Shown here: piece after piece, positions 1 through 64,000 of the stretch
How the letters are laid out: each line of letters opens with the position of its first letter
Numbering within the stretch: position 1 is the first letter of the stretch
NCBI GenBank assembly: GCA_016868775.1
Contig: VGFT01000005.1
Coordinates: 1-64,000 of the forward strand
Origin: Bacteroidota bacterium
GTDB taxonomy: Bacteria; Bacteroidota; Bacteroidia; Chitinophagales; Chitinophagaceae
DNA: 64,000 nucleotides
Reading direction: 5' to 3'
Notes under the pieces: generated by a model
Database searches by the model: none
What the model saw: only the letters and a program-made list of their open reading frames with translations
What the model was told of the DNA's origin: nothing
Translations under genes and position numbers: made by a program

Positions 1-28
1 TTCGAACTCCGTCCAGCAAAGGGCACAG

Positions 29-57
29 AAAAACCCGACGCAATGCGTCGGGTTTTT
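29..57. terminator. Rho-independent terminator, symmetric
   Basis: A 13-bp stem (A5 CCCGACGC paired with GCGTCGGG T5) closes a 3-nt loop. The A tract on one side and T tract on the other let it work in both directions. It probably ends a gene lying left of the window and also serves the leftward gene ending at 124. No coding sequence can be resolved in the 28 bases before it. Confidence 0.85.
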
Positions 58-58
58 A

Positions 59-94
59 GTTTGGGTAGTTTGGGAAGTTTGAATAGTTTGGAGT
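59..94. repeat. Four imperfect 9-bp direct repeats
   Basis: Four consecutive 9-mers read GTTTGGGTA, GTTTGGGAA, GTTTGAATA and GTTTGGAGT. They lie directly after the terminator and before the 3' end of the SDR gene. The array is non-coding. Slippage-prone short repeats like this are plausible strain-variable sites; no function is claimed. Confidence 0.6.
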
Positions 95-123
95 TGGTGA
101 TCCATTTTGTGTGGAGCCAAGAT

Positions 124-816
124 TTAGCGTTTCATCGACCGGTACGTATATCTTTTTACCCCCTTTTGATCGGAAATGGCCTCGCGTATCATTGCGTTGG
201 CCACGACAGGTGCAGGAATGGGTCTGTACCGATCCGGCAGCAAAAAAGATACCATTGGCATAACGATCTGACTGATCCTTTCGCCGGGTCGCCAATCGGT
301 TCGGGGACCGATCAATACAGAGGGTTGAAATATTCCAATGTAGGGGATTGACATTTGTTCAACGGCACGTTCCACCTCACCCTTTAGTCGTAAATAGAAA
401 TTTCGACTTCTTGTGTCGGCTCCTACGGAGGAGACGAGTAAAAAACGGGGAATGGAATTGGTCACGCAAGCCCTCGCCAGCGCCACGGGAATATCATAAT
501 CGATCTTTCGATAGGCATCGAGATCTCCCTTGACCTTTTTTTGGGTAGTTCCAATCGCTACAAAAACGGCATCCACACCTTTTACGGCCTGATAAAGTGC
601 TAGCTGGTTTGAAAATTCTACATGGATCTCCTTGCTGCGAGAATGATGCAGGTTCAGCGGTCTTCGGCTAATGATCGTAACAGTAGCATCCGTTTGCTCC
701 AATAAATGATTAAATAGATATCCGCCGATCAAGCCACTGGCACGAATAATGGCAAAATGAGGGTTTTTTCCAATAAACATATTAATAAAAAAAGTATATG
801 AAAAGAATTCGATCAT
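124..816 (-). CDS. NAD(P)H-binding SDR-like protein, HTATIP2/TIP30-type
   Basis: Atypical short-chain dehydrogenase fold of about 215-230 residues. The N-terminal nucleotide-binding segment reads AIIRASGLIGGYL, then come VDAVFVAIGTT and LLVSSVGAD strands, and a YLRLK sequence fits the YxxxK catalytic motif. The C-terminal part (FQPSVLIGPR) is typical of the HTATIP2-like group. The first Gly of the dinucleotide-binding loop is replaced by Arg (CGT where GGT is expected), which may weaken cofactor binding. The ATG at 816 overlaps the TGA of the upstream aminotransferase gene (TGATG), suggesting translational coupling. An ATG at 780 would give a more standard N-terminus just before the first beta strand. 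Substrate unknown. Confidence 0.75.
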   Translation of the reverse strand: MIEFFSYTFFINMFIGKNPHFAIIRASGLIGGYLFNHLLEQTDATVTIISRRPLNLHHSRSKEIHVEFSNQLALYQAVKGVDAVFVAIGTTQKKVKGDLDAYRKIDYDIPVALARACVTNSIPRFLLVSSVGADTRSRNFYLRLKGEVERAVEQMSIPYIGIFQPSVLIGPRTDWRPGERISQIVMPMVSFLLPDRYRPIPAPVVANAMIREAISDQKGVKRYTYRSMKR

Positions 817-1964
817 CAACGAATTGCGATTAACACCTCCTCCAGCCGATCCAGATCTTCCTGCGTGTTGAACGCCTGTATAGAATAGCGAAGAAATACA
901 TGCTCGCCAGTGCGCATCACCGGGATCTCGATCTTAAACTCATCAAACAGACGTGCTTTGAGCTTTTCCGGTTCCTGCGTTTTGATGGGGATGCTGAACA
1001 TCTGTCTGACAAAAAAGTCATTTAACGGAACCAGCGGTTTCGTTGCCAACAGATCGCAAAACCGCAAGGCATTATCCAACACGATTTTTCGACACTGGGT
1101 CGATATAGAATCCCACTGATGTTCTTTCATAAAATTAATTGCCGCCGGAATGCAGCAAAACGCACTGAAATCACGCGTGCCTTGTTGCTGGTGATAGTCC
1201 TGATACCGCGAATGAAAGGGATGATCCGATTTATACCCCCAACTGATCACCAGCGGATCGAATAAGTCTTGAAGCTCTTTTCGCACAAGTAGAAAACTAC
1301 TCCCTTTTGGCGTCATCATCCATTTGTGACAGGCACCGGTATAGATATCTGCGTCTAGCGCGCGCAGGTTCAGGGACACTTGTGCCGGGGCGTGGGCTCC
1401 ATCTACAAACGTCATAATGCCACGCTCCTTGGCTACCGCCACTATTTTTTCAACGGGAAAGCGAATGGCCGTGCTGCTGGTAATATGACTGATGAAGATG
1501 AGTTTGGTCTTTGGTGTGATGCCGGTAAGGAATTGCGCAACAAAATCCTCCTCGCTTTCTAAGGGAAGACGGATGGGATGCTTGATGTACCGAGCGCCGG
1601 ACTTATCGCAATAGTATTGCCAGGTACGGTCGCAGGCCCCGTATTCCCATTGCGTGGTGAGTACCTCGTCGCCGGCTTTAAGATCCAGGCTTTTGGCAAC
1701 GATGTTGACGCCGTAGGAGGGGTTGGTCACCAGAATCAGGTCATCTGCATCCGCATTCAAAAATTCTCCCAGCGCCTGCTTCGACTCCCGGATATACTGC
1801 AATCCGTTTTGGGTGATAAACTGAACGGGCTCCTGTTCCAATTCGAGCTGAAATTGTTGGTAGCGTTCGAAGATGGGACGCGGACAAGCGCCAAAAGATC
1901 CGAAATTCAGGTAGGTGATGTCGGGTCGGAGCAAAAACTGATCACGAAGCGTAGGGTGGGGCAT
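816..1964 (-). CDS. Class V aminotransferase-fold PLP enzyme (isopenicillin N epimerase-like)
   Basis: 382 residues, full length for the fold-type I, class V family that includes cysteine desulfurases and CefD-like epimerases. The N-terminus has YLNFGSFGACP, the usual start of CefD-like members. FVDGAHAPAQ supplies the Asp and His that contact PLP, and CHKWMMTPKG carries the Schiff-base lysine. It is the first gene of a two-gene unit with the SDR-like gene, which it overlaps by one base. Substrate cannot be told from sequence; amino acid epimerase, lyase and desulfurase activities all occur in this family. Confidence 0.88.
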   Translation of the reverse strand: MPHPTLRDQFLLRPDITYLNFGSFGACPRPIFERYQQFQLELEQEPVQFITQNGLQYIRESKQALGEFLNADADDLILVTNPSYGVNIVAKSLDLKAGDEVLTTQWEYGACDRTWQYYCDKSGARYIKHPIRLPLESEEDFVAQFLTGITPKTKLIFISHITSSTAIRFPVEKIVAVAKERGIMTFVDGAHAPAQVSLNLRALDADIYTGACHKWMMTPKGSSFLLVRKELQDLFDPLVISWGYKSDHPFHSRYQDYHQQQGTRDFSAFCCIPAAINFMKEHQWDSISTQCRKIVLDNALRFCDLLATKPLVPLNDFFVRQMFSIPIKTQEPEKLKARLFDEFKIEIPVMRTGEHVFLRYSIQAFNTQEDLDRLEEVLIAIR

Positions 1965-2165
1965 GGGACAATATAATATTTTTTGATTGGGCTATATAAC
2001 CGACCACGGACCTATTTTTAGGGCATCAATTTTTGGGATTATGCACTCTGCCACAGGGCTAAATACGAGCTAATTCTCAGCGGTAAAAGCACCCCCTCCA
2101 CCTCCTGAATCCCGTAGGTGTCAGATTGTATTTCAGTAGGCAAGCGGTAGCACCAACCTGGAATT

Positions 2166-2186
2166 CTACATCAAAGTTTGATGTAG
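2166..2186. repeat. Perfect 10-bp inverted repeat with 1-nt centre
   Basis: CTACATCAAA and TTTGATGTAG flank a single G. It lies 6 bases past the stop codon of the interrupted gene ending at 2193. There is no T tract, so it is not a canonical terminator. It could be a protein-binding palindrome or a transcript-end hairpin. The rest of 1965-2192 shows nothing else recognisable. Confidence 0.5.
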
Positions 2187-2192
2187 TTGCGC

Positions 2193-2855
2193 TTATTTCT
2201 TTCGGAATAGCTGGTCGTTGAGCAGGATCTCTCCATTTCCCAGGATGTAAGGCTGCCCGACGACTCGCCACTCCTCGCCATCGGTGTATTTTATGATAAT
2301 GGTATTACCTGAAATCGTGTAAGTACCTTTTTTCTCACTGGTGGAAGCGGCCGCGCCTGTTGTATTTCCAGATCCGGAGACCGATCCCAATCGTTGATCT
2401 GTAAATTGTCCCGTTTTGCCAAAAAAGAAAGTGAGGGATCGTCCCACACTGCCATACACCGCAGTTCCATTGAAGGTTTGGTCAGGGAAAAATTTAATTG
2501 TAAAGGGCTTTGCTTTGGAACAAACGCCGCCATCAAATCCGCTCATTTCTCCATTTTTGTATTCTACTTTAATGGTCTGTTTTTTGCCATCAGCTCAATT
2601 GATGGTCATTGTATCTCCAGTCTTGGTGTAAGTCCCAACATTAGATGCGTTGTTTGCTGTTTCTTTATCTATTTGTAATGGATTCACCCCATAAAGCGGA
2701 TTTCTGACGATCTTATTTTTGGGTGCAAAAAAAAGCCAGGACACGTTAAGTTGACTACCCCAAAATTGTGTGCGTAGATATAACCCAGATTGAGCAAACA
2801 TCACTTGGGATGTAATTATGGATGCTAGTAGAACAACAAAAATTTTACGTTTCAT
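2193..2855 (-). pseudogene. Secreted beta-repeat (lipocalin-like) protein interrupted by in-frame TGA
   Basis: Reading from ATG 2855 gives a signal peptide (MKRKIFVVLLASIITSQVMFAQ) and 86 codons, then TGA at 2597-2595. The same frame stays open for 133 further codons to 2193. The two halves resemble each other: GTYTKTGDTMTIN-stop-ADGKK before the break and GTYTISGNTIIIKYTDGEE near the C-terminus, so the stop sits where an aromatic residue is expected. TGG (Trp) to TGA is one transition. Full length would be 220 residues, probably a small exported beta-rich protein. It lies 25 nt after a second TGA-interrupted gene. It could be decayed, read through, or affected by an assembly or strain variant. 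Confidence 0.75.
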
Positions 2856-2880
2856 AAAAGTCGTTATAGTGCTTGATTTA

Positions 2881-3723
2881 TTAATTCAACCCACCGGCTG
2901 CCAGAATTCCGCAACCTAGATCAGAGACTAATGTAGCCCCATTTAGGCCCACAATCTGACTTAGACCTACCATCTTAGTGCCTCCCCCCGTAATGATAGT
3001 TTGTCCATCTTCGGTTTTTTTGACTAGGGTGGGATCGATCCTTTGAATGTCTGATGTGATTTGCTTGCTGAGCGATAAATTTAAAATTCGTTGACCGGCT
3101 GCAATCGTTGCGGTTACAGCGGAGGCGGCTGCGTTATACACTGCTGTTCCCGTGTTAATCACAAAATTTGCACTTGTCTCCCAAGCACTCTTCATAAAAT
3201 TAACTACTCCTTCAATTGACTGCAATCGATAGCTTGACTTGTAGTTATTCAGGCAGGCCCGGATGACTAAGTATGAAAAATTCGATTTTTTTCATTGCGC
3301 TAATTCATCGTTAGAGGCAGCCCTGCTGTATATGCTCTGATACGCTCTATTTATGGTGGCAGCATTTTCGGCAGGGTCATTTAAAAGATAGGTTACTTGT
3401 TGATTCATTAAATCAGCATAACTTCTTTTTTGTTTTTTCCAAAAATCCAACTCTCCCTGACTGGGGGATCGGCCAAATGCATCTTTGTATGATTGCGTTA
3501 CGGTTTGCGTGTTGGTGGCGTCATCTGCATTAAGATAATTTTTGTGATTGGTGATATACCAATCCAATGATTGTTCGGACTGCGATTGCCAATACTTCAT
3601 CTCGGCAGCATTCGGGAATCGACCGAAAACATACCAATAACTGACATTGGCTTTCTCATCCTTGTTTTGCGCAGTAAGGGTGATTGTGGTAAATAGGAAT
3701 GATAAATAGATGAAATATTTCAT
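2881..3723 (-). pseudogene. Exported DUF4214-like repeat protein interrupted by in-frame TGA
   Basis: From ATG 3723 (MKYFIYLSFLF, signal peptide ending near TLTAQ) the frame runs 143 codons to TGA at 3294-3292, then stays open for 137 more codons to 2881. Three repeats of about 40 residues have the pattern FGRxP...ExxxWxxx: one with AEMKYWQSQ, one with GELDFWKKQ, and a third with DELAQ-stop-KKS. The conserved Trp of the first two repeats is exactly the TGA of the third. The downstream part includes an Ala/Gly-rich hydrophobic stretch (AAASAVTATIAAGQ) and a Gly-rich C-terminus. An alternative start at 3741 is possible. The repeats recall DUF4214 but that assignment is tentative. Function unknown. 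Confidence 0.78.
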
Positions 3724-4216
3724 ATAATAATATTGTGTCATAAAATAGTTAATAACAATTAACCTAAGCTAAAACATTAATTTCTTTTTCCATATTCTTT
3801 TGAATTATATTTTCGCGCCTTTACATAATTATATGAAATTCAATAAAATGGGGACTTATGCTCCATTGCCGTGAATGATGAAATAATTGTTTTTGATTTG
3901 GAAGTATGCATTTAGAAGGTAGGTCAAATTCGGAAGGATTTAGACCTTCATTCATTTGGTTCGTCAAATTATTTTGATAAAGTGATATGGATACTGAGCC
4001 CTCCCATTGATTTCGGGTTGGGTGACTTGCCTTTTCAGGGCGTAGGGGCAAGTGAATATTAAATTGCTGACATGTTCCAAAACGATATCTCCAGCCCAAA
4101 GAATCACATCTCTTGAATTGATTTCAATTTGGAAAAGGATTTAGTAATAATTTGAAAATGGGTAATTTTGTTGTCTTATCATGCTAGTCATTAAGTAATC
4201 CTACAAATTCTTAGGT
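3724..4216. other. AT-rich intergenic region
   Basis: About 490 bases, clearly richer in A+T than the flanking housekeeping DNA. An open frame on the minus strand (3821-4099) has no signal peptide, domain or family likeness and I do not call it. No hairpin terminator, tRNA or strong TAnnTTTG box was seen. Together with the two interrupted genes this suggests a horizontally acquired or decaying patch. Confidence 0.5.
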
Positions 4217-4645
4217 ATGTCATCCCAAAATCTAACCAACTACAAGCGTTATCATCCATTATTTCATTTCTTTTTGCTACCACTTTGTTTGATCGGATTG
4301 GTGCTTGCGGTAATTGCATTGGTCAAATCCCCCGCCGAGGGGCGAATGGTGCATATTTTACTGGCGCTGGCTTTTTTTCTGTTGTTCAACATAGCCGGAC
4401 TGGCCCGTATCTATGCCATGAAAGTACAGGACCGGGTTATTCGTCAAGAAGAGAACTTCCGGCATTACCTGTTAGCCGGTAAGCCGCTTGATCGCCATTT
4501 GCGAACCGGACAAATCATCGCCCTTCGATTCGCCTCAGATGCCGAGTTGGTGGATCTCGCAGCTAGATCGGTTGCAGAGAATCTGTCACCCCGGCAGATT
4601 AAGGAGTCAATAAAACATTGGCGCGGAGATCACCGCCGCGTATAA
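4217..4645 (+). CDS. DUF6526 family membrane protein
   Basis: 142 residues. The N-terminus NYKRYHPLFHF leads into two transmembrane helices (about residues 18-36 and 46-65), followed by a basic cytoplasmic tail rich in Arg and Glu. The arrangement and the QNLTNYKRYHPL opening match DUF6526 proteins of Bacteroidota and Firmicutes. Biochemical role unknown. It stands alone between the AT-rich region and the glycosyltransferase gene, with 119 nt before the next start. Confidence 0.8.
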   Translation: MSSQNLTNYKRYHPLFHFFLLPLCLIGLVLAVIALVKSPAEGRMVHILLALAFFLLFNIAGLARIYAMKVQDRVIRQEENFRHYLLAGKPLDRHLRTGQIIALRFASDAELVDLAARSVAENLSPRQIKESIKHWRGDHRRV

Positions 4646-4752
4646 CAGCGGTAACATATAAGATATCAGGTTTAAACTTTTAGAGAAAATATTCTTACAA
4701 GCGTCTTATCACTCAGGCAGCTGTTTGTTTACGATCACCATTTCCCAGGCAT

Positions 4753-4760
4753 TATCTTTG
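4753..4760 (+). promoter_or_regulatory. Bacteroidota -7 box (TATCTTTG)
   Basis: Matches TAnnTTTG exactly and ends 4 nt before the ATG at 4765. Transcription would begin at or next to the start codon, giving a leaderless or near-leaderless message. A TTTG at 4724-4727 is upstream but farther than the usual 19-21 nt. Confidence 0.6.
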
Positions 4761-4764
4761 TTGC

Positions 4765-5928
4765 ATGCGTATCGGATTTGACGCCAAACGGGCTTTTCAC
4801 AATGGTACCGGGTTAGGACATTACAGCCGGACCCTCATCCGCTCCCTGGCCAATACTTTTCCCGATCACCAGTATTTTCTTTTCAATCCGAAGCCCAGCA
4901 AACATTTTTCGCTGCCCTGGGATGGGGTAACCCGACAACAGCTTCAGGAGATTCAACCAAGCCGGCAGCTGGATAAACTATTTACTGCTGCCTGGCGATC
5001 GGCCTGGGTAAAAAAAGATCTACGGAAACTTTCCATTGACCTGTATCACGGACTCAGCCACGAGCTCCCCCGAGGCATAGAGAAAAAAGGGATCCGTACC
5101 GTCGTTACCATGCACGACCTCATTTTTGAACGATACCCCGATCAATACAATGCCATCGACGTACGCATCTACCGAAATAAATTCCGTTACGCCTGCGAAA
5201 AAGCCGATCGCATCATCGCAATAAGTGAACAGACCAAGCTCGACCTCGTCGATTTTTATCAAGTGCCTGCCCGAAAGATCCGGGTCTGCTATCAAAGTTG
5301 TAATCCGGCATTTTTTGAGACGGTCTCTGAAGAAGAAAAGCAGCGAATAAAAGAATTGTATCAATTGCCCGATCAATTTTTTCTTTACGTGGGCAGTATC
5401 ATCGAGCGAAAAAACTTGCATCGCGTAGTGGAGGCCCTGCATATTTTACGAAAGCAGTCGAACCTGCCGCTGGTAGTGATCGGAGGCGGGGGTTCCTATG
5501 AACGCACCGTTCGGGCCCGGGTAAAGGCAATGGGATTGAGCGACTTGGTTATCTTTCTTTCCAAACAACCGCAAGCCTCCTCCAACCCTCGGTTTCAAAA
5601 TGCCAGCGATTTCCCTGCCATTTATCAATTGGCGACGGCCATGATCTATCCGTCTGTCTTCGAGGGATTTGGGATTCCGGTATTGGAGGCACTGGCCAGC
5701 GCAGTTCCGGTGATCACATCGAATGTTTCCTCGTTGCCCGAAGCTGCGGGTGCGGGTAGTTTGCTGGTGGATCCGTTGTCGGCCGATTCAATCGCATCGG
5801 CCATGCACCGGGTGCTAACTGATCCGGAGAAAGTGGCCGCGATGAAAGCAGCGGGACAAGCACATGCCCGTTTATTTACCCCGGAAGCAACAGCCCGGAA
5901 AGTGATGGATCTTTACGAATCGATATGA
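4765..5928 (+). CDS. Family 4 glycosyltransferase (GT-B)
   Basis: 387 residues, normal length for GT4 enzymes, which move a sugar from a nucleotide donor to glycan or lipid acceptors at the cytoplasmic face. The N-terminal domain begins MRIGFDAKRAFHNGTGLGHYSR, a glycine-rich acceptor-side loop. VVTMHDLIF and IIAISEQTK follow, and the C-terminal donor domain has YVGSIIERKN and EGFGIPVLEALASAVPV with the E-x7-E motif. No signal or membrane segment. The stop overlaps the next start (ATGA), so it is co-translated with the threonylcarbamoyl-AMP synthase gene. Acceptor and sugar unknown. Confidence 0.9.
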   Translation: MRIGFDAKRAFHNGTGLGHYSRTLIRSLANTFPDHQYFLFNPKPSKHFSLPWDGVTRQQLQEIQPSRQLDKLFTAAWRSAWVKKDLRKLSIDLYHGLSHELPRGIEKKGIRTVVTMHDLIFERYPDQYNAIDVRIYRNKFRYACEKADRIIAISEQTKLDLVDFYQVPARKIRVCYQSCNPAFFETVSEEEKQRIKELYQLPDQFFLYVGSIIERKNLHRVVEALHILRKQSNLPLVVIGGGGSYERTVRARVKAMGLSDLVIFLSKQPQASSNPRFQNASDFPAIYQLATAMIYPSVFEGFGIPVLEALASAVPVITSNVSSLPEAAGAGSLLVDPLSADSIASAMHRVLTDPEKVAAMKAAGQAHARLFTPEATARKVMDLYESI

Positions 5929-6494
5929 TCGAATTTGAATCGGATATACAGGGTTGTTTGCAGGCATTGCGAGCGGGCGGCGTGATCCTGAATCCCACCG
6001 ATACGGTTTGGGGATTGGGTGGTGATGCCACCAATGAATCGGCTGTATCTAAAATCTATGCGGTGAAGCAACGTCCCCTTTCGATGCCACTGATTGTGCT
6101 GGTGACGGAAGAACAAGATATACTGTATCATGTAGCGGCACCCGACCTGGCGGTGTTCGATTATTTGAAAACTTGCTCGGTGCCTACAACAGTGGTGTAT
6201 GAAGGCGCGATTGGCTTTGCTTATAATTTGGTGGGGGCGGATGGGAGTGTTGCTATACGGATCTGTTCGGATCCTTTTTGTCGTGCGCTGCTCAAACGGT
6301 TCGGGAAACCCATTGTATCTACCTCGGCCAACCTGCATGGTTCGCCTACGCCGGCTAGGTTTTCGGATATTGCTCCGTCGATCATACGGCAAGTCGACTA
6401 TGTAGTTGGGTACCGCCAAACGGATCCGCAAAAAGCACAATCTTCCACCCTCATTCGATGGGAGCAGGGGGCGCCGGTGATCCTTCGGTCATAG
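5925..6494 (+). CDS. tsaC: L-threonylcarbamoyladenylate synthase (Sua5/YrdC family)
   Basis: 189 residues. Makes threonylcarbamoyl-AMP from threonine, bicarbonate and ATP, the first step of t6A formation at position 37 of ANN-decoding tRNAs. The YrdC fold is visible: NPTDTVWGLGGDA near residue 22, the KQRPLSMPL segment with the KxR signature, and STSANLHGS with the SxN motif. It is the short form without a Sua5 C-terminal domain. The ATG overlaps the stop of the glycosyltransferase gene by 4 nt. YciO-type paralogues are the main alternative; the intact KxR and SxN motifs favour TsaC. Confidence 0.88.
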   Translation: MIEFESDIQGCLQALRAGGVILNPTDTVWGLGGDATNESAVSKIYAVKQRPLSMPLIVLVTEEQDILYHVAAPDLAVFDYLKTCSVPTTVVYEGAIGFAYNLVGADGSVAIRICSDPFCRALLKRFGKPIVSTSANLHGSPTPARFSDIAPSIIRQVDYVVGYRQTDPQKAQSSTLIRWEQGAPVILRS

Positions 6495-6508
6495 CGGAAT
6501 CTGCTTTG

Positions 6509-6516
6509 TATCTTTG
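6509..6516 (+). promoter_or_regulatory. -7 box (TATCTTTG) for the CCA-adding enzyme gene
   Basis: An exact TAnnTTTG match ending 7 nt before the ATG at 6524. Predicted leader is only a few nucleotides. No convincing -33 TTTG at the usual distance. Confidence 0.55.
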
Positions 6517-6523
6517 ACCGCTG

Positions 6524-7957
6524 ATGGCCATTCAATTTTCATCTGAAGAAAGAAGCTGGTTGGACCAGGTAGCCCTGGCGGCAAAGGAGCTGGGACTGGA
6601 AACGTATCTGGTTGGCGGTTTCGTGCGCGATAAATTATTGGATCGCTCTACCAAGGATGCCGACTTTGTTTGTGTGGGGGATGCGCTTGCGCTGGCACAA
6701 CTGGTGGCCAATTCTCTAAAACCTCGTCCCCCCGTCAGTTTATTCAAAACATTCGGCACGGCACATATTCTGTGGAAAGGGGAGTGGGATCTGGAATTCG
6801 TGGGTGCCCGTCGGGAAAGTTATCAATCCGATTCCCGTAAACCCACGGTTACGCCGGGTACTATTGAAGACGATCAGCTTCGGCGCGATCTTACCATCAA
6901 TGCGCTGGCCGTCTCACTGGCTTCCGATCGATTTGGAGAATTGGTGGATCCGTTCAATGGCCTGAAAGATTTAAAGGATAAGATCCTGCGTACGCCACTT
7001 CCTCCGGAACAGACTTTTTCCGACGACCCGCTGCGTATGATGCGCACCATTCGTTTTGCTACGCAGTTGGGATTTAAGATAGAAGAAGGAACATGGAAGG
7101 GAATCTGTGCCCAAGCCGATCGGATCCGGATCATATCGCAGGAACGGATCACGGAGGAATTGAATAAAATCTTGTTGGCCGATACCCCTTCGGTAGGACT
7201 CGATCTGTTGTACCGTTCGGGTTTGCTGGAGCGGATCTTTCCGCAGTTGGTATCCTTGCGCGTAGCGGAGTACATTGACGGACACGGACACAAGGATAAT
7301 TTCTATCACACCTTGCAGGTGCTGGACAATTTGAGCCGGAATACGAATGATCTTTGGTTGCGGTGGGCCGCTGTGTTGCATGATATTGCCAAGCCGCAGA
7401 CCAAGCGATTTGAGCAGGGGCATGGGTGGACCTTTCACGGGCATGAGGTAGTGGGCGGACGAATGGTGCCCAAGATCTTTACGCAATTGAAGTTGCCTCT
7501 CAACGAACACATGCGGTTTGTTCGCAAGCTGGTTGAATTGCATTTGCGGCCGATCAGTCTCACTAAGGAAAATATCACCGATTCAGCGATCCGTCGTCTC
7601 TTGTTCGATGCAGGAGATGATTTTGATTCGCTGATGTTGCTTTGTGAAGCGGATATTACTTCGAAGAACAAGCAGAAGGTCAACCGCTATCTTTCCAATT
7701 TTCAATTGGTGCGGGAGCGGTGCCGGGAGGTGGAGGAAAAAGATCAGATTCGGAATTGGCAGCCGCCGATCACCGGCGAGATCATCATGCAAACGTTTGG
7801 GCTGTCGCCTTCCAAACCCGTGGGTATCATCAAAGATTCCTTGAAGGATGCCATGCTGGACGGGGTCATTCCCAATACCTACGAGGCGGCCTTTGAATTC
7901 ATGTTGGAAAAGGGGAAAGAGCTGGGTCTGACCCCTGTAAGTTCCGGCGGGAAGTAG
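6524..7957 (+). CDS. cca: CCA tRNA nucleotidyltransferase with HD domain
   Basis: 477 residues, class II poly(A) polymerase/CCA-adding family. The nucleotidyltransferase domain has VGGFVRDKLLDRS and the catalytic DxD in TKDADFV (about residues 30-48). DDQLRRDLTINALAV and RMMRTIRFATQLGF follow, as in CCA enzymes. An HD phosphohydrolase domain starts near residue 255 with HKDNFYHTLQV and WAAVLHDIAKP. It adds or repairs the 3' CCA end of tRNA; the HD domain may give 2',3'-cyclic phosphatase activity. It sits with tRNA modification genes tsaC upstream and miaA downstream. The ATG follows a -7 box by 7 nt, which supports this start. Confidence 0.93.
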   Translation: MAIQFSSEERSWLDQVALAAKELGLETYLVGGFVRDKLLDRSTKDADFVCVGDALALAQLVANSLKPRPPVSLFKTFGTAHILWKGEWDLEFVGARRESYQSDSRKPTVTPGTIEDDQLRRDLTINALAVSLASDRFGELVDPFNGLKDLKDKILRTPLPPEQTFSDDPLRMMRTIRFATQLGFKIEEGTWKGICAQADRIRIISQERITEELNKILLADTPSVGLDLLYRSGLLERIFPQLVSLRVAEYIDGHGHKDNFYHTLQVLDNLSRNTNDLWLRWAAVLHDIAKPQTKRFEQGHGWTFHGHEVVGGRMVPKIFTQLKLPLNEHMRFVRKLVELHLRPISLTKENITDSAIRRLLFDAGDDFDSLMLLCEADITSKNKQKVNRYLSNFQLVRERCREVEEKDQIRNWQPPITGEIIMQTFGLSPSKPVGIIKDSLKDAMLDGVIPNTYEAAFEFMLEKGKELGLTPVSSGGK

Positions 7958-7969
7958 CCCTTCCTGACC

Positions 7970-7977
7970 TACCTTTG
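7970..7977 (+). promoter_or_regulatory. -7 box (TACCTTTG), leaderless arrangement
   Basis: An exact TAnnTTTG box ending 4 nt before the ATG at 7982, just after the cca stop. It implies a separate promoter for the pRiA4b ORF-3-like gene and miaA. Confidence 0.6.
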
Positions 7978-7981
7978 TGCC

Positions 7982-8542
7982 ATGGCTATTTTGCGATTTC
8001 GTATTTATTTTGAGGAGGATGAGTCGGTTTACCGCGACATCGCCCTTCGACATACGCATACATTTCTCGATTTACATCAAGCGATCCTAAAAGCGTTTGA
8101 ATTTGACAGCAAGCATGCGGCTACTTTCTATCGAAGCAACGATCAGTGGCAGCAAGGAAGGGAGATCTCCTTGGAAGTTTACGACAAAACGTACAAGGCG
8201 CCTCCATTGCTGATGGCCGATACGATCATTGCTTCCGAGATCAAAAGTCCCAACCAGCGCTTTCTCTATTTGTATGATTTCGTGAAAGGGTGGAATTTTC
8301 TGGTGGAGCTGATCAATGTTTCCAATGAAGAGGATCCCGAAAAGATCTATCCGTTGATGGTGCGTTCGTCCGGACTGGCTCCCAGCCAATACGGCACCAA
8401 GAGTATCCTGGGGGAGAAATTCGCCGACATCGAAGAGAAATATGATATGCACCAGGCCGGCGAAGGATTTGGTGAGAAAGATGAGGAGGGCGAAGACATC
8501 GGCTCGGAGGAAATGTTCGACGAAGACGCCGGGGACGATTAA
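7982..8542 (+). CDS. Plasmid pRiA4b ORF-3-like family protein
   Basis: 186 residues. The N-terminal part (MAILRFRIYFEEDESVYRD, then HTFLDLHQAILKAFEFD) matches the PRiA4_ORF3 domain, found in many bacteria including genomes without plasmids. The middle has FLYLYDFVKGWNFLVEL. The last 30 residues are almost all Asp, Glu and Gly and are probably disordered. Biochemical function unknown. It is 5 nt upstream of miaA, so the two are likely one transcript. No transposase accompanies it. Confidence 0.82.
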   Translation: MAILRFRIYFEEDESVYRDIALRHTHTFLDLHQAILKAFEFDSKHAATFYRSNDQWQQGREISLEVYDKTYKAPPLLMADTIIASEIKSPNQRFLYLYDFVKGWNFLVELINVSNEEDPEKIYPLMVRSSGLAPSQYGTKSILGEKFADIEEKYDMHQAGEGFGEKDEEGEDIGSEEMFDEDAGDD

Positions 8543-8547
8543 AACCC

Positions 8548-9465
8548 ATGAAAGAAAATCGAAAGACCGTCATTGCGGTAGTGGGTCCCACGGCCGTTGG
8601 TAAAACAGACGTGGGCATTCGCCTCGCGCAGCATTTTCAAACCGCAATTATTTCGGCCGATTCGCGCCAGTGCTATCGTGAAATGAATATCGGAGTGGCT
8701 CGTCCCACTCCCGAAGAGTTATCCGCCATTCCGCATCATTTTATCGCGACTCACTCGATTCAGGAAGATATAACCGCTGCCGATTTTGAATCATTTGCCT
8801 TGGAATCAGCGCAGCGGATATTTAGCGAGCGGGATCGGTTGTTGCTGGTAGGAGGTACGGGACTTTACATCCGTGCATTTCTGGAAGGGTTGGATGTCAT
8901 TCCGGAAATTGATCCGGCCGTTCGAGAAAACGTACTGTCGATCTATTCGGAAATGGGATTGGAGGGACTATCGACAGAATTGGAGCGATTGGATCCTGAT
9001 TTTTTTCGTTTGGGGGAGATGAAAAATCCGCAGCGCATGATGCGGGCATTGGAAGTAGTGATGTCGACTGGCGAGAGTATCCTTTCGTATCGCTCGGGGG
9101 AGAAAAAAGTTCGTCCCTTTGACGTGAAGTGGGTGGGATTGGAATTGCCTCGAGAAACGTTGATTGATCGCATCGATCTTCGGGTCGATGCGATGATCGA
9201 AGCCGGTTGGTTGGAGGAGGCAAAACAATTATATCCGCAGCGTTCACTCAATGCCATGCAGACAGTGGGCTATAAAGAATTATTTGAGTATTTTGAGGGA
9301 AAATATACGCTGGAGCATTCGATCGAGCTTATCAAGATCGCAACGCGTCAGTATGCGAAGCGACAGATGACTTGGTTTCGGCGCAACCCGTCCATTCGAT
9401 GGTTTGCGCCCACGGCTGTAGAAGAAATGATCGTTTATTTAGAAGCAATTGATCCGGCCAGCTGA
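8548..9465 (+). CDS. miaA: tRNA dimethylallyltransferase
   Basis: 305 residues, typical MiaA length. Transfers the dimethylallyl group to N6 of A37 in tRNAs reading U-starting codons. The P-loop GPTAVGKT (about residues 13-20) is followed by SADSRQCYREMNIGVARP, the prenyl-acceptor motif. LLVGGTGLYIRAF and MQTVGYKELFEY are family signatures, and ATRQYAKRQMTWFR near the C-terminus binds tRNA. The 3' end overlaps the convergent pdxJ gene by 31 nt. Confidence 0.96.
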   Translation: MKENRKTVIAVVGPTAVGKTDVGIRLAQHFQTAIISADSRQCYREMNIGVARPTPEELSAIPHHFIATHSIQEDITAADFESFALESAQRIFSERDRLLLVGGTGLYIRAFLEGLDVIPEIDPAVRENVLSIYSEMGLEGLSTELERLDPDFFRLGEMKNPQRMMRALEVVMSTGESILSYRSGEKKVRPFDVKWVGLELPRETLIDRIDLRVDAMIEAGWLEEAKQLYPQRSLNAMQTVGYKELFEYFEGKYTLEHSIELIKIATRQYAKRQMTWFRRNPSIRWFAPTAVEEMIVYLEAIDPAS

Positions 9466-10172
9466 CGCTTATAGAGCTGGATCGTATTTTCAAATCCGAG
9501 ATAGATCGCATCACAGATCAGGGCATGTCCGATGCTTACTTCATCGAGATACGGGATGTGCTTATGTAAGTATTGGAGGTTGTGTCGGTCGAGGTCATGT
9601 CCGGCATTGAGTCCGAGTCCGATTGCATGGCCTAAGTTGGCCGCTTCCACATAAGGGCGAATGGCTTCTTCTTTTTTTCCATTCTCGTATCCACGGGCAT
9701 ACGCTTCCGTGTAGAGTTCGATGCGGTCGGTGCCGGTGTCGCGGGCGGCTCGGATCAGATCTTCCACCGGATCGATAAACAAACTGACCCGGATGCCGGC
9801 TTGATGAAATATACTCACCATTTTTTTCAGGTAATCGAGGTGGGTGATGGTATCCCAGCCGTGGTCGCTCGTGAGTTGTCCCGTTGCATCGGGCACCAGG
9901 GTTACTTGTTCGGGTTTTGTTTCCAGTACGAGGTCAACAAAGGTGGATTCGCGGCAGTTGCCTTCGATGTTGAATTCGGTATGTACGAGGGGACGAAGTG
10001 CTCGAACATCGGTGTAGCGGATGTGTCTTTCATCGGGCCGGGGGTGTACGGTGATGCCATCTGCTCCAAAGATTTGGGCATCGATGGCTACTTGCAGAAG
10101 GTTGGGGTTGTTACCACCGCGCGCATTGCGCAGTGTAGCGAATTTGTTGATGTTGACGGAAAGGCGTGTCAC
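9435..10172 (-). CDS. pdxJ: Pyridoxine 5'-phosphate synthase
   Basis: 245 residues. Condenses 1-deoxyxylulose 5-phosphate and 3-amino-2-oxopropyl phosphate to pyridoxine 5'-phosphate in the DXP-dependent B6 pathway. Starts TRLSVNINKFATLRNARGG, continues with ITVHPRPDERHI and EFNIEGN, and ends with the EVSIGHALICDAI segment, all hallmarks of PdxJ. The start is GTG at 10172; the family N-terminus requires this position. A -7 box ends 4 nt upstream, so the message is probably leaderless. Its 3' end overlaps miaA tail-to-tail by 31 nt. Confidence 0.95.
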   Translation of the reverse strand: MTRLSVNINKFATLRNARGGNNPNLLQVAIDAQIFGADGITVHPRPDERHIRYTDVRALRPLVHTEFNIEGNCRESTFVDLVLETKPEQVTLVPDATGQLTSDHGWDTITHLDYLKKMVSIFHQAGIRVSLFIDPVEDLIRAARDTGTDRIELYTEAYARGYENGKKEEAIRPYVEAANLGHAIGLGLNAGHDLDRHNLQYLHKHIPYLDEVSIGHALICDAIYLGFENTIQLYKRQLAGSIASK

Positions 10173-10176
10173 CCAG

Positions 10177-10184
10177 CAAAGCTA
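10177..10184 (-). promoter_or_regulatory. -7 box (TAGCTTTG, minus strand) for pdxJ
   Basis: On the minus strand TAGCTTTG ends 4 nt before the GTG start of pdxJ. It lies in the 17-nt gap after the stop codon of the DUF2452 gene. Confidence 0.55.
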
Positions 10185-10189
10185 CGAAC

Positions 10190-10987
10190 CTAGAGTTCTT
10201 TCCAGGTATGATCGGCCAGCAGTTGCACGGCGGCCAGAAATTGTTTGAAGGGGCCTGATTTACCCCATTCTTTGGGGGCCACTAGGGAGAGCAGGTGCGA
10301 GCCGTCGTTGCGTTCGTAGAGATAATACGTTTGACCGATCTGTGGTTTGAAGGCCAGTTTGGCTTCGTAGATCATCAGTGAGAGGTCTTTTCGTTTTTTG
10401 ATCTCTTGGGCTTGGAGGGCCAGCAGTTCGATTTGTTTACGGATCTGTTCGAGCTGCATGTTGGTTTGCTCTTCCATGGCCGTGAGGGCCTTGTGTTTGA
10501 TGATGCCTTCTTTGGTGGGACGGATCACGGCCCCCGAGACGGAGGCGGAGTAGGGCAGTACGCTGAGTTGTTTGTGATAGATCTCTTGGTTGGTGTAGGC
10601 GGTGCCGTCTTGGCGAATCCCTTTTTGGGTGAGTTGCAGGTAGCCGTTGGGAAGGATCTCGTGGTGGACTTGCAGGTGAATTTGTTCACCGCGATAGAAT
10701 CGGATATCCAGGTTGAGCCCGTCTGGAATAAACACTTCCACGGCGTCTCCTAGTGCGGTATCGGGTGGGGTGTTTTTTTCGCCATCGGCCAGTACGGAGT
10801 ATTCTGCGGCCAGGGAGGTGTTGTCGGGCAGGACTTTGTTGTGGAAGATCCGGAGGGTTTTGGCGGATTCGGAGGCTTCCAGGCGGTAAATGCCACTTTT
10901 GGGCAGGAGGCCGTCTTCATAATGCGACTTTTCCGGGAAAAGTTGCCAGGAGGCCAGGAAGTTGTAGGCTTGTACCATGCTCGGCAT
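10190..10987 (-). CDS. DUF2452 domain-containing protein
   Basis: 265 residues, no signal peptide. The C-terminal half (about residues 150-262) matches DUF2452: a basic helix EQIRKQIELLALQAQEIKKR followed by LAFKPQIGQTYYLYER and LVAPKEWGKSG. The N-terminal half (about 140 residues, GLLPKSGIYRLEASE, VEVFIPDGLNLDIRFYRG) looks beta-rich and I do not recognise it. It lies 17 nt upstream of pdxJ on the same strand but pdxJ has its own -7 box. Function unknown. Confidence 0.75.
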   Translation of the reverse strand: MPSMVQAYNFLASWQLFPEKSHYEDGLLPKSGIYRLEASESAKTLRIFHNKVLPDNTSLAAEYSVLADGEKNTPPDTALGDAVEVFIPDGLNLDIRFYRGEQIHLQVHHEILPNGYLQLTQKGIRQDGTAYTNQEIYHKQLSVLPYSASVSGAVIRPTKEGIIKHKALTAMEEQTNMQLEQIRKQIELLALQAQEIKKRKDLSLMIYEAKLAFKPQIGQTYYLYERNDGSHLLSLVAPKEWGKSGPFKQFLAAVQLLADHTWKEL

Positions 10988-11168
10988 ATATACAAAAAAG
11001 CAAACGAATTGTTCTTATCTTTAAATACACGGGTTTTTAGAAAATTGGGTATTGCAAGTGATCCCAACTTAGATTATAAGATCGCTAATATTAAAGAAAT
11101 GTCAAAACAGCCATCGGTTAAGCCGCCGCCTGTTTTAGATGCTATATTCGCGGTATTAAATTCAGCGT

Positions 11169-11486
11169 ATGTTAATTACCACAACCAGTATAGTCGAAGG
11201 AAGGCCGGTTCAGGAGTACCTCGGAGTCGTGAACGCGCAGAGCATCATTGGCGCCAATATTTTCAAGGATATTTTTGCCGGCCTGCGTGATGTCTTTGGT
11301 GGTCGAAGCAAAACCTATGAGGGGGTGTTGGAGCAGGCCAAGGAGGATGCCATGCGGGAGCTGGTAGAGCGGGCTCAGGCGCTGGGTGCCAACGGCATTT
11401 TAGGGGTTGATTTGGATTTTGAGACAGTGGGAGCTGGCGGCAGCATGTTAATGGTAATTGCAACGGGCACAGCGGTTCGACTCTAA
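11169..11486 (+). CDS. YbjQ family protein (DUF74)
   Basis: 105 residues, full length for the YbjQ/UPF0145 family, a small pentamer-forming domain sometimes called a heavy-metal-binding domain. Visible signatures are EYLGVVNAQSIIGANIF, a loop with GGRSKTYE, and ELGANGILGVD-like ALGANGILGVDLDFE before VIATGTAVRL. Biological role unknown. It is 4 nt upstream of the exported hypothetical protein gene at 11491. Confidence 0.88.
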   Translation: MLITTTSIVEGRPVQEYLGVVNAQSIIGANIFKDIFAGLRDVFGGRSKTYEGVLEQAKEDAMRELVERAQALGANGILGVDLDFETVGAGGSMLMVIATGTAVRL

Positions 11487-11490
11487 GAAT

Positions 11491-11994
11491 ATGAAACGGT
11501 TGCTGATTTTTTTTTGGATGTTGGCGGGGGCCAGTTTTTTTTCTGAGGCACAGGAATGTGCCTTGATCCGGGAAACCGATCCGTATACGCGCTCCACGGG
11601 TTTATCGACCGGCTTTCACAAATGGAAGGGGGGCGCGTTGACGCTGGATGCCAGCAAATCGGAGATCGATTGGATGATCGAGGTGGGTGCTGGTAACCTT
11701 TGTTTTGATGATGAGTCGACCATTCAGGTTTATTTCAAGGGGACCAAACAGAAGTTACTTTTTCGGAATTCCGGAACCATCAATTGCGAGGGGTTGTTGC
11801 ATGTGCTGTTTAAGAATAGTCCCACCACCAACTATCAATTGAATAAATTGGCTACTCTGCCTATTGAGCGAATTTTGGTCACCAATGCCGCGGATAAGTC
11901 ATGGGCCCTTGAACCCGATGCGGAGCAGCAGGATCGTTGGATGCGTGCCGCCGGATGTTTGGTGGAAGAATCCAAAAAATTATTGACGCAATAA
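11491..11994 (+). CDS. Hypothetical exported protein
   Basis: 167 residues. Begins MKRLLIFFWMLAGASFFSEAQ, a type I signal peptide with a likely cleavage after SEA or AQ. Contains Cys residues at ECALIRE, GNLCFDD, INCEGLL and AAGCLVE that could form disulfides in the periplasm. The mature part has alternating beta segments and no family I recognise. I chose ATG 11491 rather than an in-frame start at 11458 that would overlap the YbjQ gene and disrupt the signal peptide. Co-transcription with the YbjQ gene is likely. A terminator follows at once. Confidence 0.7.
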   Translation: MKRLLIFFWMLAGASFFSEAQECALIRETDPYTRSTGLSTGFHKWKGGALTLDASKSEIDWMIEVGAGNLCFDDESTIQVYFKGTKQKLLFRNSGTINCEGLLHVLFKNSPTTNYQLNKLATLPIERILVTNAADKSWALEPDAEQQDRWMRAAGCLVEESKKLLTQ

Positions 11995-12020
11995 AAAAGC
12001 CTTCCCATCGGAAGGCTTTT
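11995..12020. terminator. Bidirectional terminator between convergent genes
   Basis: An 11-bp stem, AAAAGCCTTCC with GGAAGGCTTTT, closes the 4-nt loop CATC. It separates the rightward exported-protein gene from the leftward ahcY gene and suits both. Confidence 0.88.
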
Positions 12021-12040
12021 GAGTTAAAATCGGTCTGCTA

Positions 12041-13366
12041 TCAATAGCGATAATGTTCGGGTTTGAATGGGCCTACCTTGGGGATGCCGAGATAATCGGC
12101 TTGTGCTATAGTTAATTCATCCAGCTGTACACCGATCTTGGCCAGATGTAGGCGCGCTACTTTCTCATCGAGGTGTTTGGGAAGTACGTACACCTTGTTG
12201 TCGTAGTTCTTGTGGTTGTTCCACAGCTCGATCTGGGCCAAGGTCTGGTTGGTGAAGGAGTTACTCATGACAAAGGACGGGTGCCCGGTGGCACAGCCCA
12301 GGTTAACCAGACGTCCTTCAGCCAAAATGATCAGGTCTTTGCCTTCTACGTTGTAGATATCTACTTGAGGCTTGATGGTGTCTTTGGTATGCCCGTAGTT
12401 GGTATTGAGCCAGGCGATATCGATCTCAATGTCGAAGTGGCCGATGTTACAAACGATGGTTTTGTCTTTCATGCGTTTGAAATGCTCACCGGTGATCAGG
12501 TCGCGGCATCCGGAGGCGGTAACCACGATGTCGGCCTCAGACACGGCATCGATCATGCGTTTTACTTCAAATCCGTCCATGGCAGCCTGCAGGGCGCAGA
12601 TCGGATCGATCTCCGTTACGATCACGCGACAACCGGCACCAGCTAGGGAGGCAGCGGATCCTTTTCCAACGTCACCATAACCACCTACTACGGCAACCTT
12701 ACCAGCCAGCATGATATCGGTGGCACGGCGGATGGCATCTACCAATGATTCTTTACAACCATATTTATTGTCGAATTTGGATTTTGTCACCGAATCGTTG
12801 ACGTTGATGGCGGGCATGGGCAGGGTGCCTTTGGCTACGCGCTCGTAGAGGCGATGAACACCGGTGGTGGTTTCTTCGGAGATGCCTTTTACGTGTTGAG
12901 CCAGTTCCGGGTATTTATCGAGTACCATGTTGGTTAGGTCGCCGCCGTCGTCGAGGATCATGTTCAGGGGGCGATCCGATCCGCCGAAGAACAGGGTTTG
13001 TTCGATGCACCAGTCTGCTTCTTCGATGGTTTGACCTTTCCACGCAAATACACCGATACCGGCTGCTGCGATGGCGGCTGCTGCATGGTCTTGTGTCGAG
13101 AAGATGTTACAGGAGCTCCATTTTACCTCTGCGCCCAGGGCCACGAGGGTTTCGATAAGAACGGCGGTTTGGATGGTCATGTGCAAACAGCCGGCCACAC
13201 GCGCTCCTTTCAGGGGTTGGGAGGCGCCGTACTCGGAACGGATCGCCATCAGACCAGGCATTTCTGCCTCAGCCAGTCGGATCTCTTTACGGCCCCATTC
13301 GGCCAGGGAGATGTCGGCTACTTTATAAGGGAGACTGAAATCGATTTGTACAGTTTGGGTTGACAT
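12041..13366 (-). CDS. ahcY: Adenosylhomocysteinase
   Basis: 441 residues. Hydrolyses S-adenosylhomocysteine reversibly to adenosine and homocysteine, removing the inhibitory by-product of methyl transfer. N-terminal [16 protein letters not shown], then [44 protein letters not shown] with the NAD-proximal Lys, and the NAD-binding [13 protein letters not shown] (about residues 225-237). Ends with the conserved KPEHYRY. It has its own -7 box, and no SAH riboswitch was seen in the short leader. Confidence 0.97.
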
Positions 13367-13392
13367 ATACTTTTTATTTGGTTTTTCGGCCG

Positions 13393-13400
13393 CAAAGGTA
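13393..13400 (-). promoter_or_regulatory. -7 box (TACCTTTG, minus strand) for ahcY
   Basis: Exact TAnnTTTG on the minus strand, 26 nt before the ahcY ATG, giving a leader of about 20 nt. It lies in the 71-nt gap between the GNAT gene and ahcY. Confidence 0.6.
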
Positions 13401-13437
13401 ATAGATTAGGGTAAATAAACCCTTATTCGTCTAGGGG

Positions 13438-13938
13438 TCAATCCAATGTCTTTTCCATGATGTAGTCGTTCATGGAAAAGCCGTTTCCAATATCGAAGTC
13501 CTCCTCTCGTATGATCCGAAACCCCTGCCGATCATAGAAACCCACGGCCGGGTTGGCACGATTCACTTGGAGTTCAAGGTGGGTACCGCCGTTTTTTCGG
13601 ATTCGACCTAGGATATTTTGTACAAATAACTTTCCTAATCCTTGGCGGTGTTTTTCTACCTGTACATAAAGTTTTTCAAGTTTCCATCGGTTGGGTGAAA
13701 GCAGTTGATAGGAGGCATATCCTAAGGGCGTATTGAGGTTAACTTCAACGATCAGAAACTGGTGACCTTCCGAAAATTGACGGGTGAGGGATTCGGTGCT
13801 GTACATCCAATTTAACATATAACTCATCTGTTCCGGGCTGATCATCTTTTCATATGCCTTTGACCAGATGTCCCGCGAGAGGGATTGGATAGTGGGAATA
13901 TCCTGAAGCGTAGCGGATCGAACCTGAGGCATCATCAT
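13438..13938 (-). CDS. GNAT family N-acetyltransferase
   Basis: 166 residues, single GNAT domain. VRSATLQDIPTIQSL is the usual opening strand and helix, LEKLYVQVEKHRQGLGKLFV holds the acetyl-CoA pyrophosphate loop (QxxGxG/A-like RQGLGK, about residues 94-105), and AVGFYDRQGFRI the final motif. Acceptor unknown. The ATG overlaps the TGA of the upstream penicillin-binding protein gene (ATGA). Three consecutive ATG codons make the exact start uncertain by up to two residues. Confidence 0.88.
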   Translation of the reverse strand: MMMPQVRSATLQDIPTIQSLSRDIWSKAYEKMISPEQMSYMLNWMYSTESLTRQFSEGHQFLIVEVNLNTPLGYASYQLLSPNRWKLEKLYVQVEKHRQGLGKLFVQNILGRIRKNGGTHLELQVNRANPAVGFYDRQGFRIIREEDFDIGNGFSMNDYIMEKTLD

Positions 13939-16295
13939 TTTTCCTCTTTTAAACGGGCGAGCGGGCGCGGGAGCGTATCTCTGTTTTTAGGGGGGGCAGG
14001 TTGTTTATCCGTTGGGTCTGGGGAATCGGGTTTTTCGAATTCGGGATCCTCGTAATCTTCCGGTGAGCCGGCTCCGGTATTTTCACCCGTTGCGCCGGGA
14101 AGTGGATCTGTGTCGCTGATAATAATATCGGCCGAATTCAGTTGGAGCATCATCTGCTCGGGTTGCAGGAATCGGGCACCTTTTTCGATACCAGATTTTG
14201 GATCCCCCAGTACTTTCCCCAGGAAGTATTCACAGATGGGCCTGGCCATTCGGGATCCATCTCCTTCATTTCGGATGAAGCGATCGTCAAATCCAACCCA
14301 GGCACCTACCAACATTTGTGGGGTATAGCCGATAAACCAGGCATCGGCATTGTCATTGGTGGTGCCGGTTTTGCCGCCCATTTCCATGGCGCCAACTCGG
14401 GAACGCATTCCGGCGGCGGTCCCCTTATCAACCGCTCCCTGCATCATCCGAGTCATCGTATAGGCCGTTGCCTCACTAATGACCTCCTCGCGTTGCGCCA
14501 AGTAGTCGATTTGTTTGAGGACCCGACCATTTCGGTCCTCAATGCGCAGGATGGAACGGGGTTTGGTGGAGAAGCCTCTCCCAGCAAAGATGGTGTAGGA
14601 CCAAAGCATTTCAAATAACGATAGATCGCAGGCCCCCAGACAGATAGAGGGATAGGGTTCTACGCGTGTGGGGATTTTAAGCCGACTCAGAAAATCGGTA
14701 AAGGATTCGGGTCCCACTTGTTTCATGATAAAAGCAGTGGCGCAGTTTTTAGAATAGGCCAGTGCATCGGCCATTGAAATGGTTCCCCCTCCACAAGCTT
14801 TTTTTGCAGGCACCCACCCATACCCGTCAAATAATTGAGCGGTATTCTCAACCGGACTTTCCGGCTGAAACCCTCGCTCTTCCATGGCTTGGGTATACAG
14901 GAGGGGTTTAATGGTAGAACCCACCTGACGCTTCGTATTAAGGTTGACGTGATCATATTTGAACTTACTAAAACTAATTCCGCCTACCCAAGCTCGGATC
15001 TCCCCGGTGATGGGATCCATTGCCAGGAAGCCGGATTGTTCCATTTGTTTGTGGTACTTGATTGAATCCATTGGCGTGAGGGTGGTATCCGTTTCCCGTT
15101 TGGTGTTCCAAGAAAAAACACGCATGGGAACTTTTTGCTGAAACGATGCTTTTATATCCTCCTCGCTCAGTCCATCCTCTTCCATATTTTTCCAACGATC
15201 GGATTCCCGCATGGCTCGTTCGAGTAACGCCTCCTTCCCCTTCCAAATAGATCCGTTTTGAATGGCCCGCCGCGCGTTTACGGATTTTTGCAACCGGACC
15301 ATGTGGCTGGCCATCCCTTCCTCGGCATAGGTCTGCATGCGCAGGTCGATGGTGGTATAGATTTTCAAGCCATCCTTATAGATGTTGTATTCCTCTCCAT
15401 CCGGACGCAAGACGCCTTTGAGTCTCTCTTTGATCTCCTCTTTTAGGATCTCCCGAAAATAGGGGGCCGGTCCCGTGTTTTCATCTAATTTATGGTACAG
15501 GTTTTTGTCGTAAGGCTTTTCTTGCAATGCATTTTTCTGCTCGAGGGTGATTTTACCGTTTACCTCCATTTGTTTCAAGACCACGTTGCGACGATCGATG
15601 GCATTCTTATAGTTTCGCATGGGATTGTAGATCGTATTACCCTTCAGCAGGCCAACCAAGAGGGCGGCCTCCTCTGTTTGTAAGCCCTTGGGCTCTTTCT
15701 GAAAAAATGTAAGAGAGGAATTTCGTATCCCATACAAGTTGTTTCCAAAAGGAACTGCATTCAAATAAAGGGTCATTATCTCTTCTTTCGAAAAATTACG
15801 TTCCAGCCGTACGGCTATAATCCACTCCTTCATTTTTTCCACTACGCGCCAGGCTTTGTTTTTGCTGCCTTGGGCCAAAAGTGCCTTTGCAAGCTGTTGG
15901 GTGATGGTGCTTCCGCCTCCTTCAGCCCCCAGGGAGAAAAGAGCTCGTAAGGTGGATTTAAAGTCTATTCCGTTGTGCTCATAGAAACGCTCATCTTCCG
16001 TGGCCACCAAGGCATCAATGACCGCGGGAGAAATCTCCCGATAGCGAACGGGCGTACGGTTTCCCCGCTCAACATAATATTTGCCCATAAGGGTTCCATC
16101 CGTTGAATACACTTCAGAGGCCTGCACGATGGCTGGATTCTCCAGCTCAGCCAGGGATGGCATGTACCCAAAGACCCCCAGATTCGCTGCAATTATAAAA
16201 AGGGCGATCAGCAAGAAACCCGCTCCGAAAAACCGCCAGAAAATCCGGTTCCTGCGAACCGCGCGGGCGGGAGGGGTGGGGGAAGACTTGATCAT
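13935..16295 (-). CDS. Class A penicillin-binding protein (transglycosylase/transpeptidase)
   Basis: About 786 residues, bifunctional peptidoglycan synthase anchored by one N-terminal helix (about residues 20-45). The GT51 domain has EDERFYEHNGID and GGSTITQQLAKALL. The transpeptidase domain has SxxK in GSTIKPLL, SxN in SKNCATAF, and GKTGTTNDNADAWFIGYTP. The last 60 residues are rich in Pro, Asp and Glu. An in-frame TTG lies two codons earlier; the ATG at 16295 is preferred. It is downstream of sprE and overlaps the GNAT gene, forming a three-gene leftward unit. Domain order resembles PBP1A. Confidence 0.94.
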   Translation of the reverse strand: MIKSSPTPPARAVRRNRIFWRFFGAGFLLIALFIIAANLGVFGYMPSLAELENPAIVQASEVYSTDGTLMGKYYVERGNRTPVRYREISPAVIDALVATEDERFYEHNGIDFKSTLRALFSLGAEGGGSTITQQLAKALLAQGSKNKAWRVVEKMKEWIIAVRLERNFSKEEIMTLYLNAVPFGNNLYGIRNSSLTFFQKEPKGLQTEEAALLVGLLKGNTIYNPMRNYKNAIDRRNVVLKQMEVNGKITLEQKNALQEKPYDKNLYHKLDENTGPAPYFREILKEEIKERLKGVLRPDGEEYNIYKDGLKIYTTIDLRMQTYAEEGMASHMVRLQKSVNARRAIQNGSIWKGKEALLERAMRESDRWKNMEEDGLSEEDIKASFQQKVPMRVFSWNTKRETDTTLTPMDSIKYHKQMEQSGFLAMDPITGEIRAWVGGISFSKFKYDHVNLNTKRQVGSTIKPLLYTQAMEERGFQPESPVENTAQLFDGYGWVPAKKACGGGTISMADALAYSKNCATAFIMKQVGPESFTDFLSRLKIPTRVEPYPSICLGACDLSLFEMLWSYTIFAGRGFSTKPRSILRIEDRNGRVLKQIDYLAQREEVISEATAYTMTRMMQGAVDKGTAAGMRSRVGAMEMGGKTGTTNDNADAWFIGYTPQMLVGAWVGFDDRFIRNEGDGSRMARPICEYFLGKVLGDPKSGIEKGARFLQPEQMMLQLNSADIIISDTDPLPGATGENTGAGSPEDYEDPEFEKPDSPDPTDKQPAPPKNRDTLPRPLARLKEEK

Positions 16296-16352
16296 ATCCA
16301 AAATTACTGGATTGGCGCAATTCTTTCGGGAAATGGATAAGCGAAACCTTTA

Positions 16353-19241
16353 TTAAAACAAATCGGGTTGATCTTTTATCAGGAATTTTTCATAGGCATC
16401 GAAGCTTCCTGCGGCCTGCACCTTTGTTAAATTTTCCAAATCGATAACACTGAACCGATAGCGGGTAGCACTCAGCCAGGAAAAAATCTCCGTAGGGGCC
16501 AATCGTTTCATTTCCCGTAAATAGGTTAAGGCATCTGCTGCAAGTGAGAATGGATTGATCAAAAGCAGGTGTTGTTTGTCACTCAGTTTGATCAGCTCTA
16601 GCTCATAGTTGGTAGCGTAATGATGCACACGGTTGTAGCGGAAGACGGAATTTTTTGCCTCGTTGGCAAAAACGGGGTCAATCTCCTGCAGGATTACCAC
16701 TACTTGATGCGGGCGTTGGGGGGCAAACGAGAAAGTGGGTTCCCTAGGAGTGTTTTGCAGGCTGTCTCTACGATTTGCATTTGCCGGGGGAGTCGGATGT
16801 TGATTTGTCTTCGGAGTAGGAGTTCGCGGTTGTACTTGAGTGGAATCGGTTGCAACCGGTTTTTGTTGGACCGGTGCGTAATCTCTGAGCGCTTGCTCAA
16901 TGCTGTCTCTTCGGATGAGCACGCGAATGAGATTTTCGGCCTTGGGCGTTAGAGCGGAGGAGGGAAAATTTTGTATTAAATAATTCAGTTGAGAGATAGC
17001 CAAGCTGTCGGCGTGTTGTTTTAGGTGGCAGATGGCCTCTACGTACAGTAATTGAGGAGTCCAATAATGGTTGCCGTACACCGAATCGGCTTGTTTTTTC
17101 AACACGACAGCTTGGGAGCACTGGCCGGTGATGAATTGGTCATATACCTGTTGGTATTGACGGGTTGCATTTGATTTGCTTTCCGCTGTCGGGTCTTTTC
17201 CTGTTACGACCAGTTGGGTTTTTTCTGATTTTGGGAAATCGGTTTCCAGCCGTGTGCGGATGGCTTTTGCTTTCTCGGTTTCATTGCTTTTTTGGTGGCA
17301 ATAATAAAGGAGGAATAAAAGATCATCCATCGGCTTGCATTCCGGGTAGTTGCCGATTAGGTGCTCCAGGGCTCTGGTGCCATTGATGCAGTCGTCCATT
17401 CGCTGTATATACGTTTTGCCCAGTATGAACCAAGCTTGTTGCAGGGAGTCATGCAATAATAATTGTTGCTCGGCACTGAGGGGGAGCGAGGCATAAAGGG
17501 ATTCAAAACTAATTTCTTTGTCACCCGGCGTCGCTGCGCCCTTGCCCGGTGTGGTATTTCCGCCGCTGCCGGTGGAGGGGGGGGCATTGGTCAGCGCCGC
17601 GAGCCGTCTCCATTGATCAGCATTGGGGCGATTGCCCCACCTCGCTTGAAATTCGCCTACGCCGCGCGCGCGGGAGTTGGTATTGTAGAAATACCACTCG
17701 CCTTTCGTGTCGCCTCCTCCTCCGAAGTTGGCGGGAGCCCCCCCCAACGCACTCCATGGTGGCTTGTAATCGTCCTTGAGCCCCTGTTGGCGACGAAGTT
17801 CTCTTGCCAAGGCACGAATGAACTCTTTTCGTTCACCTTCGGGTAAGGATATGATTCGCAACAGGCTGTCTTGTCGTTCGATGATTTCCAATTGGGTGGC
17901 GATGACACCCAGCACCTCTTTGTACTGTCGGATGGAATCGGGGTTAGACAGTTTGGGGTCATTCAATTGAATGCTATCGTAATAGTTGAAGGCCTGACGG
18001 TATTCTTTCTGCTCCAGGCAGAGCCGAGCTAATTGTTCAAATGCCTGATTCCGCTGCGAGGGATTATTGGAAGGTACCTGAACGCTGTTGATTAGTAACT
18101 CTTTGGTAGCCGCCCGGTCACAGGTCTGGATTTGCATTTGGGCAGCCATGAAATAAATGATATCCCGATAATCTGCATACATGTCCCGTTTTGCCATTTG
18201 CTTGAGCGCACGAATATTTTCTGCGATCTCCTCAGCCGCACCATCTCGGTTGGTTCGTATGGAGCCCAGACGGGCATAAATTTCTAAAATGGGATTAGTT
18301 GTTCGGGGAATACAACGGCGGTAATATTTTTCTGCTTCTGTCCATTTTCCGCTTCGCTCGTAGAGTTGTCCCAGTAAATATTCCCAGCGCGCCCGTTCAT
18401 TTTGATGGGTGGCTTGATCCAGTGCTAGGCTCAGATGTTTGGCGGTGCTATCCCAGTTTTGTTGCTGATAGAATAACCAGGCCTGTACTTCGTGAAGATC
18501 GGTTTGAAGCCTGGTAGGAAATTGCGGATCGCGTCGCAAGGCTTCGATCAGACTGGCCGCTTCGGTTAGCTGGTCCTGTGCAATGTAATTCCGTATTTGC
18601 CAAATAAATGCATCGTTTCGACGGGGAGGCGTTTTCGAAAAGAGTTTTCGCAGCCTTCCTTTTTTTTCCGGCGTGGAAATACTGAGGGCACTGTTGCCAT
18701 CACGGGCGCTGCCAATCGTTTTGGGATAGCCATCTTTTTCACGCGGGGCATAGGTCTGATTGATAAATTGAAAAAGGATACGGGCGGAATCAAATTTTCG
18801 TTGAAAATAGTAAGCGGCTCCCCATAGTAGATACAGGTCATCTGTCCAGTCATTGCGCAGGTCGTGCAGCACCACTCCCGAATTGGTTTTCCAAATCACC
18901 GAGTCCAATTGCACTGCGTCCTCCGCAGTTTTTTCCAGGCTGTAGTTATAAAAGGGCAACAGTTGGGTGTAATCGTCCTGAAATGCCAATTTAGCCCGCT
19001 CTATTACCTCATTGAGTTTGTTGGAGGCATTAAAAAAATAATTGTAGCGGGTGACGGTGTTTTGAAGAATGCGTTGTGGCATTCGGATTTTCTTGTCCGG
19101 CGTACGCTCACTTCGCAAGATCCGGTCCTCATACTCTTTAGGTTTCTCAAGTTGTATCGAATAACTGAATTGCGCCCGGACCCCCCCGCTGCTTAAGACA
19201 GCCAATAACAACAGTGTTTGGTAGGGGGGGAGGCGGAACAT
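16353..19241 (-). CDS. sprE: TPR protein, SprE/PorW-type component of type IX secretion
   Basis: 962 residues. A signal peptide (MFRLPPYQTLLLLAVLSSGG, cleavage near RAQ) precedes long arrays of TPR-like helices, for example LLWGAAYYFQRKFDSARILF and YLLGQLYERSGKWTEAEKYY. The opening KKIRMPQRILQNTVTRYNYFFNA is characteristic of SprE/PorW, needed for type IX secretion and gliding. Low-complexity Pro/Thr-rich linkers occur near residues 515-580 and 810-850. Known SprE/PorW proteins are lipoproteins, but I see no lipobox Cys here. The neighbouring bactofilin and AtpZ genes match the usual surroundings in this phylum. Confidence 0.82.
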   Translation of the reverse strand: MFRLPPYQTLLLLAVLSSGGVRAQFSYSIQLEKPKEYEDRILRSERTPDKKIRMPQRILQNTVTRYNYFFNASNKLNEVIERAKLAFQDDYTQLLPFYNYSLEKTAEDAVQLDSVIWKTNSGVVLHDLRNDWTDDLYLLWGAAYYFQRKFDSARILFQFINQTYAPREKDGYPKTIGSARDGNSALSISTPEKKGRLRKLFSKTPPRRNDAFIWQIRNYIAQDQLTEAASLIEALRRDPQFPTRLQTDLHEVQAWLFYQQQNWDSTAKHLSLALDQATHQNERARWEYLLGQLYERSGKWTEAEKYYRRCIPRTTNPILEIYARLGSIRTNRDGAAEEIAENIRALKQMAKRDMYADYRDIIYFMAAQMQIQTCDRAATKELLINSVQVPSNNPSQRNQAFEQLARLCLEQKEYRQAFNYYDSIQLNDPKLSNPDSIRQYKEVLGVIATQLEIIERQDSLLRIISLPEGERKEFIRALARELRRQQGLKDDYKPPWSALGGAPANFGGGGDTKGEWYFYNTNSRARGVGEFQARWGNRPNADQWRRLAALTNAPPSTGSGGNTTPGKGAATPGDKEISFESLYASLPLSAEQQLLLHDSLQQAWFILGKTYIQRMDDCINGTRALEHLIGNYPECKPMDDLLFLLYYCHQKSNETEKAKAIRTRLETDFPKSEKTQLVVTGKDPTAESKSNATRQYQQVYDQFITGQCSQAVVLKKQADSVYGNHYWTPQLLYVEAICHLKQHADSLAISQLNYLIQNFPSSALTPKAENLIRVLIRRDSIEQALRDYAPVQQKPVATDSTQVQPRTPTPKTNQHPTPPANANRRDSLQNTPREPTFSFAPQRPHQVVVILQEIDPVFANEAKNSVFRYNRVHHYATNYELELIKLSDKQHLLLINPFSLAADALTYLREMKRLAPTEIFSWLSATRYRFSVIDLENLTKVQAAGSFDAYEKFLIKDQPDLF

Positions 19242-19408
19242 AACGATCGACTTATAACTCCTTTTTGGCTGATTTAGTATGAGTAGTGCCCGATTCCCTG
19301 CACCGGTGTCTTTGGTTGGGGATCAATCCGATAGCGAAAATACCTATTTTGTTAACAGCTACCTTTATCTGAAAAGGTTGATTTTCCTACCTTTATGCAA
19401 AGATAATC
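19242..19408. promoter_or_regulatory. Divergent intergenic region with two TACCTTTA boxes
   Basis: 167 nt between leftward sprE and the rightward bactofilin operon. TACCTTTA occurs at 19360-19367 and again at 19388-19395 on the plus strand. Each differs from TAnnTTTG only in the last base. The second ends 13 nt before the ATG at 19409. I see no clear minus-strand box. Confidence 0.45.
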
Positions 19409-19807
19409 ATGATTAAACTGGACACCTCGCGGGCTTGGAAAAGGTTTCAGAACCGCTACCGGATGGTGGTCATGAACGACGACACCTACGAGGAGCTGGC
19501 TAGTTTTCGCTTAACAAGGGGTACCGTCTATGTGGGTCTGAGTATGGTGTTTGTGCTTTTGGTGGGACTTACCACCGCGCTAATTGTCTTTACCCCCCTA
19601 AAATATTATATCCCCGGGGCGGGGGATGAGTATCGGTCCGTCCGCCAATTACGCCAATTGCAGTATCGGGTTGACTCCTTGGAGCGACAGGATGCCTACA
19701 AAGCCCAATATATCTTGGGACTAAAGCGCGTGCTTTCCGGTTCTACAGCCGCTCCCTTGGATACCGCTACCCTCCAAATTCCTGCTCCCGAAATACTCAC
19801 CGACTAA
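19409..19807 (+). CDS. Membrane-anchored stub related to the N-terminus of bactofilin-linked M23 peptidases
   Basis: 132 residues. A basic cytoplasmic N-terminus (RAWKRFQNRYRMVVMNDD, YEELASFRLTR) leads to one transmembrane helix (about residues 43-64), then PLKYYIPGAGDEY and a short coiled coil (RQLRQLQYRVDSLERQ). In many Bacteroidota this same N-terminus belongs to an M23 metallopeptidase of roughly 300 residues encoded beside bactofilin. Here the protein ends 65 residues after the helix with no HxxxD or HxH zinc motif. It precedes the bactofilin gene by 10 nt. Either the peptidase domain was lost or this is a dedicated anchor or regulator. Confidence 0.72.
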   Translation: MIKLDTSRAWKRFQNRYRMVVMNDDTYEELASFRLTRGTVYVGLSMVFVLLVGLTTALIVFTPLKYYIPGAGDEYRSVRQLRQLQYRVDSLERQDAYKAQYILGLKRVLSGSTAAPLDTATLQIPAPEILTD

Positions 19808-19817
19808 AAAAATCGTT

Positions 19818-20237
19818 ATGTTCACCTCAAAAACAAAACCAGAACCTATGGCATCTATTCCGGTCGCCCTCCAATCTGCCACGATGATTGGCCCGGGAAC
19901 GACCTTAAAAGGGGATATCCAAAGTCAGCAAGACTTGCGTATCGACGGAACCGTCATCGGAAACGTCAAGAGTTCCTCCAAGATTATTATCGGACAAGGT
20001 GGCGTGGTGGAAGGTGATTTGGAGAGCACTCAATGCGATGTGAACGGAAAAGTCAATGGAAACATTCGTTGCCGTGAATTGCTCCAGCTCCGAGGGGAGT
20101 CTGCAGTCACCGGTAATTTATACGCCGGAAAATTGCAGATTGAACCGAGTGCCACTTTCAATGGACAATGTCACATGGGCGCTAATATCGTGGAGATGGG
20201 CAGCAATGAACAAGTCAACACGGCCGTCAACGGATAA
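19818..20237 (+). CDS. Bactofilin (polymer-forming cytoskeletal protein)
   Basis: 139 residues. The central right-handed beta-helix repeats are clear: IGPGTTLKGDIQSQQDLRID, GTVIGNVKSSSKIIIGQGG, VVEGDLESTQCDVNGKVNGN and the following turns. Short unstructured N- and C-terminal tails flank it, as in bactofilins. These proteins self-assemble into membrane-associated filaments that place cell wall enzymes. Its 3' end overlaps the AtpZ gene by 32 nt in another frame. The upstream membrane stub is the probable partner. Confidence 0.92.
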   Translation: MFTSKTKPEPMASIPVALQSATMIGPGTTLKGDIQSQQDLRIDGTVIGNVKSSSKIIIGQGGVVEGDLESTQCDVNGKVNGNIRCRELLQLRGESAVTGNLYAGKLQIEPSATFNGQCHMGANIVEMGSNEQVNTAVNG

Positions 20238-20418
20238 TCGCTCGAATTGGCGATATATCGGTTTGGCCACTCAGCTCATGGCCTACCTGGCCTTCTCTGT
20301 CTGGATCGGCTTTCGGCTGGATAAATTTCTGGGTATTTTTCCGGGATTGACCATCGGGTTGCCCCTTCTGGTACTGGTTGTGCTCTTTTATAAAATTTTT
20401 CGGGAGACAAAAAAATGA
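20206..20418 (+). CDS. AtpZ/AtpI family protein
   Basis: 70 residues, two transmembrane helices (about residues 18-36 and 43-62), starting MNKSTRPSTDNRSNWRYIG. The WRYIGLATQL opening and GFRLDKFLG with charged residues between helices are typical of AtpZ, a small protein usually encoded just before the F0 genes and linked to ATP synthase assembly or Mg/Ca transport. The ATG at 20206 lies inside the bactofilin gene, giving a 32-nt overlap. No atpB/E/F genes follow here. Confidence 0.85.
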   Translation: MNKSTRPSTDNRSNWRYIGLATQLMAYLAFSVWIGFRLDKFLGIFPGLTIGLPLLVLVVLFYKIFRETKK

Positions 20419-20425
20419 GTGTGCC

Positions 20426-20839
20426 GTGAATACACAACAAACCCGCTCCCGCACTTCCTGGTTTCCCTTTGTCGCGCTCTTCGGATTGCTGACGCTGACG
20501 ATCAGTTTGTTTCAAGCACAATGGATCCAATGGGGAGCCAATCCGCAGGTGTTGCATTCAGCCAATACGATCTTGTTTGCAGTAACGGCAAGTACTTTTT
20601 GGTTTATGAACAGACAGTTTCGGCAACCGGGCGGACAAGCCCTGCTGAAAGGATTGTATGGTAGCTTTATGATCCGGTTTTTTCTGATTGCGCTAGCAGC
20701 GTTTGTCTATATTTTGATCCAGCGCAAACAAGTGAATGTTCCTGGATTGATCGGCGGAGGTATTTTTTACGTTTTGTATTTAGGATTAGAAATCCGACAG
20801 CTTCAACGAATGCTAAAATCCGATTCCAGGCATGCCTAA
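20426..20839 (+). CDS. ATP synthase subunit I-like membrane protein
   Basis: 137 residues from GTG 20426, 7 nt after the AtpZ stop. Four hydrophobic helices are visible, including FPFVALFGLLTLTISLF, FAVTASTFWFM, GSFMIRFFLIALAAFVYIL and GGGIFYVLYLGLEI. In Bacteroidota a poorly conserved four-helix protein of this size commonly sits between atpZ and atpB. Position and topology, not motifs, are the basis for the call. The 3' end overlaps the SprT-like gene by 8 nt. Confidence 0.6.
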   Translation: MNTQQTRSRTSWFPFVALFGLLTLTISLFQAQWIQWGANPQVLHSANTILFAVTASTFWFMNRQFRQPGGQALLKGLYGSFMIRFFLIALAAFVYILIQRKQVNVPGLIGGGIFYVLYLGLEIRQLQRMLKSDSRHA

Positions 20840-21482
20840 GCAGGAAGTTCCGATTCAAACCTTATCTGATTTTCTTCCCCCTAATACTGCGGAGCCGGTC
20901 ATTGATTATTTACAACGCTACGGGGTTCATCTTACCATCACCCGGGCCCGTCGTTCCGCTTTGGGCGATTACCGCCATCGCTACCAGCATCAGCCCCATC
21001 GGATATCGGTTAACGGAAACCTGAACCCCTACGCATTCTTGATAACCCTCTTGCACGAATTGGCCCACCTGCTCACCTATGAGCGTTGTGGCAATCGCGT
21101 TTTGGCGCATGGGAAGGAATGGAAGCACTGTTTTTCGGACCTGTTGCAGATTTTTTTACTAAACCACTCTTTCCCCGTCCCCCTGGAGAATGAATTGAAA
21201 CGTACCATTCGCAACCCGGCGGCTAGCAGTTGTGCGGAAGTAGGACTGATCCGCATCTTGCGTCAGTATGATTCACCCGAGAAAATTGAAAATCGCGTCC
21301 TTATGGAGGAGCTCGCCCCGCTGGCGGAATTCAGTACATCTGATGGAAGGCATTTTCGGGTGGATAAAAAAATGCGCAAACGCTTTTTGTGTACCGAACA
21401 AAAAACCGGAAAACAGTATTTGTTCTCTCCCGTGTATGAGGTGATTCCGTTAGGCAGATCAGGCAACGGCCTCGCGCACTAA
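20832..21482 (+). CDS. SprT-like zinc metalloprotease domain protein
   Basis: 216 residues. The zinc-binding HExxH is in LLHELAHLLTYER (about residue 73) with a downstream His in AHGKEWKHCF, as in SprT/Spartan-like peptidases. A C-terminal region with RRFLC-like KRFLCTEQKTGKQYLFSPVYEV resembles the zinc-ribbon-like end of the family, but only part of the usual Cys set is present. The human relative removes DNA-protein crosslinks; the bacterial role is unclear. The gene overlaps convergent sucC by 24 nt. Confidence 0.82.
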   Translation: MPKQEVPIQTLSDFLPPNTAEPVIDYLQRYGVHLTITRARRSALGDYRHRYQHQPHRISVNGNLNPYAFLITLLHELAHLLTYERCGNRVLAHGKEWKHCFSDLLQIFLLNHSFPVPLENELKRTIRNPAASSCAEVGLIRILRQYDSPEKIENRVLMEELAPLAEFSTSDGRHFRVDKKMRKRFLCTEQKTGKQYLFSPVYEVIPLGRSGNGLAH

Positions 21483-22670
21483 GGCAGCGGCTTCGCTGAG
21501 CAGAATGGCCGAACGCACTTTCAGTCCGCTTTCATCAATCAGCTTTTTTGCCTCTGGCGCATTGGTGCCCTGTAAACGAACGATCATGGGAATATCAATG
21601 TTGCCCAAATTTTTATAGGCATCGATCACGCCCTGTGCCACCCGATCGCACCGAACGATTCCGCCAAAAATATTGATGAGAATTGCCTTCACATTCGGAT
21701 CCTGGAGAATGATCTTGAATCCGGCCTCAACGGTCTGCGCATTGGCGGTGCCCCCCACGTCCAAAAAGTTAGCCGGCTCCCCGCCACTGAGTTTGATCAT
21801 GTCCATGGTGGCCATGGCCAGCCCCGCTCCATTCACCATGCAACCCACGTTGCCATCGAGCTTAACGAAATTCAGGTTGAATTTACCCGCTTCCACTTCG
21901 GTGGGATCTTCTTCCGACTCATCCCGCATGGCGGCCACTTCCGGATGACGCATCAGAGCGTTGTAGTCAATATTCATCTTGCAATCCACTGCCAGTATCT
22001 GATTGTCGGCTGCTTTGAACAGCGGATTGATCTCCAACATCGAACAATCCAAGCCCACGTAGGCATTATAGATATTGGTTACGAATTTCACACAGTTCTT
22101 GAATGCGGTACCGGACAAGCCCAAGTTGAATGCAATTTTTCGGGCTTGGAAGCCGGGTAGGCCTCCACCCGGGTGGACCCACTCTTTGAAAATCTTCTCC
22201 GGTGTGTCATGCGCTACTTCTTCAATATTCATCCCTCCTTCGGTGCTGTACATGATAACATTCTGTCCTTTGCTTCGATCCAGCAAAATAGACAGGTAAA
22301 ACTCTTTTCGTTCACTGGGTCCATCGTAGTACATGTCCTGTGCAACCAATACCCGATTCACTTTTTTGCCGGCAGGCCCCGTTTGCAGGGTAACCAGCGT
22401 TCCGCCCAAAATCTTTTGCGCATACTCCTTTACTTGTTCAAGTCCTTTACCCACTTTTACGCCATTGATACCCGTTTCCTGAATCGTACCTTTTCCACGG
22501 CCTCCGGCATGGATCTGTGCTTTGATAACGGCAAAGGGGCTACCGCTGACCGACAGAATCTCACCATAGGCGGCCTCCACCTCATCTGTTGTAGAGCAGG
22601 CGACTCCCTCTTGTACGGGCACCAAAAATTTTTTTAAAAGCGATTTTGCTTGGTATTCGTGGAGATTCAT
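21459..22670 (-). CDS. sucC: Succinate-CoA ligase (ADP-forming) subunit beta
   Basis: 403 residues, ATP-grasp fold. With SucD it interconverts succinyl-CoA and succinate with substrate-level phosphorylation in the TCA cycle. Opens [15 protein letters not shown], then [23 protein letters not shown] and [12 protein letters not shown], and ends in the CoA ligase domain with [15 protein letters not shown] and [14 protein letters not shown]. sucD is not adjacent, which is common in Bacteroidota. A near-consensus TACCTTCG box on the minus strand at 22687-22694 could be its promoter. Confidence 0.96.
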
Positions 22671-22739
22671 GACGAAAACTTTGCCGCGAAGGTAAGTGCA
22701 TCTTAACAGTTTTTTACGTTAATTCTTGATTTGGAAAAG

Positions 22740-22747
22740 TAGCTTTG
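22740..22747 (+). promoter_or_regulatory. -7 box (TAGCTTTG) for the porin gene
   Basis: Exact TAnnTTTG ending 5 nt before the ATG at 22753. This argues against an in-frame TTG at 22726, which would lie upstream of the transcription start. Confidence 0.6.
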
Positions 22748-22752
22748 TTGCC

Positions 22753-24804
22753 ATGCGTTCAGCTTTTTTTCTATTGCTGCTTTTGGGAATCCTGCCGTTG
22801 TGGAGCGAGGTTCGCGCCCAAGACCCCGGCATTCGGGGTTTGGGGGACCGGATGGGTCAGATGGGTGGTATGCCTGGACGGGGAGGCGGACGTTTTCGAG
22901 GAATGGGTGCCGGCACGGGGGATAGCCTGCGACGGCGTGACCGGATGGAAGACTCCATCACAATTTTTTACCGACTCCTTGATTCACCCACGTTGTTTCG
23001 GCTCGACTCCTCCGTCAACGAAATCGACCGACGATTTCCCATACGCTCCGATTGGATTCACCTGGGAAACCTGGGTACTGCAGCCCGGCCACTGGCTTTT
23101 ACCCCGCGTATGAAGCCCGGATTCGACCCCGGATTTCATTCGCTGGATATCTATGCCTGGACCCCCGAGCAGGCCCGTTTCTACCAAACAACAAGGCCTT
23201 ATACCGACCTGAACTACCTCTTGGGTAGTCGAGCCGAGCAGATAATTGAGCTTCTCCATACCCAAAACATCCGTCCCCAATGGAATATTATGGTTAGCTA
23301 CCGAATGATCAATGCACCTGGTTTTTTTCAAAACCAAATCAGCAATCACCATAATTATGCGCTCACCAGCCGATATCAATCCAATAACCTCCGCTACACC
23401 CATTTCTTTTCTCTAACCTCCAACAAGCTACAAGTAGGTGAAAATGGCGGAATCTCCGAGTCAGGTAATTTACTAGATGACCCAGTCTATAAAGAGCGTT
23501 ATACCCTGCCAACCCTGATCGGAGGCACCAATACTTTCTCTGCCAATTTTTTCAGCGCACAGATCCGAACCGGGAATTTTTACCGGAACACTCCATTTTT
23601 TTCAAGGCATCAATACGACTTCGGTAGGAAAGATTCGCTGGTCACCGATTCTACCGTCATTCCCCTTTTCTTTCCCCAATTTCGGGTGGAAGCAACCCTT
23701 CGACACGATCGCCAACAATTCGGCTTTCGCGATGCACGTGGAGATTCTACCTACTATGGCCCCCGTTATGGTTGGCGCTGGTTGCAACGGTATGATACCG
23801 TCGATGTACAGGATAACTGGGAAGTGCTCTCCGGGGAGTTGGCCCTCTATCAGTTTCCCGATCCTAAGAACCTGCATCAATTCATCCGGGTTTCTGCAAC
23901 CATGCAGTCCTATCAAGGTGTTACAACATTCTTTCGTCCCCGTTTTGTCAATACCTCCGTTCGCGGTGAATACCGAAACCGAACGCGAAATAAGAAGTGG
24001 GACCTATTGGCTGATGCCGAATTCTATCTGACCGGATTTAACCAAGGCGATTATCACCTACAGGCCTCTCTGCTTCGAAACCTGTCAAAACAACAAGGGG
24101 CCTTGCGGCTGGCCTTCGAACAAGCCAATCGTCAGCCATCTTTTTTATTTGATGCCCGAAGCAGTTTTCATCCCATGCCTTTCCTTTTCGAAGCAAAAAA
24201 GGAAAACCTGACCCGCCTATTCGGGGAGTTGCGGCTAGAGAAAATCGGACTGGAGCTCAGTGGAAATTATTATCTGATCAGTCAATGGGCGTACTGGACA
24301 AAGTTCAATCAGGCCCAACAAACAGCGGGACTCTTTAACCTGATTCAGCTGCGCGCCGCCAAAACCTGGCGTCTGGGTAAGTTCTGGCGATGGAATGCAG
24401 AGGTTATCTGGCAACAGCGAATCGGCGCCGTTCCCCTGAATGCGATCCCCTTTTTTACCCGACATAGAATTGGATACGAGGGAAATCTGGGGTTCAAGAA
24501 CCTGCAACTGGCAACCGGACTGGAAATCCGATACCGATCTCCTTATCTGGCGGATGCGTATTCACCAGTGTTGGGACAGTTCTTCTACCAAGACAGTGTT
24601 TCCATACAAAACACACTGCCCGATATTTCGGCCTATGCCCATTTTCGCATAAGGCCTTTTACGGCATTTGTTCGTGCGGAAAACCTGAATACGGCCCGTG
24701 ACCTAAATGGCTTTGGCTTTACCCGTAACAATGCAGTGGCACCCGGGTACTATCTTCCTGGTTTACAGGTCCGAATCGGGGTTTTTTGGCGTTTTGTAAA
24801 TTGA
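22753..24804 (+). CDS. Putative porin (Porin_10 family)
   Basis: 683 residues. Signal peptide MRSAFFLLLLLGILPLWSEVRAQ. A Gly/Met/Arg-rich linker follows (MGQMGGMPGRGGGRFRGMG), then a plug-like region and a large beta barrel with alternating aromatic strands, ending with KFWR- and VFWRFVN-like strands. The pattern YQTTRPYTDLNYLLGSRAEQ and QNIRPQWNIMVSYR is typical of the Bacteroidota Porin_10 group. Outer membrane; solute unknown. ATG 22753 gives an intact signal peptide and sits 5 nt after a -7 box. Confidence 0.86.
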   Translation: MRSAFFLLLLLGILPLWSEVRAQDPGIRGLGDRMGQMGGMPGRGGGRFRGMGAGTGDSLRRRDRMEDSITIFYRLLDSPTLFRLDSSVNEIDRRFPIRSDWIHLGNLGTAARPLAFTPRMKPGFDPGFHSLDIYAWTPEQARFYQTTRPYTDLNYLLGSRAEQIIELLHTQNIRPQWNIMVSYRMINAPGFFQNQISNHHNYALTSRYQSNNLRYTHFFSLTSNKLQVGENGGISESGNLLDDPVYKERYTLPTLIGGTNTFSANFFSAQIRTGNFYRNTPFFSRHQYDFGRKDSLVTDSTVIPLFFPQFRVEATLRHDRQQFGFRDARGDSTYYGPRYGWRWLQRYDTVDVQDNWEVLSGELALYQFPDPKNLHQFIRVSATMQSYQGVTTFFRPRFVNTSVRGEYRNRTRNKKWDLLADAEFYLTGFNQGDYHLQASLLRNLSKQQGALRLAFEQANRQPSFLFDARSSFHPMPFLFEAKKENLTRLFGELRLEKIGLELSGNYYLISQWAYWTKFNQAQQTAGLFNLIQLRAAKTWRLGKFWRWNAEVIWQQRIGAVPLNAIPFFTRHRIGYEGNLGFKNLQLATGLEIRYRSPYLADAYSPVLGQFFYQDSVSIQNTLPDISAYAHFRIRPFTAFVRAENLNTARDLNGFGFTRNNAVAPGYYLPGLQVRIGVFWRFVN

Positions 24805-24814
24805 CCTAACTTTG
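24785..24814 (+). promoter_or_regulatory. Promoter: TTTG at 24785 and TAACTTTG at 24807
   Basis: A -33 TTTG (24785-24788) is separated by 18 nt from an exact -7 TAACTTTG (24807-24814). The -7 box ends 5 nt before the ATG at 24820. It drives the exported metal-handling cassette and lies partly inside the end of the porin gene. Confidence 0.6.
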
Positions 24815-24819
24815 TATGC

Positions 24820-25215
24820 ATGCGTAAAGGGATCTATGCCATAATTGTAGCGGTTTATCTCCTGCTTAGTTCAGGGGTGGTCGTGCGGTTGCACTTTTGC
24901 ATGGATCGCCTTGCCCAGATCGGGTTTTTTTCGTCCGACCATCAAGACACCTGCGACGATTGCGGGATGGCAATGAATGCCGAAAACGATTGTTGCCAAG
25001 ATCGAACCGATGTCATCAAATTGATCCAAGACCAAACTTTTCATCCAGTATCTACTGATTCTGCCAAAATAACGGAGGTTGAGCTTTCGACAAGCGTATT
25101 TGATCCATTCCCGATTCAGGTCGGTCAGCTTAATCCCAACCCGATCCGGACCAACCCACCCGACCCATTGGTTGGTCGTTATCGCTACCGGACCTTGCAA
25201 GTCTTTCGAATTTGA
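24820..25215 (+). CDS. HYC_CC_PP family exported protein
   Basis: 131 residues. A hydrophobic N-terminus (IYAIIVAVYLLLSSGVVVRL) is followed by HFC (the HYC motif), CDDCGMAM, the CC of NDCCQD and the PPDP of the C-terminus, in the order that names this family. Cys-rich spacing and frequent linkage to copper genes in Bacteroidota suggest a role in metal handling in the periplasm. Biochemistry unknown. First gene of a five-gene rightward cassette. Confidence 0.8.
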   Translation: MRKGIYAIIVAVYLLLSSGVVVRLHFCMDRLAQIGFFSSDHQDTCDDCGMAMNAENDCCQDRTDVIKLIQDQTFHPVSTDSAKITEVELSTSVFDPFPIQVGQLNPNPIRTNPPDPLVGRYRYRTLQVFRI

Positions 25216-25282
25216 TTCGAATGGGAACGTTTAGCTACTATCCTTCTACAAACATTTTTTAAATATCTCAAATTCCGAATTC

Positions 25283-25861
25283 ATGAAAAATATTCTCACT
25301 TTCCTCGCCATCGTTCTCACCTTGAACCTGGCCGCCCAACAAACCACCACGTTTGCTGTTTCCGGTAATTGCGGCATGTGTAAGTCTCGCATCGAGAAGG
25401 CTGCCAAAGAAGCCGGCGCAACCGCAGCCAGCTGGAACACGGAATCCAAACAATTGACCGTCACCCTGCCTGCCAACATCACCTTGGCATCCATCCAACA
25501 AAAAGTTGCTGCCGTAGGGCACGACAATGCCGGCGCCAAAGCAACCGATGAGGTTTACAACAAACTTCATGGCTGCTGCAAATACGATCGCAACGGCGCG
25601 GTCGAATCAAAAGATAAAACCAAAGAATCTTGCTGCCAATCGGGTGAGTCGTGCAAGCACGATGAGGCGGCGAGTGCTGGTTCCTGTTGTGACAAGCCTT
25701 GTTGCAAAGACGGGAAATGCGCCAATTGCGGCGATTGTTGCAAAGACGGGAAATGCACCAAAGGCGGCGATTGTTGCAAGTCGGACGCGGGAAAAAGTTG
25801 TTTGGACGGCAAATGCAGCAAGCCGGGCCACGCAGGAAAAGATTGTTGCAAGAAATCCTAA
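25283..25861 (+). CDS. Exported HMA domain fused to a Cys-rich metallothionein-like tail
   Basis: 192 residues. Signal peptide MKNILTFLAIVLTLNLAAQ. Residues about 20-85 form a heavy-metal-associated domain with the soft-metal site GNCGMCKSRIEKAAKEAG. The remaining 98 residues hold about 20 Cys, mostly as CC pairs and CCKDGKC units, with Lys, Asp and Gly between them. Known HMA domains bind Cu(I) or Zn; the tail looks like a bacterial metallothionein-style metal sponge. Placing it outside the cytoplasm is unusual. The gene ends TAATG, coupled to the next HMA gene. Two 36-bp repeats encode part of the tail. Confidence 0.8.
   Translation: MKNILTFLAIVLTLNLAAQQTTTFAVSGNCGMCKSRIEKAAKEAGATAASWNTESKQLTVTLPANITLASIQQKVAAVGHDNAGAKATDEVYNKLHGCCKYDRNGAVESKDKTKESCCQSGESCKHDEAASAGSCCDKPCCKDGKCANCGDCCKDGKCTKGGDCCKSDAGKSCLDGKCSKPGHAGKDCCKKS
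25701..25780 (+). repeat. Two 36-bp tandem repeats plus partial third in the Cys-rich tail
   Basis: 25701-25736 and 25737-25772 are near-identical and begin GTTGCAAAGACGGGAAATGC; a third copy starts at 25773 and diverges after 8 bases. They translate as CCKDGKCANCGD, CCKDGKCTKGGD and CCKSDAGKSC. The copies show that the tail grew by in-frame duplication of a 12-residue metal-binding unit. Confidence 0.85.
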
Positions 25862-26379
25862 TGTCACAAAGTTCCTTTCGTAAGGTCGCCGGATTAACGA
25901 CGACCTTACTCTTTTTTGTGTTTCCGCTTTGCGCACAGTTCAGTCAGGGTCGGCTGCAGGCTACGGGACTGACTTGTGCTCTTTGTAGCAAATCTATCCA
26001 TCAGGCATTAGATCAACTTCCATTCACTGAATCGGTCAACCCCGATTTGAAGTCCTCCTCTTTCGATATTCGATTCAAGATGGGGCAACCGGTGTCCGCT
26101 TTATCGATCCGAACAGCTGTGGAAGATGCGGGTTTTTTTGTTGGTCAACTGCGTCTAGAACCGACGTCGGATATAATGGATTCCTTACGTTCCGGGAATC
26201 CATTTCAGTCAGCCGGTATTATTTATCGCCTGCTCGAGGAATGGCGCGAAGGAAAACGACTTTTGGTGATTGGAAAAGGGTTTCTTACTGAAAAAGAGTA
26301 CAAGCGTCTTGATGGTCGTTATCCGGAATTGAGTAAGGAGGTAGATTCAGTTGTCTATTTACTGCCCGAAAAGAAATGA
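25861..26379 (+). CDS. Exported HMA-domain protein
   Basis: 172 residues. Signal peptide SSFRKVAGLTTTLLFFVFPLCAQ. The HMA signature is GLTCALCSKSIHQAL (about residues 37-51), with CxxC for soft metals. After the domain a helical region and VIGKGFLTEKEYKRLD follow, unrecognised. ATG 25861 overlaps the TAA of the previous gene, so I reject the upstream in-frame start at 25699 inside that gene. Overlaps the thioredoxin-like gene by 4 nt. Likely a periplasmic metal chaperone working with its neighbours. Confidence 0.8.
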   Translation: MSQSSFRKVAGLTTTLLFFVFPLCAQFSQGRLQATGLTCALCSKSIHQALDQLPFTESVNPDLKSSSFDIRFKMGQPVSALSIRTAVEDAGFFVGQLRLEPTSDIMDSLRSGNPFQSAGIIYRLLEEWREGKRLLVIGKGFLTEKEYKRLDGRYPELSKEVDSVVYLLPEKK

Positions 26380-26864
26380 TCACGTCTATTCGAATATTTC
26401 TTCTTGCCTGTTTCTGGTTCTCCGTCAGCAATGCAGCTGCACAGTTTTTAAATGGGAAAAAAGCGTTTCCCCTTGTCCTTCCTGATCCTTCGGGGAAGGT
26501 TATTTCATTGGACTCGCTCCAGGGGAAATGGGTCTTGGTTGATTTTTGGGCTTCTTGGTGCGGTCCTTGCCGGTTGGCCAATCGGACGGTTCGCAAGTAT
26601 TATCCCCAATGGAAAAAAAATGGCATAGAGGTTCTGGGCGTTTCTCTGGATGAAAATCGTACCGGGTGGATCAAGGCCATTAAAAAGGACCGGATTCATT
26701 GGCTGCAGGTCAACACGCCGGCTCAGTGGGACAGTCAGCTGGTCCTTCAATGGAACGTTGAGCGGATCCCTACGACCTATTTGATCGATCCCAGTGGCGT
26801 GATCCGTGCCACCAACCCGGATCCAAAGGAAATCCTTTCCTTGATCTCAAAAAGTAAGCCATGA
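26376..26864 (+). CDS. TlpA-like exported thioredoxin
   Basis: 162 residues. A signal peptide or anchor (IRIFLLACFWFSVSNAAA) precedes a thioredoxin fold: WVLVDFWASWCGPCRLAN holds the CGPC redox site, GVSLDENRTGW the TlpA/ResA insertion, and RIPTTYLIDPSGVI the cis-Pro loop (IPTT). Such proteins keep periplasmic Cys reduced, including those of copper proteins. That fits its place between an HMA-domain gene and an outer-membrane protein gene, with ATGA overlaps on both sides. Confidence 0.9.
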   Translation: MITSIRIFLLACFWFSVSNAAAQFLNGKKAFPLVLPDPSGKVISLDSLQGKWVLVDFWASWCGPCRLANRTVRKYYPQWKKNGIEVLGVSLDENRTGWIKAIKKDRIHWLQVNTPAQWDSQLVLQWNVERIPTTYLIDPSGVIRATNPDPKEILSLISKSKP

Positions 26865-27682
26865 TCCGATCGGTTTTATGTTGGTTTCTTTTTACTGCAC
26901 AGGCATTATCGGCACAGGAACTCTATGTTTTTTCCGATCCGGCCTCCAACATTCCGGCCCGCTCCGTCAATGTAAAACTTAAGACGCATGGCGTGGGTAC
27001 TGACATGATCTTCGGGCGAAATGCTTACCGGGTGATGCCACAGGTAATGGCCGGACTTACCAAAAAAATACAACTGCGCTTCTCGGCCTCGGCCTCCAAC
27101 ATGCATACGAAATCCCTGGAGACCGAGTCAATCAACCTGGGTGCGAAATATCGTTTTTTATCCCTCGATGGCATCCATCAGCACTTCCGTATGGCTACTT
27201 ATGTTGATGGCAGCATCACCCGAATTCCGTTTCATTACGAGGAGATCACGCTGATGGGGGATAAGACTGGGGTGGAGGTTGGTCTGATCGCCACACAGCT
27301 GTGGCATAAACTGGCGGTATCGGGAACCGTGAGTCGAACAGAAGTATTGGATAAATCCAGAAATGACGGATTGGTTTATTTCCCCAAAAGACAATATCAA
27401 TCGCTCAACTACTCCCTCTCTGCGGGATATCTGCTTCTGCCAAGGGAGTACAAAAATTACAAACAGCCAAATCTCAACATTTATGTGGAGCTGCTCGGTC
27501 AGCGGTTGATCGGAACTGATCTGAATTATATTGATCTTGCACCGGCTTTGCAGCTGATCTTGAACAGTCGAATCAAGGTAAATGTAGGCAGGCGTTATCA
27601 GCTGCAGGGAAATATGCAGCGGATGGCCTCTCAGAGCTGGCTGTTTAGCGTGGAGACCAGCTTTTTACAGGTCTGGAAATAA
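26861..27682 (+). CDS. Exported protein, probable outer-membrane beta barrel of the metal cassette
   Basis: 273 residues. Signal peptide MIRSVLCWFLFTAQALSAQ. Alternating hydrophobic strands throughout (INLGAKYRFLSL, LAVSGTVSRTEVL, YSLSAGYLLLP, LNIYVELLGQRLIG, WLFSVETSFLQVWK) with a terminal aromatic strand indicate a small outer-membrane barrel. I do not recognise the family. It overlaps the thioredoxin gene by 4 nt and ends the cassette. It converges with the transporter-like gene, leaving one base between stops. Confidence 0.65.
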   Translation: MIRSVLCWFLFTAQALSAQELYVFSDPASNIPARSVNVKLKTHGVGTDMIFGRNAYRVMPQVMAGLTKKIQLRFSASASNMHTKSLETESINLGAKYRFLSLDGIHQHFRMATYVDGSITRIPFHYEEITLMGDKTGVEVGLIATQLWHKLAVSGTVSRTEVLDKSRNDGLVYFPKRQYQSLNYSLSAGYLLLPREYKNYKQPNLNIYVELLGQRLIGTDLNYIDLAPALQLILNSRIKVNVGRRYQLQGNMQRMASQSWLFSVETSFLQVWK

Positions 27683-27683
27683 G

Positions 27684-28460
27684 TTACCTTTTTTTTGTAA
27701 GTGTTCGGAAGGAAAATCCCACGGCAACATAGTAATCGGTTGCCGCTTCGGTAAGTCCGTAGGATCCCGACAGATCGATCTTGGTATCATCGGTAAAATA
27801 ATAGGCCAATCCCCCCGCGATCGAGTGTTGCGGAGCACTACCTTTTCGAACCGATCCCCAAAGCTCTACGTACCCGTATCCATTTTTCCCAATATTATAT
27901 CCTGGAGCAAAGGTGTAGATCCAATCGGGCGTATCGCTGAAACCGTCCCATTCCGCCCCCACGTTATATCCAACTGCGGCCCGCTCACTCAAGGTGTTTT
28001 GCATCACAAAACGGAAATTCGGCGCCCATTTTGGCGTCTGAAAAACGGCTCCGCCCCAGCGGGGCAAAGCGGTATGTGCGATCAGCGATGTCTTAGGCCG
28101 CAAGCCCTTCTCTTCGGCCAAGGCCAATTTCCCGCCAAACTGGATCGGCAGCAGACCGGTCTTTCGGTTGGCGATCGTGGTGCCTGATTTAATTTGAATG
28201 GTCTGCATTTCAGTGATCATCCGAAATTCAAATCGCTCGTTCAGTCCATATTTCCAAAGAGCCGTTGGATGAACCCATTGCGTGAGTCCATCTACCTTTT
28301 CGAGGTTAAATCCTAACTCGGCTTGTAGGTAGTTTTTTTTGGTGAGGTAGGGCGACTCGGTCTGATCCGGCCGGTCCGTTTCCATACGGCCCGTCTGCTG
28401 GGCCAGTAACTCGTAACTCGCCGACAGAAATAAGGTCAGGGTAATAAACGATTTTTTCAT
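27684..28460 (-). CDS. Outer-membrane transporter-like protein (phenol MetA degradation family)
   Basis: 258 residues. Signal peptide MKKSFITLTLFLSASYELLAQ. The motif METDRPDQTESPY followed by YLQAELGF, and later beta strands FEFRMITEMQ, YVELWGSVRKG and YYVAVGFSFRT, fit the Bacteroidota branch of the MetA-pathway putative transporters, which form outer-membrane barrels. The start is 2 nt after the stop of the ATP-grasp-like gene, so it is the last gene of the ligase operon. It could export or import that pathway's product or substrate. This functional link is inference. Confidence 0.68.
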   Translation of the reverse strand: MKKSFITLTLFLSASYELLAQQTGRMETDRPDQTESPYLTKKNYLQAELGFNLEKVDGLTQWVHPTALWKYGLNERFEFRMITEMQTIQIKSGTTIANRKTGLLPIQFGGKLALAEEKGLRPKTSLIAHTALPRWGGAVFQTPKWAPNFRFVMQNTLSERAAVGYNVGAEWDGFSDTPDWIYTFAPGYNIGKNGYGYVELWGSVRKGSAPQHSIAGGLAYYFTDDTKIDLSGSYGLTEAATDYYVAVGFSFRTLTKKR

Positions 28461-28462
28461 AT

Positions 28463-29668
28463 TTATCCTGCTCTCGATTCAAAAAAACAAACGCTGCCCC
28501 CCACCCAACTACGATCTTTATTATACCGCGTGCCAATCATTTTGCCTTTGCTCAGGCGTGCTAGATTCAAGGTAGGAATTGGCCGAGAGGCATTCGGTGG
28601 CCAGAAATAAAACAGCCGGATCTCCACTTTTGCCGGGTCGTCAGGCGTCGGGATCAAAGGCGCATAGGTTACTTTTTGTTGCAAGATCCAGTTTTCGGGA
28701 TCGGGGATGTTGGCAAGGTCCCCCGGACTTGGGTCAATGATCACTCCTTGTCCGGCAAAAGAAAATAACGGCTTTAGCACGAATTGACTCAGATCGGCCG
28801 GGATTTGCTTGACCTCGTTTAAAAAATAGGTTTTGGGCACACCCGGATGATGCAGATAAGGAAGCAAGAATTTACTGACCCGGTAAAACCAGTGGGGATG
28901 TGGACACCATTCCACGGAATGACACCCGGAAAGAAGTGCCCCTTGATTCCGGATGCGATCCGGTTGCTGCTCCAACTCGTCAAAAATGATCCGGTTATAG
29001 ATCCGTTTTATCGGATGCCAGGTGCCATTTCGTTCATAGAACAGATCACCGTTTTTCTCCCGCAGTTCCGTTAGGCAAGCAATGGGGATCTTGAGTAGTT
29101 CCGATGTGATGTAAAAGTCGATTCGGGTTTTTTGTTGATCCGGCACTATTTCCAACAAGACCACCTCTTTTGGGTCATGCTCTCCCAAAATGATTTGCCG
29201 TAGCAGTTGTTGATAGCTCGCTTGGTCGAGGCCACTCAAAAAGGGACTGAATGAGGGATCGAGGTCAAAAAACTCCCGGTAGGCGTTGGCCAATAGGGAC
29301 TGATAGCCAAAGAGTGTTGGGAATCCCTGTAGTTCGATGAGTTGAGGTGAAAATTGCCCCGTTTCCTGGCTGCAAACGCCAAAATCAAAGGCAAGAAAAT
29401 CGGGCCGCCCCTCGTTTCCGGGGATCTTCCATCGCTCGGGTATGGAACGCTGTGTCGCTTTCATGAAATCCGGCTCCAAGATCCGATCAATCACGTACTC
29501 GCAGGTATCGAGGAGTTGCTGCGTAAAGGAACGATCGATAAACACGGGAGTCTCTGCAACCCGAAAATCCAATGCGCCCGGATAGTTCCGCTCGAATTCT
29601 TGCAACAGGCGCTCGTAGGCGGCCGAATCGAAGGATCGGTTAAAGGAATGACGGATCGGTTGGATCAT
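28463..29668 (-). CDS. Divergent ATP-grasp-like ligase of unknown family
   Basis: 401 residues, no signal peptide. The C-terminal third shows ATP-grasp features: FVLKPLFSFAGQGV (Lys 299 and glycine loop), NWILQQKV (about 326-333, adenine-side hinge), VEIRLFYFW (348-356) and RLSKGKMIGTRYNKDRSWVGG with possible metal and phosphate contacts. The N-terminal 280 residues, including RPDFLAFDFGVC and PQLIELQGFPTLFGYQ, are unfamiliar and may bind the substrate. I know no named family for it. It sits between the amidotransferase (50 nt upstream) and the transporter gene (2 nt downstream). Amide-bond formation is inferred from fold and context. Confidence 0.6.
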   Translation of the reverse strand: MIQPIRHSFNRSFDSAAYERLLQEFERNYPGALDFRVAETPVFIDRSFTQQLLDTCEYVIDRILEPDFMKATQRSIPERWKIPGNEGRPDFLAFDFGVCSQETGQFSPQLIELQGFPTLFGYQSLLANAYREFFDLDPSFSPFLSGLDQASYQQLLRQIILGEHDPKEVVLLEIVPDQQKTRIDFYITSELLKIPIACLTELREKNGDLFYERNGTWHPIKRIYNRIIFDELEQQPDRIRNQGALLSGCHSVEWCPHPHWFYRVSKFLLPYLHHPGVPKTYFLNEVKQIPADLSQFVLKPLFSFAGQGVIIDPSPGDLANIPDPENWILQQKVTYAPLIPTPDDPAKVEIRLFYFWPPNASRPIPTLNLARLSKGKMIGTRYNKDRSWVGGSVCFFESRAG

Positions 29669-29718
29669 CTGACAAATTCAGTCAGTAAGATACGTCATTG
29701 GATAGATTGAGTCAAGCA

Positions 29719-30564
29719 TCAGGGGGTTACTCCCAGCAAGCTTTCTGCAGCCTGGTTCAGGAAGTTTGGAATCACCTGCGCATAGGTGAGTCGAATCTTG
29801 TCCTCATCCTCCAAATGGTCCAACATGCGCTGCCATTTTTCCTCTCCATGGTGCTCGATCACTTGTTGCTTTTTTTCTTCCTGCATCAGGTATAACCGCA
29901 TCCCCTCCGGATCGGCTTCCGGATGAAACTGGGTGCCGATCATCCACGGGTTGATACGTGCGGCCATCAATGCTCTTTCAAAAGTTACATGGGGACGCTC
30001 TTTTTCCAGGCAAAGGGTCATGCCGCCCATTTCCGCCAGCCGGTCTTCGTTCGGGTGAATGACTTGATAATCCCGACTGTCAACCACATAAAATGGTTCC
30101 GATAATCCTTCAAAGGTCGATTCTTCCCTTCCGCCGCTGAGTCGATGCACGGGAAATACGCCAAAGGCAGTGCTGTGTCTTTTACAAACCATGCCCAATT
30201 TCAAGTGGCGGCATGCCAATTGAAACGAGTGGCAAATAAAGAAGACAAATTTTTTCTGGGTCGAATCGGGGTTTTGGTTGTGGCGCACGAGTGCATCGAG
30301 CCAACGACACCAACCGATGTCCCAATCTTCATAGCGGGTAGATAAGGGATCTCCCGGTCCGCCGGTCGACAAATAGACATCGTAATCCATCCCCGGTAAA
30401 GCGCCTTGCAGGCGTACCTCAAACGTATCTATGCTTAGTTCGATTTGCTCTCGGCTCGACCATTCGTGTAGGATCTGATGGATGCAGCGCATTCCTTGAT
30501 TCGGTACTCCCTGATAGAGATCCAAAATGGCTACTCGCAAACAGGGCGCAGGGGAGGCAATCAT
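29719..30564 (-). CDS. Class I glutamine amidotransferase-like protein
   Basis: 281 residues from ATG 30564. The GATase1 triad is present: Cys111 in FFICHSFQLAC, His215 and Glu217 in GTQFHPEADPEG. The opening VAILDLYQGVPNQGMRCI is shared by a stand-alone group of such proteins. Family members release ammonia from glutamine or, in related forms, hydrolyse gamma-glutamyl bonds; which applies here is unknown. A GTG at 30624 would add 20 residues without a recognisable segment. Third from the end of the ligase operon. Confidence 0.82.
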   Translation of the reverse strand: MIASPAPCLRVAILDLYQGVPNQGMRCIHQILHEWSSREQIELSIDTFEVRLQGALPGMDYDVYLSTGGPGDPLSTRYEDWDIGWCRWLDALVRHNQNPDSTQKKFVFFICHSFQLACRHLKLGMVCKRHSTAFGVFPVHRLSGGREESTFEGLSEPFYVVDSRDYQVIHPNEDRLAEMGGMTLCLEKERPHVTFERALMAARINPWMIGTQFHPEADPEGMRLYLMQEEKKQQVIEHHGEEKWQRMLDHLEDEDKIRLTYAQVIPNFLNQAAESLLGVTP

Positions 30565-30635
30565 GGCGCAAACATAGCTGAATTCACATCCGCAGGTGGT
30601 GATCGGTTGCGGGAGATTCTCCACAACTTATGGAT

Positions 30636-32300
30636 TTATTTTTTCTGATAAACGGCTTTTCCGTTTAAGTAAGTGGCAAGGACTTGTGTTTGTATGATTT
30701 TTTCAGGATCCACTTGCATCAGGTCTTGATCCAGCACTACAAAATCGGCCCATTTCCCTTTTTCAAGGCTTCCTTTGGTTTTTTCTTCGAAACTTCCTTT
30801 TGCAGCCCATATGGTCATTCCACGAAGTGCCTGTTCCCGCGTCAGGGCAAATTCAGGCAGAAAGCCATCGCTGGGCCATCCGGCGGCATCCTTACGAATC
30901 ACGGCACTGTAAAATGTTTTTATCGGCGAAATATCTTCCACCGGGAAATCTGTTCCCAGGGGCATCCAGCCGTTCTGTTCCAGCAAGGTTTGATAGGCGT
31001 ATGCGTGTTTGATGCGTTCACTTCCCAATCGACGCTCGGCCCAATACATGTCGGAGGTGGCGTGGGTGGGTTGTACCGAGGGGATCACCCGCAGCTGACG
31101 GAAAAGTACCAGGTCGTATGGATTCACGACTTGTGCATGCTCTATTCGCCAGCGTAAATTATTTCGTTTTGGTAAATACTTTGCGTAGGTGTTTAGGATC
31201 ACGCGGTTTCCGCTGTCGCCAATGGCGTGGGTGCAGAGTTGCCATTCCTTTTCGAGCGACCACTTGGCAACGGAATCGAAATGTGCTGGCTGACTCAGCA
31301 AAAAGCCATAATGACCGGGTTGATCATGATACGCATGCAGCAAACAAGCTCCGCGCGAGCCCAGGGCACCATCTCCGTACACTTTGATGCTGTGAACGGT
31401 CATCCGATCGGTTTTGATCTTTCCGTTATCTTCTGCAAATCGGTAGTTCGTGGGGTCGTCGCTCAACATCACATTCAGCCGGATCAGCAGTTTTTCTTCC
31501 TCCTGCAGTTTCATTAGTTTTTTTACCTGAGAATGATGCAAGCCACAATCGGTAAGTGAGGTGAGTCCGGATTCAAAACAATTTCGTTGCGCCTGCAGCA
31601 TTGCGGAGGTGTATTCTTCTTCACTTGGGGCAGGGATCAATTTTGATACGCGGTCGACTGCGTTGTCGATCAGCAAACCGGTCAATTTACCCATTCGCGT
31701 CACGTATTCTCCTCCCACGATCGTATCGCCGGGTTGTACACCGGCCATTTTCAAGGCAGTTTGGTTGGCGAGTGCCGCATGACCGTCGATGCGGATGAGC
31801 AGTGCAGGACGATCCGGAAATAAATCGTTCAGCGCACGGTTATCAGGGAATTCCTTTACCGGCCAATCGTTTTGGTCCCAACCGCGACCAACGACCCAAC
31901 CGTTGGGTCGCTCGGAAAAAAATGATTTTGTCCGTTCAAGGGTTTCTTGCAAACTGGTGGTGCCTACCAGGTTCGCTTCCTGCAACCCCAGTGCATATTG
32001 AATAAAGTGCGCATGCGCATCATTGAGTCCGGGTACGATGGTTCGTCCCCCCATGTCTTTGATGGAATCCGATTTAAATTTTTGCTCGATGGATGCGCGG
32101 CTGCCGGTAGCGAGGATTTTTCCATCCCGTATGGCCATGGCCTCTGCAACGGAGAATACGGAATCCGCTGTATAGATGCGGGCGTTTACGATCAGACAAT
32201 CGGCTTGTTTCTTGAAGGAGCAGGCATGCAGGATGAACAGCAAGAAAAATCCACCCAGGCGACTTAGCCTGAAGGGGGGGAGGGAGGATCTAAAGTCCAT
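30636..32300 (-). CDS. Lipoprotein amidohydrolase (YtcJ-like, amidohydrolase family 3)
   Basis: 554 residues from ATG 32300. A signal peptide ends in LLFILHAC with lipobox Cys27. The TIM-barrel metallohydrolase signature PGLNDAHAHF (His96, His98) follows a short beta domain with VNARIYTADSVF and AMAIRDGKILATG. Later metal residues appear in WRIEHAQVV and LGTDFPVED. YtcJ-like enzymes hydrolyse amide or imidate bonds of small molecules; the lipid anchor places this one in the periplasm. It overlaps the carboxylate-amine ligase gene by 11 nt, so I reject the longer frame starting at 32465. Confidence 0.88.
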   Translation of the reverse strand: MDFRSSLPPFRLSRLGGFFLLFILHACSFKKQADCLIVNARIYTADSVFSVAEAMAIRDGKILATGSRASIEQKFKSDSIKDMGGRTIVPGLNDAHAHFIQYALGLQEANLVGTTSLQETLERTKSFFSERPNGWVVGRGWDQNDWPVKEFPDNRALNDLFPDRPALLIRIDGHAALANQTALKMAGVQPGDTIVGGEYVTRMGKLTGLLIDNAVDRVSKLIPAPSEEEYTSAMLQAQRNCFESGLTSLTDCGLHHSQVKKLMKLQEEEKLLIRLNVMLSDDPTNYRFAEDNGKIKTDRMTVHSIKVYGDGALGSRGACLLHAYHDQPGHYGFLLSQPAHFDSVAKWSLEKEWQLCTHAIGDSGNRVILNTYAKYLPKRNNLRWRIEHAQVVNPYDLVLFRQLRVIPSVQPTHATSDMYWAERRLGSERIKHAYAYQTLLEQNGWMPLGTDFPVEDISPIKTFYSAVIRKDAAGWPSDGFLPEFALTREQALRGMTIWAAKGSFEEKTKGSLEKGKWADFVVLDQDLMQVDPEKIIQTQVLATYLNGKAVYQKK

Positions 32301-33399
32301 GTAGAAATTGTTGATGGATATAATGAGCGACTGCCTTGAGGTCTTTGGTTTGTTCATGGATGCGGAGTTGTCGGTCGGCTCCGGTTCCATTTTCCAGTAT
32401 GGTTTGAACTCTTTCAATGCGGTGGCGACTTCCCAGTTGATCCAGCACCGGGTCCAGAAAGTCAAGTAATTCGCCGATCAGGATTCGGGCACTTACTTCC
32501 TCTTCTTTGCCAAAGTCGATCAGATTTCCATCCACCCCATAGCGGCTGGCCCGCCATTTGTTCTCGTTTAGCAAGGCACGGGAGTATTGTATGAAATTCA
32601 GGTTCTTGGATCGAAGCATATAGATGCGAGCGCAGATCGCCTGGAACAAGGAGGCGATGGTGATGGTTTCCTCCACCGTCATCGGAATGTCACAGATCCG
32701 GAACTCGACTGTATTGAAAAAGGGGTGTACGCGCAGGTCCCACCAAATCTTTTTGGCATTGTCGATGCAATTGGTCTTGATGAGCAACTTCACATAATTG
32801 TCATATGCTTCGATGCTGTCAAAGGCATCCGGAATGCCGGTGCGCGGAAATTTGTCAAAGACTTTGGTGCGGTAGGATTTGTAGCCGGTCTTTCGTCCTT
32901 CCCAGAAAGGCGAATTGGTGCTAAGGGCGAAGATGTGGGGTAAAAAATAGCGCGTGCTGTTGGCAATGTGGTTGGCCATTTCCCGGCTCTCCATGCCTAC
33001 GTGCACGTGCAGGCCGAAGATCAGGTTGCTGCGGGCAGCGTCTTGTAATTCATTTACGATCTCGCTGTAGCGGACATGTTCGGTGATCAGTTGGCTTTCC
33101 CAGTGGCTGAACGGGTGCGTGCCGGCAGCGCCCATGGCAAAGCCCAGGTTATGGGCAATTCCATGGATGCATTTCCGGAGGTTTGAAACATCCTGAAAGG
33201 CCTCATCGGCATCCGCGCAGATATCGGTTCCAACCTCCACGACCGCTTGGTGCATCTCGGCCTTTACTTTTTCCTTAAGCAGTTTATGGCCCTCCTGTAC
33301 GATCTGTTGTTCATGGCTTTTCAATTCCAGTGTGGTGGGATCCAGCACCATGTATTCTTCTTCTACTCCGATCGTGAATGTTTTATAATTCAGTGCCAT
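32290..33399 (-). CDS. Carboxylate-amine ligase (YbdK/GCS2 family)
   Basis: 369 residues. FTIGVEEEYMVLDP at the N-terminus and NLIFGLHVHVGMES are signatures of the glutamate-cysteine ligase family 2 (YbdK) fold, a glutamine-synthetase-like ATP-dependent amide ligase. Other conserved parts are AAGTHPFSHW, WWDLRVHPFFNTVEFRICD and ENKWRASRYGVDG. E. coli YbdK has only weak glutamate-cysteine ligase activity, and physiological substrates are mostly unknown. It is 17 nt after the RimK-like ATP-grasp gene and overlaps the amidohydrolase gene, so all act in one operon. Confidence 0.92.
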   Translation of the reverse strand: MALNYKTFTIGVEEEYMVLDPTTLELKSHEQQIVQEGHKLLKEKVKAEMHQAVVEVGTDICADADEAFQDVSNLRKCIHGIAHNLGFAMGAAGTHPFSHWESQLITEHVRYSEIVNELQDAARSNLIFGLHVHVGMESREMANHIANSTRYFLPHIFALSTNSPFWEGRKTGYKSYRTKVFDKFPRTGIPDAFDSIEAYDNYVKLLIKTNCIDNAKKIWWDLRVHPFFNTVEFRICDIPMTVEETITIASLFQAICARIYMLRSKNLNFIQYSRALLNENKWRASRYGVDGNLIDFGKEEEVSARILIGELLDFLDPVLDQLGSRHRIERVQTILENGTGADRQLRIHEQTKDLKAVAHYIHQQFLHGL

Positions 33400-33416
33400 A
33401 GGAGGGTGATTTGAAA

Positions 33417-34370
33417 TTAAATCAACGGTTGCTGATGGCTGCTTCGCTTCACGTATTCGCCCCAGGTGAGGTTATCTTTTCCGGGTTGCTGGGCCAGGGC
33501 TTTTTCGATGGCGAACTGGGCGGCGGTCTCCACCACCCACTCAAAATTTTCTTCGCCCACACTGGACCGGTCGGCATCGGGGGCGGGGTTGCAAAAGTCG
33601 ATGGCATAGGGAACACCCTCCCGCACGGCCAATTCAACCGTGTTGAAATCATAGCCCAGGTAGCGGTTGATGGTAAGCACGATGTCGGTCATTTGCTTCA
33701 AGCGTTCGGGGGTGGGGGCAAAATCGGCTACATAGCGCAGGTGATGGGGATTACGGGGCTCATAGGGCATGATGCGTACGTGTTTTCCTCCGATGCAGTA
33801 GCAGCGATAATATTCGGTAAATACGATCTCTTCTTGTAGCAGCATTACGAGTTGCCCCGTTTCGGCGTGCTTGCTATAAAACTCTTCTGCGCTACGAAGT
33901 TTATAGACGTGTTTCCATCCGCCGCCGGCAAAAGGTTTTATGTAGGCCGGAAACCCGACGTAGTCAAATATGCTTTTCCAGTCGAGCGGATAAGCGAGGT
34001 TCGCAAATGATTCGGGTGAGGTGTCATCGGGCAGTTCTCGGGAAGGAATGATGGCCGTTTTGGGAACAGGAACGCCCAGTTGGGTCATCAGGCAGTTGTT
34101 GAAATATTTATCGTCGGCACTCCACCAAAACGGATTGTTGATCACGGCGGTTCCGGTGACGGCAGCATTTTTCAGCCAAGTGCGGTAGAAGGGGACGTCT
34201 TGGGAGATCCGGTCGATGATTATGGCATAGCCGCAGGGTTCGCCTTGCATGGCTTTGTCCAACCGCACCGGCTCGGCCACTATGCCGGGGATGTTCTTGC
34301 TGTTGATGCGGTTCACAAATGCTTCGGGGAAGCTTCTTTCTTTGCCGTGAAGAATGCCAATTTTTTTCAT
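33417..34370 (-). CDS. RimK-like ATP-grasp ligase
   Basis: 317 residues from ATG 34370. ATP-grasp elements are clear: FPAYIKPFAGGGWKHVYKL (ATP lysine and glycine-rich loop, about residues 150-168), VMLLQEEIVF (hinge), and FNTVELAVREGVPYAIDFCNPAPD with the metal-binding Glu/Asp/Asn set. The N-terminal MKKIGILHGKERSFPEAFVN is a RimK/Ddl-type pre-ATP-grasp fold. It would join a carboxylate to an amine with ATP. The nearby -7 box leaves ATG 34370, not an ATG three codons earlier, at the expected transcript start. First gene of the leftward operon. Confidence 0.88.
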   Translation of the reverse strand: MKKIGILHGKERSFPEAFVNRINSKNIPGIVAEPVRLDKAMQGEPCGYAIIIDRISQDVPFYRTWLKNAAVTGTAVINNPFWWSADDKYFNNCLMTQLGVPVPKTAIIPSRELPDDTSPESFANLAYPLDWKSIFDYVGFPAYIKPFAGGGWKHVYKLRSAEEFYSKHAETGQLVMLLQEEIVFTEYYRCYCIGGKHVRIMPYEPRNPHHLRYVADFAPTPERLKQMTDIVLTINRYLGYDFNTVELAVREGVPYAIDFCNPAPDADRSSVGEENFEWVVETAAQFAIEKALAQQPGKDNLTWGEYVKRSSHQQPLI

Positions 34371-34376
34371 ATGTAT

Positions 34377-34408
34377 CAAATGTATTTTGTCGGCCGCACT
34401 TTGTCAAA
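34377..34408 (-). promoter_or_regulatory. Leftward promoter of the ligase operon
   Basis: On the minus strand, -33 TTTG (34408-34405), 20-nt spacer, -7 TACATTTG (34384-34377). The -7 box ends 6 nt before the ATG at 34370, so the message is nearly leaderless. Its -33 box abuts that of the divergent esterase promoter. Confidence 0.68.
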
Positions 34409-34430
34409 ATAATTCGCGCGGGTACCTTTA
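34400..34430 (+). promoter_or_regulatory. Rightward promoter of the esterase gene
   Basis: -33 TTTG (34400-34403), 19-nt spacer, -7 TACCTTTA (34423-34430), ending 21 nt before the ATG at 34452. TTTGTCAAA at 34400-34408 is a 9-bp palindrome that carries both divergent -33 boxes, so the two polymerases probably compete or share an activator. Confidence 0.62.
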
Positions 34431-34451
34431 GCCTTTCCCTATTTTTACGGG

Positions 34452-35264
34452 ATGTCGGAACCAATTGTACTGGCTGTTGACGGACCAACCGCTCAAAAGT
34501 GGAACTCCTCTGCTTTGGGTAGAGAGGTATGGGTTGATCTCTATCTGCCAGCTGGACCATTGCCAGAGTATTGTCCGCTGCTCTTGGTCAACGATGGACA
34601 GGACCTGCGCACCATGGAGTTTGAGCGGATCTTGGATTCGCTATGGAGGGAAGAAGCGATTGGTCCACTTTTGGTTGCCGCCGTACACGCGGGAAAGGAC
34701 AGGCGGATGGAATATGGAACCATTGACGAGCCAGATTATTTGGGAAGGGGCAATCGAGCCGGTACGTACCGCGATTTTCTCTTAGAGGAGTGCCTTCCCC
34801 GCATACAGCAGTTATTTCCACAAACCAAGGCACAAAAGCTATCGTTGGCGGGTTTTTCGTTGGGCGGTTTATCGGCAATAGACCTGGCATGGCAGCATCC
34901 CGAGCGATTTTCCTCTGTGGGAGTTTTCTCCGGATCATTTTGGTGGCGCAGTGCGGCGCAGGAAGATCCCTTGTATTCAGATGACAAACACCGGATCATG
35001 CATCAGCGGATACGGTGTGCAGCCGGATCGAGCGATCAACGTTTCTTTTTTCAGTGCGGCGCGATGGATGAACCCAATGACCGAAACCAAAACGGGGTCA
35101 TCGATTCGATCGACGATACCCTGGATTTGATCGAGGAATTAGCGCGCAAAGGTATTTCCCGTTCCACTCAGATCTATTATTTGGAACTTGCCGATGGGAA
35201 ACACGATATATCCAGTTGGGCAAGGGCTTTCCCCTTTTTTCTATGGTGGAATTACGGAAAATAA
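34452..35264 (+). CDS. Alpha/beta hydrolase esterase (esterase D/enterochelin esterase-like)
   Basis: 270 residues, no signal peptide. Nucleophile elbow LAGFSLGGLSA (Ser136), oxyanion region VVAAVHAGKDR-like, and a late His in ELADGKHDISSW complete a Ser hydrolase. A loop NDRNQNGVIDSIDDT looks like an EF-hand-type calcium loop. The family (COG2382/2819-like) cleaves esters and some amides of siderophores, peptides or glutathione adducts. It is transcribed divergently from the ligase operon through an overlapping promoter region, so I infer that it processes the same product. Confidence 0.85.
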   Translation: MSEPIVLAVDGPTAQKWNSSALGREVWVDLYLPAGPLPEYCPLLLVNDGQDLRTMEFERILDSLWREEAIGPLLVAAVHAGKDRRMEYGTIDEPDYLGRGNRAGTYRDFLLEECLPRIQQLFPQTKAQKLSLAGFSLGGLSAIDLAWQHPERFSSVGVFSGSFWWRSAAQEDPLYSDDKHRIMHQRIRCAAGSSDQRFFFQCGAMDEPNDRNQNGVIDSIDDTLDLIEELARKGISRSTQIYYLELADGKHDISSWARAFPFFLWWNYGK

Positions 35265-35294
35265 AAAACCCCGATCAATTGATCGGGGTTTTTT
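35263..35294. terminator. Bidirectional terminator after the esterase and TonB receptor genes
   Basis: A perfect 32-bp palindrome: A6 CCCCGATCAA followed by TTGATCGGGG T6. It begins at the esterase stop codon and lies 16 nt past the end of the leftward TonB-receptor gene. It can terminate both. Confidence 0.9.
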
Positions 35295-35309
35295 GTATTC
35301 AGCAACTTA

Positions 35310-38300
35310 TTAGTTGAAAATGTAGCGGAGACCGAACTGCATGTTGTATGTGGAGAAGATGCTCACGTTGTCGCGGAAGGTGCGGGTGATCATCTCGTTC
35401 TGCGCAGTGGCCAGCTTGAAGGTCGGAACCACGGCACCACCTGGGATCAGCGAGTTTTGATTCTGCGGGATCAGGATGGAGCTGTTGTTGATCGACTTCA
35501 GCTTGCCCCAGCTCGGATTGAGCAAGTTGCCAAAGTTGAAGATGTCGATCGTGAATTGCAGGGTGTTCTTTGTCTTCCCCATTTTGGTAAATACATCCTG
35601 CGCAAATTTCACATCCAAGCGGTTCAGCCAGGGAATTTGGGCGCCGTTACGTTCAGCATATTGACCGCGGTGTGCACGCAGGTATTTATCTTGTTGGATA
35701 TAGGATTCAAACAAATTACGCTGAGCGGTCTGGTCGTATGTAACACCATTTTGGGTATGGCTGACAAATTGCATTTGTTGCAATTCAGAAACGGTGGGAA
35801 TGTAGATCAGGTCATTACCATTCACTCCATCGCGGTTGAAGTCGCCGTTGTAGGTGTAGGAGAAGCGTCCGTTGATACCACCATTATAATAGAGAGAGAT
35901 GCTGGTGGCCAGGTGTTTGAGGTACTCTTTGCGGTAAGCTAATACTGCTACCACGCGGTCAGGGATTACGTAATCCGCGTAAGAAAGATTCTGGTAGTTC
36001 GAACCGGCCACGGAGGCAGTTCCTTGCCAAGCGGAGAGGGGCTGGTCGCCACCGCCATCAAACAAGTTACCCGCCATTGATTTGGTGTAGGCAACAGAGG
36101 CGGAAAGTCCTTTGGTGAAGGTTTTTTCCAGTTTGGTGGTCAAGGAGAAATAATAACCACGGGACGCGTTGTCGAGGATGATCGGATTGAACTGGTTGGG
36201 TGCTCCGGCGGCAAAGACACCGGCGTTGGTCAGTGTGTTCAAGAAGCGAGTCTGCACAGTGGCACCGTACATCGGACGGCTATCTGGGTAACCGGCTACG
36301 TTCAGCGGAACGGGCGCAAGGATGTTGGCATGACGGAAAAATGCGGTTACGAGGTCTTTGTTGAAGATTGCTTCGATGGTTGCGATGATGCCGCCGGGCA
36401 ATTTCGCATCAATCGCCAAGCTGGATTTCCAGGATTGGGGATTTTGGAAATCGTTGGCTAGGGCTGTGATCGAACCGGGGATAACGGTACCGGCTTGGGG
36501 TACAACGGCCGGGCGATAAGCGGCGGGGTTGGGATTGAACGGACCAGGAGTGTTGGCCTGTCCGTTGAATGATTGAGTGATCTGCAGCATTCCATTATCA
36601 CCCGATTGGCTCACGATCCATACGAAGGGCACACGGCCGGTAAATACGCCGGTTCCGCCACGGATCTGCAGCGAACGATCGCCATAGAGATCCCAGTTGA
36701 ATCCAAAGCGGGGAGACCACATGATTCTTTTCTTGGGCAGTACGCCGGTATTGATCTTTTCTCCGCCTACAAATGTGGCAGAGGCGATCAAGGGGTGGGT
36801 AATGATCTGGGGGGCGAACGGATAGGTAGGCAGATCGGCGCGCAGACCAACCGTAACGCGCAAGTTCTTATTTACAGCAATCTCATCCTGTCCGTAGAGT
36901 GAATATTGAGCAAATCGGAAGGCAGAAAAAGCTGGGGCAAAGTCAGGAGAAAGCGAATACGTGAATGCAAATTCGCGGGGCTTGGCACGCAGCGCCGGGT
37001 TGGGGTTCAGGGCGCTGGCAAAATCAGCCCAAGTATTGAATACGTAGTAGCTGGTCGCAAAGCGTTGGAAACCGTTGATGGTTTCGCTGTAATCGATTTG
37101 TCCGCCTACGGTCCATTTGTGCTTGTTCTTTATCCAACTGAAGTAATCAATTAATGAATACGTTTTCACTTTGCGAACATTCCCGAAGCTGAAGGGCTCA
37201 AATCCGAAAGAAGTGTAAGGAGCAGACGAAGCCACACCGGTTGTGCTCAGGATGTCCACGAAGGGGAATATCTGGCTCTCGGTGGTACGGGAGTCGTTTT
37301 GATAGGTGAACGTACCGCGTAAAGTGTTCGATACTTTGCCCAGATTGGAGTTCAACTCAGCAGCGATTGAATACAGATTTGCACCCTGGAAGTAGTTGGA
37401 GTTTTTGTACCAGATCGAGTTGATGTTGGTACGTCCCAATCCGGAAGCATAGTTGAATCCGGCACCCGAGGTAGAACCAGAAGGCGTGAAAGGCTCCCCG
37501 CCTTCTACTTGGCTGTAGCGAACGTTGAAGCGATGGCGCTCGTTGATGTTCCAGTCGATCCGGGCCATGTATTTGGTCCGCTCGATGTTCGGGGTATAGT
37601 TGTCATACGGACCGGTTTCGTATCCGTAGTTTGTTAACAAATATTGACGAATGAAATTCAGCGAGTCGGCTGTAGGGCGGGCGATGTTGGGGCTGCTTCC
37701 AAAGGTTGCGCCCGGGGTAGCCGCGACGTTTGTCTGCAGCAACTTGGGCGAGGTTTCGGTTTCGTAGTTAAAGAAGAAGAAGAGTTTGTCCTTGATGATC
37801 GGCCCACCCAAACGGAATCCATACTGCTTGAATTCTTCAGCAGCAGGCGTGAAGTAGGTTTTTTCTACCCGGCGTCCGCGTTGATTCTCGTTGCGGAAAT
37901 ACGTGTATACCGAACCAGAGAAGGTGTTGGTTCCGGAGCGGGTAACGGCATTGATGGCGCTTCCGATGAATCCGGTCTGACGAATGTCGAACGGGGTGAT
38001 GTTAACCGAAACTTCTTCAATGGCATCGATGGAGATCGGTGATCCGCCGGCGGGCAGGTTGGATCCGATACCGAAGCTGTTGTTGAAGTCTGCTCCGTCA
38101 ACGGTAAAGTTGTTTTGGCGGTAGTTACCTCCGGCGACGGAGGCTCCATTGGCCTGAGGGGTAATCCGGGTGATGTCATTCAAACTCCGGCTAATGGTGG
38201 GGAGTTGATTGATCTGGCGTACGCCGATGTTGGTAAGCGCGCCCGTCCGTCCCGAATTCAGGATTGCATTTTTTCTACCGCCGGTGATGACAACTCCCGT

Positions 38301-38642
38301 CATGGTGGTGGTTGTTTTTTCCAGCGCAGGATTCAGGAGGAAGGTTTCTGCGAGTTGCAGAAAAATATTATCGTACTTCTCGGTGTTGTGACCTACATAG
38401 CTGACCTCGATCAGGTAGGGACCGCCCACCCGCATGTTTTGGATGGAGAACTGTCCACCGGCACGGGTAATGGTGGTGTACTTGCTGCCAGAGGGCTGGT
38501 GCGTGGCTGAAATGGTAGCTCCCACCAGGACTTCATCAGTTGAGCTTTTAACTACGCCGTTGATTGCCGATGTGGTAATCTGAGCGAAGGTCTGGCCGGC
38601 CACGAAAACAAGCGCGAACAGAACGAGGATTCTCTTAAGCAT
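35310..38642 (-). CDS. TonB-dependent receptor with carboxypeptidase-like domain (Oar-like)
   Basis: 1110 residues from ATG 38642. Signal peptide MLKRILVLFALVFVAGQTFAQ, then a CarboxypepD_reg-like domain (INGVVKSSTDEVLVGATISA), a plug (about residues 115-230, with NNFTVDGADFNNSFGIGS and EEVSVNITPFDIRQTGFIGS) and a barrel of roughly 850 residues ending GLRYIFN. The layout matches Oar-type receptors rather than SusC. It is not followed by a SusD partner. Single-gene unit with a terminator downstream. Ligand unknown; peptides and proteins are cargo for some relatives. Confidence 0.9.
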   Translation of the reverse strand: MLKRILVLFALVFVAGQTFAQITTSAINGVVKSSTDEVLVGATISATHQPSGSKYTTITRAGGQFSIQNMRVGGPYLIEVSYVGHNTEKYDNIFLQLAETFLLNPALEKTTTTMTGVVITGGRKNAILNSGRTGALTNIGVRQINQLPTISRSLNDITRITPQANGASVAGGNYRQNNFTVDGADFNNSFGIGSNLPAGGSPISIDAIEEVSVNITPFDIRQTGFIGSAINAVTRSGTNTFSGSVYTYFRNENQRGRRVEKTYFTPAAEEFKQYGFRLGGPIIKDKLFFFFNYETETSPKLLQTNVAATPGATFGSSPNIARPTADSLNFIRQYLLTNYGYETGPYDNYTPNIERTKYMARIDWNINERHRFNVRYSQVEGGEPFTPSGSTSGAGFNYASGLGRTNINSIWYKNSNYFQGANLYSIAAELNSNLGKVSNTLRGTFTYQNDSRTTESQIFPFVDILSTTGVASSAPYTSFGFEPFSFGNVRKVKTYSLIDYFSWIKNKHKWTVGGQIDYSETINGFQRFATSYYVFNTWADFASALNPNPALRAKPREFAFTYSLSPDFAPAFSAFRFAQYSLYGQDEIAVNKNLRVTVGLRADLPTYPFAPQIITHPLIASATFVGGEKINTGVLPKKRIMWSPRFGFNWDLYGDRSLQIRGGTGVFTGRVPFVWIVSQSGDNGMLQITQSFNGQANTPGPFNPNPAAYRPAVVPQAGTVIPGSITALANDFQNPQSWKSSLAIDAKLPGGIIATIEAIFNKDLVTAFFRHANILAPVPLNVAGYPDSRPMYGATVQTRFLNTLTNAGVFAAGAPNQFNPIILDNASRGYYFSLTTKLEKTFTKGLSASVAYTKSMAGNLFDGGGDQPLSAWQGTASVAGSNYQNLSYADYVIPDRVVAVLAYRKEYLKHLATSISLYYNGGINGRFSYTYNGDFNRDGVNGNDLIYIPTVSELQQMQFVSHTQNGVTYDQTAQRNLFESYIQQDKYLRAHRGQYAERNGAQIPWLNRLDVKFAQDVFTKMGKTKNTLQFTIDIFNFGNLLNPSWGKLKSINNSSILIPQNQNSLIPGGAVVPTFKLATAQNEMITRTFRDNVSIFSTYNMQFGLRYIFN

Positions 38643-38840
38643 AATGGTTTTGGTTTTCGATTGCAAAGAAACGGAAAATTCCTAGGTAAATATAGGCAAA
38701 TATCCAGTTTCGGCATTGAAAAATAAGGAATTACGAATGCTGAGTTCTCCACAGAAAATTTCGGTCCCGGAGGGTCGGCTATGTGCCTCCTTTTTATTTT
38801 GTAATCTGCTGTATATCATTTAGATAAACTGAAATAAAGG

Positions 38841-41800
38841 TTAATTACCGACAGGTTTTTTCTTTTTTCGGAACAATCCCCGGAACAGGTCTCCGAGGTG
38901 ATCATAGTCTTTTTGGTAGGACAAGCTGCCTCCGGCTCTGCGGGCGGTGATGGGGTTCGTATTGTTGGTCAGGAAGTCGTTGCTTTTTCGGTAAAAGAAC
39001 CCAACGCGTAAGCTTCCGCTGGGATTGAGAAGCCATTCCATGGTTACATCGGGTAGAAGTTGGATGCTTTGTGATAGGTTGGCGTTGGTGGAAGATTGTC
39101 CGAGGGGCGCATCAAAACCCAAGCCGCCGGAAATGATAAAACGATTGTTGAAAAAGGAACGCCCGACGGAGAAGTTTATATTACTGCCCAGGTTTAGGGC
39201 ATTGTTGCTGGCGGCCATCCAGTCCCGGTTGTAGAGGGATGTGTTAAGGTTTATGGTATACTTATCGCTCTTGAGTAAATTCCCCAGCAATTTATTAATC
39301 TGATCGCTCAGAACATTCAGCAATACCCCGGATATGGTTGAAACACCGATCCCGCTGCCGATCGGATCGCCCGCGAGTTCGCTGGGGGCAAAACTATTGA
39401 AGACGATCAGGTAGGTAACCTGACGATTCAGCTCATTTGGGTTTTTCTGCAACTGGTTCACCAGGAGGGCAAGTTCTTGATTACGGTCCACCACGCTATT
39501 GGTCGGGAAGGCCAAGGAGAAACGGATTTGTGGTTGAAATAATTTACCCGATAGTTCGGCGTTTACAAATATATCTCCTCGGGCGTTATTCAGTCCATTA
39601 CCCAGGTTCAGGGAACTGGCTAGGGGGGCGAAACTGACGTTTTCGGCGCGGTAAACGGCTTCGATTTTCAGGTTCGCATCATAGGGGTCTCCGCTCCATT
39701 CCAAATAGTGCTGACCGCCTTTTCGGATCTCAAAAGGTTTTTTAAAGAAAGACTGGAAGGTGAACAGGTAATTGCCTTCGTCGATGTTGTAGCGGCCGCG
39801 CAAGGTCAGGGGCTCATTGCTACCGGAGCGAAGTTTCAGGGTGCCGCTGCCTCTTCCACGAATCACATCGCCGGTTAATTCATCCAACACCACTTTAGCG
39901 TTTACCATCGGGGTGGCGGTGATCTCCATGTCAACCGTGAAATTATCTGCACCGGTGAGTTTGTTGCTGCCCGTCATTTCTCTTCCATATTCCCGCTCGA
40001 TCAAAAAATCAGCATCACCGGATACTCGTCCGTCTTCGGATAGCAAGGTGATGTAGCTGCTGTCTCGGTCGGAGGCCTTTGCCTGCAGGTTCATGATAAG
40101 ATTGGTTTGGGGGCCGCGCAATTGGAGTGCCAAGGTACCGCGGGCCGTTCCATAGTACACTTCGCCTTGTGATCGATTCGTATTAAGCAGCAACACCGGG
40201 CGGTCGGAGTTGGTCACCAGCGAGCGAGTCGTTGCCGACAGGTCAAAAAACATATTGCGAAATGATTCGTGTGCGATTCCTCCTCGTATTAAGATGGGGT
40301 TACCGGTGACGGAGTCTTTTAAAACCCAACCATCCAGATCGATCAGGGTAGGGGTAAGATCGATATCTGCATCCTGAAGGGTGTAAAAGCAATTGGTATA
40401 CTTAACGCGAAGCCCCGCCCCGATCAATTTTCCACGTCCATAAAGGGATGGATTGTTTAGGTCGCCTAATATTTCAACTTCGCCAGTAAGTTTACCTCGG
40501 ATGTCACTGAAAAGTTCACCCAGGAATCTTTCCACAATGTCGATCGGGTACGCATTTGCTTTGAGCAGGATGCGGTTGCTGTCGGCCGAACCTTGAAGAC
40601 GCACATCGGCCTCAAGTGTCAGGTGTTCTTTTTTATTGAGGGTTTCACCTGTGGCGGTCAACCTTTGAGAGGAGGGGTCAAAGGCTAACCTGGCTCCAAT
40701 TTCTCCGATCGAGTCGTTTTCGAAACGCAACAGCCGGGTTTGGATTGTATCCGCCCTCAATTGAATGTTTCCGGTAGGATCGACCAAGCGTATCCGGGCA
40801 GATACCAAACCCTCCAGCTCCTGTGCAGGAAAGAAGAAGGAAGCGATGTCATGCAGGTTTATGGATTCCAGGGAAATTTCAATGTCGTTGTTTTGGTTGT
40901 TTTTTGCCGGGATCGTTCGCAGGTCTATTCGTTGATTGCCTTCCCGCATACTGATGTTGCCCAAGACCGGTTCTCCTTTTCGGATGAGGAGTTGGCCGTT
41001 TTCGTCAATCGACCAGACTTTTCCCTGTACCAAGAAGGTCGAGGGGGCTAAGTCAAGCCGTAGTCCATCGGCATATGCAATTAGTCGGCTTCGGATATCC
41101 GCTTTGTCGGTGGCCTGGCTGACGCCTGCCACCAATCGAATGTCTGCCGTATCCCGGTGTGCGCTCAACTCAATACGCGCCTCCGGTATGTTCAGGCTGT
41201 CATTCAATTGTATTTTTTGGATGGTGCTGACTATCTGCAGGGAGTCGTGGGTACCATTCGCCTCTACGGATATTCCTTGAAGGGCATAGGAGCCTATTTG
41301 CAAACGGGGAAGGGAGGCTTTAAGTTGGGAGCGACCGCTGGCGAACTGCCAGCTGCCTGAAATGTCGGCATTGCTCAGTCCGCTAACGGGCAGGTGTACT
41401 AATTCCAGATAGGACTCAACATTGTAGGAGCGCAAGGCAAACTCGACAGCTTCTGAATGTTTTTCTTGATCGGGCGCTTTTATCAAGGCGGGAAAAAACT
41501 GGTGTCCAACCTGGAGCGCCATGGAAGGCAATGCATCCCAAGAGAATTTCCCCTGAATGGAGGCTTCCAGCTCGTTGGATTCAAGGGACAAACTTCTTAA
41601 TGATCCATTTTGTTCCAGGCGTATGTTAAATTCTTGAAGGCTGAGGGGTACGCTGTTTCGGGCAAGTTCGAGTGAATGCCCCTGTAGCGAACCACTCAGT
41701 TGTTGCAGATTATCGCCGCTGAATTGCCCGTGCAGGGAGCCTTTTAGGGTCAGTCCATCTTCATTCCATCCCAAAGCGGTGAAGTCCATCCAATCAAGCC

Positions 41801-43565
41801 GTGCATCCAACTCGAACAGGGGGTTGCTGGAAAAAGGCTCTCCCCCTAATTGTATAACTCCCGACAAGTGGGGGTCTTGCGTTGTCAACGATAGATCCCA
41901 TTGCGGGTCAGTCACCTCCAAGGCAAAGCGTATGGGGGCAAACCGGTACGTGTCAGTTTGTAATTGGTTCAATAGCCCGGTGGCTTGAATGGTTTGCAAC
42001 CCCTTCCCCAAAACCGATATGGTGAGTTGAGTTGATCGGATGCCGCTGTTTGGTAACAGGGAACTTACCCCTTGCAGCTCTCCACTCAGGGATGCTTGAT
42101 ATGATATGGTTTCGCCTTGTGGGTATTGAACGGATCCGTTAGCCGTTAAGGTGCCCAATTGCGTCCGAATCTGTCCGTTGAAAATGGCTTTTTCCGGCGT
42201 TAATTTTCCGCCCCCGCGGAATTGGGCAAATCCTAGTTTACTTAAAACAGATAGTTGGCTTGGGGCGATCGACAGCCAGGTAAGTACGGGCGATGCTCGT
42301 GCAAACAATTCGGCGCGGTCAAAGGTCCACGCCCAATTCTGTTCATCCCTCCAGCCGGATCCTGTTAGATCGCCACTGATCCGCACTCCGGAGCCCCATT
42401 CGGCCCAGAGACCGGAAGTTCGTATCTGGCTCGAATCGAGTTGAATGGTTCCTCGCAATCGGATCGGATCGGCAAGCGGGAGGGATTTCCCCGTTAGTTT
42501 ATACAAATCTGCCGGCGCTATAGAGGAATGCTCGATTGATACCATCAAGGTTGTTCCATTTACGGAACGGGTCAAACCAATATCTTGACGGAGTTCGCTT
42601 TGATTCGTAACCACCGATAAATCGTCGATTCCCCAACCCGCATTCTTTCCCCATGCGGTACCGGTCAATTTTTTTATTTCCAGTCCGCAGGCCTCTTTGC
42701 CGCTGATGTCAAAGGGCAATGAAACAGAATCGGCGGAGGAGCGAAGTCCAGAAACCCGAAGCTGCAATTGTTCCCACTTCATATATGCGGGGTTTAACCG
42801 CCCCGGTTGAAGGCGCTCGCCTTGCTCCCGCCATGTCAGCGAGGCATTTTCAATTTGAAGTTTATTTACCGTTCCGATAGGTCCGCTCCAGAAAGGATCC
42901 AAGGAGAAAAAATCAAATTTCGTTCGGGGCTTTGTGGGTCGATTCCCTGGATAAGCCTCCACATAAACTGATGGATTTTTTAGGAAAATGGTTCGAATGT
43001 CAAAGATAGAATCGTTGGGATCAAGTCGGTTTGCCTCTAGCAAAAATTGATCGAATACGGCAGTGGCGTTCATTCCCGTCCATCCATCCAACACATCCAC
43101 GCGGGCCTGTAGGATTTCGATCTCATTGAAGTTGAAGTGAGCGGTCCCCCGACCCGATGAACTGCCACCGGATCCCTGCAGACGGCTCCATAATTTTTCA
43201 TGCCGCCAAACGGAGTCGTTTCGCTGCAGTTTGAGTCGGATCGTTTCTAATCGGGTCGGGCCCAGTTCGTTTTGGCTGCGTAAAAAAAACCAGTTTGTGA
43301 TCTGTGCCTGCGCCTTTCCCGCGTATAGGATGGTGTCCTGATGATCATCGTAAACGGTAAGTCCCTCTAGTTGGAGCCGGTCAAAAAGCGAGAACCGCGC
43401 ACGCTGCAATGCGATTTTGGTTTGCCATTGCTTGGAGAGTGAACCGATTATTTGTTGGGTTAACCAATTTTGACCGTAGGGAGATTGCAAAAACAAATAG
43501 GCGGATAAGATCAGGAGCAGAAAGCTTCCGATCACCCATTTGGATATCCGCCAGAATTTTTTCAA
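38841..43565 (-). CDS. TamB-like translocation/assembly module protein
   Basis: 1574 residues. One N-terminal helix (WVIGSFLLLILSAYLFLQ) anchors a very long beta-rich periplasmic protein; the C-terminal 450 residues form the TamB (DUF490) domain, with GRGSGTLKLRSGSNEPLTLRG-like strands and FNSFAPSELAG near the end. TamB-like proteins bridge inner and outer membranes and are tied to lipid transport and to outer-membrane protein insertion. The start must be TTG 43565: an in-frame TAA lies two codons upstream. A TamA/BamA-like gene lies 5.6 kb to the right and could be its partner. Confidence 0.9.
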   Translation of the reverse strand: MKKFWRISKWVIGSFLLLILSAYLFLQSPYGQNWLTQQIIGSLSKQWQTKIALQRARFSLFDRLQLEGLTVYDDHQDTILYAGKAQAQITNWFFLRSQNELGPTRLETIRLKLQRNDSVWRHEKLWSRLQGSGGSSSGRGTAHFNFNEIEILQARVDVLDGWTGMNATAVFDQFLLEANRLDPNDSIFDIRTIFLKNPSVYVEAYPGNRPTKPRTKFDFFSLDPFWSGPIGTVNKLQIENASLTWREQGERLQPGRLNPAYMKWEQLQLRVSGLRSSADSVSLPFDISGKEACGLEIKKLTGTAWGKNAGWGIDDLSVVTNQSELRQDIGLTRSVNGTTLMVSIEHSSIAPADLYKLTGKSLPLADPIRLRGTIQLDSSQIRTSGLWAEWGSGVRISGDLTGSGWRDEQNWAWTFDRAELFARASPVLTWLSIAPSQLSVLSKLGFAQFRGGGKLTPEKAIFNGQIRTQLGTLTANGSVQYPQGETISYQASLSGELQGVSSLLPNSGIRSTQLTISVLGKGLQTIQATGLLNQLQTDTYRFAPIRFALEVTDPQWDLSLTTQDPHLSGVIQLGGEPFSSNPLFELDARLDWMDFTALGWNEDGLTLKGSLHGQFSGDNLQQLSGSLQGHSLELARNSVPLSLQEFNIRLEQNGSLRSLSLESNELEASIQGKFSWDALPSMALQVGHQFFPALIKAPDQEKHSEAVEFALRSYNVESYLELVHLPVSGLSNADISGSWQFASGRSQLKASLPRLQIGSYALQGISVEANGTHDSLQIVSTIQKIQLNDSLNIPEARIELSAHRDTADIRLVAGVSQATDKADIRSRLIAYADGLRLDLAPSTFLVQGKVWSIDENGQLLIRKGEPVLGNISMREGNQRIDLRTIPAKNNQNNDIEISLESINLHDIASFFFPAQELEGLVSARIRLVDPTGNIQLRADTIQTRLLRFENDSIGEIGARLAFDPSSQRLTATGETLNKKEHLTLEADVRLQGSADSNRILLKANAYPIDIVERFLGELFSDIRGKLTGEVEILGDLNNPSLYGRGKLIGAGLRVKYTNCFYTLQDADIDLTPTLIDLDGWVLKDSVTGNPILIRGGIAHESFRNMFFDLSATTRSLVTNSDRPVLLLNTNRSQGEVYYGTARGTLALQLRGPQTNLIMNLQAKASDRDSSYITLLSEDGRVSGDADFLIEREYGREMTGSNKLTGADNFTVDMEITATPMVNAKVVLDELTGDVIRGRGSGTLKLRSGSNEPLTLRGRYNIDEGNYLFTFQSFFKKPFEIRKGGQHYLEWSGDPYDANLKIEAVYRAENVSFAPLASSLNLGNGLNNARGDIFVNAELSGKLFQPQIRFSLAFPTNSVVDRNQELALLVNQLQKNPNELNRQVTYLIVFNSFAPSELAGDPIGSGIGVSTISGVLLNVLSDQINKLLGNLLKSDKYTINLNTSLYNRDWMAASNNALNLGSNINFSVGRSFFNNRFIISGGLGFDAPLGQSSTNANLSQSIQLLPDVTMEWLLNPSGSLRVGFFYRKSNDFLTNNTNPITARRAGGSLSYQKDYDHLGDLFRGLFRKKKKPVGN

Positions 43566-43653
43566 GCATTAATTTGGGTAAAATTACACGATGCGATCCC
43601 CCCGGCCAATTCAAGGGCAAAAGGAATTGTTAGGATTGATGTAACATTGGGAT

Positions 43654-44709
43654 ATGCAACGAAACTTCCTCAACCGACGGACAGCCTTTCTGCTGACGCT
43701 CTTCTTATTCTTTATCCTCCCCACAGGGGCACAACAAACAAAGCCCTATACCCTTGTCATCCATGGAGGGGCTGGCACCATCACCCGAGCCAACATGACT
43801 CCGCAACTGGAGCAAGCGTATTACCAGAGCTTGCACCGGGCACTCGACTTGGGCGAAAAGATGTTGGCCAGTGGTCAGTCGGCACTGGATGTGGTGGAGA
43901 AAGTTGTACGTCTGTTGGAGGACGATTCTCTCTTTAATGCCGGAAAGGGGGCTGTATTTACGAATGCCGGCGAGCACGAGTTGGATGCGGCTATCATGGA
44001 CGGAAGAAATCTCATGGCCGGATCGGTTGCGGGTGTCAAAACGATCCGCAATCCCATTTCCGCCGCACGTGCAGTGATGGAAAAGACCGAGCACGTCATG
44101 CTCAGCGGGATCGGCGCGGAGGCTTTCGCGCGTCAGATCGGATTAGAGATGGTTCCCAATACATATTTTAATACGGAAAGTCGTCGCCGGGGACTTAAAC
44201 GAGCGATCGAGGAAGAGAAAAAGAATGCACCCAATCCCTCTTTTCCGACTGCCGGGACCTTCTCCGCGCGCGTTGACTGGAAATACGGCACAGTGGGAGC
44301 AGTGGTAGTGGATCAACAAGGAAACCTCGCAGCGGCGACCAGTACTGGCGGGATGACCAACAAGCGATTTGGAAGAATCGGAGATGCCCCCATCATTGGG
44401 GCCGGTACCTATGCAGATAGTTTGGTTGCGGTCAGCTGCACGGGCTGGGGCGAATATTTCATTCGGATGGTAATGGCCAAATCCCTGGCCGATCGGATTC
44501 GTTTTGCCGGCGAGTCGTTAAAGCAGGCCGGCGATCAACTCATTAAAGTTGTTCTCCCAGCGCTGGGGGGAGATGGGGGATTGATAGCCGTCGATCGATC
44601 CGGAGAACCCATTATGCCTTTTTGTACTGAGGGAATGTACCGTGGCTATATCCGAAAATCGGCCGATGAAGAAAAACCCCGACGGGTGGTGGCGATCTAT
44701 GGAAATTGA
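43654..44709 (+). CDS. Exported isoaspartyl peptidase/L-asparaginase (Ntn hydrolase)
   Basis: 351 residues. Signal peptide NRRTAFLLTLFLFFILPTGAQQ. YTLVIHGGAGTITR begins the type 2 asparaginase fold; the autoprocessing site is in DWKYGTVGAVVVD, where Thr becomes the N-terminal nucleophile of the beta chain. ATSTGGMTNKRFGRIGDAPIIGAGTYAD and CTGWGEYF-like VSCTGWGE are family signatures. It cleaves isoaspartyl dipeptides and may have asparaginase activity. Here it is targeted to the periplasm. It stops one base before the convergent FadL-like gene ends. Confidence 0.94.
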   Translation: MQRNFLNRRTAFLLTLFLFFILPTGAQQTKPYTLVIHGGAGTITRANMTPQLEQAYYQSLHRALDLGEKMLASGQSALDVVEKVVRLLEDDSLFNAGKGAVFTNAGEHELDAAIMDGRNLMAGSVAGVKTIRNPISAARAVMEKTEHVMLSGIGAEAFARQIGLEMVPNTYFNTESRRRGLKRAIEEEKKNAPNPSFPTAGTFSARVDWKYGTVGAVVVDQQGNLAAATSTGGMTNKRFGRIGDAPIIGAGTYADSLVAVSCTGWGEYFIRMVMAKSLADRIRFAGESLKQAGDQLIKVVLPALGGDGGLIAVDRSGEPIMPFCTEGMYRGYIRKSADEEKPRRVVAIYGN

Positions 44710-46275
44710 TCAGGAGCCCAGCTTCATCCCAACGGTCAGCACTACTTGAGCACCCTGCTGCCGTAATTGCGCCATGGGGAAATTGCCACTCGCCAAACGA
44801 TAGGGTGTGTGTATGTCCTTTCCGGCAAGGTGCACGTAAGTGAGGTCAATATACACGCCCCGGTCGCGATAGCCCAATCCGCCGCTGAGTTGTGTTTTGG
44901 AACCTTTTTCACCGTACAGATCCACATAGGGATTTCCCAATAGGGCTGCCCCCGCTCGAACCATCCAGGTATTGAATTTCAACTCCCCTCCAAACCGGAA
45001 ATTAAAAACGCCTTGATAGGCTTGATCGATCGCTTGGTTCAGGGCTTTGAGGTAAATTTTGGTGGAAGTCGGGTTATCGGCTTCGGTATCGGGACTATAC
45101 TGAACGGCCCGGTGGTTGACATATTCCACATCGGCCGTGAGAAATCCCTTTTGCTTACGAATGTCATTCGTGGACCGCAAGACATAGGAGGCGCTGGCAA
45201 TGGCTCGGTAGGGGGTGCTCATTATGTATTGGAACTCGTCGGGTGCACCGTTGTTGAACAGCGCCGAACTTTGACTTTGCTCCCCCTTGTAACGCTCTGT
45301 GTTGGTAGTGATCACGGTGCGATAAGTATCTTTCATGGAAAACCAAGTGGGCGTATGGAAAGCAAGTCCCAAACGCCAATATAGATTTGGTCGGTAGAGT
45401 ACCCCCAACTTTATGTTCACTCCCACGCCTTTTGTTTCGAGGTAGTCGGTGACCTGAGCAAAATCAAAATTATTCAAAGCAGTGCCGGCATCGGCCTCGG
45501 TAAACTGTCCTTCTCTTTCGTAGCTCAAAAAGGGTATGCCCACGGTGGCTCCGTAATAAAGTTTTTCGTCCGTTGCACCGGCAAGGGCAAATGCCAATTC
45601 CGTGATGCCACCCGATTGGCGGATCCAATTTTCTTGCAGCAAGCCGCTGGCAATGGGAGCGCGCGTCTTGAATTGAAAATTACCATTGGTTCCGCCCCCC
45701 ACGGTATCGATCCAATAGGTGTTGAATGCCAGACTGGATCCATGGGGAAATTGATTTGCGACCACATTTGCATCCCGAATGCCCTGGATCTCCTCCAGAT
45801 ATTTTTGGGAGTAGCTGGACTTCGTATTCAATCCGCGGTAAAGGATATCGTTTCGAAAATGCGCGGTTCTGTTCAGCGCCAGCGATAGAACGGATACTTG
45901 TTTTTTCCCTCTTCGGTTGGTTTGAGCGTCGGCCAGCACCAACCCGCTGGTACCAAAACTCAGTTGTTTTCGGGTTGCCTTTTCCTTTCGATTCAGAAAA
46001 TCGGATTCTTGCCGGATCTGCTGAAACGCGGGCGAAAGAACCAGATCACCGGTCCGAAAGAAAGCCAGTCCGGCCGGATTCACAAACGTGGCTGAAATAT
46101 CTCCTCCCAACGATCCCATCGCTCCTCCCACGGCTAATTGACGAGCCGTGCCATTGGGCTGTGTCCAACTCCATCGCAATGCGTCGGTAGGATCTTGTGC
46201 AAAGACGCCCGAAAGCGGATTCAAGTATAGGGCGGTTGTGCCCACCCAAAGGGTAAGCCGGGTAAAAAACTTCAT
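44710..46275 (-). CDS. FadL/OmpP1-like outer-membrane transport protein
   Basis: 521 residues. Signal peptide TLWVGTTALYLNPLSGVFAQ. The mature start DPTDALRWSWTQPNGTARQLAVGGAMGSLGGD followed by ATFVNPAGLAFFRTGDL is the hatch region seen in Bacteroidota OmpP1 homologs, and a 14-strand-like barrel follows. Members move hydrophobic compounds such as fatty acids across the outer membrane. It is 9 nt after the lipoprotein gene and probably co-transcribed. Confidence 0.86.
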   Translation of the reverse strand: MKFFTRLTLWVGTTALYLNPLSGVFAQDPTDALRWSWTQPNGTARQLAVGGAMGSLGGDISATFVNPAGLAFFRTGDLVLSPAFQQIRQESDFLNRKEKATRKQLSFGTSGLVLADAQTNRRGKKQVSVLSLALNRTAHFRNDILYRGLNTKSSYSQKYLEEIQGIRDANVVANQFPHGSSLAFNTYWIDTVGGGTNGNFQFKTRAPIASGLLQENWIRQSGGITELAFALAGATDEKLYYGATVGIPFLSYEREGQFTEADAGTALNNFDFAQVTDYLETKGVGVNIKLGVLYRPNLYWRLGLAFHTPTWFSMKDTYRTVITTNTERYKGEQSQSSALFNNGAPDEFQYIMSTPYRAIASASYVLRSTNDIRKQKGFLTADVEYVNHRAVQYSPDTEADNPTSTKIYLKALNQAIDQAYQGVFNFRFGGELKFNTWMVRAGAALLGNPYVDLYGEKGSKTQLSGGLGYRDRGVYIDLTYVHLAGKDIHTPYRLASGNFPMAQLRQQGAQVVLTVGMKLGS

Positions 46276-46284
46276 GGGAGCAAT

Positions 46285-46881
46285 TTAAAATTTACGGACA
46301 GGCGCAGATTGAGTGGGTGCATTGTTGCTTGGCGAGGGCGAACTGGAGCCGGGGGAGCTTGAACCCTGATTCCCGTTTCTAAATAGATCCCGCAACACGC
46401 CTCCGGTTGAGGGGCGGTTGTAGTTTGGTTGCTGTGATCCGGTACTGCGAACCGGATTAAACTTTGGATTGCCAGAGAGCGTGGGATTGTTGTTTGCGGG
46501 GAATTGATAGGTGTTCAGGTTCGATACACGGGGGCGGTTGGGGGTTCGCGTGCCGGTGGCTCCAACACCCCAGTAAGGGTTATGAAATACATTCCACGTG
46601 TAAAAAGGGTGAAAGGGAGTTCCAAAACTGTAGTTCATACCGTAGGTCCACCGCTCGTACGTGTACCAATCATTCAAATCGCTCCAATTCCGCCGATCTC
46701 GAACTTTCATCCGCAGGTAACGGTCCTCATCGGTATTAATCCGCACGTAATCGTTGCCAGCCCCTTCGGGTGAATAATACACGTCATCCGGGGTCTGCGC
46801 TTCGGGAAAAGCAGTGCGACAGCCACTGAATGAAAAACCAGCCAGCAACAGAAGAAGTAGTGTGTTTTTCATGGGTTTCAT
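46285..46881 (-). CDS. Hypothetical lipoprotein with Asn/Ser/Pro-rich tail
   Basis: 198 residues. Signal peptide with lipobox LLAGFSFSGC gives a lipid-anchored protein. The middle has DDVYYSPEG, DRYLRMKVRDRRNW and many Trp and Tyr (WTYGMNYSFG, WNVFHNPYWG). The last 90 residues are low complexity in Asn, Ser, Pro and Gly and probably disordered. Similar lipoproteins are common in Bacteroidota but have no assigned function. It precedes the FadL-like gene by 9 nt. Confidence 0.75.
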   Translation of the reverse strand: MKPMKNTLLLLLLAGFSFSGCRTAFPEAQTPDDVYYSPEGAGNDYVRINTDEDRYLRMKVRDRRNWSDLNDWYTYERWTYGMNYSFGTPFHPFYTWNVFHNPYWGVGATGTRTPNRPRVSNLNTYQFPANNNPTLSGNPKFNPVRSTGSQQPNYNRPSTGGVLRDLFRNGNQGSSSPGSSSPSPSNNAPTQSAPVRKF

Positions 46882-47016
46882 TTTTGAGGCGTTGAACTCG
46901 TTAATTTTGACCCACCAGTGTAGGTTTTACGCTAACAAAGATTTGAAGTTTTGGGTTTTGGTGTGCTGAATCGTTGTTAAAAAATCCACAATTGGCACCG
47001 CCCAAAATCATCGCTT

Positions 47017-48495
47017 ATGAGCAAAGATATCACTTCTCGCGCAACCGATTACGCCCAATGGTACAACGACCTGGTTTTACGAGGTGAATTGGCCGATTAT
47101 TCGGCCGTGCGCGGCTGTATGGTTATCAAACCATATGGTTATGCACTCTGGGAAAATATGCGGGATGCGCTTGACCGGATGTTCAAGGATACCGGCCATG
47201 TGAATGCCTATTTCCCTCTTTTCGTACCCAAGAGTCTGTTCGAAGCCGAAGAAAAGAATGCGGAGGGATTCGCAAAGGAATGTGCCATTGTAACCCATTA
47301 CCGACTCAAGGCAGATCCAAATAAAAAAGGAAAGTTGATCGTCGATCCCGAAGCCAAATTAGAGGAGGAACTCGTGGTTCGTCCCACCAGCGAAGCCATT
47401 ATCTGGAATACATACAAAGGGTGGATCCAGTCGTACCGCGACCTACCGATCCTGGTCAATCAATGGGCCAACGTGGTTCGATGGGAAATGCGCACCCGGT
47501 TGTTTCTGCGCACCGCGGAGTTCCTTTGGCAGGAAGGCCATACCGCTCACGCGACCCGCGAGGAGGCTATCGAGGAGACCATCAAAATGTTGGATGTGTA
47601 CGCCGATTTTGTTGAGAATTGGATGGCCGTTCCGGTAATCAAAGGGGTAAAAACCCCCAACGAGCGTTTTGCCGGTGCCGAGGATACCTACTGCATCGAA
47701 GCGCTTATGCAGGATGGCAAAGCGCTGCAAGCGGGCACTTCGCATTTCCTGGGACAAAATTTTGCCAAGGCCTTCGAGGTGAAATTCTCTGACCGCGACA
47801 ACAAACTGGATTACGTGTGGGCCACCAGTTGGGGAGTGAGCACCCGATTGATCGGTGCACTGGTCATGGCACACAGCGACGATCAGGGATTGGTGCTGCC
47901 GCCCCGGATCGCCCCCTTGCAAGTAGTGATCGTTCCGATTTACAAAGGCGATGAACAAAAGGCATTGATTGATGCCCGGGTAGAACAGATCCTTTCCGAA
48001 CTCAAGGCTGCCGGTATTCGTGTGAAATATGATAATAGCGATCAGGCCCGTCCGGGTTGGAAATTCGCCGAGTACGAAATGAAAGGTGTTCCGGTTCGCC
48101 TTGCCATCGGTGCCCGTGATTTGGAAAATAATGTAGTGGAGGTGGCCCGCCGCGACCATCAGACCAAGGCCACGGTTTCGCTCGACGGCATCACGTCCCA
48201 TATCCAGTCCTTGCTCGGCGAGATTCAACAAGCGCTTTTCGATCGTGCAAAAACATATCGCGATGCCCACATCACCTCCGCCAAAAACTGGGCCGAATTT
48301 GAACAATTGCTGGAAGAGAAGGGCGGGTTTATCTCGGCGCACTGGGATGGAACCGGAGAAACGGAAGAAGCCATCAAAGAAAAAACAAAAGCAACCATTC
48401 GCTGTATCCCACTGAACAATATGCCCGAAACCGGCACATGTATTTATTCCGGCAAACCCTCCGCACAACGTGTTCTCTTTGCCCGTGCTTATTGA
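47017..48495 (+). CDS. proS: Prolyl-tRNA synthetase (short, eukaryote/archaea-like form)
   Basis: 492 residues. Class II aminoacyl-tRNA synthetase charging tRNA-Pro. Opens [20 protein letters not shown]; motif 2 is in [29 protein letters not shown], motif 3 in [29 protein letters not shown]. The anticodon-binding domain (residues about 300-390) and a C-terminal domain ending in Tyr follow. It lacks the editing insertion of the long bacterial ProS, as is usual in this phylum. truB follows 10 nt later. Confidence 0.96.
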
Positions 48496-48505
48496 TCGTC
48501 CTGAT

Positions 48506-49177
48506 ATGAGAGCGGTCGATTACGAAGCCGGGCAGGTGCTTTTGTTCGATAAACCTTATGGATGGACGTCCTTTGATCTGGTACGAAAAGTGCGCGGATT
48601 GATCCGGATCAAAAAGATCGGTCATGCCGGCACTCTCGACCCATTGGCCACCGGACTCATGATTCTTTGCACCGGAAAATTTACCAAACGGATCCAGGAG
48701 TTCATGGGTCAGGAAAAAGAGTACATCGCAGAGATGACACTCGGTGCGGTGACGCCCACTTACGACCTGGAATCGGAGCCACAGGATTTTCAATCGATCG
48801 ATGCCATTGCCGCAGACCGATTAGAATCGATGCTTGAAAATTTCCGCGGGCCGATCCTGCAAATTCCGCCAGCCCATTCAGCAATTAAGCAGGGGGGCAA
48901 AAGGGTTTACGAATTGGCAAGGGCCGGAAAAGAAGTGAAGCTGGAGCCAAGGCCTGTGACCATTCATCAATTGGATTGTTTGAAAATCGACGAAAGCCGC
49001 GTCACCCTGCGCGTGGTGTGTTCCACCGGCACCTACATCCGCAGCCTGGTGTATGATATCGGTCAGGCCCTGGGTTGTGGGGCATATTTAAGCGGACTCA
49101 CCCGCACGCGGATTGGCGAACAAAAACTTTCCGACGCCTGGCTGATCGAGGCATTCGAAAAATCGATCAAAGGATGA
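48506..49177 (+). CDS. truB: tRNA pseudouridine(55) synthase
   Basis: 223 residues from ATG 48506. Converts U55 of the T loop to pseudouridine. LLFDKPYGWTSFDLVRKVRG opens the fold; the catalytic Asp lies in GHAGTLDPLATGLM; GPILQIPPAHSAIKQGGKRVYELAR and CSTGTYIRSL are further signatures. The C-terminal PUA domain is absent or minimal, as in many Bacteroidota. An in-frame GTG at 48470 would overlap proS; the ATG is preferred. The 3' end overlaps the convergent TamA-like gene by 11 nt. Confidence 0.95.
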   Translation: MRAVDYEAGQVLLFDKPYGWTSFDLVRKVRGLIRIKKIGHAGTLDPLATGLMILCTGKFTKRIQEFMGQEKEYIAEMTLGAVTPTYDLESEPQDFQSIDAIAADRLESMLENFRGPILQIPPAHSAIKQGGKRVYELARAGKEVKLEPRPVTIHQLDCLKIDESRVTLRVVCSTGTYIRSLVYDIGQALGCGAYLSGLTRTRIGEQKLSDAWLIEAFEKSIKG

Positions 49178-51497
49178 AGGGGTAGCTGATCCCTAATTGA
49201 AATTGATCGGCATCCGACCATTTCTTGTAACCAAACCATTTGTTCTGGACGTTGGCATTTGCGGGAGTAGGACTGGGATCCTTCGCCTTGTAAGAGTAAT
49301 CGAGCCGAACCACAAAAAAGCTGAAGTCGATGCGAAGTCCGGTTCCAACACCCACGGCCAGATCTTGTCCGAGTCGTCCAAGCGAGAATATTTCCTCCGG
49401 GGCTCTTCCCGATGCCTTTTTGAGATACCATACGTTGCCGATATCTGAGAAGAATGCTCCTTGAACTTGAAAGCCGGCAAATTGGAAAAAGGGAAAACGA
49501 TATTCAAGGTTGGCTTCCAGTTGCATGTCGCCGTATCGCTCGGGTAGTCCCCGGTTCCCAAAATCCTGAATCGATGATCCGGGGCCGAGTTTACGAAGCG
49601 TCCAAGCACGCATGCTGTTGGGTCCACCGGCAAAGTATTGGCGGAACAGCGGAAGATTGCTTCTTTTCAGCGGATTTCGAGTAGCGTTTAATGCCCAACC
49701 CGCCCCCGCGAATAAGTGCAAGGCCAGGGATGATTTTTTGAACTGAATCTTGTGTGCGATGTCCAAATCGAGCTTGACAAACTGAAACAGGTTGGAGTCC
49801 AGAAATTTATTTCGGATTCTGCCGGTTAGCAGTCCCGATTCCTCAGCGTTGAGGCGAATATTGGTGGTGTGATTTTTTCGCTGCTGGCTCCAACTGGCTC
49901 CTGCCATTCCGGAAACGATGAGACCATCGGCAAAAATGTTTCGAAGTAAAGCATTGCTGTCGATCAACTCCTCTAGTTTTTCTCTCCTTTTTATGAAGGA
50001 GAGTTCAATGTTGGGCATGCGAAAGATAAAAAGCGTGTTTCGCACCCGGAAATCATAACCCCAGGCGGCATTTAAATTGGTGACATTTACCAGAAAGCGT
50101 CGTTCCGTATTGGAAGCACTGATGGAGAGAATCGAGCGAAAGTTGTCCCGAATGCTATCGGGTAGCCAGCGAAGAGCGGGTACTGCCCGAGGGAAGTACA
50201 GGTTGTGGCTTATGGAGATCTGTTGGGTTTGGATAAATCGAACGTCGGTCACGGTATCCCGTCCGGCTTCTACGCCGTAGCGAAGGTTGGTGTTGGATTG
50301 AATGGCGCGACGGGCAACGTTTCGATTTTGAAATCCAACATTAACCGCCAACCCAAATAGATTTCCGGAAAGAATGCTTTGGTTATTACTGCCCTCTACA
50401 TTGGCTTGAAAGGCTCCCTTCTTACCGGGTATCATACGGATCAAAAAATCTGTGGTATCCGTTCCGGGTCGGGGTGCCTGATCAATGTTGACCAGCCGCC
50501 AAGTGCCCAACGCATTCAAACGGTTCAGTGTATTGGTGAATAGACGCTGGTCGTACTGTTGCCCCGGATGCAAATAGATATTTGGCTCCAGCATGCGGGG
50601 AATAAATAGATTTCGTTTACTGACCACGGTCAGGTTTTCGGTGTAGGTAGTATCGCCTGTTTGCAGGGATTCATCCCCCTCCAAATCAGGATACACCGTA
50701 ATACGCCCTACGCGGTAGCAGATCAATTTACTGGAATCAATGCCTTCTCGCAGCACCCACTCCAGATTGGCGGTTGGATTGTCCTTTCGGGCCCGGAGTT
50801 TTTCCAGTTGCGACAGTTCTTCGAAAGGGTCCAGGGTGGGCGTGAGTACACTTCGGTCGAGTGTATCCCAAATGACTAATAGGTCTTCGCGGCCAAAACG
50901 CAAGTATCCGTTGTTTCGAAATAGGGTAACCAGTCGACTCAACTCTTGGCTGATGGTAGTTTTCGAAAAGGGCTCACCGGGTTTGATGAATGATTCCTCC
51001 ACGTGTTGCCAAGCCAACCGCTGGAGGTTGCTGTCTTTAAAATTGTAACGGACCGAGTCCAGCCGTACGGGTTTCCCGGGCCACACTTGAAAAAGTACTG
51101 TTGTTCGAAATTGTTGAGCCCCCACTTGGTGGACGGTGGTGTCGACTCGAATCGAATCGTGGTAGTATCCTTCAGCTACCAGCAGGTTTCGCATGTAGTC
51201 GATGGATCGGGTAGCGGTATTGGATTCATAACGAGGGGGCCGTCTCAGCTCACTGTACAACATTTTGGAGACCGTACGTACTCGTAGGCTATCATCTAGT
51301 TGTCCTCTTAGCCGGGTAGATAAGCGATTTTTTTCTGTATTGGTAAAATTGCCGTTTACTTGGATATTTGTCTGATAAACGAAGGGCTGACCAAGGGGAT
51401 ATTGTTTCGGAATCACGCCACAGCCAACGCCGATCCAGATCCCTGCGAGGGAGATAAGCAGTCCACGCTCCCGGAGTTCACCACCAAAAAACCTCAT
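49167..51497 (-). CDS. BamA/TamA family outer-membrane protein
   Basis: 776 residues from ATG 51497. The N-terminus GLLISLAGIWIGVGC looks like a lipoprotein signal, giving a lipid-anchored Omp85 protein. POTRA-like segments follow (YQTNIQVNGNFTNTEKNRL, VRLDSVRYNFKDSNL, about residues 40-330), then a 16-strand surface-antigen barrel with NSMRAWTLRKLGPGS and DLAVGVGTGLRIDFSFFVVRLDYSYK. It may pair with the TamB-like protein at 38.8-43.6 kb. A longer frame to 51680 would run through the divergent methyltransferase start and is rejected. Confidence 0.9.
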   Translation of the reverse strand: MRFFGGELRERGLLISLAGIWIGVGCGVIPKQYPLGQPFVYQTNIQVNGNFTNTEKNRLSTRLRGQLDDSLRVRTVSKMLYSELRRPPRYESNTATRSIDYMRNLLVAEGYYHDSIRVDTTVHQVGAQQFRTTVLFQVWPGKPVRLDSVRYNFKDSNLQRLAWQHVEESFIKPGEPFSKTTISQELSRLVTLFRNNGYLRFGREDLLVIWDTLDRSVLTPTLDPFEELSQLEKLRARKDNPTANLEWVLREGIDSSKLICYRVGRITVYPDLEGDESLQTGDTTYTENLTVVSKRNLFIPRMLEPNIYLHPGQQYDQRLFTNTLNRLNALGTWRLVNIDQAPRPGTDTTDFLIRMIPGKKGAFQANVEGSNNQSILSGNLFGLAVNVGFQNRNVARRAIQSNTNLRYGVEAGRDTVTDVRFIQTQQISISHNLYFPRAVPALRWLPDSIRDNFRSILSISASNTERRFLVNVTNLNAAWGYDFRVRNTLFIFRMPNIELSFIKRREKLEELIDSNALLRNIFADGLIVSGMAGASWSQQRKNHTTNIRLNAEESGLLTGRIRNKFLDSNLFQFVKLDLDIAHKIQFKKSSLALHLFAGAGWALNATRNPLKRSNLPLFRQYFAGGPNSMRAWTLRKLGPGSSIQDFGNRGLPERYGDMQLEANLEYRFPFFQFAGFQVQGAFFSDIGNVWYLKKASGRAPEEIFSLGRLGQDLAVGVGTGLRIDFSFFVVRLDYSYKAKDPSPTPANANVQNKWFGYKKWSDADQFQLGISYPFIL

Positions 51498-51509
51498 GAA
51501 ACTGTTGCC

Positions 51510-52238
51510 ATGATTAGCAAGGCCATCATCAAAGATATTCAAAATCTGGCCCACAAGGAGTCTCGTACTGAGCAGAGACTTTTTCTGGCCGAGGGAAATA
51601 AATGGGCAGAAGAGCTTCTGGCGCAAGCCCCGCAGCAAATTCGGGGGATTTATGCACTGAAGCATTGGATGGATGCCCATGCAACACAGGTAACGGGTCT
51701 TCCGGTGCAGGAGGTGGATGCGGTCATGATGAGCCGTTTGTCGCAGCGAAAAACACCTACCGAGGTATTAATCGTGGTCAAACAGTTTTCTCGGTCCCCG
51801 GAACCGGCACGGGAAGGGATTCACTTGGTTCTATCCACTATCCAAGATCCTGGCAATTTGGGCACGATCATCCGTACCGCGGATTGGTTCGGCGTGCGGC
51901 AGGTGGTATGTAGTCATGACTGTGCCGATCAATACAATCCGAAAGTCGTGCAGGCCACCATGTCCAGTTTGATCCGAGTGCCGGTGGTGTATGCGTCTCT
52001 TCCAGAATGGTTAGCTCAACAAAGTCACATTCGGAAATGGGCGGCTGTGTTGCATGGCGCTGACTACACGAAAGCGCGAGGCGATGGCATTCTAATGATG
52101 GGAAACGAATCCAAAGGGTTGTCGGAAGAGCTGCTCGCGCTGGCCACCGACACCATCACAATCCCCCGCATCGGAATGGCAGAATCCCTGAACGTATCGG
52201 TGGCCAGTGGGATTTTGCTCTCCCAGTTGACTCGTTGA
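51510..52238 (+). CDS. TrmH/SpoU family RNA 2'-O-methyltransferase
   Basis: 242 residues from ATG 51510. An N-terminal substrate-binding domain (TEQRLFLAEGNKWAEELL) precedes the SPOUT knot: STIQDPGNLGTIIRTADWFG (motif 1 with Asn and Arg), ILMMGNESKGLSEELL (motif 2) and ITIPRIGMAESLNVSVASGILL (motif 3). Target may be tRNA or rRNA. The start codon is only 12 nt from that of the divergent TamA-like gene, so its promoter must lie inside that gene's coding sequence. Confidence 0.93.
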   Translation: MISKAIIKDIQNLAHKESRTEQRLFLAEGNKWAEELLAQAPQQIRGIYALKHWMDAHATQVTGLPVQEVDAVMMSRLSQRKTPTEVLIVVKQFSRSPEPAREGIHLVLSTIQDPGNLGTIIRTADWFGVRQVVCSHDCADQYNPKVVQATMSSLIRVPVVYASLPEWLAQQSHIRKWAAVLHGADYTKARGDGILMMGNESKGLSEELLALATDTITIPRIGMAESLNVSVASGILLSQLTR

Positions 52239-52239
52239 C

Positions 52240-53493
52240 TCACCAAAAACGAATGGCCTCTACGGGTTTAATCCGACGCACTAGCCAGGAAGGAATCCAG
52301 GCGATGGCCAACGAAATAATTGTTGTTCCACCTAAAATGGCCAATACTTCCTCCCAGACGATTTTCACGGCAGCTCGATCCAGGTAATAGGCTTCCTCGG
52401 GGAGTCGAATAAAACCGGTACTTATTTGCACATAAAGCAGACCAAGTCCCAGCACCGTTCCAATCCCCAATCCCAGGGCCAAGATCCATCCGATTTGTCG
52501 AAGAAAAAGTTGCTGGATGCTGCTGTCAGGGGCGCCCAATGCTTTGAGTACGCCGATCATACGTACGCGTTCGAGTAACAGGATGAGCAAACAAGTAATT
52601 AAGTTGATGATCGCTACAGCAACCATGAGTGTGATCAGCAATACCCGGGTATTGTCCATCAAGGCAAGCCAATCAAAAATATTTGGAATTAAGCGGGTAA
52701 TCGGGGTAGGATCCCAAGTCTGTGGAAAATGTGCAAGCGCGAAAATTTCATTGGCCGTTTTCTCGGCTTGATGCGGATCATTCAACAGCAATTCGTAGCC
52801 TCCGATCTGGTCGGGCGGCCAGCCGTTGAGTTGTTGGATCAATCGAATATCGGCAAGGGCATACAGCCGGTCGTACTGTTCGATTCCGGTCTTAAAAATA
52901 CCTGCTATTTGAACTTTACGGGGACGAGGAGCTTGGTCGGTTTGCAGAAAATACAACAGCAAACTATCCCCCGCCGCAAGACCCAACCGGTTGGCTGTTT
53001 GTTGAGAAATGAGAATGCCGCGGCTAAACCCACTGTCCGGTAACGCGGGCGCACGCCCTTCCTTAAGAAAGGCCGGCAATTGGTTTTGAAAGAAGGATTG
53101 ATCGACGCCCTTGATCATTAGCCCTTCCATTTCCTCCTCCGTCTTCAATACGCCGTAGCGGGTAACAAAGGCATAGGCGGAGCGAACGTTTTTATTTTTT
53201 TGGACCGAATCGAACAGCGCTGGATCGTGCTGTATGGGAATCTCCTCAGATATGAGTGAGCGGGGGGCTTGGCGCTCCTGAATTCGAACATGCCCCCAAA
53301 ATCCGAAGACCTTTTCCCGGATGGCGTCCTGAAAACCATTCACCAAGCATACTGCAATAATCATTACGGCAACACTGATTGCGGTGGCAGTAATGGAAAT
53401 CCGCATGATAAAGCGGGCAAAGCTTCGTTGCGGGTTCCAGGCAATGCGCCGGGCCATGAACGAGATCAAAGAGAAGGACTTGGGCAAGGCCAT
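52240..53493 (-). CDS. FtsX-like ABC transporter permease (LolC/LolE type)
   Basis: 417 residues. Opens SFSLISFMARRIAWNPQRSF, then helix 1 (ISITATAISVAVMIIAVCLVNGF), a large periplasmic domain (about residues 60-260) and three C-terminal helices, ending IPSWLVRRIKPVEAIRFW. That is the MacB/LolE topology. LolCDE-type complexes pull lipoproteins from the inner membrane. No ATPase gene is adjacent, so the partner is elsewhere. It converges on the methyltransferase gene with one base between. Confidence 0.9.
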   Translation of the reverse strand: MALPKSFSLISFMARRIAWNPQRSFARFIMRISITATAISVAVMIIAVCLVNGFQDAIREKVFGFWGHVRIQERQAPRSLISEEIPIQHDPALFDSVQKNKNVRSAYAFVTRYGVLKTEEEMEGLMIKGVDQSFFQNQLPAFLKEGRAPALPDSGFSRGILISQQTANRLGLAAGDSLLLYFLQTDQAPRPRKVQIAGIFKTGIEQYDRLYALADIRLIQQLNGWPPDQIGGYELLLNDPHQAEKTANEIFALAHFPQTWDPTPITRLIPNIFDWLALMDNTRVLLITLMVAVAIINLITCLLILLLERVRMIGVLKALGAPDSSIQQLFLRQIGWILALGLGIGTVLGLGLLYVQISTGFIRLPEEAYYLDRAAVKIVWEEVLAILGGTTIISLAIAWIPSWLVRRIKPVEAIRFW

Positions 53494-53550
53494 GATGTTT
53501 ACTCAAAATTAGTCGACTAGGGGCTATATATTGGTTAATATTGTATTCCG

Positions 53551-54840
53551 ATGCGATTGAAATTTTTCGTGGTAACCTGTTTGGTGCTGGCCGGTTGCTT
53601 TACCCTGCTTGCTCAACCGACGGATACCTTGTACAGTACCAAGATTCGTTCCGTCAAAATTTTTCGCGTGGGCGATCCCGCCTCGTACCCGCTGCTGTAT
53701 TTGAATGCCAATGAACAATTGGAGTTGCATTTTGATGATCTGGACGGAGATGTAAAGTACTACTACTATTCCCTTCAGTTATGCAATGCCGATTGGCTGC
53801 CGGCTAACCTTACTCCTTTTGATTATTGGAAAGGGTTTCTTTCCAACCGCATCAGCACCTACCGCTTGTCGAACCTGGTACAAACCCGTTATACCCATTA
53901 CCAGGCGGTTTTTCCAGAGCGCAACAGCGGTCCCACGCGCGGCGGAAATTATCTGTTGCGGGTTTACCTGAACGACGATACCAACCGTATTGTCTTCACG
54001 CGGCGCCTTTTGGTGGTGAATAAAAAAGTATCCGTGGGCGGTACTGTATTGCAGGCTTTTCGGGGCGATTATTTTCAAACCCATCAACGCATTCAAGCCA
54101 CTGTTAACACCCAAGGATCGAACCTGCAAACACTTTCCCCCCAGGATCTCAAATTGACCATTGTGCAGAATTACAATTGGCCTTTGGCGCAGACCTTGGA
54201 CCGCCCTACGATCTATCGATCCAATTATTACGAGTACTCGGAGGAGGAAACCACCCGCTTTCCCGCCGGTAAGGAGTGGCGCTGGGTGGATCTTCGGAGC
54301 CTTCGCTTACGAAGCGAGCGGGTCAGCCGCATTGTGGACAGCGACACCAGCCGCCGCATCGATGTGTATGTGACCCCCGATGAAGACCGAGGCCGACAAG
54401 TTTATCTTTTTTATCGCGACCTCAATGGATTATTTCTCACCGAGAACCGCGACAATCCCAACCCCTGGTGGCAAAGTGAATATGCCTGGGTTCATTTCAC
54501 CTATATCCCCCCGGGAAATCGTCCGCTGGTCGGACAACGAGTGTTCCTTCAAGGGGAATTCTGTGGGTATCGACCCGGTCCGGGACACGAAATGATATTC
54601 AATGATTCCCTGGGTGTTTACGAGGGGAAATTTTACCTGAAGCAAGGTTTCTATAATTACCGATACTTGGCCGCGCCGGATCCCAATCCTCAACAGGTCA
54701 ACCCACGCGCCTCACCCATTGAAGGCGATTTTTGGGGAACCGAGAATCATTATCTGTTGCTTCTTTATTTCCGTCCGTTTGGGGCGCGTGCCGATGAACT
54801 CATCGGTGCCGCTGAGCTTCGTTCCAATTTCATGCGCTGA
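53551..54840 (+). CDS. Type IX secretion system plug protein (DUF5103)
   Basis: 429 residues. Signal peptide MRLKFFVVTCLVLAGCFTLLAQ. The segment YPLLYLNANEQLELHFDDLDGDVKYYYY-like opening, NADWLPANLTPFDYWKGF and YTHYQAVFPERN are signatures of DUF5103, now known as the T9SS plug protein that closes the SprA channel when no substrate is loaded. VHFTYIPPGNRPLVGQRVFL and NYRYLAAPDPN mark the later beta domains. It fits functionally with SprE at 16-19 kb. A TAATATTG box at 53536-53543 may be its promoter. Confidence 0.9.
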   Translation: MRLKFFVVTCLVLAGCFTLLAQPTDTLYSTKIRSVKIFRVGDPASYPLLYLNANEQLELHFDDLDGDVKYYYYSLQLCNADWLPANLTPFDYWKGFLSNRISTYRLSNLVQTRYTHYQAVFPERNSGPTRGGNYLLRVYLNDDTNRIVFTRRLLVVNKKVSVGGTVLQAFRGDYFQTHQRIQATVNTQGSNLQTLSPQDLKLTIVQNYNWPLAQTLDRPTIYRSNYYEYSEEETTRFPAGKEWRWVDLRSLRLRSERVSRIVDSDTSRRIDVYVTPDEDRGRQVYLFYRDLNGLFLTENRDNPNPWWQSEYAWVHFTYIPPGNRPLVGQRVFLQGEFCGYRPGPGHEMIFNDSLGVYEGKFYLKQGFYNYRYLAAPDPNPQQVNPRASPIEGDFWGTENHYLLLLYFRPFGARADELIGAAELRSNFMR

Positions 54841-54851
54841 TCACGATGCGT

Positions 54852-54859
54852 TATCTTTG
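54852..54859 (+). promoter_or_regulatory. -7 box (TATCTTTG) of the SRP RNA gene
   Basis: Exact TAnnTTTG ending 4 nt before the predicted 5' end of the SRP RNA. Because the RNA's end is fixed by structure, this calibrates the -7-to-start distance for the other promoters here. No strong -33 TTTG. Confidence 0.7.
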
Positions 54860-54863
54860 CTCC

Positions 54864-54957
54864 GGCAGGTCTTACACGACCAGCTCCTGCTGAACCCTCC
54901 CAGGGCCGGAAGGCAGCAAGAGTAGGTGGTTGAGCGGTGCGATGTAATCAGCCTGCC
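54864..54957 (+). ncRNA. ffs: Signal recognition particle RNA (4.5S-like, small type)
   Basis: About 94 nt folding into one long hairpin: GGCAGG at 54864 pairs with CCTGCC near 54957. The conserved apical domain has CTGAACCCTCCCAGGGCCGG and the GGAA tetraloop at 54907-54912, followed by GGCAGCAAGAG, the Ffh-binding region. It lacks an Alu domain, as in most Gram-negative bacteria. A T run at 54960-54966 acts as the terminator tail. It partners Ffh in co-translational membrane targeting. Confidence 0.92.
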
Positions 54958-54986
54958 ACTTTTTTTACACCTCTTTATCGTTTTAT

Positions 54987-55640
54987 ATGAAATTTTTCAT
55001 CGACACGGCCAATCTCTCGCAGATCCGGGAGGCGCATGAGTTGGGAATTTTGGATGGCGTTACCACCAATCCTTCCCTCATGGCCAAAGAAGGCATCAAA
55101 GGCGAGGCGGCAATTCTGTATCACTATAAGGCCATTTGTGAGATGGTCGATGGCGACATCAGCGCGGAAGTGATCAGCACCGACTATGCCTCCATTCTGG
55201 AGGAAGGAAAGAAGCTGGCCGCCATCCACCCGAACATTGTGGTCAAAGTTCCCATGATCAAGGATGGTATCAAAGCCATCAAATGGTTTTCCGATAACGG
55301 CATCAAGACCAATTGTACGTTGGTGTTCTCCGCCGGACAAGCCATCCTCGCCGCCAAAGCCGGGGCCACTTACCTTTCGCCCTTCATCGGCCGAATCGAT
55401 GACACCAATTGGGATGGCATCGACCTGATCGCGCAGATCGCCAATATTTATTCCATTCAGGGCTTTAAAACTCAGATCCTCGCCGCCTCCATCCGAAACG
55501 CATTGCACATCGTAAAATGTGCCGAAGCCGGAGCCGATGTCTGCACTTGTCCGCTGGACTCCATTCTCGGGTTGCTTAAGCATCCCCTCACCGATATCGG
55601 GTTGGCTAAGTTTTTGGAAGACGCCAAGAAAACTGTCTGA
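54987..55640 (+). CDS. fsa: Transaldolase, small FSA/TalC-like form
   Basis: 217 residues, typical for the short transaldolase family. Opens MKFFIDTANLSQIREAHELG; GVTTNPSLMAKEG, the Schiff-base Lys in VVKVPMIKDGIKA (about residue 86), and CTLVFSAGQAILAAKAGATYLSPFIGR are diagnostic. Works in the non-oxidative pentose phosphate pathway or as fructose-6-phosphate aldolase; sequence alone does not separate the two. A terminator follows. Confidence 0.94.
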   Translation: MKFFIDTANLSQIREAHELGILDGVTTNPSLMAKEGIKGEAAILYHYKAICEMVDGDISAEVISTDYASILEEGKKLAAIHPNIVVKVPMIKDGIKAIKWFSDNGIKTNCTLVFSAGQAILAAKAGATYLSPFIGRIDDTNWDGIDLIAQIANIYSIQGFKTQILAASIRNALHIVKCAEAGADVCTCPLDSILGLLKHPLTDIGLAKFLEDAKKTV

Positions 55641-55667
55641 TTCCTGGCCAATCGATCCATCGAAATA

Positions 55668-55694
55668 AAAAACCCCGGCAGATCCGGGGTTTTT
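55668..55694. terminator. Bidirectional terminator between transaldolase and glnN
   Basis: An 11-bp stem, A5 CCCCGG with CCGGGG T5, closes the loop CAGAT. It separates two convergent genes and suits both. Confidence 0.9.
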
Positions 55695-55708
55695 AGTGAT
55701 TACACTTT

Positions 55709-57898
55709 TTAGCGCAGGAATAACATCTCGCGGTATTTGGGAAGGTCCCACTCTCGGTCATCCACAATCAGTTCAAGTTTGTCTACCTGGTATCGGATCG
55801 CATCAAAATAGGCGTCCTTAATTTTTTCTTGGTAGGCGATCGCTTTTTCGCGGGTATCGCTCACGGCATTACAATCCTTGCGGGCTGCGATCATTTCCTC
55901 AACCAGCTGACTGATCTGATTCACATGCTCGGAGATCTTCGAGAGTAATGCGCTCTGGGTAGAAAAGGCGCTGTTGGAAAGTCCTGCTTCCTTTAAGCCA
56001 CGAATATTCTCCGTAAGCCGGCTTTGATAACGCAAGGCCGCAGGGATGATGTGGCTGTGCGCCAACTCTCCGATCATGCGGCTCTCGATCTGTACTTTCT
56101 TGATGTACTTCTCGAGTTCGATCTCGTGGCGAGCCTCCAGTTCTTCATGTGTGTAGATATGGTGGTCTTTGAACAGCTTCTTGGCTTTCTTGGTCACCAT
56201 GGCATCCAGCGCGCGAGGGGTGGTCTTGATGTTCTCCAATCCGCGTTTGGCCGCTTCTTTTTCCCAGGCCTCGCTGTACCCATCGCCTTCGAACAGCACC
56301 CGCTCGCTGTCTACGATATACTGACGGATCACATGCATCAATGCGATCTCCTTCTTTTCCCCTTGCTCCATGTATGCGTCCACTTCCTTCTTGAACTGCT
56401 TGAGGGTATCGGCCATGATGGTGTTGAGCACGGTCATGGGATTGGCACAATTGGCCGTAGAACCCACGGCGCGGAATTCAAATTTGTTGCCGGTAAAAGC
56501 AAAGGGAGAGGTACGGTTGCGGTCGGTATTGTCCATGAGCAATTCGGGAATGCTCTTGTGGATGTCGATCTTCAGTAAACTTTCATCGGTTTCATCCATT
56601 TTTTCGGAGACCCGTTCTTTTACGTCATTGAGGACTTTGCTCAGGTATTGTCCGATGAAAACCGAAATGATCGCAGGGGGCGCCTCATTGGCACCTAGGC
56701 GGTGATCGTTGGGAGCCGATGCGATGGACGCACGGAGGATATCGGCATGGTCGTGTACGGCCTTGATGGTATTCACAAAGAAGGCCAGGAACATCAGGTT
56801 GGTCTTGGGCGTTTTACCCGGGGCCAGCAAATTCACACCTGTATCGGTGGCCATGCTCCAGTTGTTGTGCTTGCCACTTCCGTTGATGCCCGCAAATGGT
56901 TTCTCGTGTAACAACACCCGCAGGCCATGGCGACGTGCCACGCGGTCCATTACATCCATTAACAAAGAGTTGTGATCAACGGCAACACTCACCTCCTCAA
57001 AGATGGGTGCACACTCGAACTGCGCCGGAGCCACCTCGTTGTGTCGGGTGCGAAGCGGGATGCCCAGTTTATAGGATTCGGCTTCGAAGTCGCGCATGTA
57101 CGCATAGATCCGTTCGGGGATGGATCCAAAATAATGATCCTCCAGCTGCTGATTTTTGGCCGAGCTCTGTCCGAATACCGTGCGTCCCGTCATTACCAAG
57201 TCCGGACGCGCATTGAACATATTCTCATCGATCAAAAAATATTCCTGTTCCCAACCCAAGGTGGGCGTAACCTTAGATACATTTCTGTCGAAATAATGAC
57301 AAACATCCACCGCAGCCTTGTTAATAGCCTCAACTGATTTCAACATGGGAGCTTTGTAATCGAGCGATTCTCCGGTGTAGGAGACAAAGATGGTCGGAAT
57401 GCAAAGAGTTTTTCCCGACCCGATCTCCATAATAAAGGCAGGAGAGGAGGGATCCCAAGCCGTGTAACCGCGTGCTTCAAAAGTGGCACGGAGTCCGCCG
57501 CTCGGAAACGAAGACGCATCCGGCTCCTGCTGAATCAACGCATCACCCTCGAACTGCTCAATCGGAGTTCCATCGCTCTTTAAGGTAAAAAAGGAATCGT
57601 GCTTCTCCGCTGTCGTACCCGTCAGCGGCTGAAACCAATGGGTGTAGTGCGTAACTCCCTTGGTCTCCGCCCAAGCCCGGATGCCGTTGGCAATCTGGTT
57701 GGCCATGGACCGATCGATCTTCTGACTCGCCTTGATCGAAGCCGCCAAACTCTTGTAAGCTTCATCGCTCAAAAACTCCCGAGCCGTTTTCAGGGTAAAG
57801 ACATTAGACCCAAAAATGGCCGTGATCTTGGTGGAACCCTCCACATTGACATCGCCCTTTCCGGATAAGGAATGAATCGCATTGTAACGAAGTGTCAT
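55709..57898 (-). CDS. glnN: Glutamine synthetase type III
   Basis: 729 residues, the large GSIII form widespread in Bacteroidota. Makes glutamine from glutamate, ammonia and ATP. The GSIII N-terminal domain has VNVEGSTKITAIFGSNVFTL; catalytic segments include TPTLGWEQEYFLID, RHNEVAPAQFECAPIFEE, GINGSGKHNNWSM and NRTSPFAFTGNKFEFRAVGS. A long helical C-terminal region (about residues 560-700) is specific to type III. Start ATG 57898 gives the standard N-terminus. No PII gene is adjacent. Confidence 0.96.
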   Translation of the reverse strand: MTLRYNAIHSLSGKGDVNVEGSTKITAIFGSNVFTLKTAREFLSDEAYKSLAASIKASQKIDRSMANQIANGIRAWAETKGVTHYTHWFQPLTGTTAEKHDSFFTLKSDGTPIEQFEGDALIQQEPDASSFPSGGLRATFEARGYTAWDPSSPAFIMEIGSGKTLCIPTIFVSYTGESLDYKAPMLKSVEAINKAAVDVCHYFDRNVSKVTPTLGWEQEYFLIDENMFNARPDLVMTGRTVFGQSSAKNQQLEDHYFGSIPERIYAYMRDFEAESYKLGIPLRTRHNEVAPAQFECAPIFEEVSVAVDHNSLLMDVMDRVARRHGLRVLLHEKPFAGINGSGKHNNWSMATDTGVNLLAPGKTPKTNLMFLAFFVNTIKAVHDHADILRASIASAPNDHRLGANEAPPAIISVFIGQYLSKVLNDVKERVSEKMDETDESLLKIDIHKSIPELLMDNTDRNRTSPFAFTGNKFEFRAVGSTANCANPMTVLNTIMADTLKQFKKEVDAYMEQGEKKEIALMHVIRQYIVDSERVLFEGDGYSEAWEKEAAKRGLENIKTTPRALDAMVTKKAKKLFKDHHIYTHEELEARHEIELEKYIKKVQIESRMIGELAHSHIIPAALRYQSRLTENIRGLKEAGLSNSAFSTQSALLSKISEHVNQISQLVEEMIAARKDCNAVSDTREKAIAYQEKIKDAYFDAIRYQVDKLELIVDDREWDLPKYREMLFLR

Positions 57899-58058
57899 GG
57901 ATAAAATTTTGGTAAAAAAACGAAAATAATGCGGTTTTTGAGGGTGTTTCGACTCTAATGTGGATTATTTGATAAAAAAATGCAGTTTTTTTAGGCATAA
58001 GCCAAAAAAACGCGGCTAATACCCAAAATAAATCCATATTATAAAAAAAATGTAATTA
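57899..58058. other. AT-rich intergenic region with T7/A7 hairpins
   Basis: 160 nt upstream of glnN. TTTTTTTAGGC (57986-57996), a 4-nt loop and GCCAAAAAAA (58001-58010) form a weak hairpin that could end transcripts of the broken membrane-protein gene. A7 TGCAG T7 at 57974-57992 is an overlapping alternative. A near-match TATTTTCG (minus strand, 57928-57921) is a possible glnN -7 box. Confidence 0.4.
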
Positions 58059-59326
58059 TTATTTAAATATACATAACAAGTTGCTCCAATTAATGGTGGC
58101 CAGAAGCGGGGTGAAGAGGGGTATTAGGACGATGCTTCGGTATCGAACGATGGCGCCTAAGTTATTGATAAAAAAGCCTATTAGAATCATTACCGAGATT
58201 GAAAATACAAGTAAACTGTAATCGATGGGTTGTCCGGGCCAGGGGTTGAGTTTGTCGCGAAACCGTAACCAGAGCAAAAGGAGGAGACCCCATAACAAAA
58301 CCCTCCAAAAAGGCGGCAAGGGAAAGCAAGTGGCGAACGTTGCTAAAATGGGGACGGGTTAGAGCCAGGTCCATACTTTGGGGTAGGTTTCTCAGAAAGC
58401 CCTGTGGGGTGGGTTCCAGGGGCTTTACCGTCAGGGAGCTTTTCCCGCCTTTCAGTTGGAGGAATTCCCGTTGTTTTTGGGCAACGGCTTCGGGGAGGTT
58501 CAGCCGTGGCCTGATTGCAGGGCTAAAAAAGAATAGCAGCAAGCAAAGGGTGTACAGGCCAATTCCCATCCAGATTTTTTTTTGTTGGGAAGCGTTCAAG
58601 CAAAAACCAGAGCGTTAAAGCCGGCAGCAGGGCCAATAGGAGGTGGTTGCGAAACACCAGCAGCAGCAGCAGGCCCAGGAACAGGACAAGGATCCGTTTC
58701 ACAGTCCATCGCTTTTCCTGAAAGGAAAAATAGAGGGAGTAGGTGATGAGTCCGAGTGCAGTAAGCAGAATTCCTTCTTTATGAATGCCGCTGGTCCAGA
58801 AGAGGACGGAGGGTAATAGGACCACGGAAACGGCCACGGCAATCTTTTGTGTATGGAAGTGGTTGGCGAGAACGCGGTAAAAGCAAATCAGTCCGATCAA
58901 TCCCAAAAAATTATAAAAAAGCACATTCACAAAGTAGTACCCGCCGGTGATCAGGTTCAGGATCGCCAGGCCTTTGATCAGGGCATTTCCTTTTAGGTCG
59001 TTCCAATAGAAGTCATGAGTGCCCAACAGATTCCATTTTCCGTTGTCATAGGGGTTATAAATCAACTCCGAAATAAAATGAATTGGATCATGTAAAAGCA
59101 GCATTTCTTCTTGTAACCCACCGGCGTGAAAAGCCCAGGTATCCCGCATGTTTCCTGTACCGGCGTAAAAGACGCCCAGCCAACCATAAAAAATTCCCAC
59201 CGCGACTTTCAAGAAGAAGACGAGGATGAGTTGTGTTTGGGTCAGACCCGCCGCGCGAAAAAAACGAATCCTTGTTATCGCCCAGCTAAGGGCAATCAGG
59301 TAACCGATAAAAAGGATTGTTACCAA
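58059..59326 (-). pseudogene. Polytopic membrane protein gene broken by two frameshifts
   Basis: Three overlapping frames together encode one membrane protein of about 420 residues. Frame one starts at TTG 59326 (VTILFIGYLIALSWAITRIR) and ends at 58523. It should pass into a second frame at the A9 run (58575-58583): with 8 A's it reads FPTKKIWMGIGLYTLCLLLFF. A second single-base shift near 58315-58325 is needed to reach the last frame (PPFWRVLLWGLLLLLW), ending AIVRYRSIVLIPLF and a stop at 58059. About ten hydrophobic helices, with GTHDFYWNDLKGNALIKG and LFWTSGIHKEG loops, suggest a GT-C-like or polymerase-like membrane enzyme; family not recognised. Confidence 0.72.
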
Positions 59327-59411
59327 TTTTCAATTTGCGTCGAAAATAATCAACCTGTGGAATTGTCAGTAATGCGTTGAGAAGTTCCTCGTCACCCTAA
59401 AAGTCAGTCAT

Positions 59412-59419
59412 TAATTTTG
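59412..59419 (+). promoter_or_regulatory. -7 box (TAATTTTG) for purL
   Basis: Exact TAnnTTTG match 27 nt before the purL ATG, giving a leader of about 20 nt. No clear -33 box. Confidence 0.5.
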
Positions 59420-59446
59420 TAACCCGAATCCAATCCCCCCCGATTC

Positions 59447-61660
59447 ATGGAAGTTACCGTTAAGACCGCCGAGCAGCTTCGGCTAACCGCCCAAGAGTTT
59501 GAAATGATCTGCTTCAAGCTGGGCCGTACTCCCAATTTCAATGAGCTCTGCGCCTTTTCAGGCATGTGGAGTGAGCATTGCAGTTATAAAAATTCCATTC
59601 GTTGGTTGAAGACCTTGCCCCGTGAGGGTGGGCGTATTTTGGTCAAGGCAGGGGAGGAGAACGCGGGATTGATGGACATCGGCGACGGACTGGGCGTGGT
59701 GTTCAAGATCGAATCGCACAATCACCCCTCTGCGATTGAACCCTTTCAAGGGGCGGCGACCGGGGTAGGGGGGATCCACCGAGATATTTTTACCATGGGT
59801 GCCCGTCCCATTGCTTCCCTCAATTCACTTCGTTTCGGAAATCTGGAGGATGCAAAGACACAGCACTTGTTGTCGGGTGTGGTGCATGGCATTGGACATT
59901 ATGGAAATTGTTTTGGGGTTCCGACTGTGGGCGGAGAGATCTATTTTGATGCTTGTTATCACACCAACCCCTTGGTCAATGCCATGAGTGTGGGCATTGT
60001 GGAGGTCGGAAAAACCGTATCGGCCACTGCAGCCGGCTTGGGTAATCCCGTTTTATTCGTAGGCAGTGCCACCGGTAAAGATGGTATCGGGGGAGCTTCC
60101 TTTGCTTCGGCCGACATTACGTCCGAAAGTGTACAGGAATTACCCGCCGTGCAAGTGGGGGATCCTTTTCAGGAGAAAAAATTATTGGAGGCCTGTCTGG
60201 AAGTGATCAATACCGGTGCCGTCGTGGGGATGCAGGACATGGGGGCGGCCGGTATCATCTGTTCTACGGCCGAGATGAGTGCCAAAGGCGGGGTGGGGAT
60301 GCGCATTGAATTGGATAAAGTGCCTACGCGACAATCCAACATGAAAACCTGGGAGCTGCTGCTCAGTGAAAGTCAGGAACGCATGTTGCTGGTGGCCCAG
60401 CGGGGACGAGAAGCTGAGATCACGGCTATTTTTGAAAAATGGGATCTTCCTTGCTCGGTGATCGGAGAGGTTACCGATGATAAACTTCTGTCCTTTTACA
60501 TGAATGGGGAGCTGGAAGCACAGATCCCGGCGGAAGAATTGGTGTTGGGTGGGGGGGCTCCGCAATACGAACGGACTTATCAAGAACCGGCTTATTTTCA
60601 AAAGATCCGGGACTTCGATCTCAAAAAAGTTCCGGTGCCCGCCGATTTGCGTGCCGTGGCGGAAGTACTGATCGCCCGCCCAACCCTGGCCTCCAAACAA
60701 TGGGTTTATCAACAATACGACAGCATGGTAGGCGCTGCCAATGCCAGCACCCATGCACCTTCCGATGCGGCGATCGTGATGATCAAGCCCACCACCAAAG
60801 CGTTGGCAGTAACCACCGATTGCAACAGCCGATACGTATTAGCCGATCCATACAAAGGAGCGATGATCGCGGTGAGTGAAGCGGCAAGAAATATCGTTTG
60901 TAGCGGCGGAGAGCCGTTGGGAGTAACCAACTGTCTGAACTTTGGTAACCCTTATGATCCGGAGGTTTATTATCAATTCGTACAGGCCGTAAAAGGCATG
61001 GGCGAAGCTTGTCGCCGGTTTGAAACGCCAGTAACGGGCGGCAACGTTAGTTTTTATAATCAAAATCCCGACGGACCGGTTTATCCCACCCCTACAATCG
61101 GAATGGTAGGGTTGTTGAGCAGTCTTGAGGATCGGATGACGTTGGATTTCAAAGAAGCCGATTCGCTGCTCTTTTTATTGGGACCGCAACCGGAGGACAT
61201 CGGATCTTCTCAATACCTGGTATCGCATCACCGCATCGAATATTCCCCCGCTCCTCAATTCGACTTGGAATCAGAACATGCCTTGCATCAACTGGTTCGA
61301 ACACTCATCAAAAACAAGCAGATCCGTTCCGCGCACGACCTCAGCGAAGGGGGATTGTTTCAGGCCCTTTGCGAATCGGCCTTTCCAAACGAATTGGGTT
61401 TTTCGATTCAATTGCCCAGCACCATGCGTCCGGATGCCTTCTTGTTCGGAGAGGCGCAAAGCCGGGTTTTGGTATCGGTCAACTCCGCGCACAAAGATTC
61501 CTTTTTGCAATCCGTAGGGGCATTCCCCCATCAGCAGGTGGGCATTGTCACGTCCGGCGAAGTGCGGGTAGGCGATCAAGCATGGGGATCTATTTCAACC
61601 TGGAAAGAAAAATACGAACAGTCCATCGCCCATTATATGTTGGCAGAAACAGCGCATTGA
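59447..61660 (+). CDS. purL: Phosphoribosylformylglycinamidine synthase subunit PurL
   Basis: 737 residues, the small multi-subunit type without a glutaminase domain. Converts FGAR to FGAM with ATP and ammonia supplied by PurQ, in complex with PurS. LCAFSGMWSEHCSYKNS, FKIESHNHPSAIEPFQGAATGVGG, MQDMGAAGIICSTAEM and SAHDLSEGGLFQAL are PurL signatures. purS and purQ are not in the window. rfaD starts 7 nt after its stop and may be co-transcribed. Confidence 0.97.
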   Translation: MEVTVKTAEQLRLTAQEFEMICFKLGRTPNFNELCAFSGMWSEHCSYKNSIRWLKTLPREGGRILVKAGEENAGLMDIGDGLGVVFKIESHNHPSAIEPFQGAATGVGGIHRDIFTMGARPIASLNSLRFGNLEDAKTQHLLSGVVHGIGHYGNCFGVPTVGGEIYFDACYHTNPLVNAMSVGIVEVGKTVSATAAGLGNPVLFVGSATGKDGIGGASFASADITSESVQELPAVQVGDPFQEKKLLEACLEVINTGAVVGMQDMGAAGIICSTAEMSAKGGVGMRIELDKVPTRQSNMKTWELLLSESQERMLLVAQRGREAEITAIFEKWDLPCSVIGEVTDDKLLSFYMNGELEAQIPAEELVLGGGAPQYERTYQEPAYFQKIRDFDLKKVPVPADLRAVAEVLIARPTLASKQWVYQQYDSMVGAANASTHAPSDAAIVMIKPTTKALAVTTDCNSRYVLADPYKGAMIAVSEAARNIVCSGGEPLGVTNCLNFGNPYDPEVYYQFVQAVKGMGEACRRFETPVTGGNVSFYNQNPDGPVYPTPTIGMVGLLSSLEDRMTLDFKEADSLLFLLGPQPEDIGSSQYLVSHHRIEYSPAPQFDLESEHALHQLVRTLIKNKQIRSAHDLSEGGLFQALCESAFPNELGFSIQLPSTMRPDAFLFGEAQSRVLVSVNSAHKDSFLQSVGAFPHQQVGIVTSGEVRVGDQAWGSISTWKEKYEQSIAHYMLAETAH

Positions 61661-61667
61661 TCCGTTC

Positions 61668-62654
61668 ATGCATCCAAACAAACAGACGATACTAATTACC
61701 GGCGCGGCCGGGTTTATTGGCGGATATCTGGCACATGTACTGGCAAAACGAGCCGAGGTTCGGTTGATACTCAGCGATGATTTCACCCGGGCAGACAAGT
61801 CCCGGAATTGGTCCGATCTACAAGACGTCAGCTTGGTTCCCCGCACCGAATTGATCGAGCAGTTGAATGCGCAGGTTATTCGTCCCGATTGGATCATTCA
61901 CCTGGGTGCTCGAACCGACACCACGGAATTTGATTACTCCATTCACGAGACACTGAACCTGAATTTTTCCAAACAGATCTGGACCTATTGCTGCCAACAG
62001 CAAGTTCCCCTGATCTATGCCTCCTCGGCGGCTACCTATGGAAATGGGGATAATGGCTATTCGGATGATACGGCCCTGCTTCCTTCCCTGAAGCCATTAA
62101 ATCCGTATGGGTTATCGAAACATCAATTCGATTGCTGGGTGGTGGAGCAGGCCATTCAACCGCCGCATTGGTATGGCCTGAAATTTTTTAATGTGTATGG
62201 ATTTCGGGAGTCACACAAAGGTCGGATGGCCAGTATGGTCTACCATGGATTCCAACAAATCCGAGAACGGGGGCAGGTTCGGCTATTCAAATCGCACCGG
62301 GCGGGCATTGCGGATGGAGAACAGCGCAGAGATTTCATCTATGTGAAGGACGTGATCGGAGTGATTGATTGGTTGATGAATCGCTTGGCCCCCGTAGGTA
62401 TTTACAACCTGGGAACGGGACAGGCCCGCTCCTTCAACGACCTGATCCGCGCTGTTTTTCAGGCGATGAACCTTCCGGCGAACATTGAATATTTTGATAT
62501 GCCGGTGGATCTGCGGGATAGCTATCAATACTTCACCGAAGCCCCGATGGAAAAACTCCGCTTGGCCGGATATCCGTATAATTTCTACTCGCTGGAGGAG
62601 GGGGTGGGGGACTATCTCCGGAATTACTTAGTCCCGGACCAAGCTTCTGCGTAA
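61668..62654 (+). CDS. rfaD: ADP-L-glycero-D-manno-heptose 6-epimerase
   Basis: 328 residues, extended SDR. Makes the L,D-heptose donor for lipopolysaccharide inner core. The NAD-binding loop is ITGAAGFIGGYL, the catalytic YxxxK is in NPYGLSKHQFD, and FFNVYGFRESHKGRMASMVYH plus VRLFKSHRAGIADGEQRRDFIYVKDV distinguish RfaD from other epimerases. It shows that the organism makes heptose-containing LPS. It follows purL by 7 nt although unrelated in function. Confidence 0.93.
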   Translation: MHPNKQTILITGAAGFIGGYLAHVLAKRAEVRLILSDDFTRADKSRNWSDLQDVSLVPRTELIEQLNAQVIRPDWIIHLGARTDTTEFDYSIHETLNLNFSKQIWTYCCQQQVPLIYASSAATYGNGDNGYSDDTALLPSLKPLNPYGLSKHQFDCWVVEQAIQPPHWYGLKFFNVYGFRESHKGRMASMVYHGFQQIRERGQVRLFKSHRAGIADGEQRRDFIYVKDVIGVIDWLMNRLAPVGIYNLGTGQARSFNDLIRAVFQAMNLPANIEYFDMPVDLRDSYQYFTEAPMEKLRLAGYPYNFYSLEEGVGDYLRNYLVPDQASA

Positions 62655-62713
62655 GTTTTAGCACCGATTTTCCACAAGTTTTTGGCAACGCCTCCCCTGG
62701 GACTTTTTTCAAC

Positions 62714-62814
62714 TATCTTTACACGACCTCTCGGATTTCCCCATTCATTCGGCTGGTCATTTGTACTTCGCAAAATCTTTTGCGCGGGCAAGCTATTTAG
62801 AAATAAATCGCCCT
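62714..62814 (+). promoter_or_regulatory. pyrG promoter-like box and hairpin-bearing leader
   Basis: TATCTTTA at 62714-62721 resembles the -7 box and would give a leader near 90 nt, long for this genome. The leader contains CGCAAAA (62769-62775), TC, TTTTGCG (62778-62784), a 7-bp hairpin followed by CGGGC. Gram-positive pyrG genes use a leader hairpin for CTP-sensed attenuation; whether this one does is unknown. Confidence 0.4.
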
Positions 62815-64000
62815 ATGGCTAAGTATATTTTTGTGACCGGGGGGGTAACCTCCTCATTGGGAAAAGGCATCATTGCTGCTTCTCTGGCCAAGCTCCTTCA
62901 GGCGCGAGGTCTTCGTGTCACCATTCAAAAATTCGATCCCTACATCAACGTCGATCCCGGCACCCTGAATCCGTATGAGCACGGCGAGTGTTATGTGACC
63001 GAAGACGGCGCGGAAACGGATCTGGACCTGGGGCATTACGAGCGCTTCCTGAGCATTTATACGTCGCAGGCGAATAATGTAACAACCGGACGCATCTACC
63101 AGACCGTGATCGAGCAGGAGCGGCAAGGGGTTTATCTGGGAAAGACCGTACAAGTAGTACCTCACATCACCGATGAGATCAAGCGGTGCATGCGGATACT
63201 GGGGGAAAGTGGCAACTACGATGTGGTGATCACCGAAATCGGAGGCACGGTGGGCGATATTGAGAGTTTACCTTTTGTGGAGTCGGTCCGACAACTCCAA
63301 TGGGAACTGCCGGAGGAGGATACCGTGGTGGTGCACCTGACCTTGATCCCCTACCTGCGCGCAGCAAAGGAATTAAAGACCAAGCCCACGCAACACAGCG
63401 TGCGGATGTTGAGTCAGGAAGGAGTGCATCCGGATGTGATCGTTTGCAGAACCGAAAGATCGATCTCCTCCGATTTGCGCAAAAAGATCGCCTTGTTCTG
63501 CAATGTTCGGCAGGAAGCGGTCATTGAATCGCTCGATGCTTCTACGATCTATGAAGTTCCCCTGATGATGATGCGCGAGGGGTTGGATACCATCGTGATG
63601 AAAAAATTGCATCGCACGGGTAAACAAGAGCCGGATCTTTCCCGGTGGAGTGATTTTTTACACAAGTTGAAAAATCCCAAACAGGTAGTGTCGATCGGAC
63701 TGATCGGCAAGTACATCGAATTGCAAGATGCCTACAAATCGATCTTGGAAGCATTTGTGCATGCCGGTGCCGTACAGGAAACGGAGGTGCAAGTGATCAA
63801 TCTTCACAGCGAGCAGCTGAATGCATCAAACATACAGGATCAATTGAAGGGGTTGGACGGATTGCTGGTGGCACCCGGCTTTGGTCACCGAGGCGTAGAA
63901 GGAAAGATCGAGGCCGTTCGGTATGCCCGCGAGCAGGGGCTGCCTTTTTTCGGAATCTGTTTAGGAATGCAAATGGCGGCAATCGAGTTCGCCCGAAACG
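62815..64000 (+). CDS. pyrG: CTP synthase (5' part; runs off the right edge)
   Basis: The open frame begins ATG 62815 and is still open at 64000 (395 codons of an expected 530-560). Converts UTP to CTP using ATP and glutamine. The synthetase domain has [50 protein letters not shown] and [16 protein letters not shown]. The linker and start of the glutaminase domain follow ([15 protein letters not shown]), and the nucleophile Cys lies in [11 protein letters not shown] just before the edge. Function certain; only the 3' end is missing. Confidence 0.97.

What the first reader, a model, noticed from the sequence alone, without database searches (positions are those of the whole stretch)
27684..35264. 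Candidate undescribed amide-ligase pathway: RimK-like ATP-grasp, GCS2 ligase, lipoprotein amidohydrolase, class I amidotransferase, orphan ATP-grasp and outer-membrane transporter, with a divergent esterase
Six tightly packed leftward genes (gaps +17, -11, about +71, +50 and +2 nt) encode three ATP-dependent ligase candidates, a GATase1 with intact Cys-His-Glu, a periplasmic lipid-anchored amidohydrolase and a barrel protein. An esterase is divergent. Established: GCS2/YbdK and ATP-grasp enzymes make amide bonds, and mixed amidoligase neighbourhoods have been noted in comparative genomics, mostly with unknown products. Inference: two or three ligases build a small peptide-like or gamma-glutamyl conjugate in the cytoplasm, the amidotransferase-like protein supplies ammonia or trims it, the transporter moves it, and the amidohydrolase and esterase cleave it. 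No cytoplasmic peptidase, NRPS or ribosomal precursor is evident, so the substrate may be a metabolite.
Basis: partly seen in the sequence, partly recalled or inferred. Interest (0 to 1): 0.78.

Follow-up and report, generated by a model that had tools for sequence, protein, structure and literature searches.

The report
Conserved two-ligase pathway in Bacteroidota
This stretch carries a widely conserved but uncharacterised bacterial pathway in which two ATP-driven joining enzymes, usually with a third, probably build a small peptide-like molecule and a cutting enzyme probably trims it; what the molecule is remains unknown.

Summary
In 395 sampled Bacteroidota genomes the RimK-like ATP-grasp occurs in 126 and the second ATP-grasp (ATPg2) in 113; 109 have both. 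Sixteen of the 17 genomes with RimK but no ATPg2 carry a different, circularly permuted ATP-grasp directly after RimK. The GATase slot also swaps: 8 of 80 pathway genomes have an M29-type metallopeptidase, none of the 8 has the GATase, and in 7 it sits in the GATase position. This favours a hydrolase over an ammonia donor. ATPg2 has no Pfam or NCBIfam hit; its predicted fold is closest to glutathione synthetases. GCS2 is a common partner (112 of 126). The esterase adjoins RimK in 77 of 80 loci of close relatives but in 18 of 39 wider ones. The lipoprotein amidohydrolase and the barrel look lineage-specific. Bacillithiol synthase BshC is present with or without the pathway (39 of 40; 40 of 40), so it is not a simple bacillithiol substitute. 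The product is unknown; best guess, a gamma-glutamyl or peptide-like conjugate. The 2009 amidoligase survey of Iyer et al. could not be read, so an earlier mention is possible.

The parts
33417..34370 (-). RimK-like ATP-grasp ligase (the ORF starts at 34379)
   Evidence: Weak RimK/LysX HMM hits far below cut-off; predicted fold, pLDDT 83, matches D-Ala-D-Ala ligase, RimK and ArgX with E about 1e-12; in 126 of 395 genomes
32290..33399 (-). GCS2 (YbdK/PRK13515 type) carboxylate-amine ligase
   Evidence: NF010039 518.9 bits, cut-off 371; PF04107; 116 of 395 genomes at orthologue level, 112 of them with the RimK-like gene
29719..30624 (-). Class I GATase-like protein, more likely a hydrolase than an ammonia donor (probable start ATG 30564)
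   Evidence: PF00117 just below cut-off in the window, above it in a homologue; Cys-His-Glu invariant in 18; 85 of 395 genomes
28463..29668 (-). Second ATP-grasp (ATPg2), predicted glutathione-synthetase-like fold, no Pfam or NCBIfam family
   Evidence: No family hit; model pLDDT 87; best PDB matches glutathione synthetases and 3n6x, E 5e-14 to 2e-13 for the top three, TM-score about 0.5-0.6; 113 of 395 genomes
34452..35264 (+). Divergent PF00756 esterase
   Evidence: PF00756 97.3 bits; upstream of RimK on the opposite strand in 77 of 80 RimK-centred loci of close relatives; with RimK in 18 of 39 RimK-bearing wide loci
30636..32300 (-). Putative lipoprotein amidohydrolase (Amidohydro_3); lineage-specific neighbour, role uncertain
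   Evidence: PF07969 294 bits; window type in 8 of 80 wide loci, all of the window's family; lipobox judged by eye
27684..28460 (-). Outer-membrane barrel of the Phenol_MetA_deg family; probably a passenger
   Evidence: PF13557 71 bits; homologue in 3 of 80 wide loci

Best explanation
The core (RimK-like ATP-grasp, GCS2, GATase, second ATP-grasp, often an esterase) is a dedicated cytoplasmic amide-ligase pathway of Bacteroidota. SHOWN by comparison: the RimK-like ligase and a second ATP-grasp of the glutathione-synthetase/circularly permuted kind co-occur with few exceptions. The second ligase exists in two forms that nearly exclude each other, and the slot between GCS2 and the second ligase holds either a GATase or an M29-type metallopeptidase, or in some lineages nothing. 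GCS2 orthologues are frequent and almost confined to these genomes. INFERRED: GCS2, where present, starts by joining a carboxylate, probably the gamma-carboxyl of glutamate, to an amine. The second ATP-grasp extends the product at a carboxylate through an acyl-phosphate, as glutathione synthetase does. The RimK-like enzyme adds a further amino acid or amine. The GATase or M29 enzyme hydrolyses one of the amide bonds, as a gamma-glutamyl hydrolase or aminopeptidase would, and the esterase acts on an ester or thioester of the product. The product is a small peptide-like conjugate of unknown identity.
For: 109 of 113 ATPg2 genomes hold the RimK-like gene, in a sample of 395. 16 of the 17 RimK genomes without ATPg2 hold a CP-ATP-grasp, directly after RimK in all 16 and next to the GATase in 15 of 16 (coordinates). 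That family was found in 0 of 80 genomes without RimK (80 of 262) and in 1 of 80 with ATPg2 (80 of 113). Fixed order and strand in 37 of 80 wide loci. Slot swap: M29-type gene in 8 of 80 pathway genomes, none with the GATase, which 66 of the other 72 have. Carriers and non-carriers of ATPg2 occur within five single genera, so shared ancestry alone does not explain the pattern. Folds: ATPg2 like glutathione synthetases, RimK-like like Ddl/RimK/ArgX. ATPg2 keeps D95, E112, Q114 and K299 in all 28 aligned homologues, comparable to D141, E163 and N165 of the related ligase Cp1B (PMC12568646, passages).
Against: No substrate or product evidence exists. 14 of 126 RimK genomes lack a GCS2 orthologue, so a GCS2-first order is not universal. 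Four ATPg2 genomes lack RimK (G144, G150, G220, G318), all with GCS2; in G150 the GCS2-GATase-ATPg2 run is intact and no RimK lies beside it. 43 of 126 RimK genomes lack the GATase: 8 of them have the M29 gene, 6 searched have neither, 29 were not searched for M29. Profile comparison of ATPg2 with the CP-ATP-grasp was weak (probability 22), so their equivalence rests on mutual exclusion, position and fold class. The fold matches of ATPg2 have high rmsd (6-11 A). ATPg2 has Gln where Cp1B has Asn165 and no Arg in the place of Arg139. The esterase is with RimK in only 18 of 39 RimK-bearing wide loci.
Confidence: 0.5

Rival explanations
1. It makes a glutathione-like low-molecular-weight thiol that stands in for bacillithiol: GCS2 makes gamma-glutamyl-cysteine, ATPg2 completes it, the GATase is a gamma-glutamyl peptidase and the esterase hydrolyses thioesters.
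For: ATPg2's predicted fold is closest to glutathione synthetases; GCS2 belongs to the glutamate-cysteine ligase superfamily; the esterase has a weak hit to S-formylglutathione hydrolase TIGR02821 (19.5 bits, cut-off 281.7).
Against: BshC is in 39 of 40 pathway genomes and 40 of 40 others, so it does not replace bacillithiol, though an additional thiol is not excluded. The window's GCS2 scores 61 bits against a cut-off of 249 for the cyanobacterial glutamate-cysteine ligase. 14 of 126 genomes lack a GCS2 orthologue.
Confidence: 0.12
2. It is a protein-tagging or protein-tail modifying system: the RimK-like enzyme adds residues to a protein and the GATase or M29 enzyme removes them, as has been proposed for the Anbu operon.
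For: RimK and ArgX, among the closest folds, act on protein carboxyl groups (recalled); the Anbu operon couples an ATP-grasp similar to glutathione synthetase with other amide-bond enzymes (PMC6376114, passages).
Against: No alpha-E, transglutaminase or Anbu family among the eight window genes scanned. No obvious small substrate gene: among the 40 largest protein clusters listed for the wide loci (ORFs of 90 aa or more) those under 150 aa are a cupin in 6 loci and two others in 4 loci each. Shorter ORFs were not surveyed.
Confidence: 0.15
3. It is a ribosomal peptide (graspetide-like) cluster.
For: ATP-grasp ligases, alpha/beta hydrolases and TonB-type receptors also occur in graspetide clusters (PMC8939145, passages).
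Against: Gaps inside the window operon are at most 71 nt, leaving no room for a precursor there. ORFs under 90 aa around relatives were not surveyed.
Confidence: 0.04
4. The GATase is a true glutamine amidotransferase that feeds ammonia to one of the ligases.
For: Intact Cys-His-Glu and position beside ATPg2 or the CP-ATP-grasp.
Against: Replaced by an M29-type metallopeptidase in 8 genomes and absent in 43 of 126 RimK genomes; an ammonia supplier would be hard to replace by a peptidase.
Confidence: 0.15

Closest known systems
Mixed amidoligase gene neighbourhoods of Iyer et al. 2009, Mol Biosyst 5:1636 (not held; content recalled, and cited in PMC6376114 and PMC8939145)
   Same: ATP-grasp and glutamine-synthetase-like ligases clustered with amidases and peptidases, products mostly unknown
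   Different: I could not check whether this RimK/GCS2/GATase/ATPg2/esterase set is listed there; the two enzyme swaps were derived here
Anbu operon: ATP-grasp, alpha-E, transglutaminase, Anbu (PMC6376114, passages)
   Same: An ATP-grasp with similarity to glutathione synthetase beside other amide-bond enzymes
   Different: No alpha-E, transglutaminase or Anbu family among the window genes scanned; RimK-like, GCS2, GATase and esterase instead
Glutathione biosynthesis (glutamate-cysteine ligase plus eukaryotic-type synthetase)
   Same: A GCS2-superfamily ligase and a glutathione-synthetase-like fold in one pathway
   Different: No glutathione synthetase HMM hit, an extra RimK-like ligase, GCS2 sometimes absent, bacillithiol synthase coexists
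E-64 ligase Cp1B (PMC12568646, passages)
   Same: ATP-grasp making a small-molecule amide; its structure 9cjn is among the fold matches of ATPg2
   Different: Fungal; followed by the amide-forming enzyme Cp1D; no GCS2, RimK-like or GATase partner in the passages seen

Membership tests
YbdK/GCS2 carboxylate-amine ligase (NF010039) | score above curated cut-off | tested here: met
   518.9 bits against 371
RimK family (TIGR00768) | score above curated cut-off | tested here: not met
   26.6 bits against 143.4
RimK/Ddl-type ATP-grasp fold | structural match of the predicted model | tested here: met
   Foldseek E 5e-13 to about 2e-12 for the best Ddl, RimK and ArgX entries, TM-score about 0.6
Class I GATase (PF00117) | score above curated cut-off | tested here: inconclusive
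   Window protein 21.4 against 22.8; homologue in L060 31.3
Class I GATase (PF00117) | Cys-His-Glu triad | tested here: met
   C112, H215, E217 invariant in 18; naming them as the triad is recalled
Glutathione synthetase, eukaryotic type | family HMM hit | tested here: not met
   No Pfam or NCBIfam hit for ATPg2 at E 0.01
Glutathione-synthetase / circularly permuted ATP-grasp fold | structural match of the predicted model | tested here: met
   27 PDB matches at E <= 0.001: glutathione and homoglutathione synthetases and glutathione-synthetase-like proteins, plus 3n6x and 9cjn; TM-score 0.48-0.63 by query length
Glutathione synthetase, eukaryotic type | makes gamma-glutamyl-cysteinyl-glycine | not testable with these tools
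   needs an enzyme assay
Anbu / alpha-E system | alpha-E and Anbu genes in the operon | tested here: not met
   none among the eight window genes scanned by Pfam
Graspetide cluster | precursor peptide gene | tested here: inconclusive
   no room inside the window operon; ORFs under 90 aa in relatives not surveyed
Bacillithiol replacement | absence of BshC where the pathway is present | tested here: not met
   BshC in 39 of 40 pathway genomes and 40 of 40 others (lists checked)

The most novel reading that the evidence does not exclude
An unrecognised small-molecule pathway in about a third of sampled Bacteroidota: a modular two-to-three-ligase assembly line that makes a new gamma-glutamyl or peptide-like metabolite (cofactor, metal ligand or carrier), coexisting with bacillithiol, in which both the second ligase and the trimming hydrolase have been replaced by different enzyme families while the chemistry is kept.
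Probability: 0.35. Interest if true: 0.75.

Novelty: new variant of a known kind. Interest (0 to 1): 0.55.

Why it matters
If right, 126 of 395 sampled Bacteroidota genomes may share a metabolite that is not named in the papers I could search. The two swaps give a direct handle on its chemistry: the bond that the GATase cuts should also be cut by the M29-type enzyme, and the bond that ATPg2 makes should also be made by the CP-ATP-grasp. Named genera carry it: Pedobacter xixiisoli (L208), Niastella vici (L199) and Flavihumibacter petaseus (L185) have RimK, GCS2, GATase, ATPg2 and esterase in one locus; Niabella and Sediminibacterium show the RimK-GCS2-esterase part in the stretch held. Knock-out metabolomics looks feasible.

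Tried and rejected
Plasmid collection: no match for either ATP-grasp. Defence library PADLOC: no hit for five core proteins. Bacillithiol replacement: not supported by the BshC distribution. Sequence link of ATPg2 to the PDB: only a weak YgiC hit, E 0.008. Profile link of ATPg2 to the CP-ATP-grasp: weak, probability 22. VIA-align library not available. Literature: nine searches aimed at this gene set, its enzymes or possible products listed no paper that I recognised as describing this operon, judged from titles and abstract starts; one on gamma-glutamyl peptidase listed plant work (listing only). The library holds open-licence papers only. I saw passages of PMC6376114, PMC8939145 and PMC12568646, not the whole texts. 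Metal cassette beside ATPg2: 5 of 80 ATPg2 loci, too few to argue from.

Rows dropped before counts: seven genomes with distant RimK matches (E 1e-69 to 1e-113) before the 126; G272 was kept although its match is split in two; twelve GCS2 matches of 32-38% identity before the 116. These cut-offs were set after seeing the score gaps. The 80 labelled genomes were partly picked by hand for mixed genera.
Full report
OBSERVATION. Pfam and NCBIfam identify the GCS2 ligase strongly (518.9 bits, cut-off 371), the amidohydrolase, the esterase and a Phenol_MetA_deg barrel; the GATase falls just under its Pfam cut-off and neither ATP-grasp has a Pfam family. The window lies in an assembly of 2.03 Mb in 10 contigs, listed as 100% complete.

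WIDE CONSERVATION. The second ATP-grasp (ATPg2) was found in 113 of 395 phylum genomes and in 20 of 38 relatives, one of these (G397) only as a 33-residue remnant. The two searches list 114 and 21 matches, with the window's own in both. I fetched wide stretches (up to about 20 kb) around 80 of these 134 places, 72 from the phylum search and 8 from the relatives search. RimK, GCS2 and ATPg2 occur together in 37 of 80, always in that order on one strand. An alpha/beta hydrolase lies in 24 of 80 loci, typically just before RimK (PF00756 33 bits in the one member scanned). Apart from two titled 'uncultured bacterium' and one 'Williamsia sp.' MAG, possibly a mislabelled bin, I read the titles as Bacteroidota, mostly Chitinophagaceae. 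In those 80 loci the esterase is present in 77 and GCS2 in 78, while GATase is in 18 and ATPg2 in 16. This sample is close to the window; among the 39 RimK-bearing wide loci the esterase was found in 18. So there are two modules, esterase-(hydrolase)-RimK-GCS2 and GATase-ATPg2, adjacent in many lineages and often split in Chitinophagaceae.

CO-OCCURRENCE EVEN WHEN UNLINKED. The RimK-like gene was searched in the same 395 genomes: 133 at E <= 1e-20, 126 after dropping seven distant matches. ATPg2 and RimK share 109 genomes; 4 have ATPg2 alone and 17 RimK alone. GATase: 85 genomes, 83 of them with RimK. GCS2: 128 matches, 116 at orthologue level, 112 of these with RimK. The Fisher values ignore kinship. 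Among 80 labelled genomes that I listed, partly picked by hand, eight families and five genera hold both carriers and non-carriers of ATPg2, and RimK follows ATPg2 in all ATPg2 genomes but four, so shared descent alone does not explain the match.

FIRST SWAP. Sixteen of the 17 RimK genomes lacking ATPg2 carry a circularly permuted ATP-grasp (family A6; CP_ATPgrasp_2 above cut-off in both members scanned), found. By the coordinates it directly follows RimK in 16 of 16 and adjoins the GATase in 15 of 16 (G290 has the GATase on another contig). The family was found in 1 of 80 ATPg2 genomes (80 of the 113; G137, 351 bits against 656-954 in the sixteen) and in 0 of 80 genomes without RimK (80 of 262; one search is the positive control). 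The remaining genome, G381, has neither.

SECOND SWAP. An M29-type metallopeptidase (PF02073, 63.5 bits in the member scanned) was found in 8 of 80 pathway genomes searched; none of the 8 has the GATase, which 66 of the other 72 have. In 7 of the 8 it lies between GCS2 and ATPg2, by coordinates; in G208 it lies elsewhere. Five members aligned keep Glu, His and Asp in conserved blocks (reading them as M29 metal ligands is recalled). A peptidase taking this slot suggests that the GATase is a hydrolase.

STRUCTURE. ATPg2 was modelled from 15 sequences with mean pLDDT 87. Its 27 PDB matches at E <= 0.001 are glutathione and homoglutathione synthetases and glutathione-synthetase-like proteins, with the putative glutathionylspermidine synthase 3n6x and the E-64 ligase Cp1B; TM-scores are 0.48-0.63 and rmsd 6-11 A, so this is a fold-class match. 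3n6x is also the one PDB sequence hit of the CP-ATP-grasp. Sequence alone gives ATPg2 only a weak YgiC match. D95, E112, Q114 and K299 are invariant in 28 homologues. Cp1B uses R139, D141, E163 and N165 (PMC12568646, passages). The CP-ATP-grasp has R116, D118, E130 and N132 in all four aligned, whereas ATPg2 has Gln for Asn and no equivalent Arg. The RimK-like protein (pLDDT 83) matches Ddl, RimK and ArgX.

WHAT MAY NOT BELONG. The barrel has a homologue in 3 of 80 wide loci. The lipoprotein amidohydrolase occurs in 8 of 80, all of the window's family; a different amidohydrolase without a signal-like start (by eye) directly precedes ATPg2 in 9 loci of two distant families (Amidohydro_3 in the one scanned).

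RESULTS AGAINST. In G150 the run GCS2-GATase-ATPg2 is intact on a 21.6 kb contig without RimK, a true exception. Of 126 RimK genomes 43 lack the GATase (8 with M29, 6 searched with neither, 29 not searched) and 14 lack a GCS2 orthologue. In G033 ATPg2 lies far from RimK-GCS2 and from the GATase. ATPg2 and the CP-ATP-grasp align only weakly by profile.

RIVALS. A bacillithiol substitute is disfavoured: BshC occurs in 39 of 40 pathway genomes and 40 of 40 others. A graspetide is disfavoured for lack of space for a precursor in the operon. A protein-tagging system is not excluded. Iyer et al. 2009, the likeliest place for an earlier mention, is not held.

VERDICT. A real, widely conserved amide-ligase pathway with replaceable parts; its membership and gene order are well supported, its product is not known.

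Noticed in passing
22726-27682: Plus-strand cassette converging on the operon: large outer-membrane protein, HYC-type small Cys protein, heavy-metal-binding-like proteins, a thioredoxin-like protein and a barrel (names by eye and recall). HYC or HMA homologues lie in 5 of 80 ATPg2 loci, one of them (L104) in a distant family and co-directional with ATPg2.
   Followed up: partly
25283-25861: Heavy-metal-binding-like protein with a Cys-rich repeated tail, metallothionein-like by eye.
   Followed up: no
May point to import of a ligase substrate.
   Followed up: partly
L055:8770-9129: A small protein follows ATPg2 in 6 of 80 wide loci; the one scanned is a cupin.
   Followed up: no
L049: In a congener (G397) only a 33-residue remnant of ATPg2 matches, beside an amidohydrolase; several small-genome congeners, some incomplete, have no ATPg2 match.
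   Followed up: no
35310-38666 and 38841-43565: TonB-type receptor and a TamB-like protein beyond the esterase; homologues lie in 42 and 20 of 80 RimK-centred loci, probably family-level gene order.
   Followed up: no
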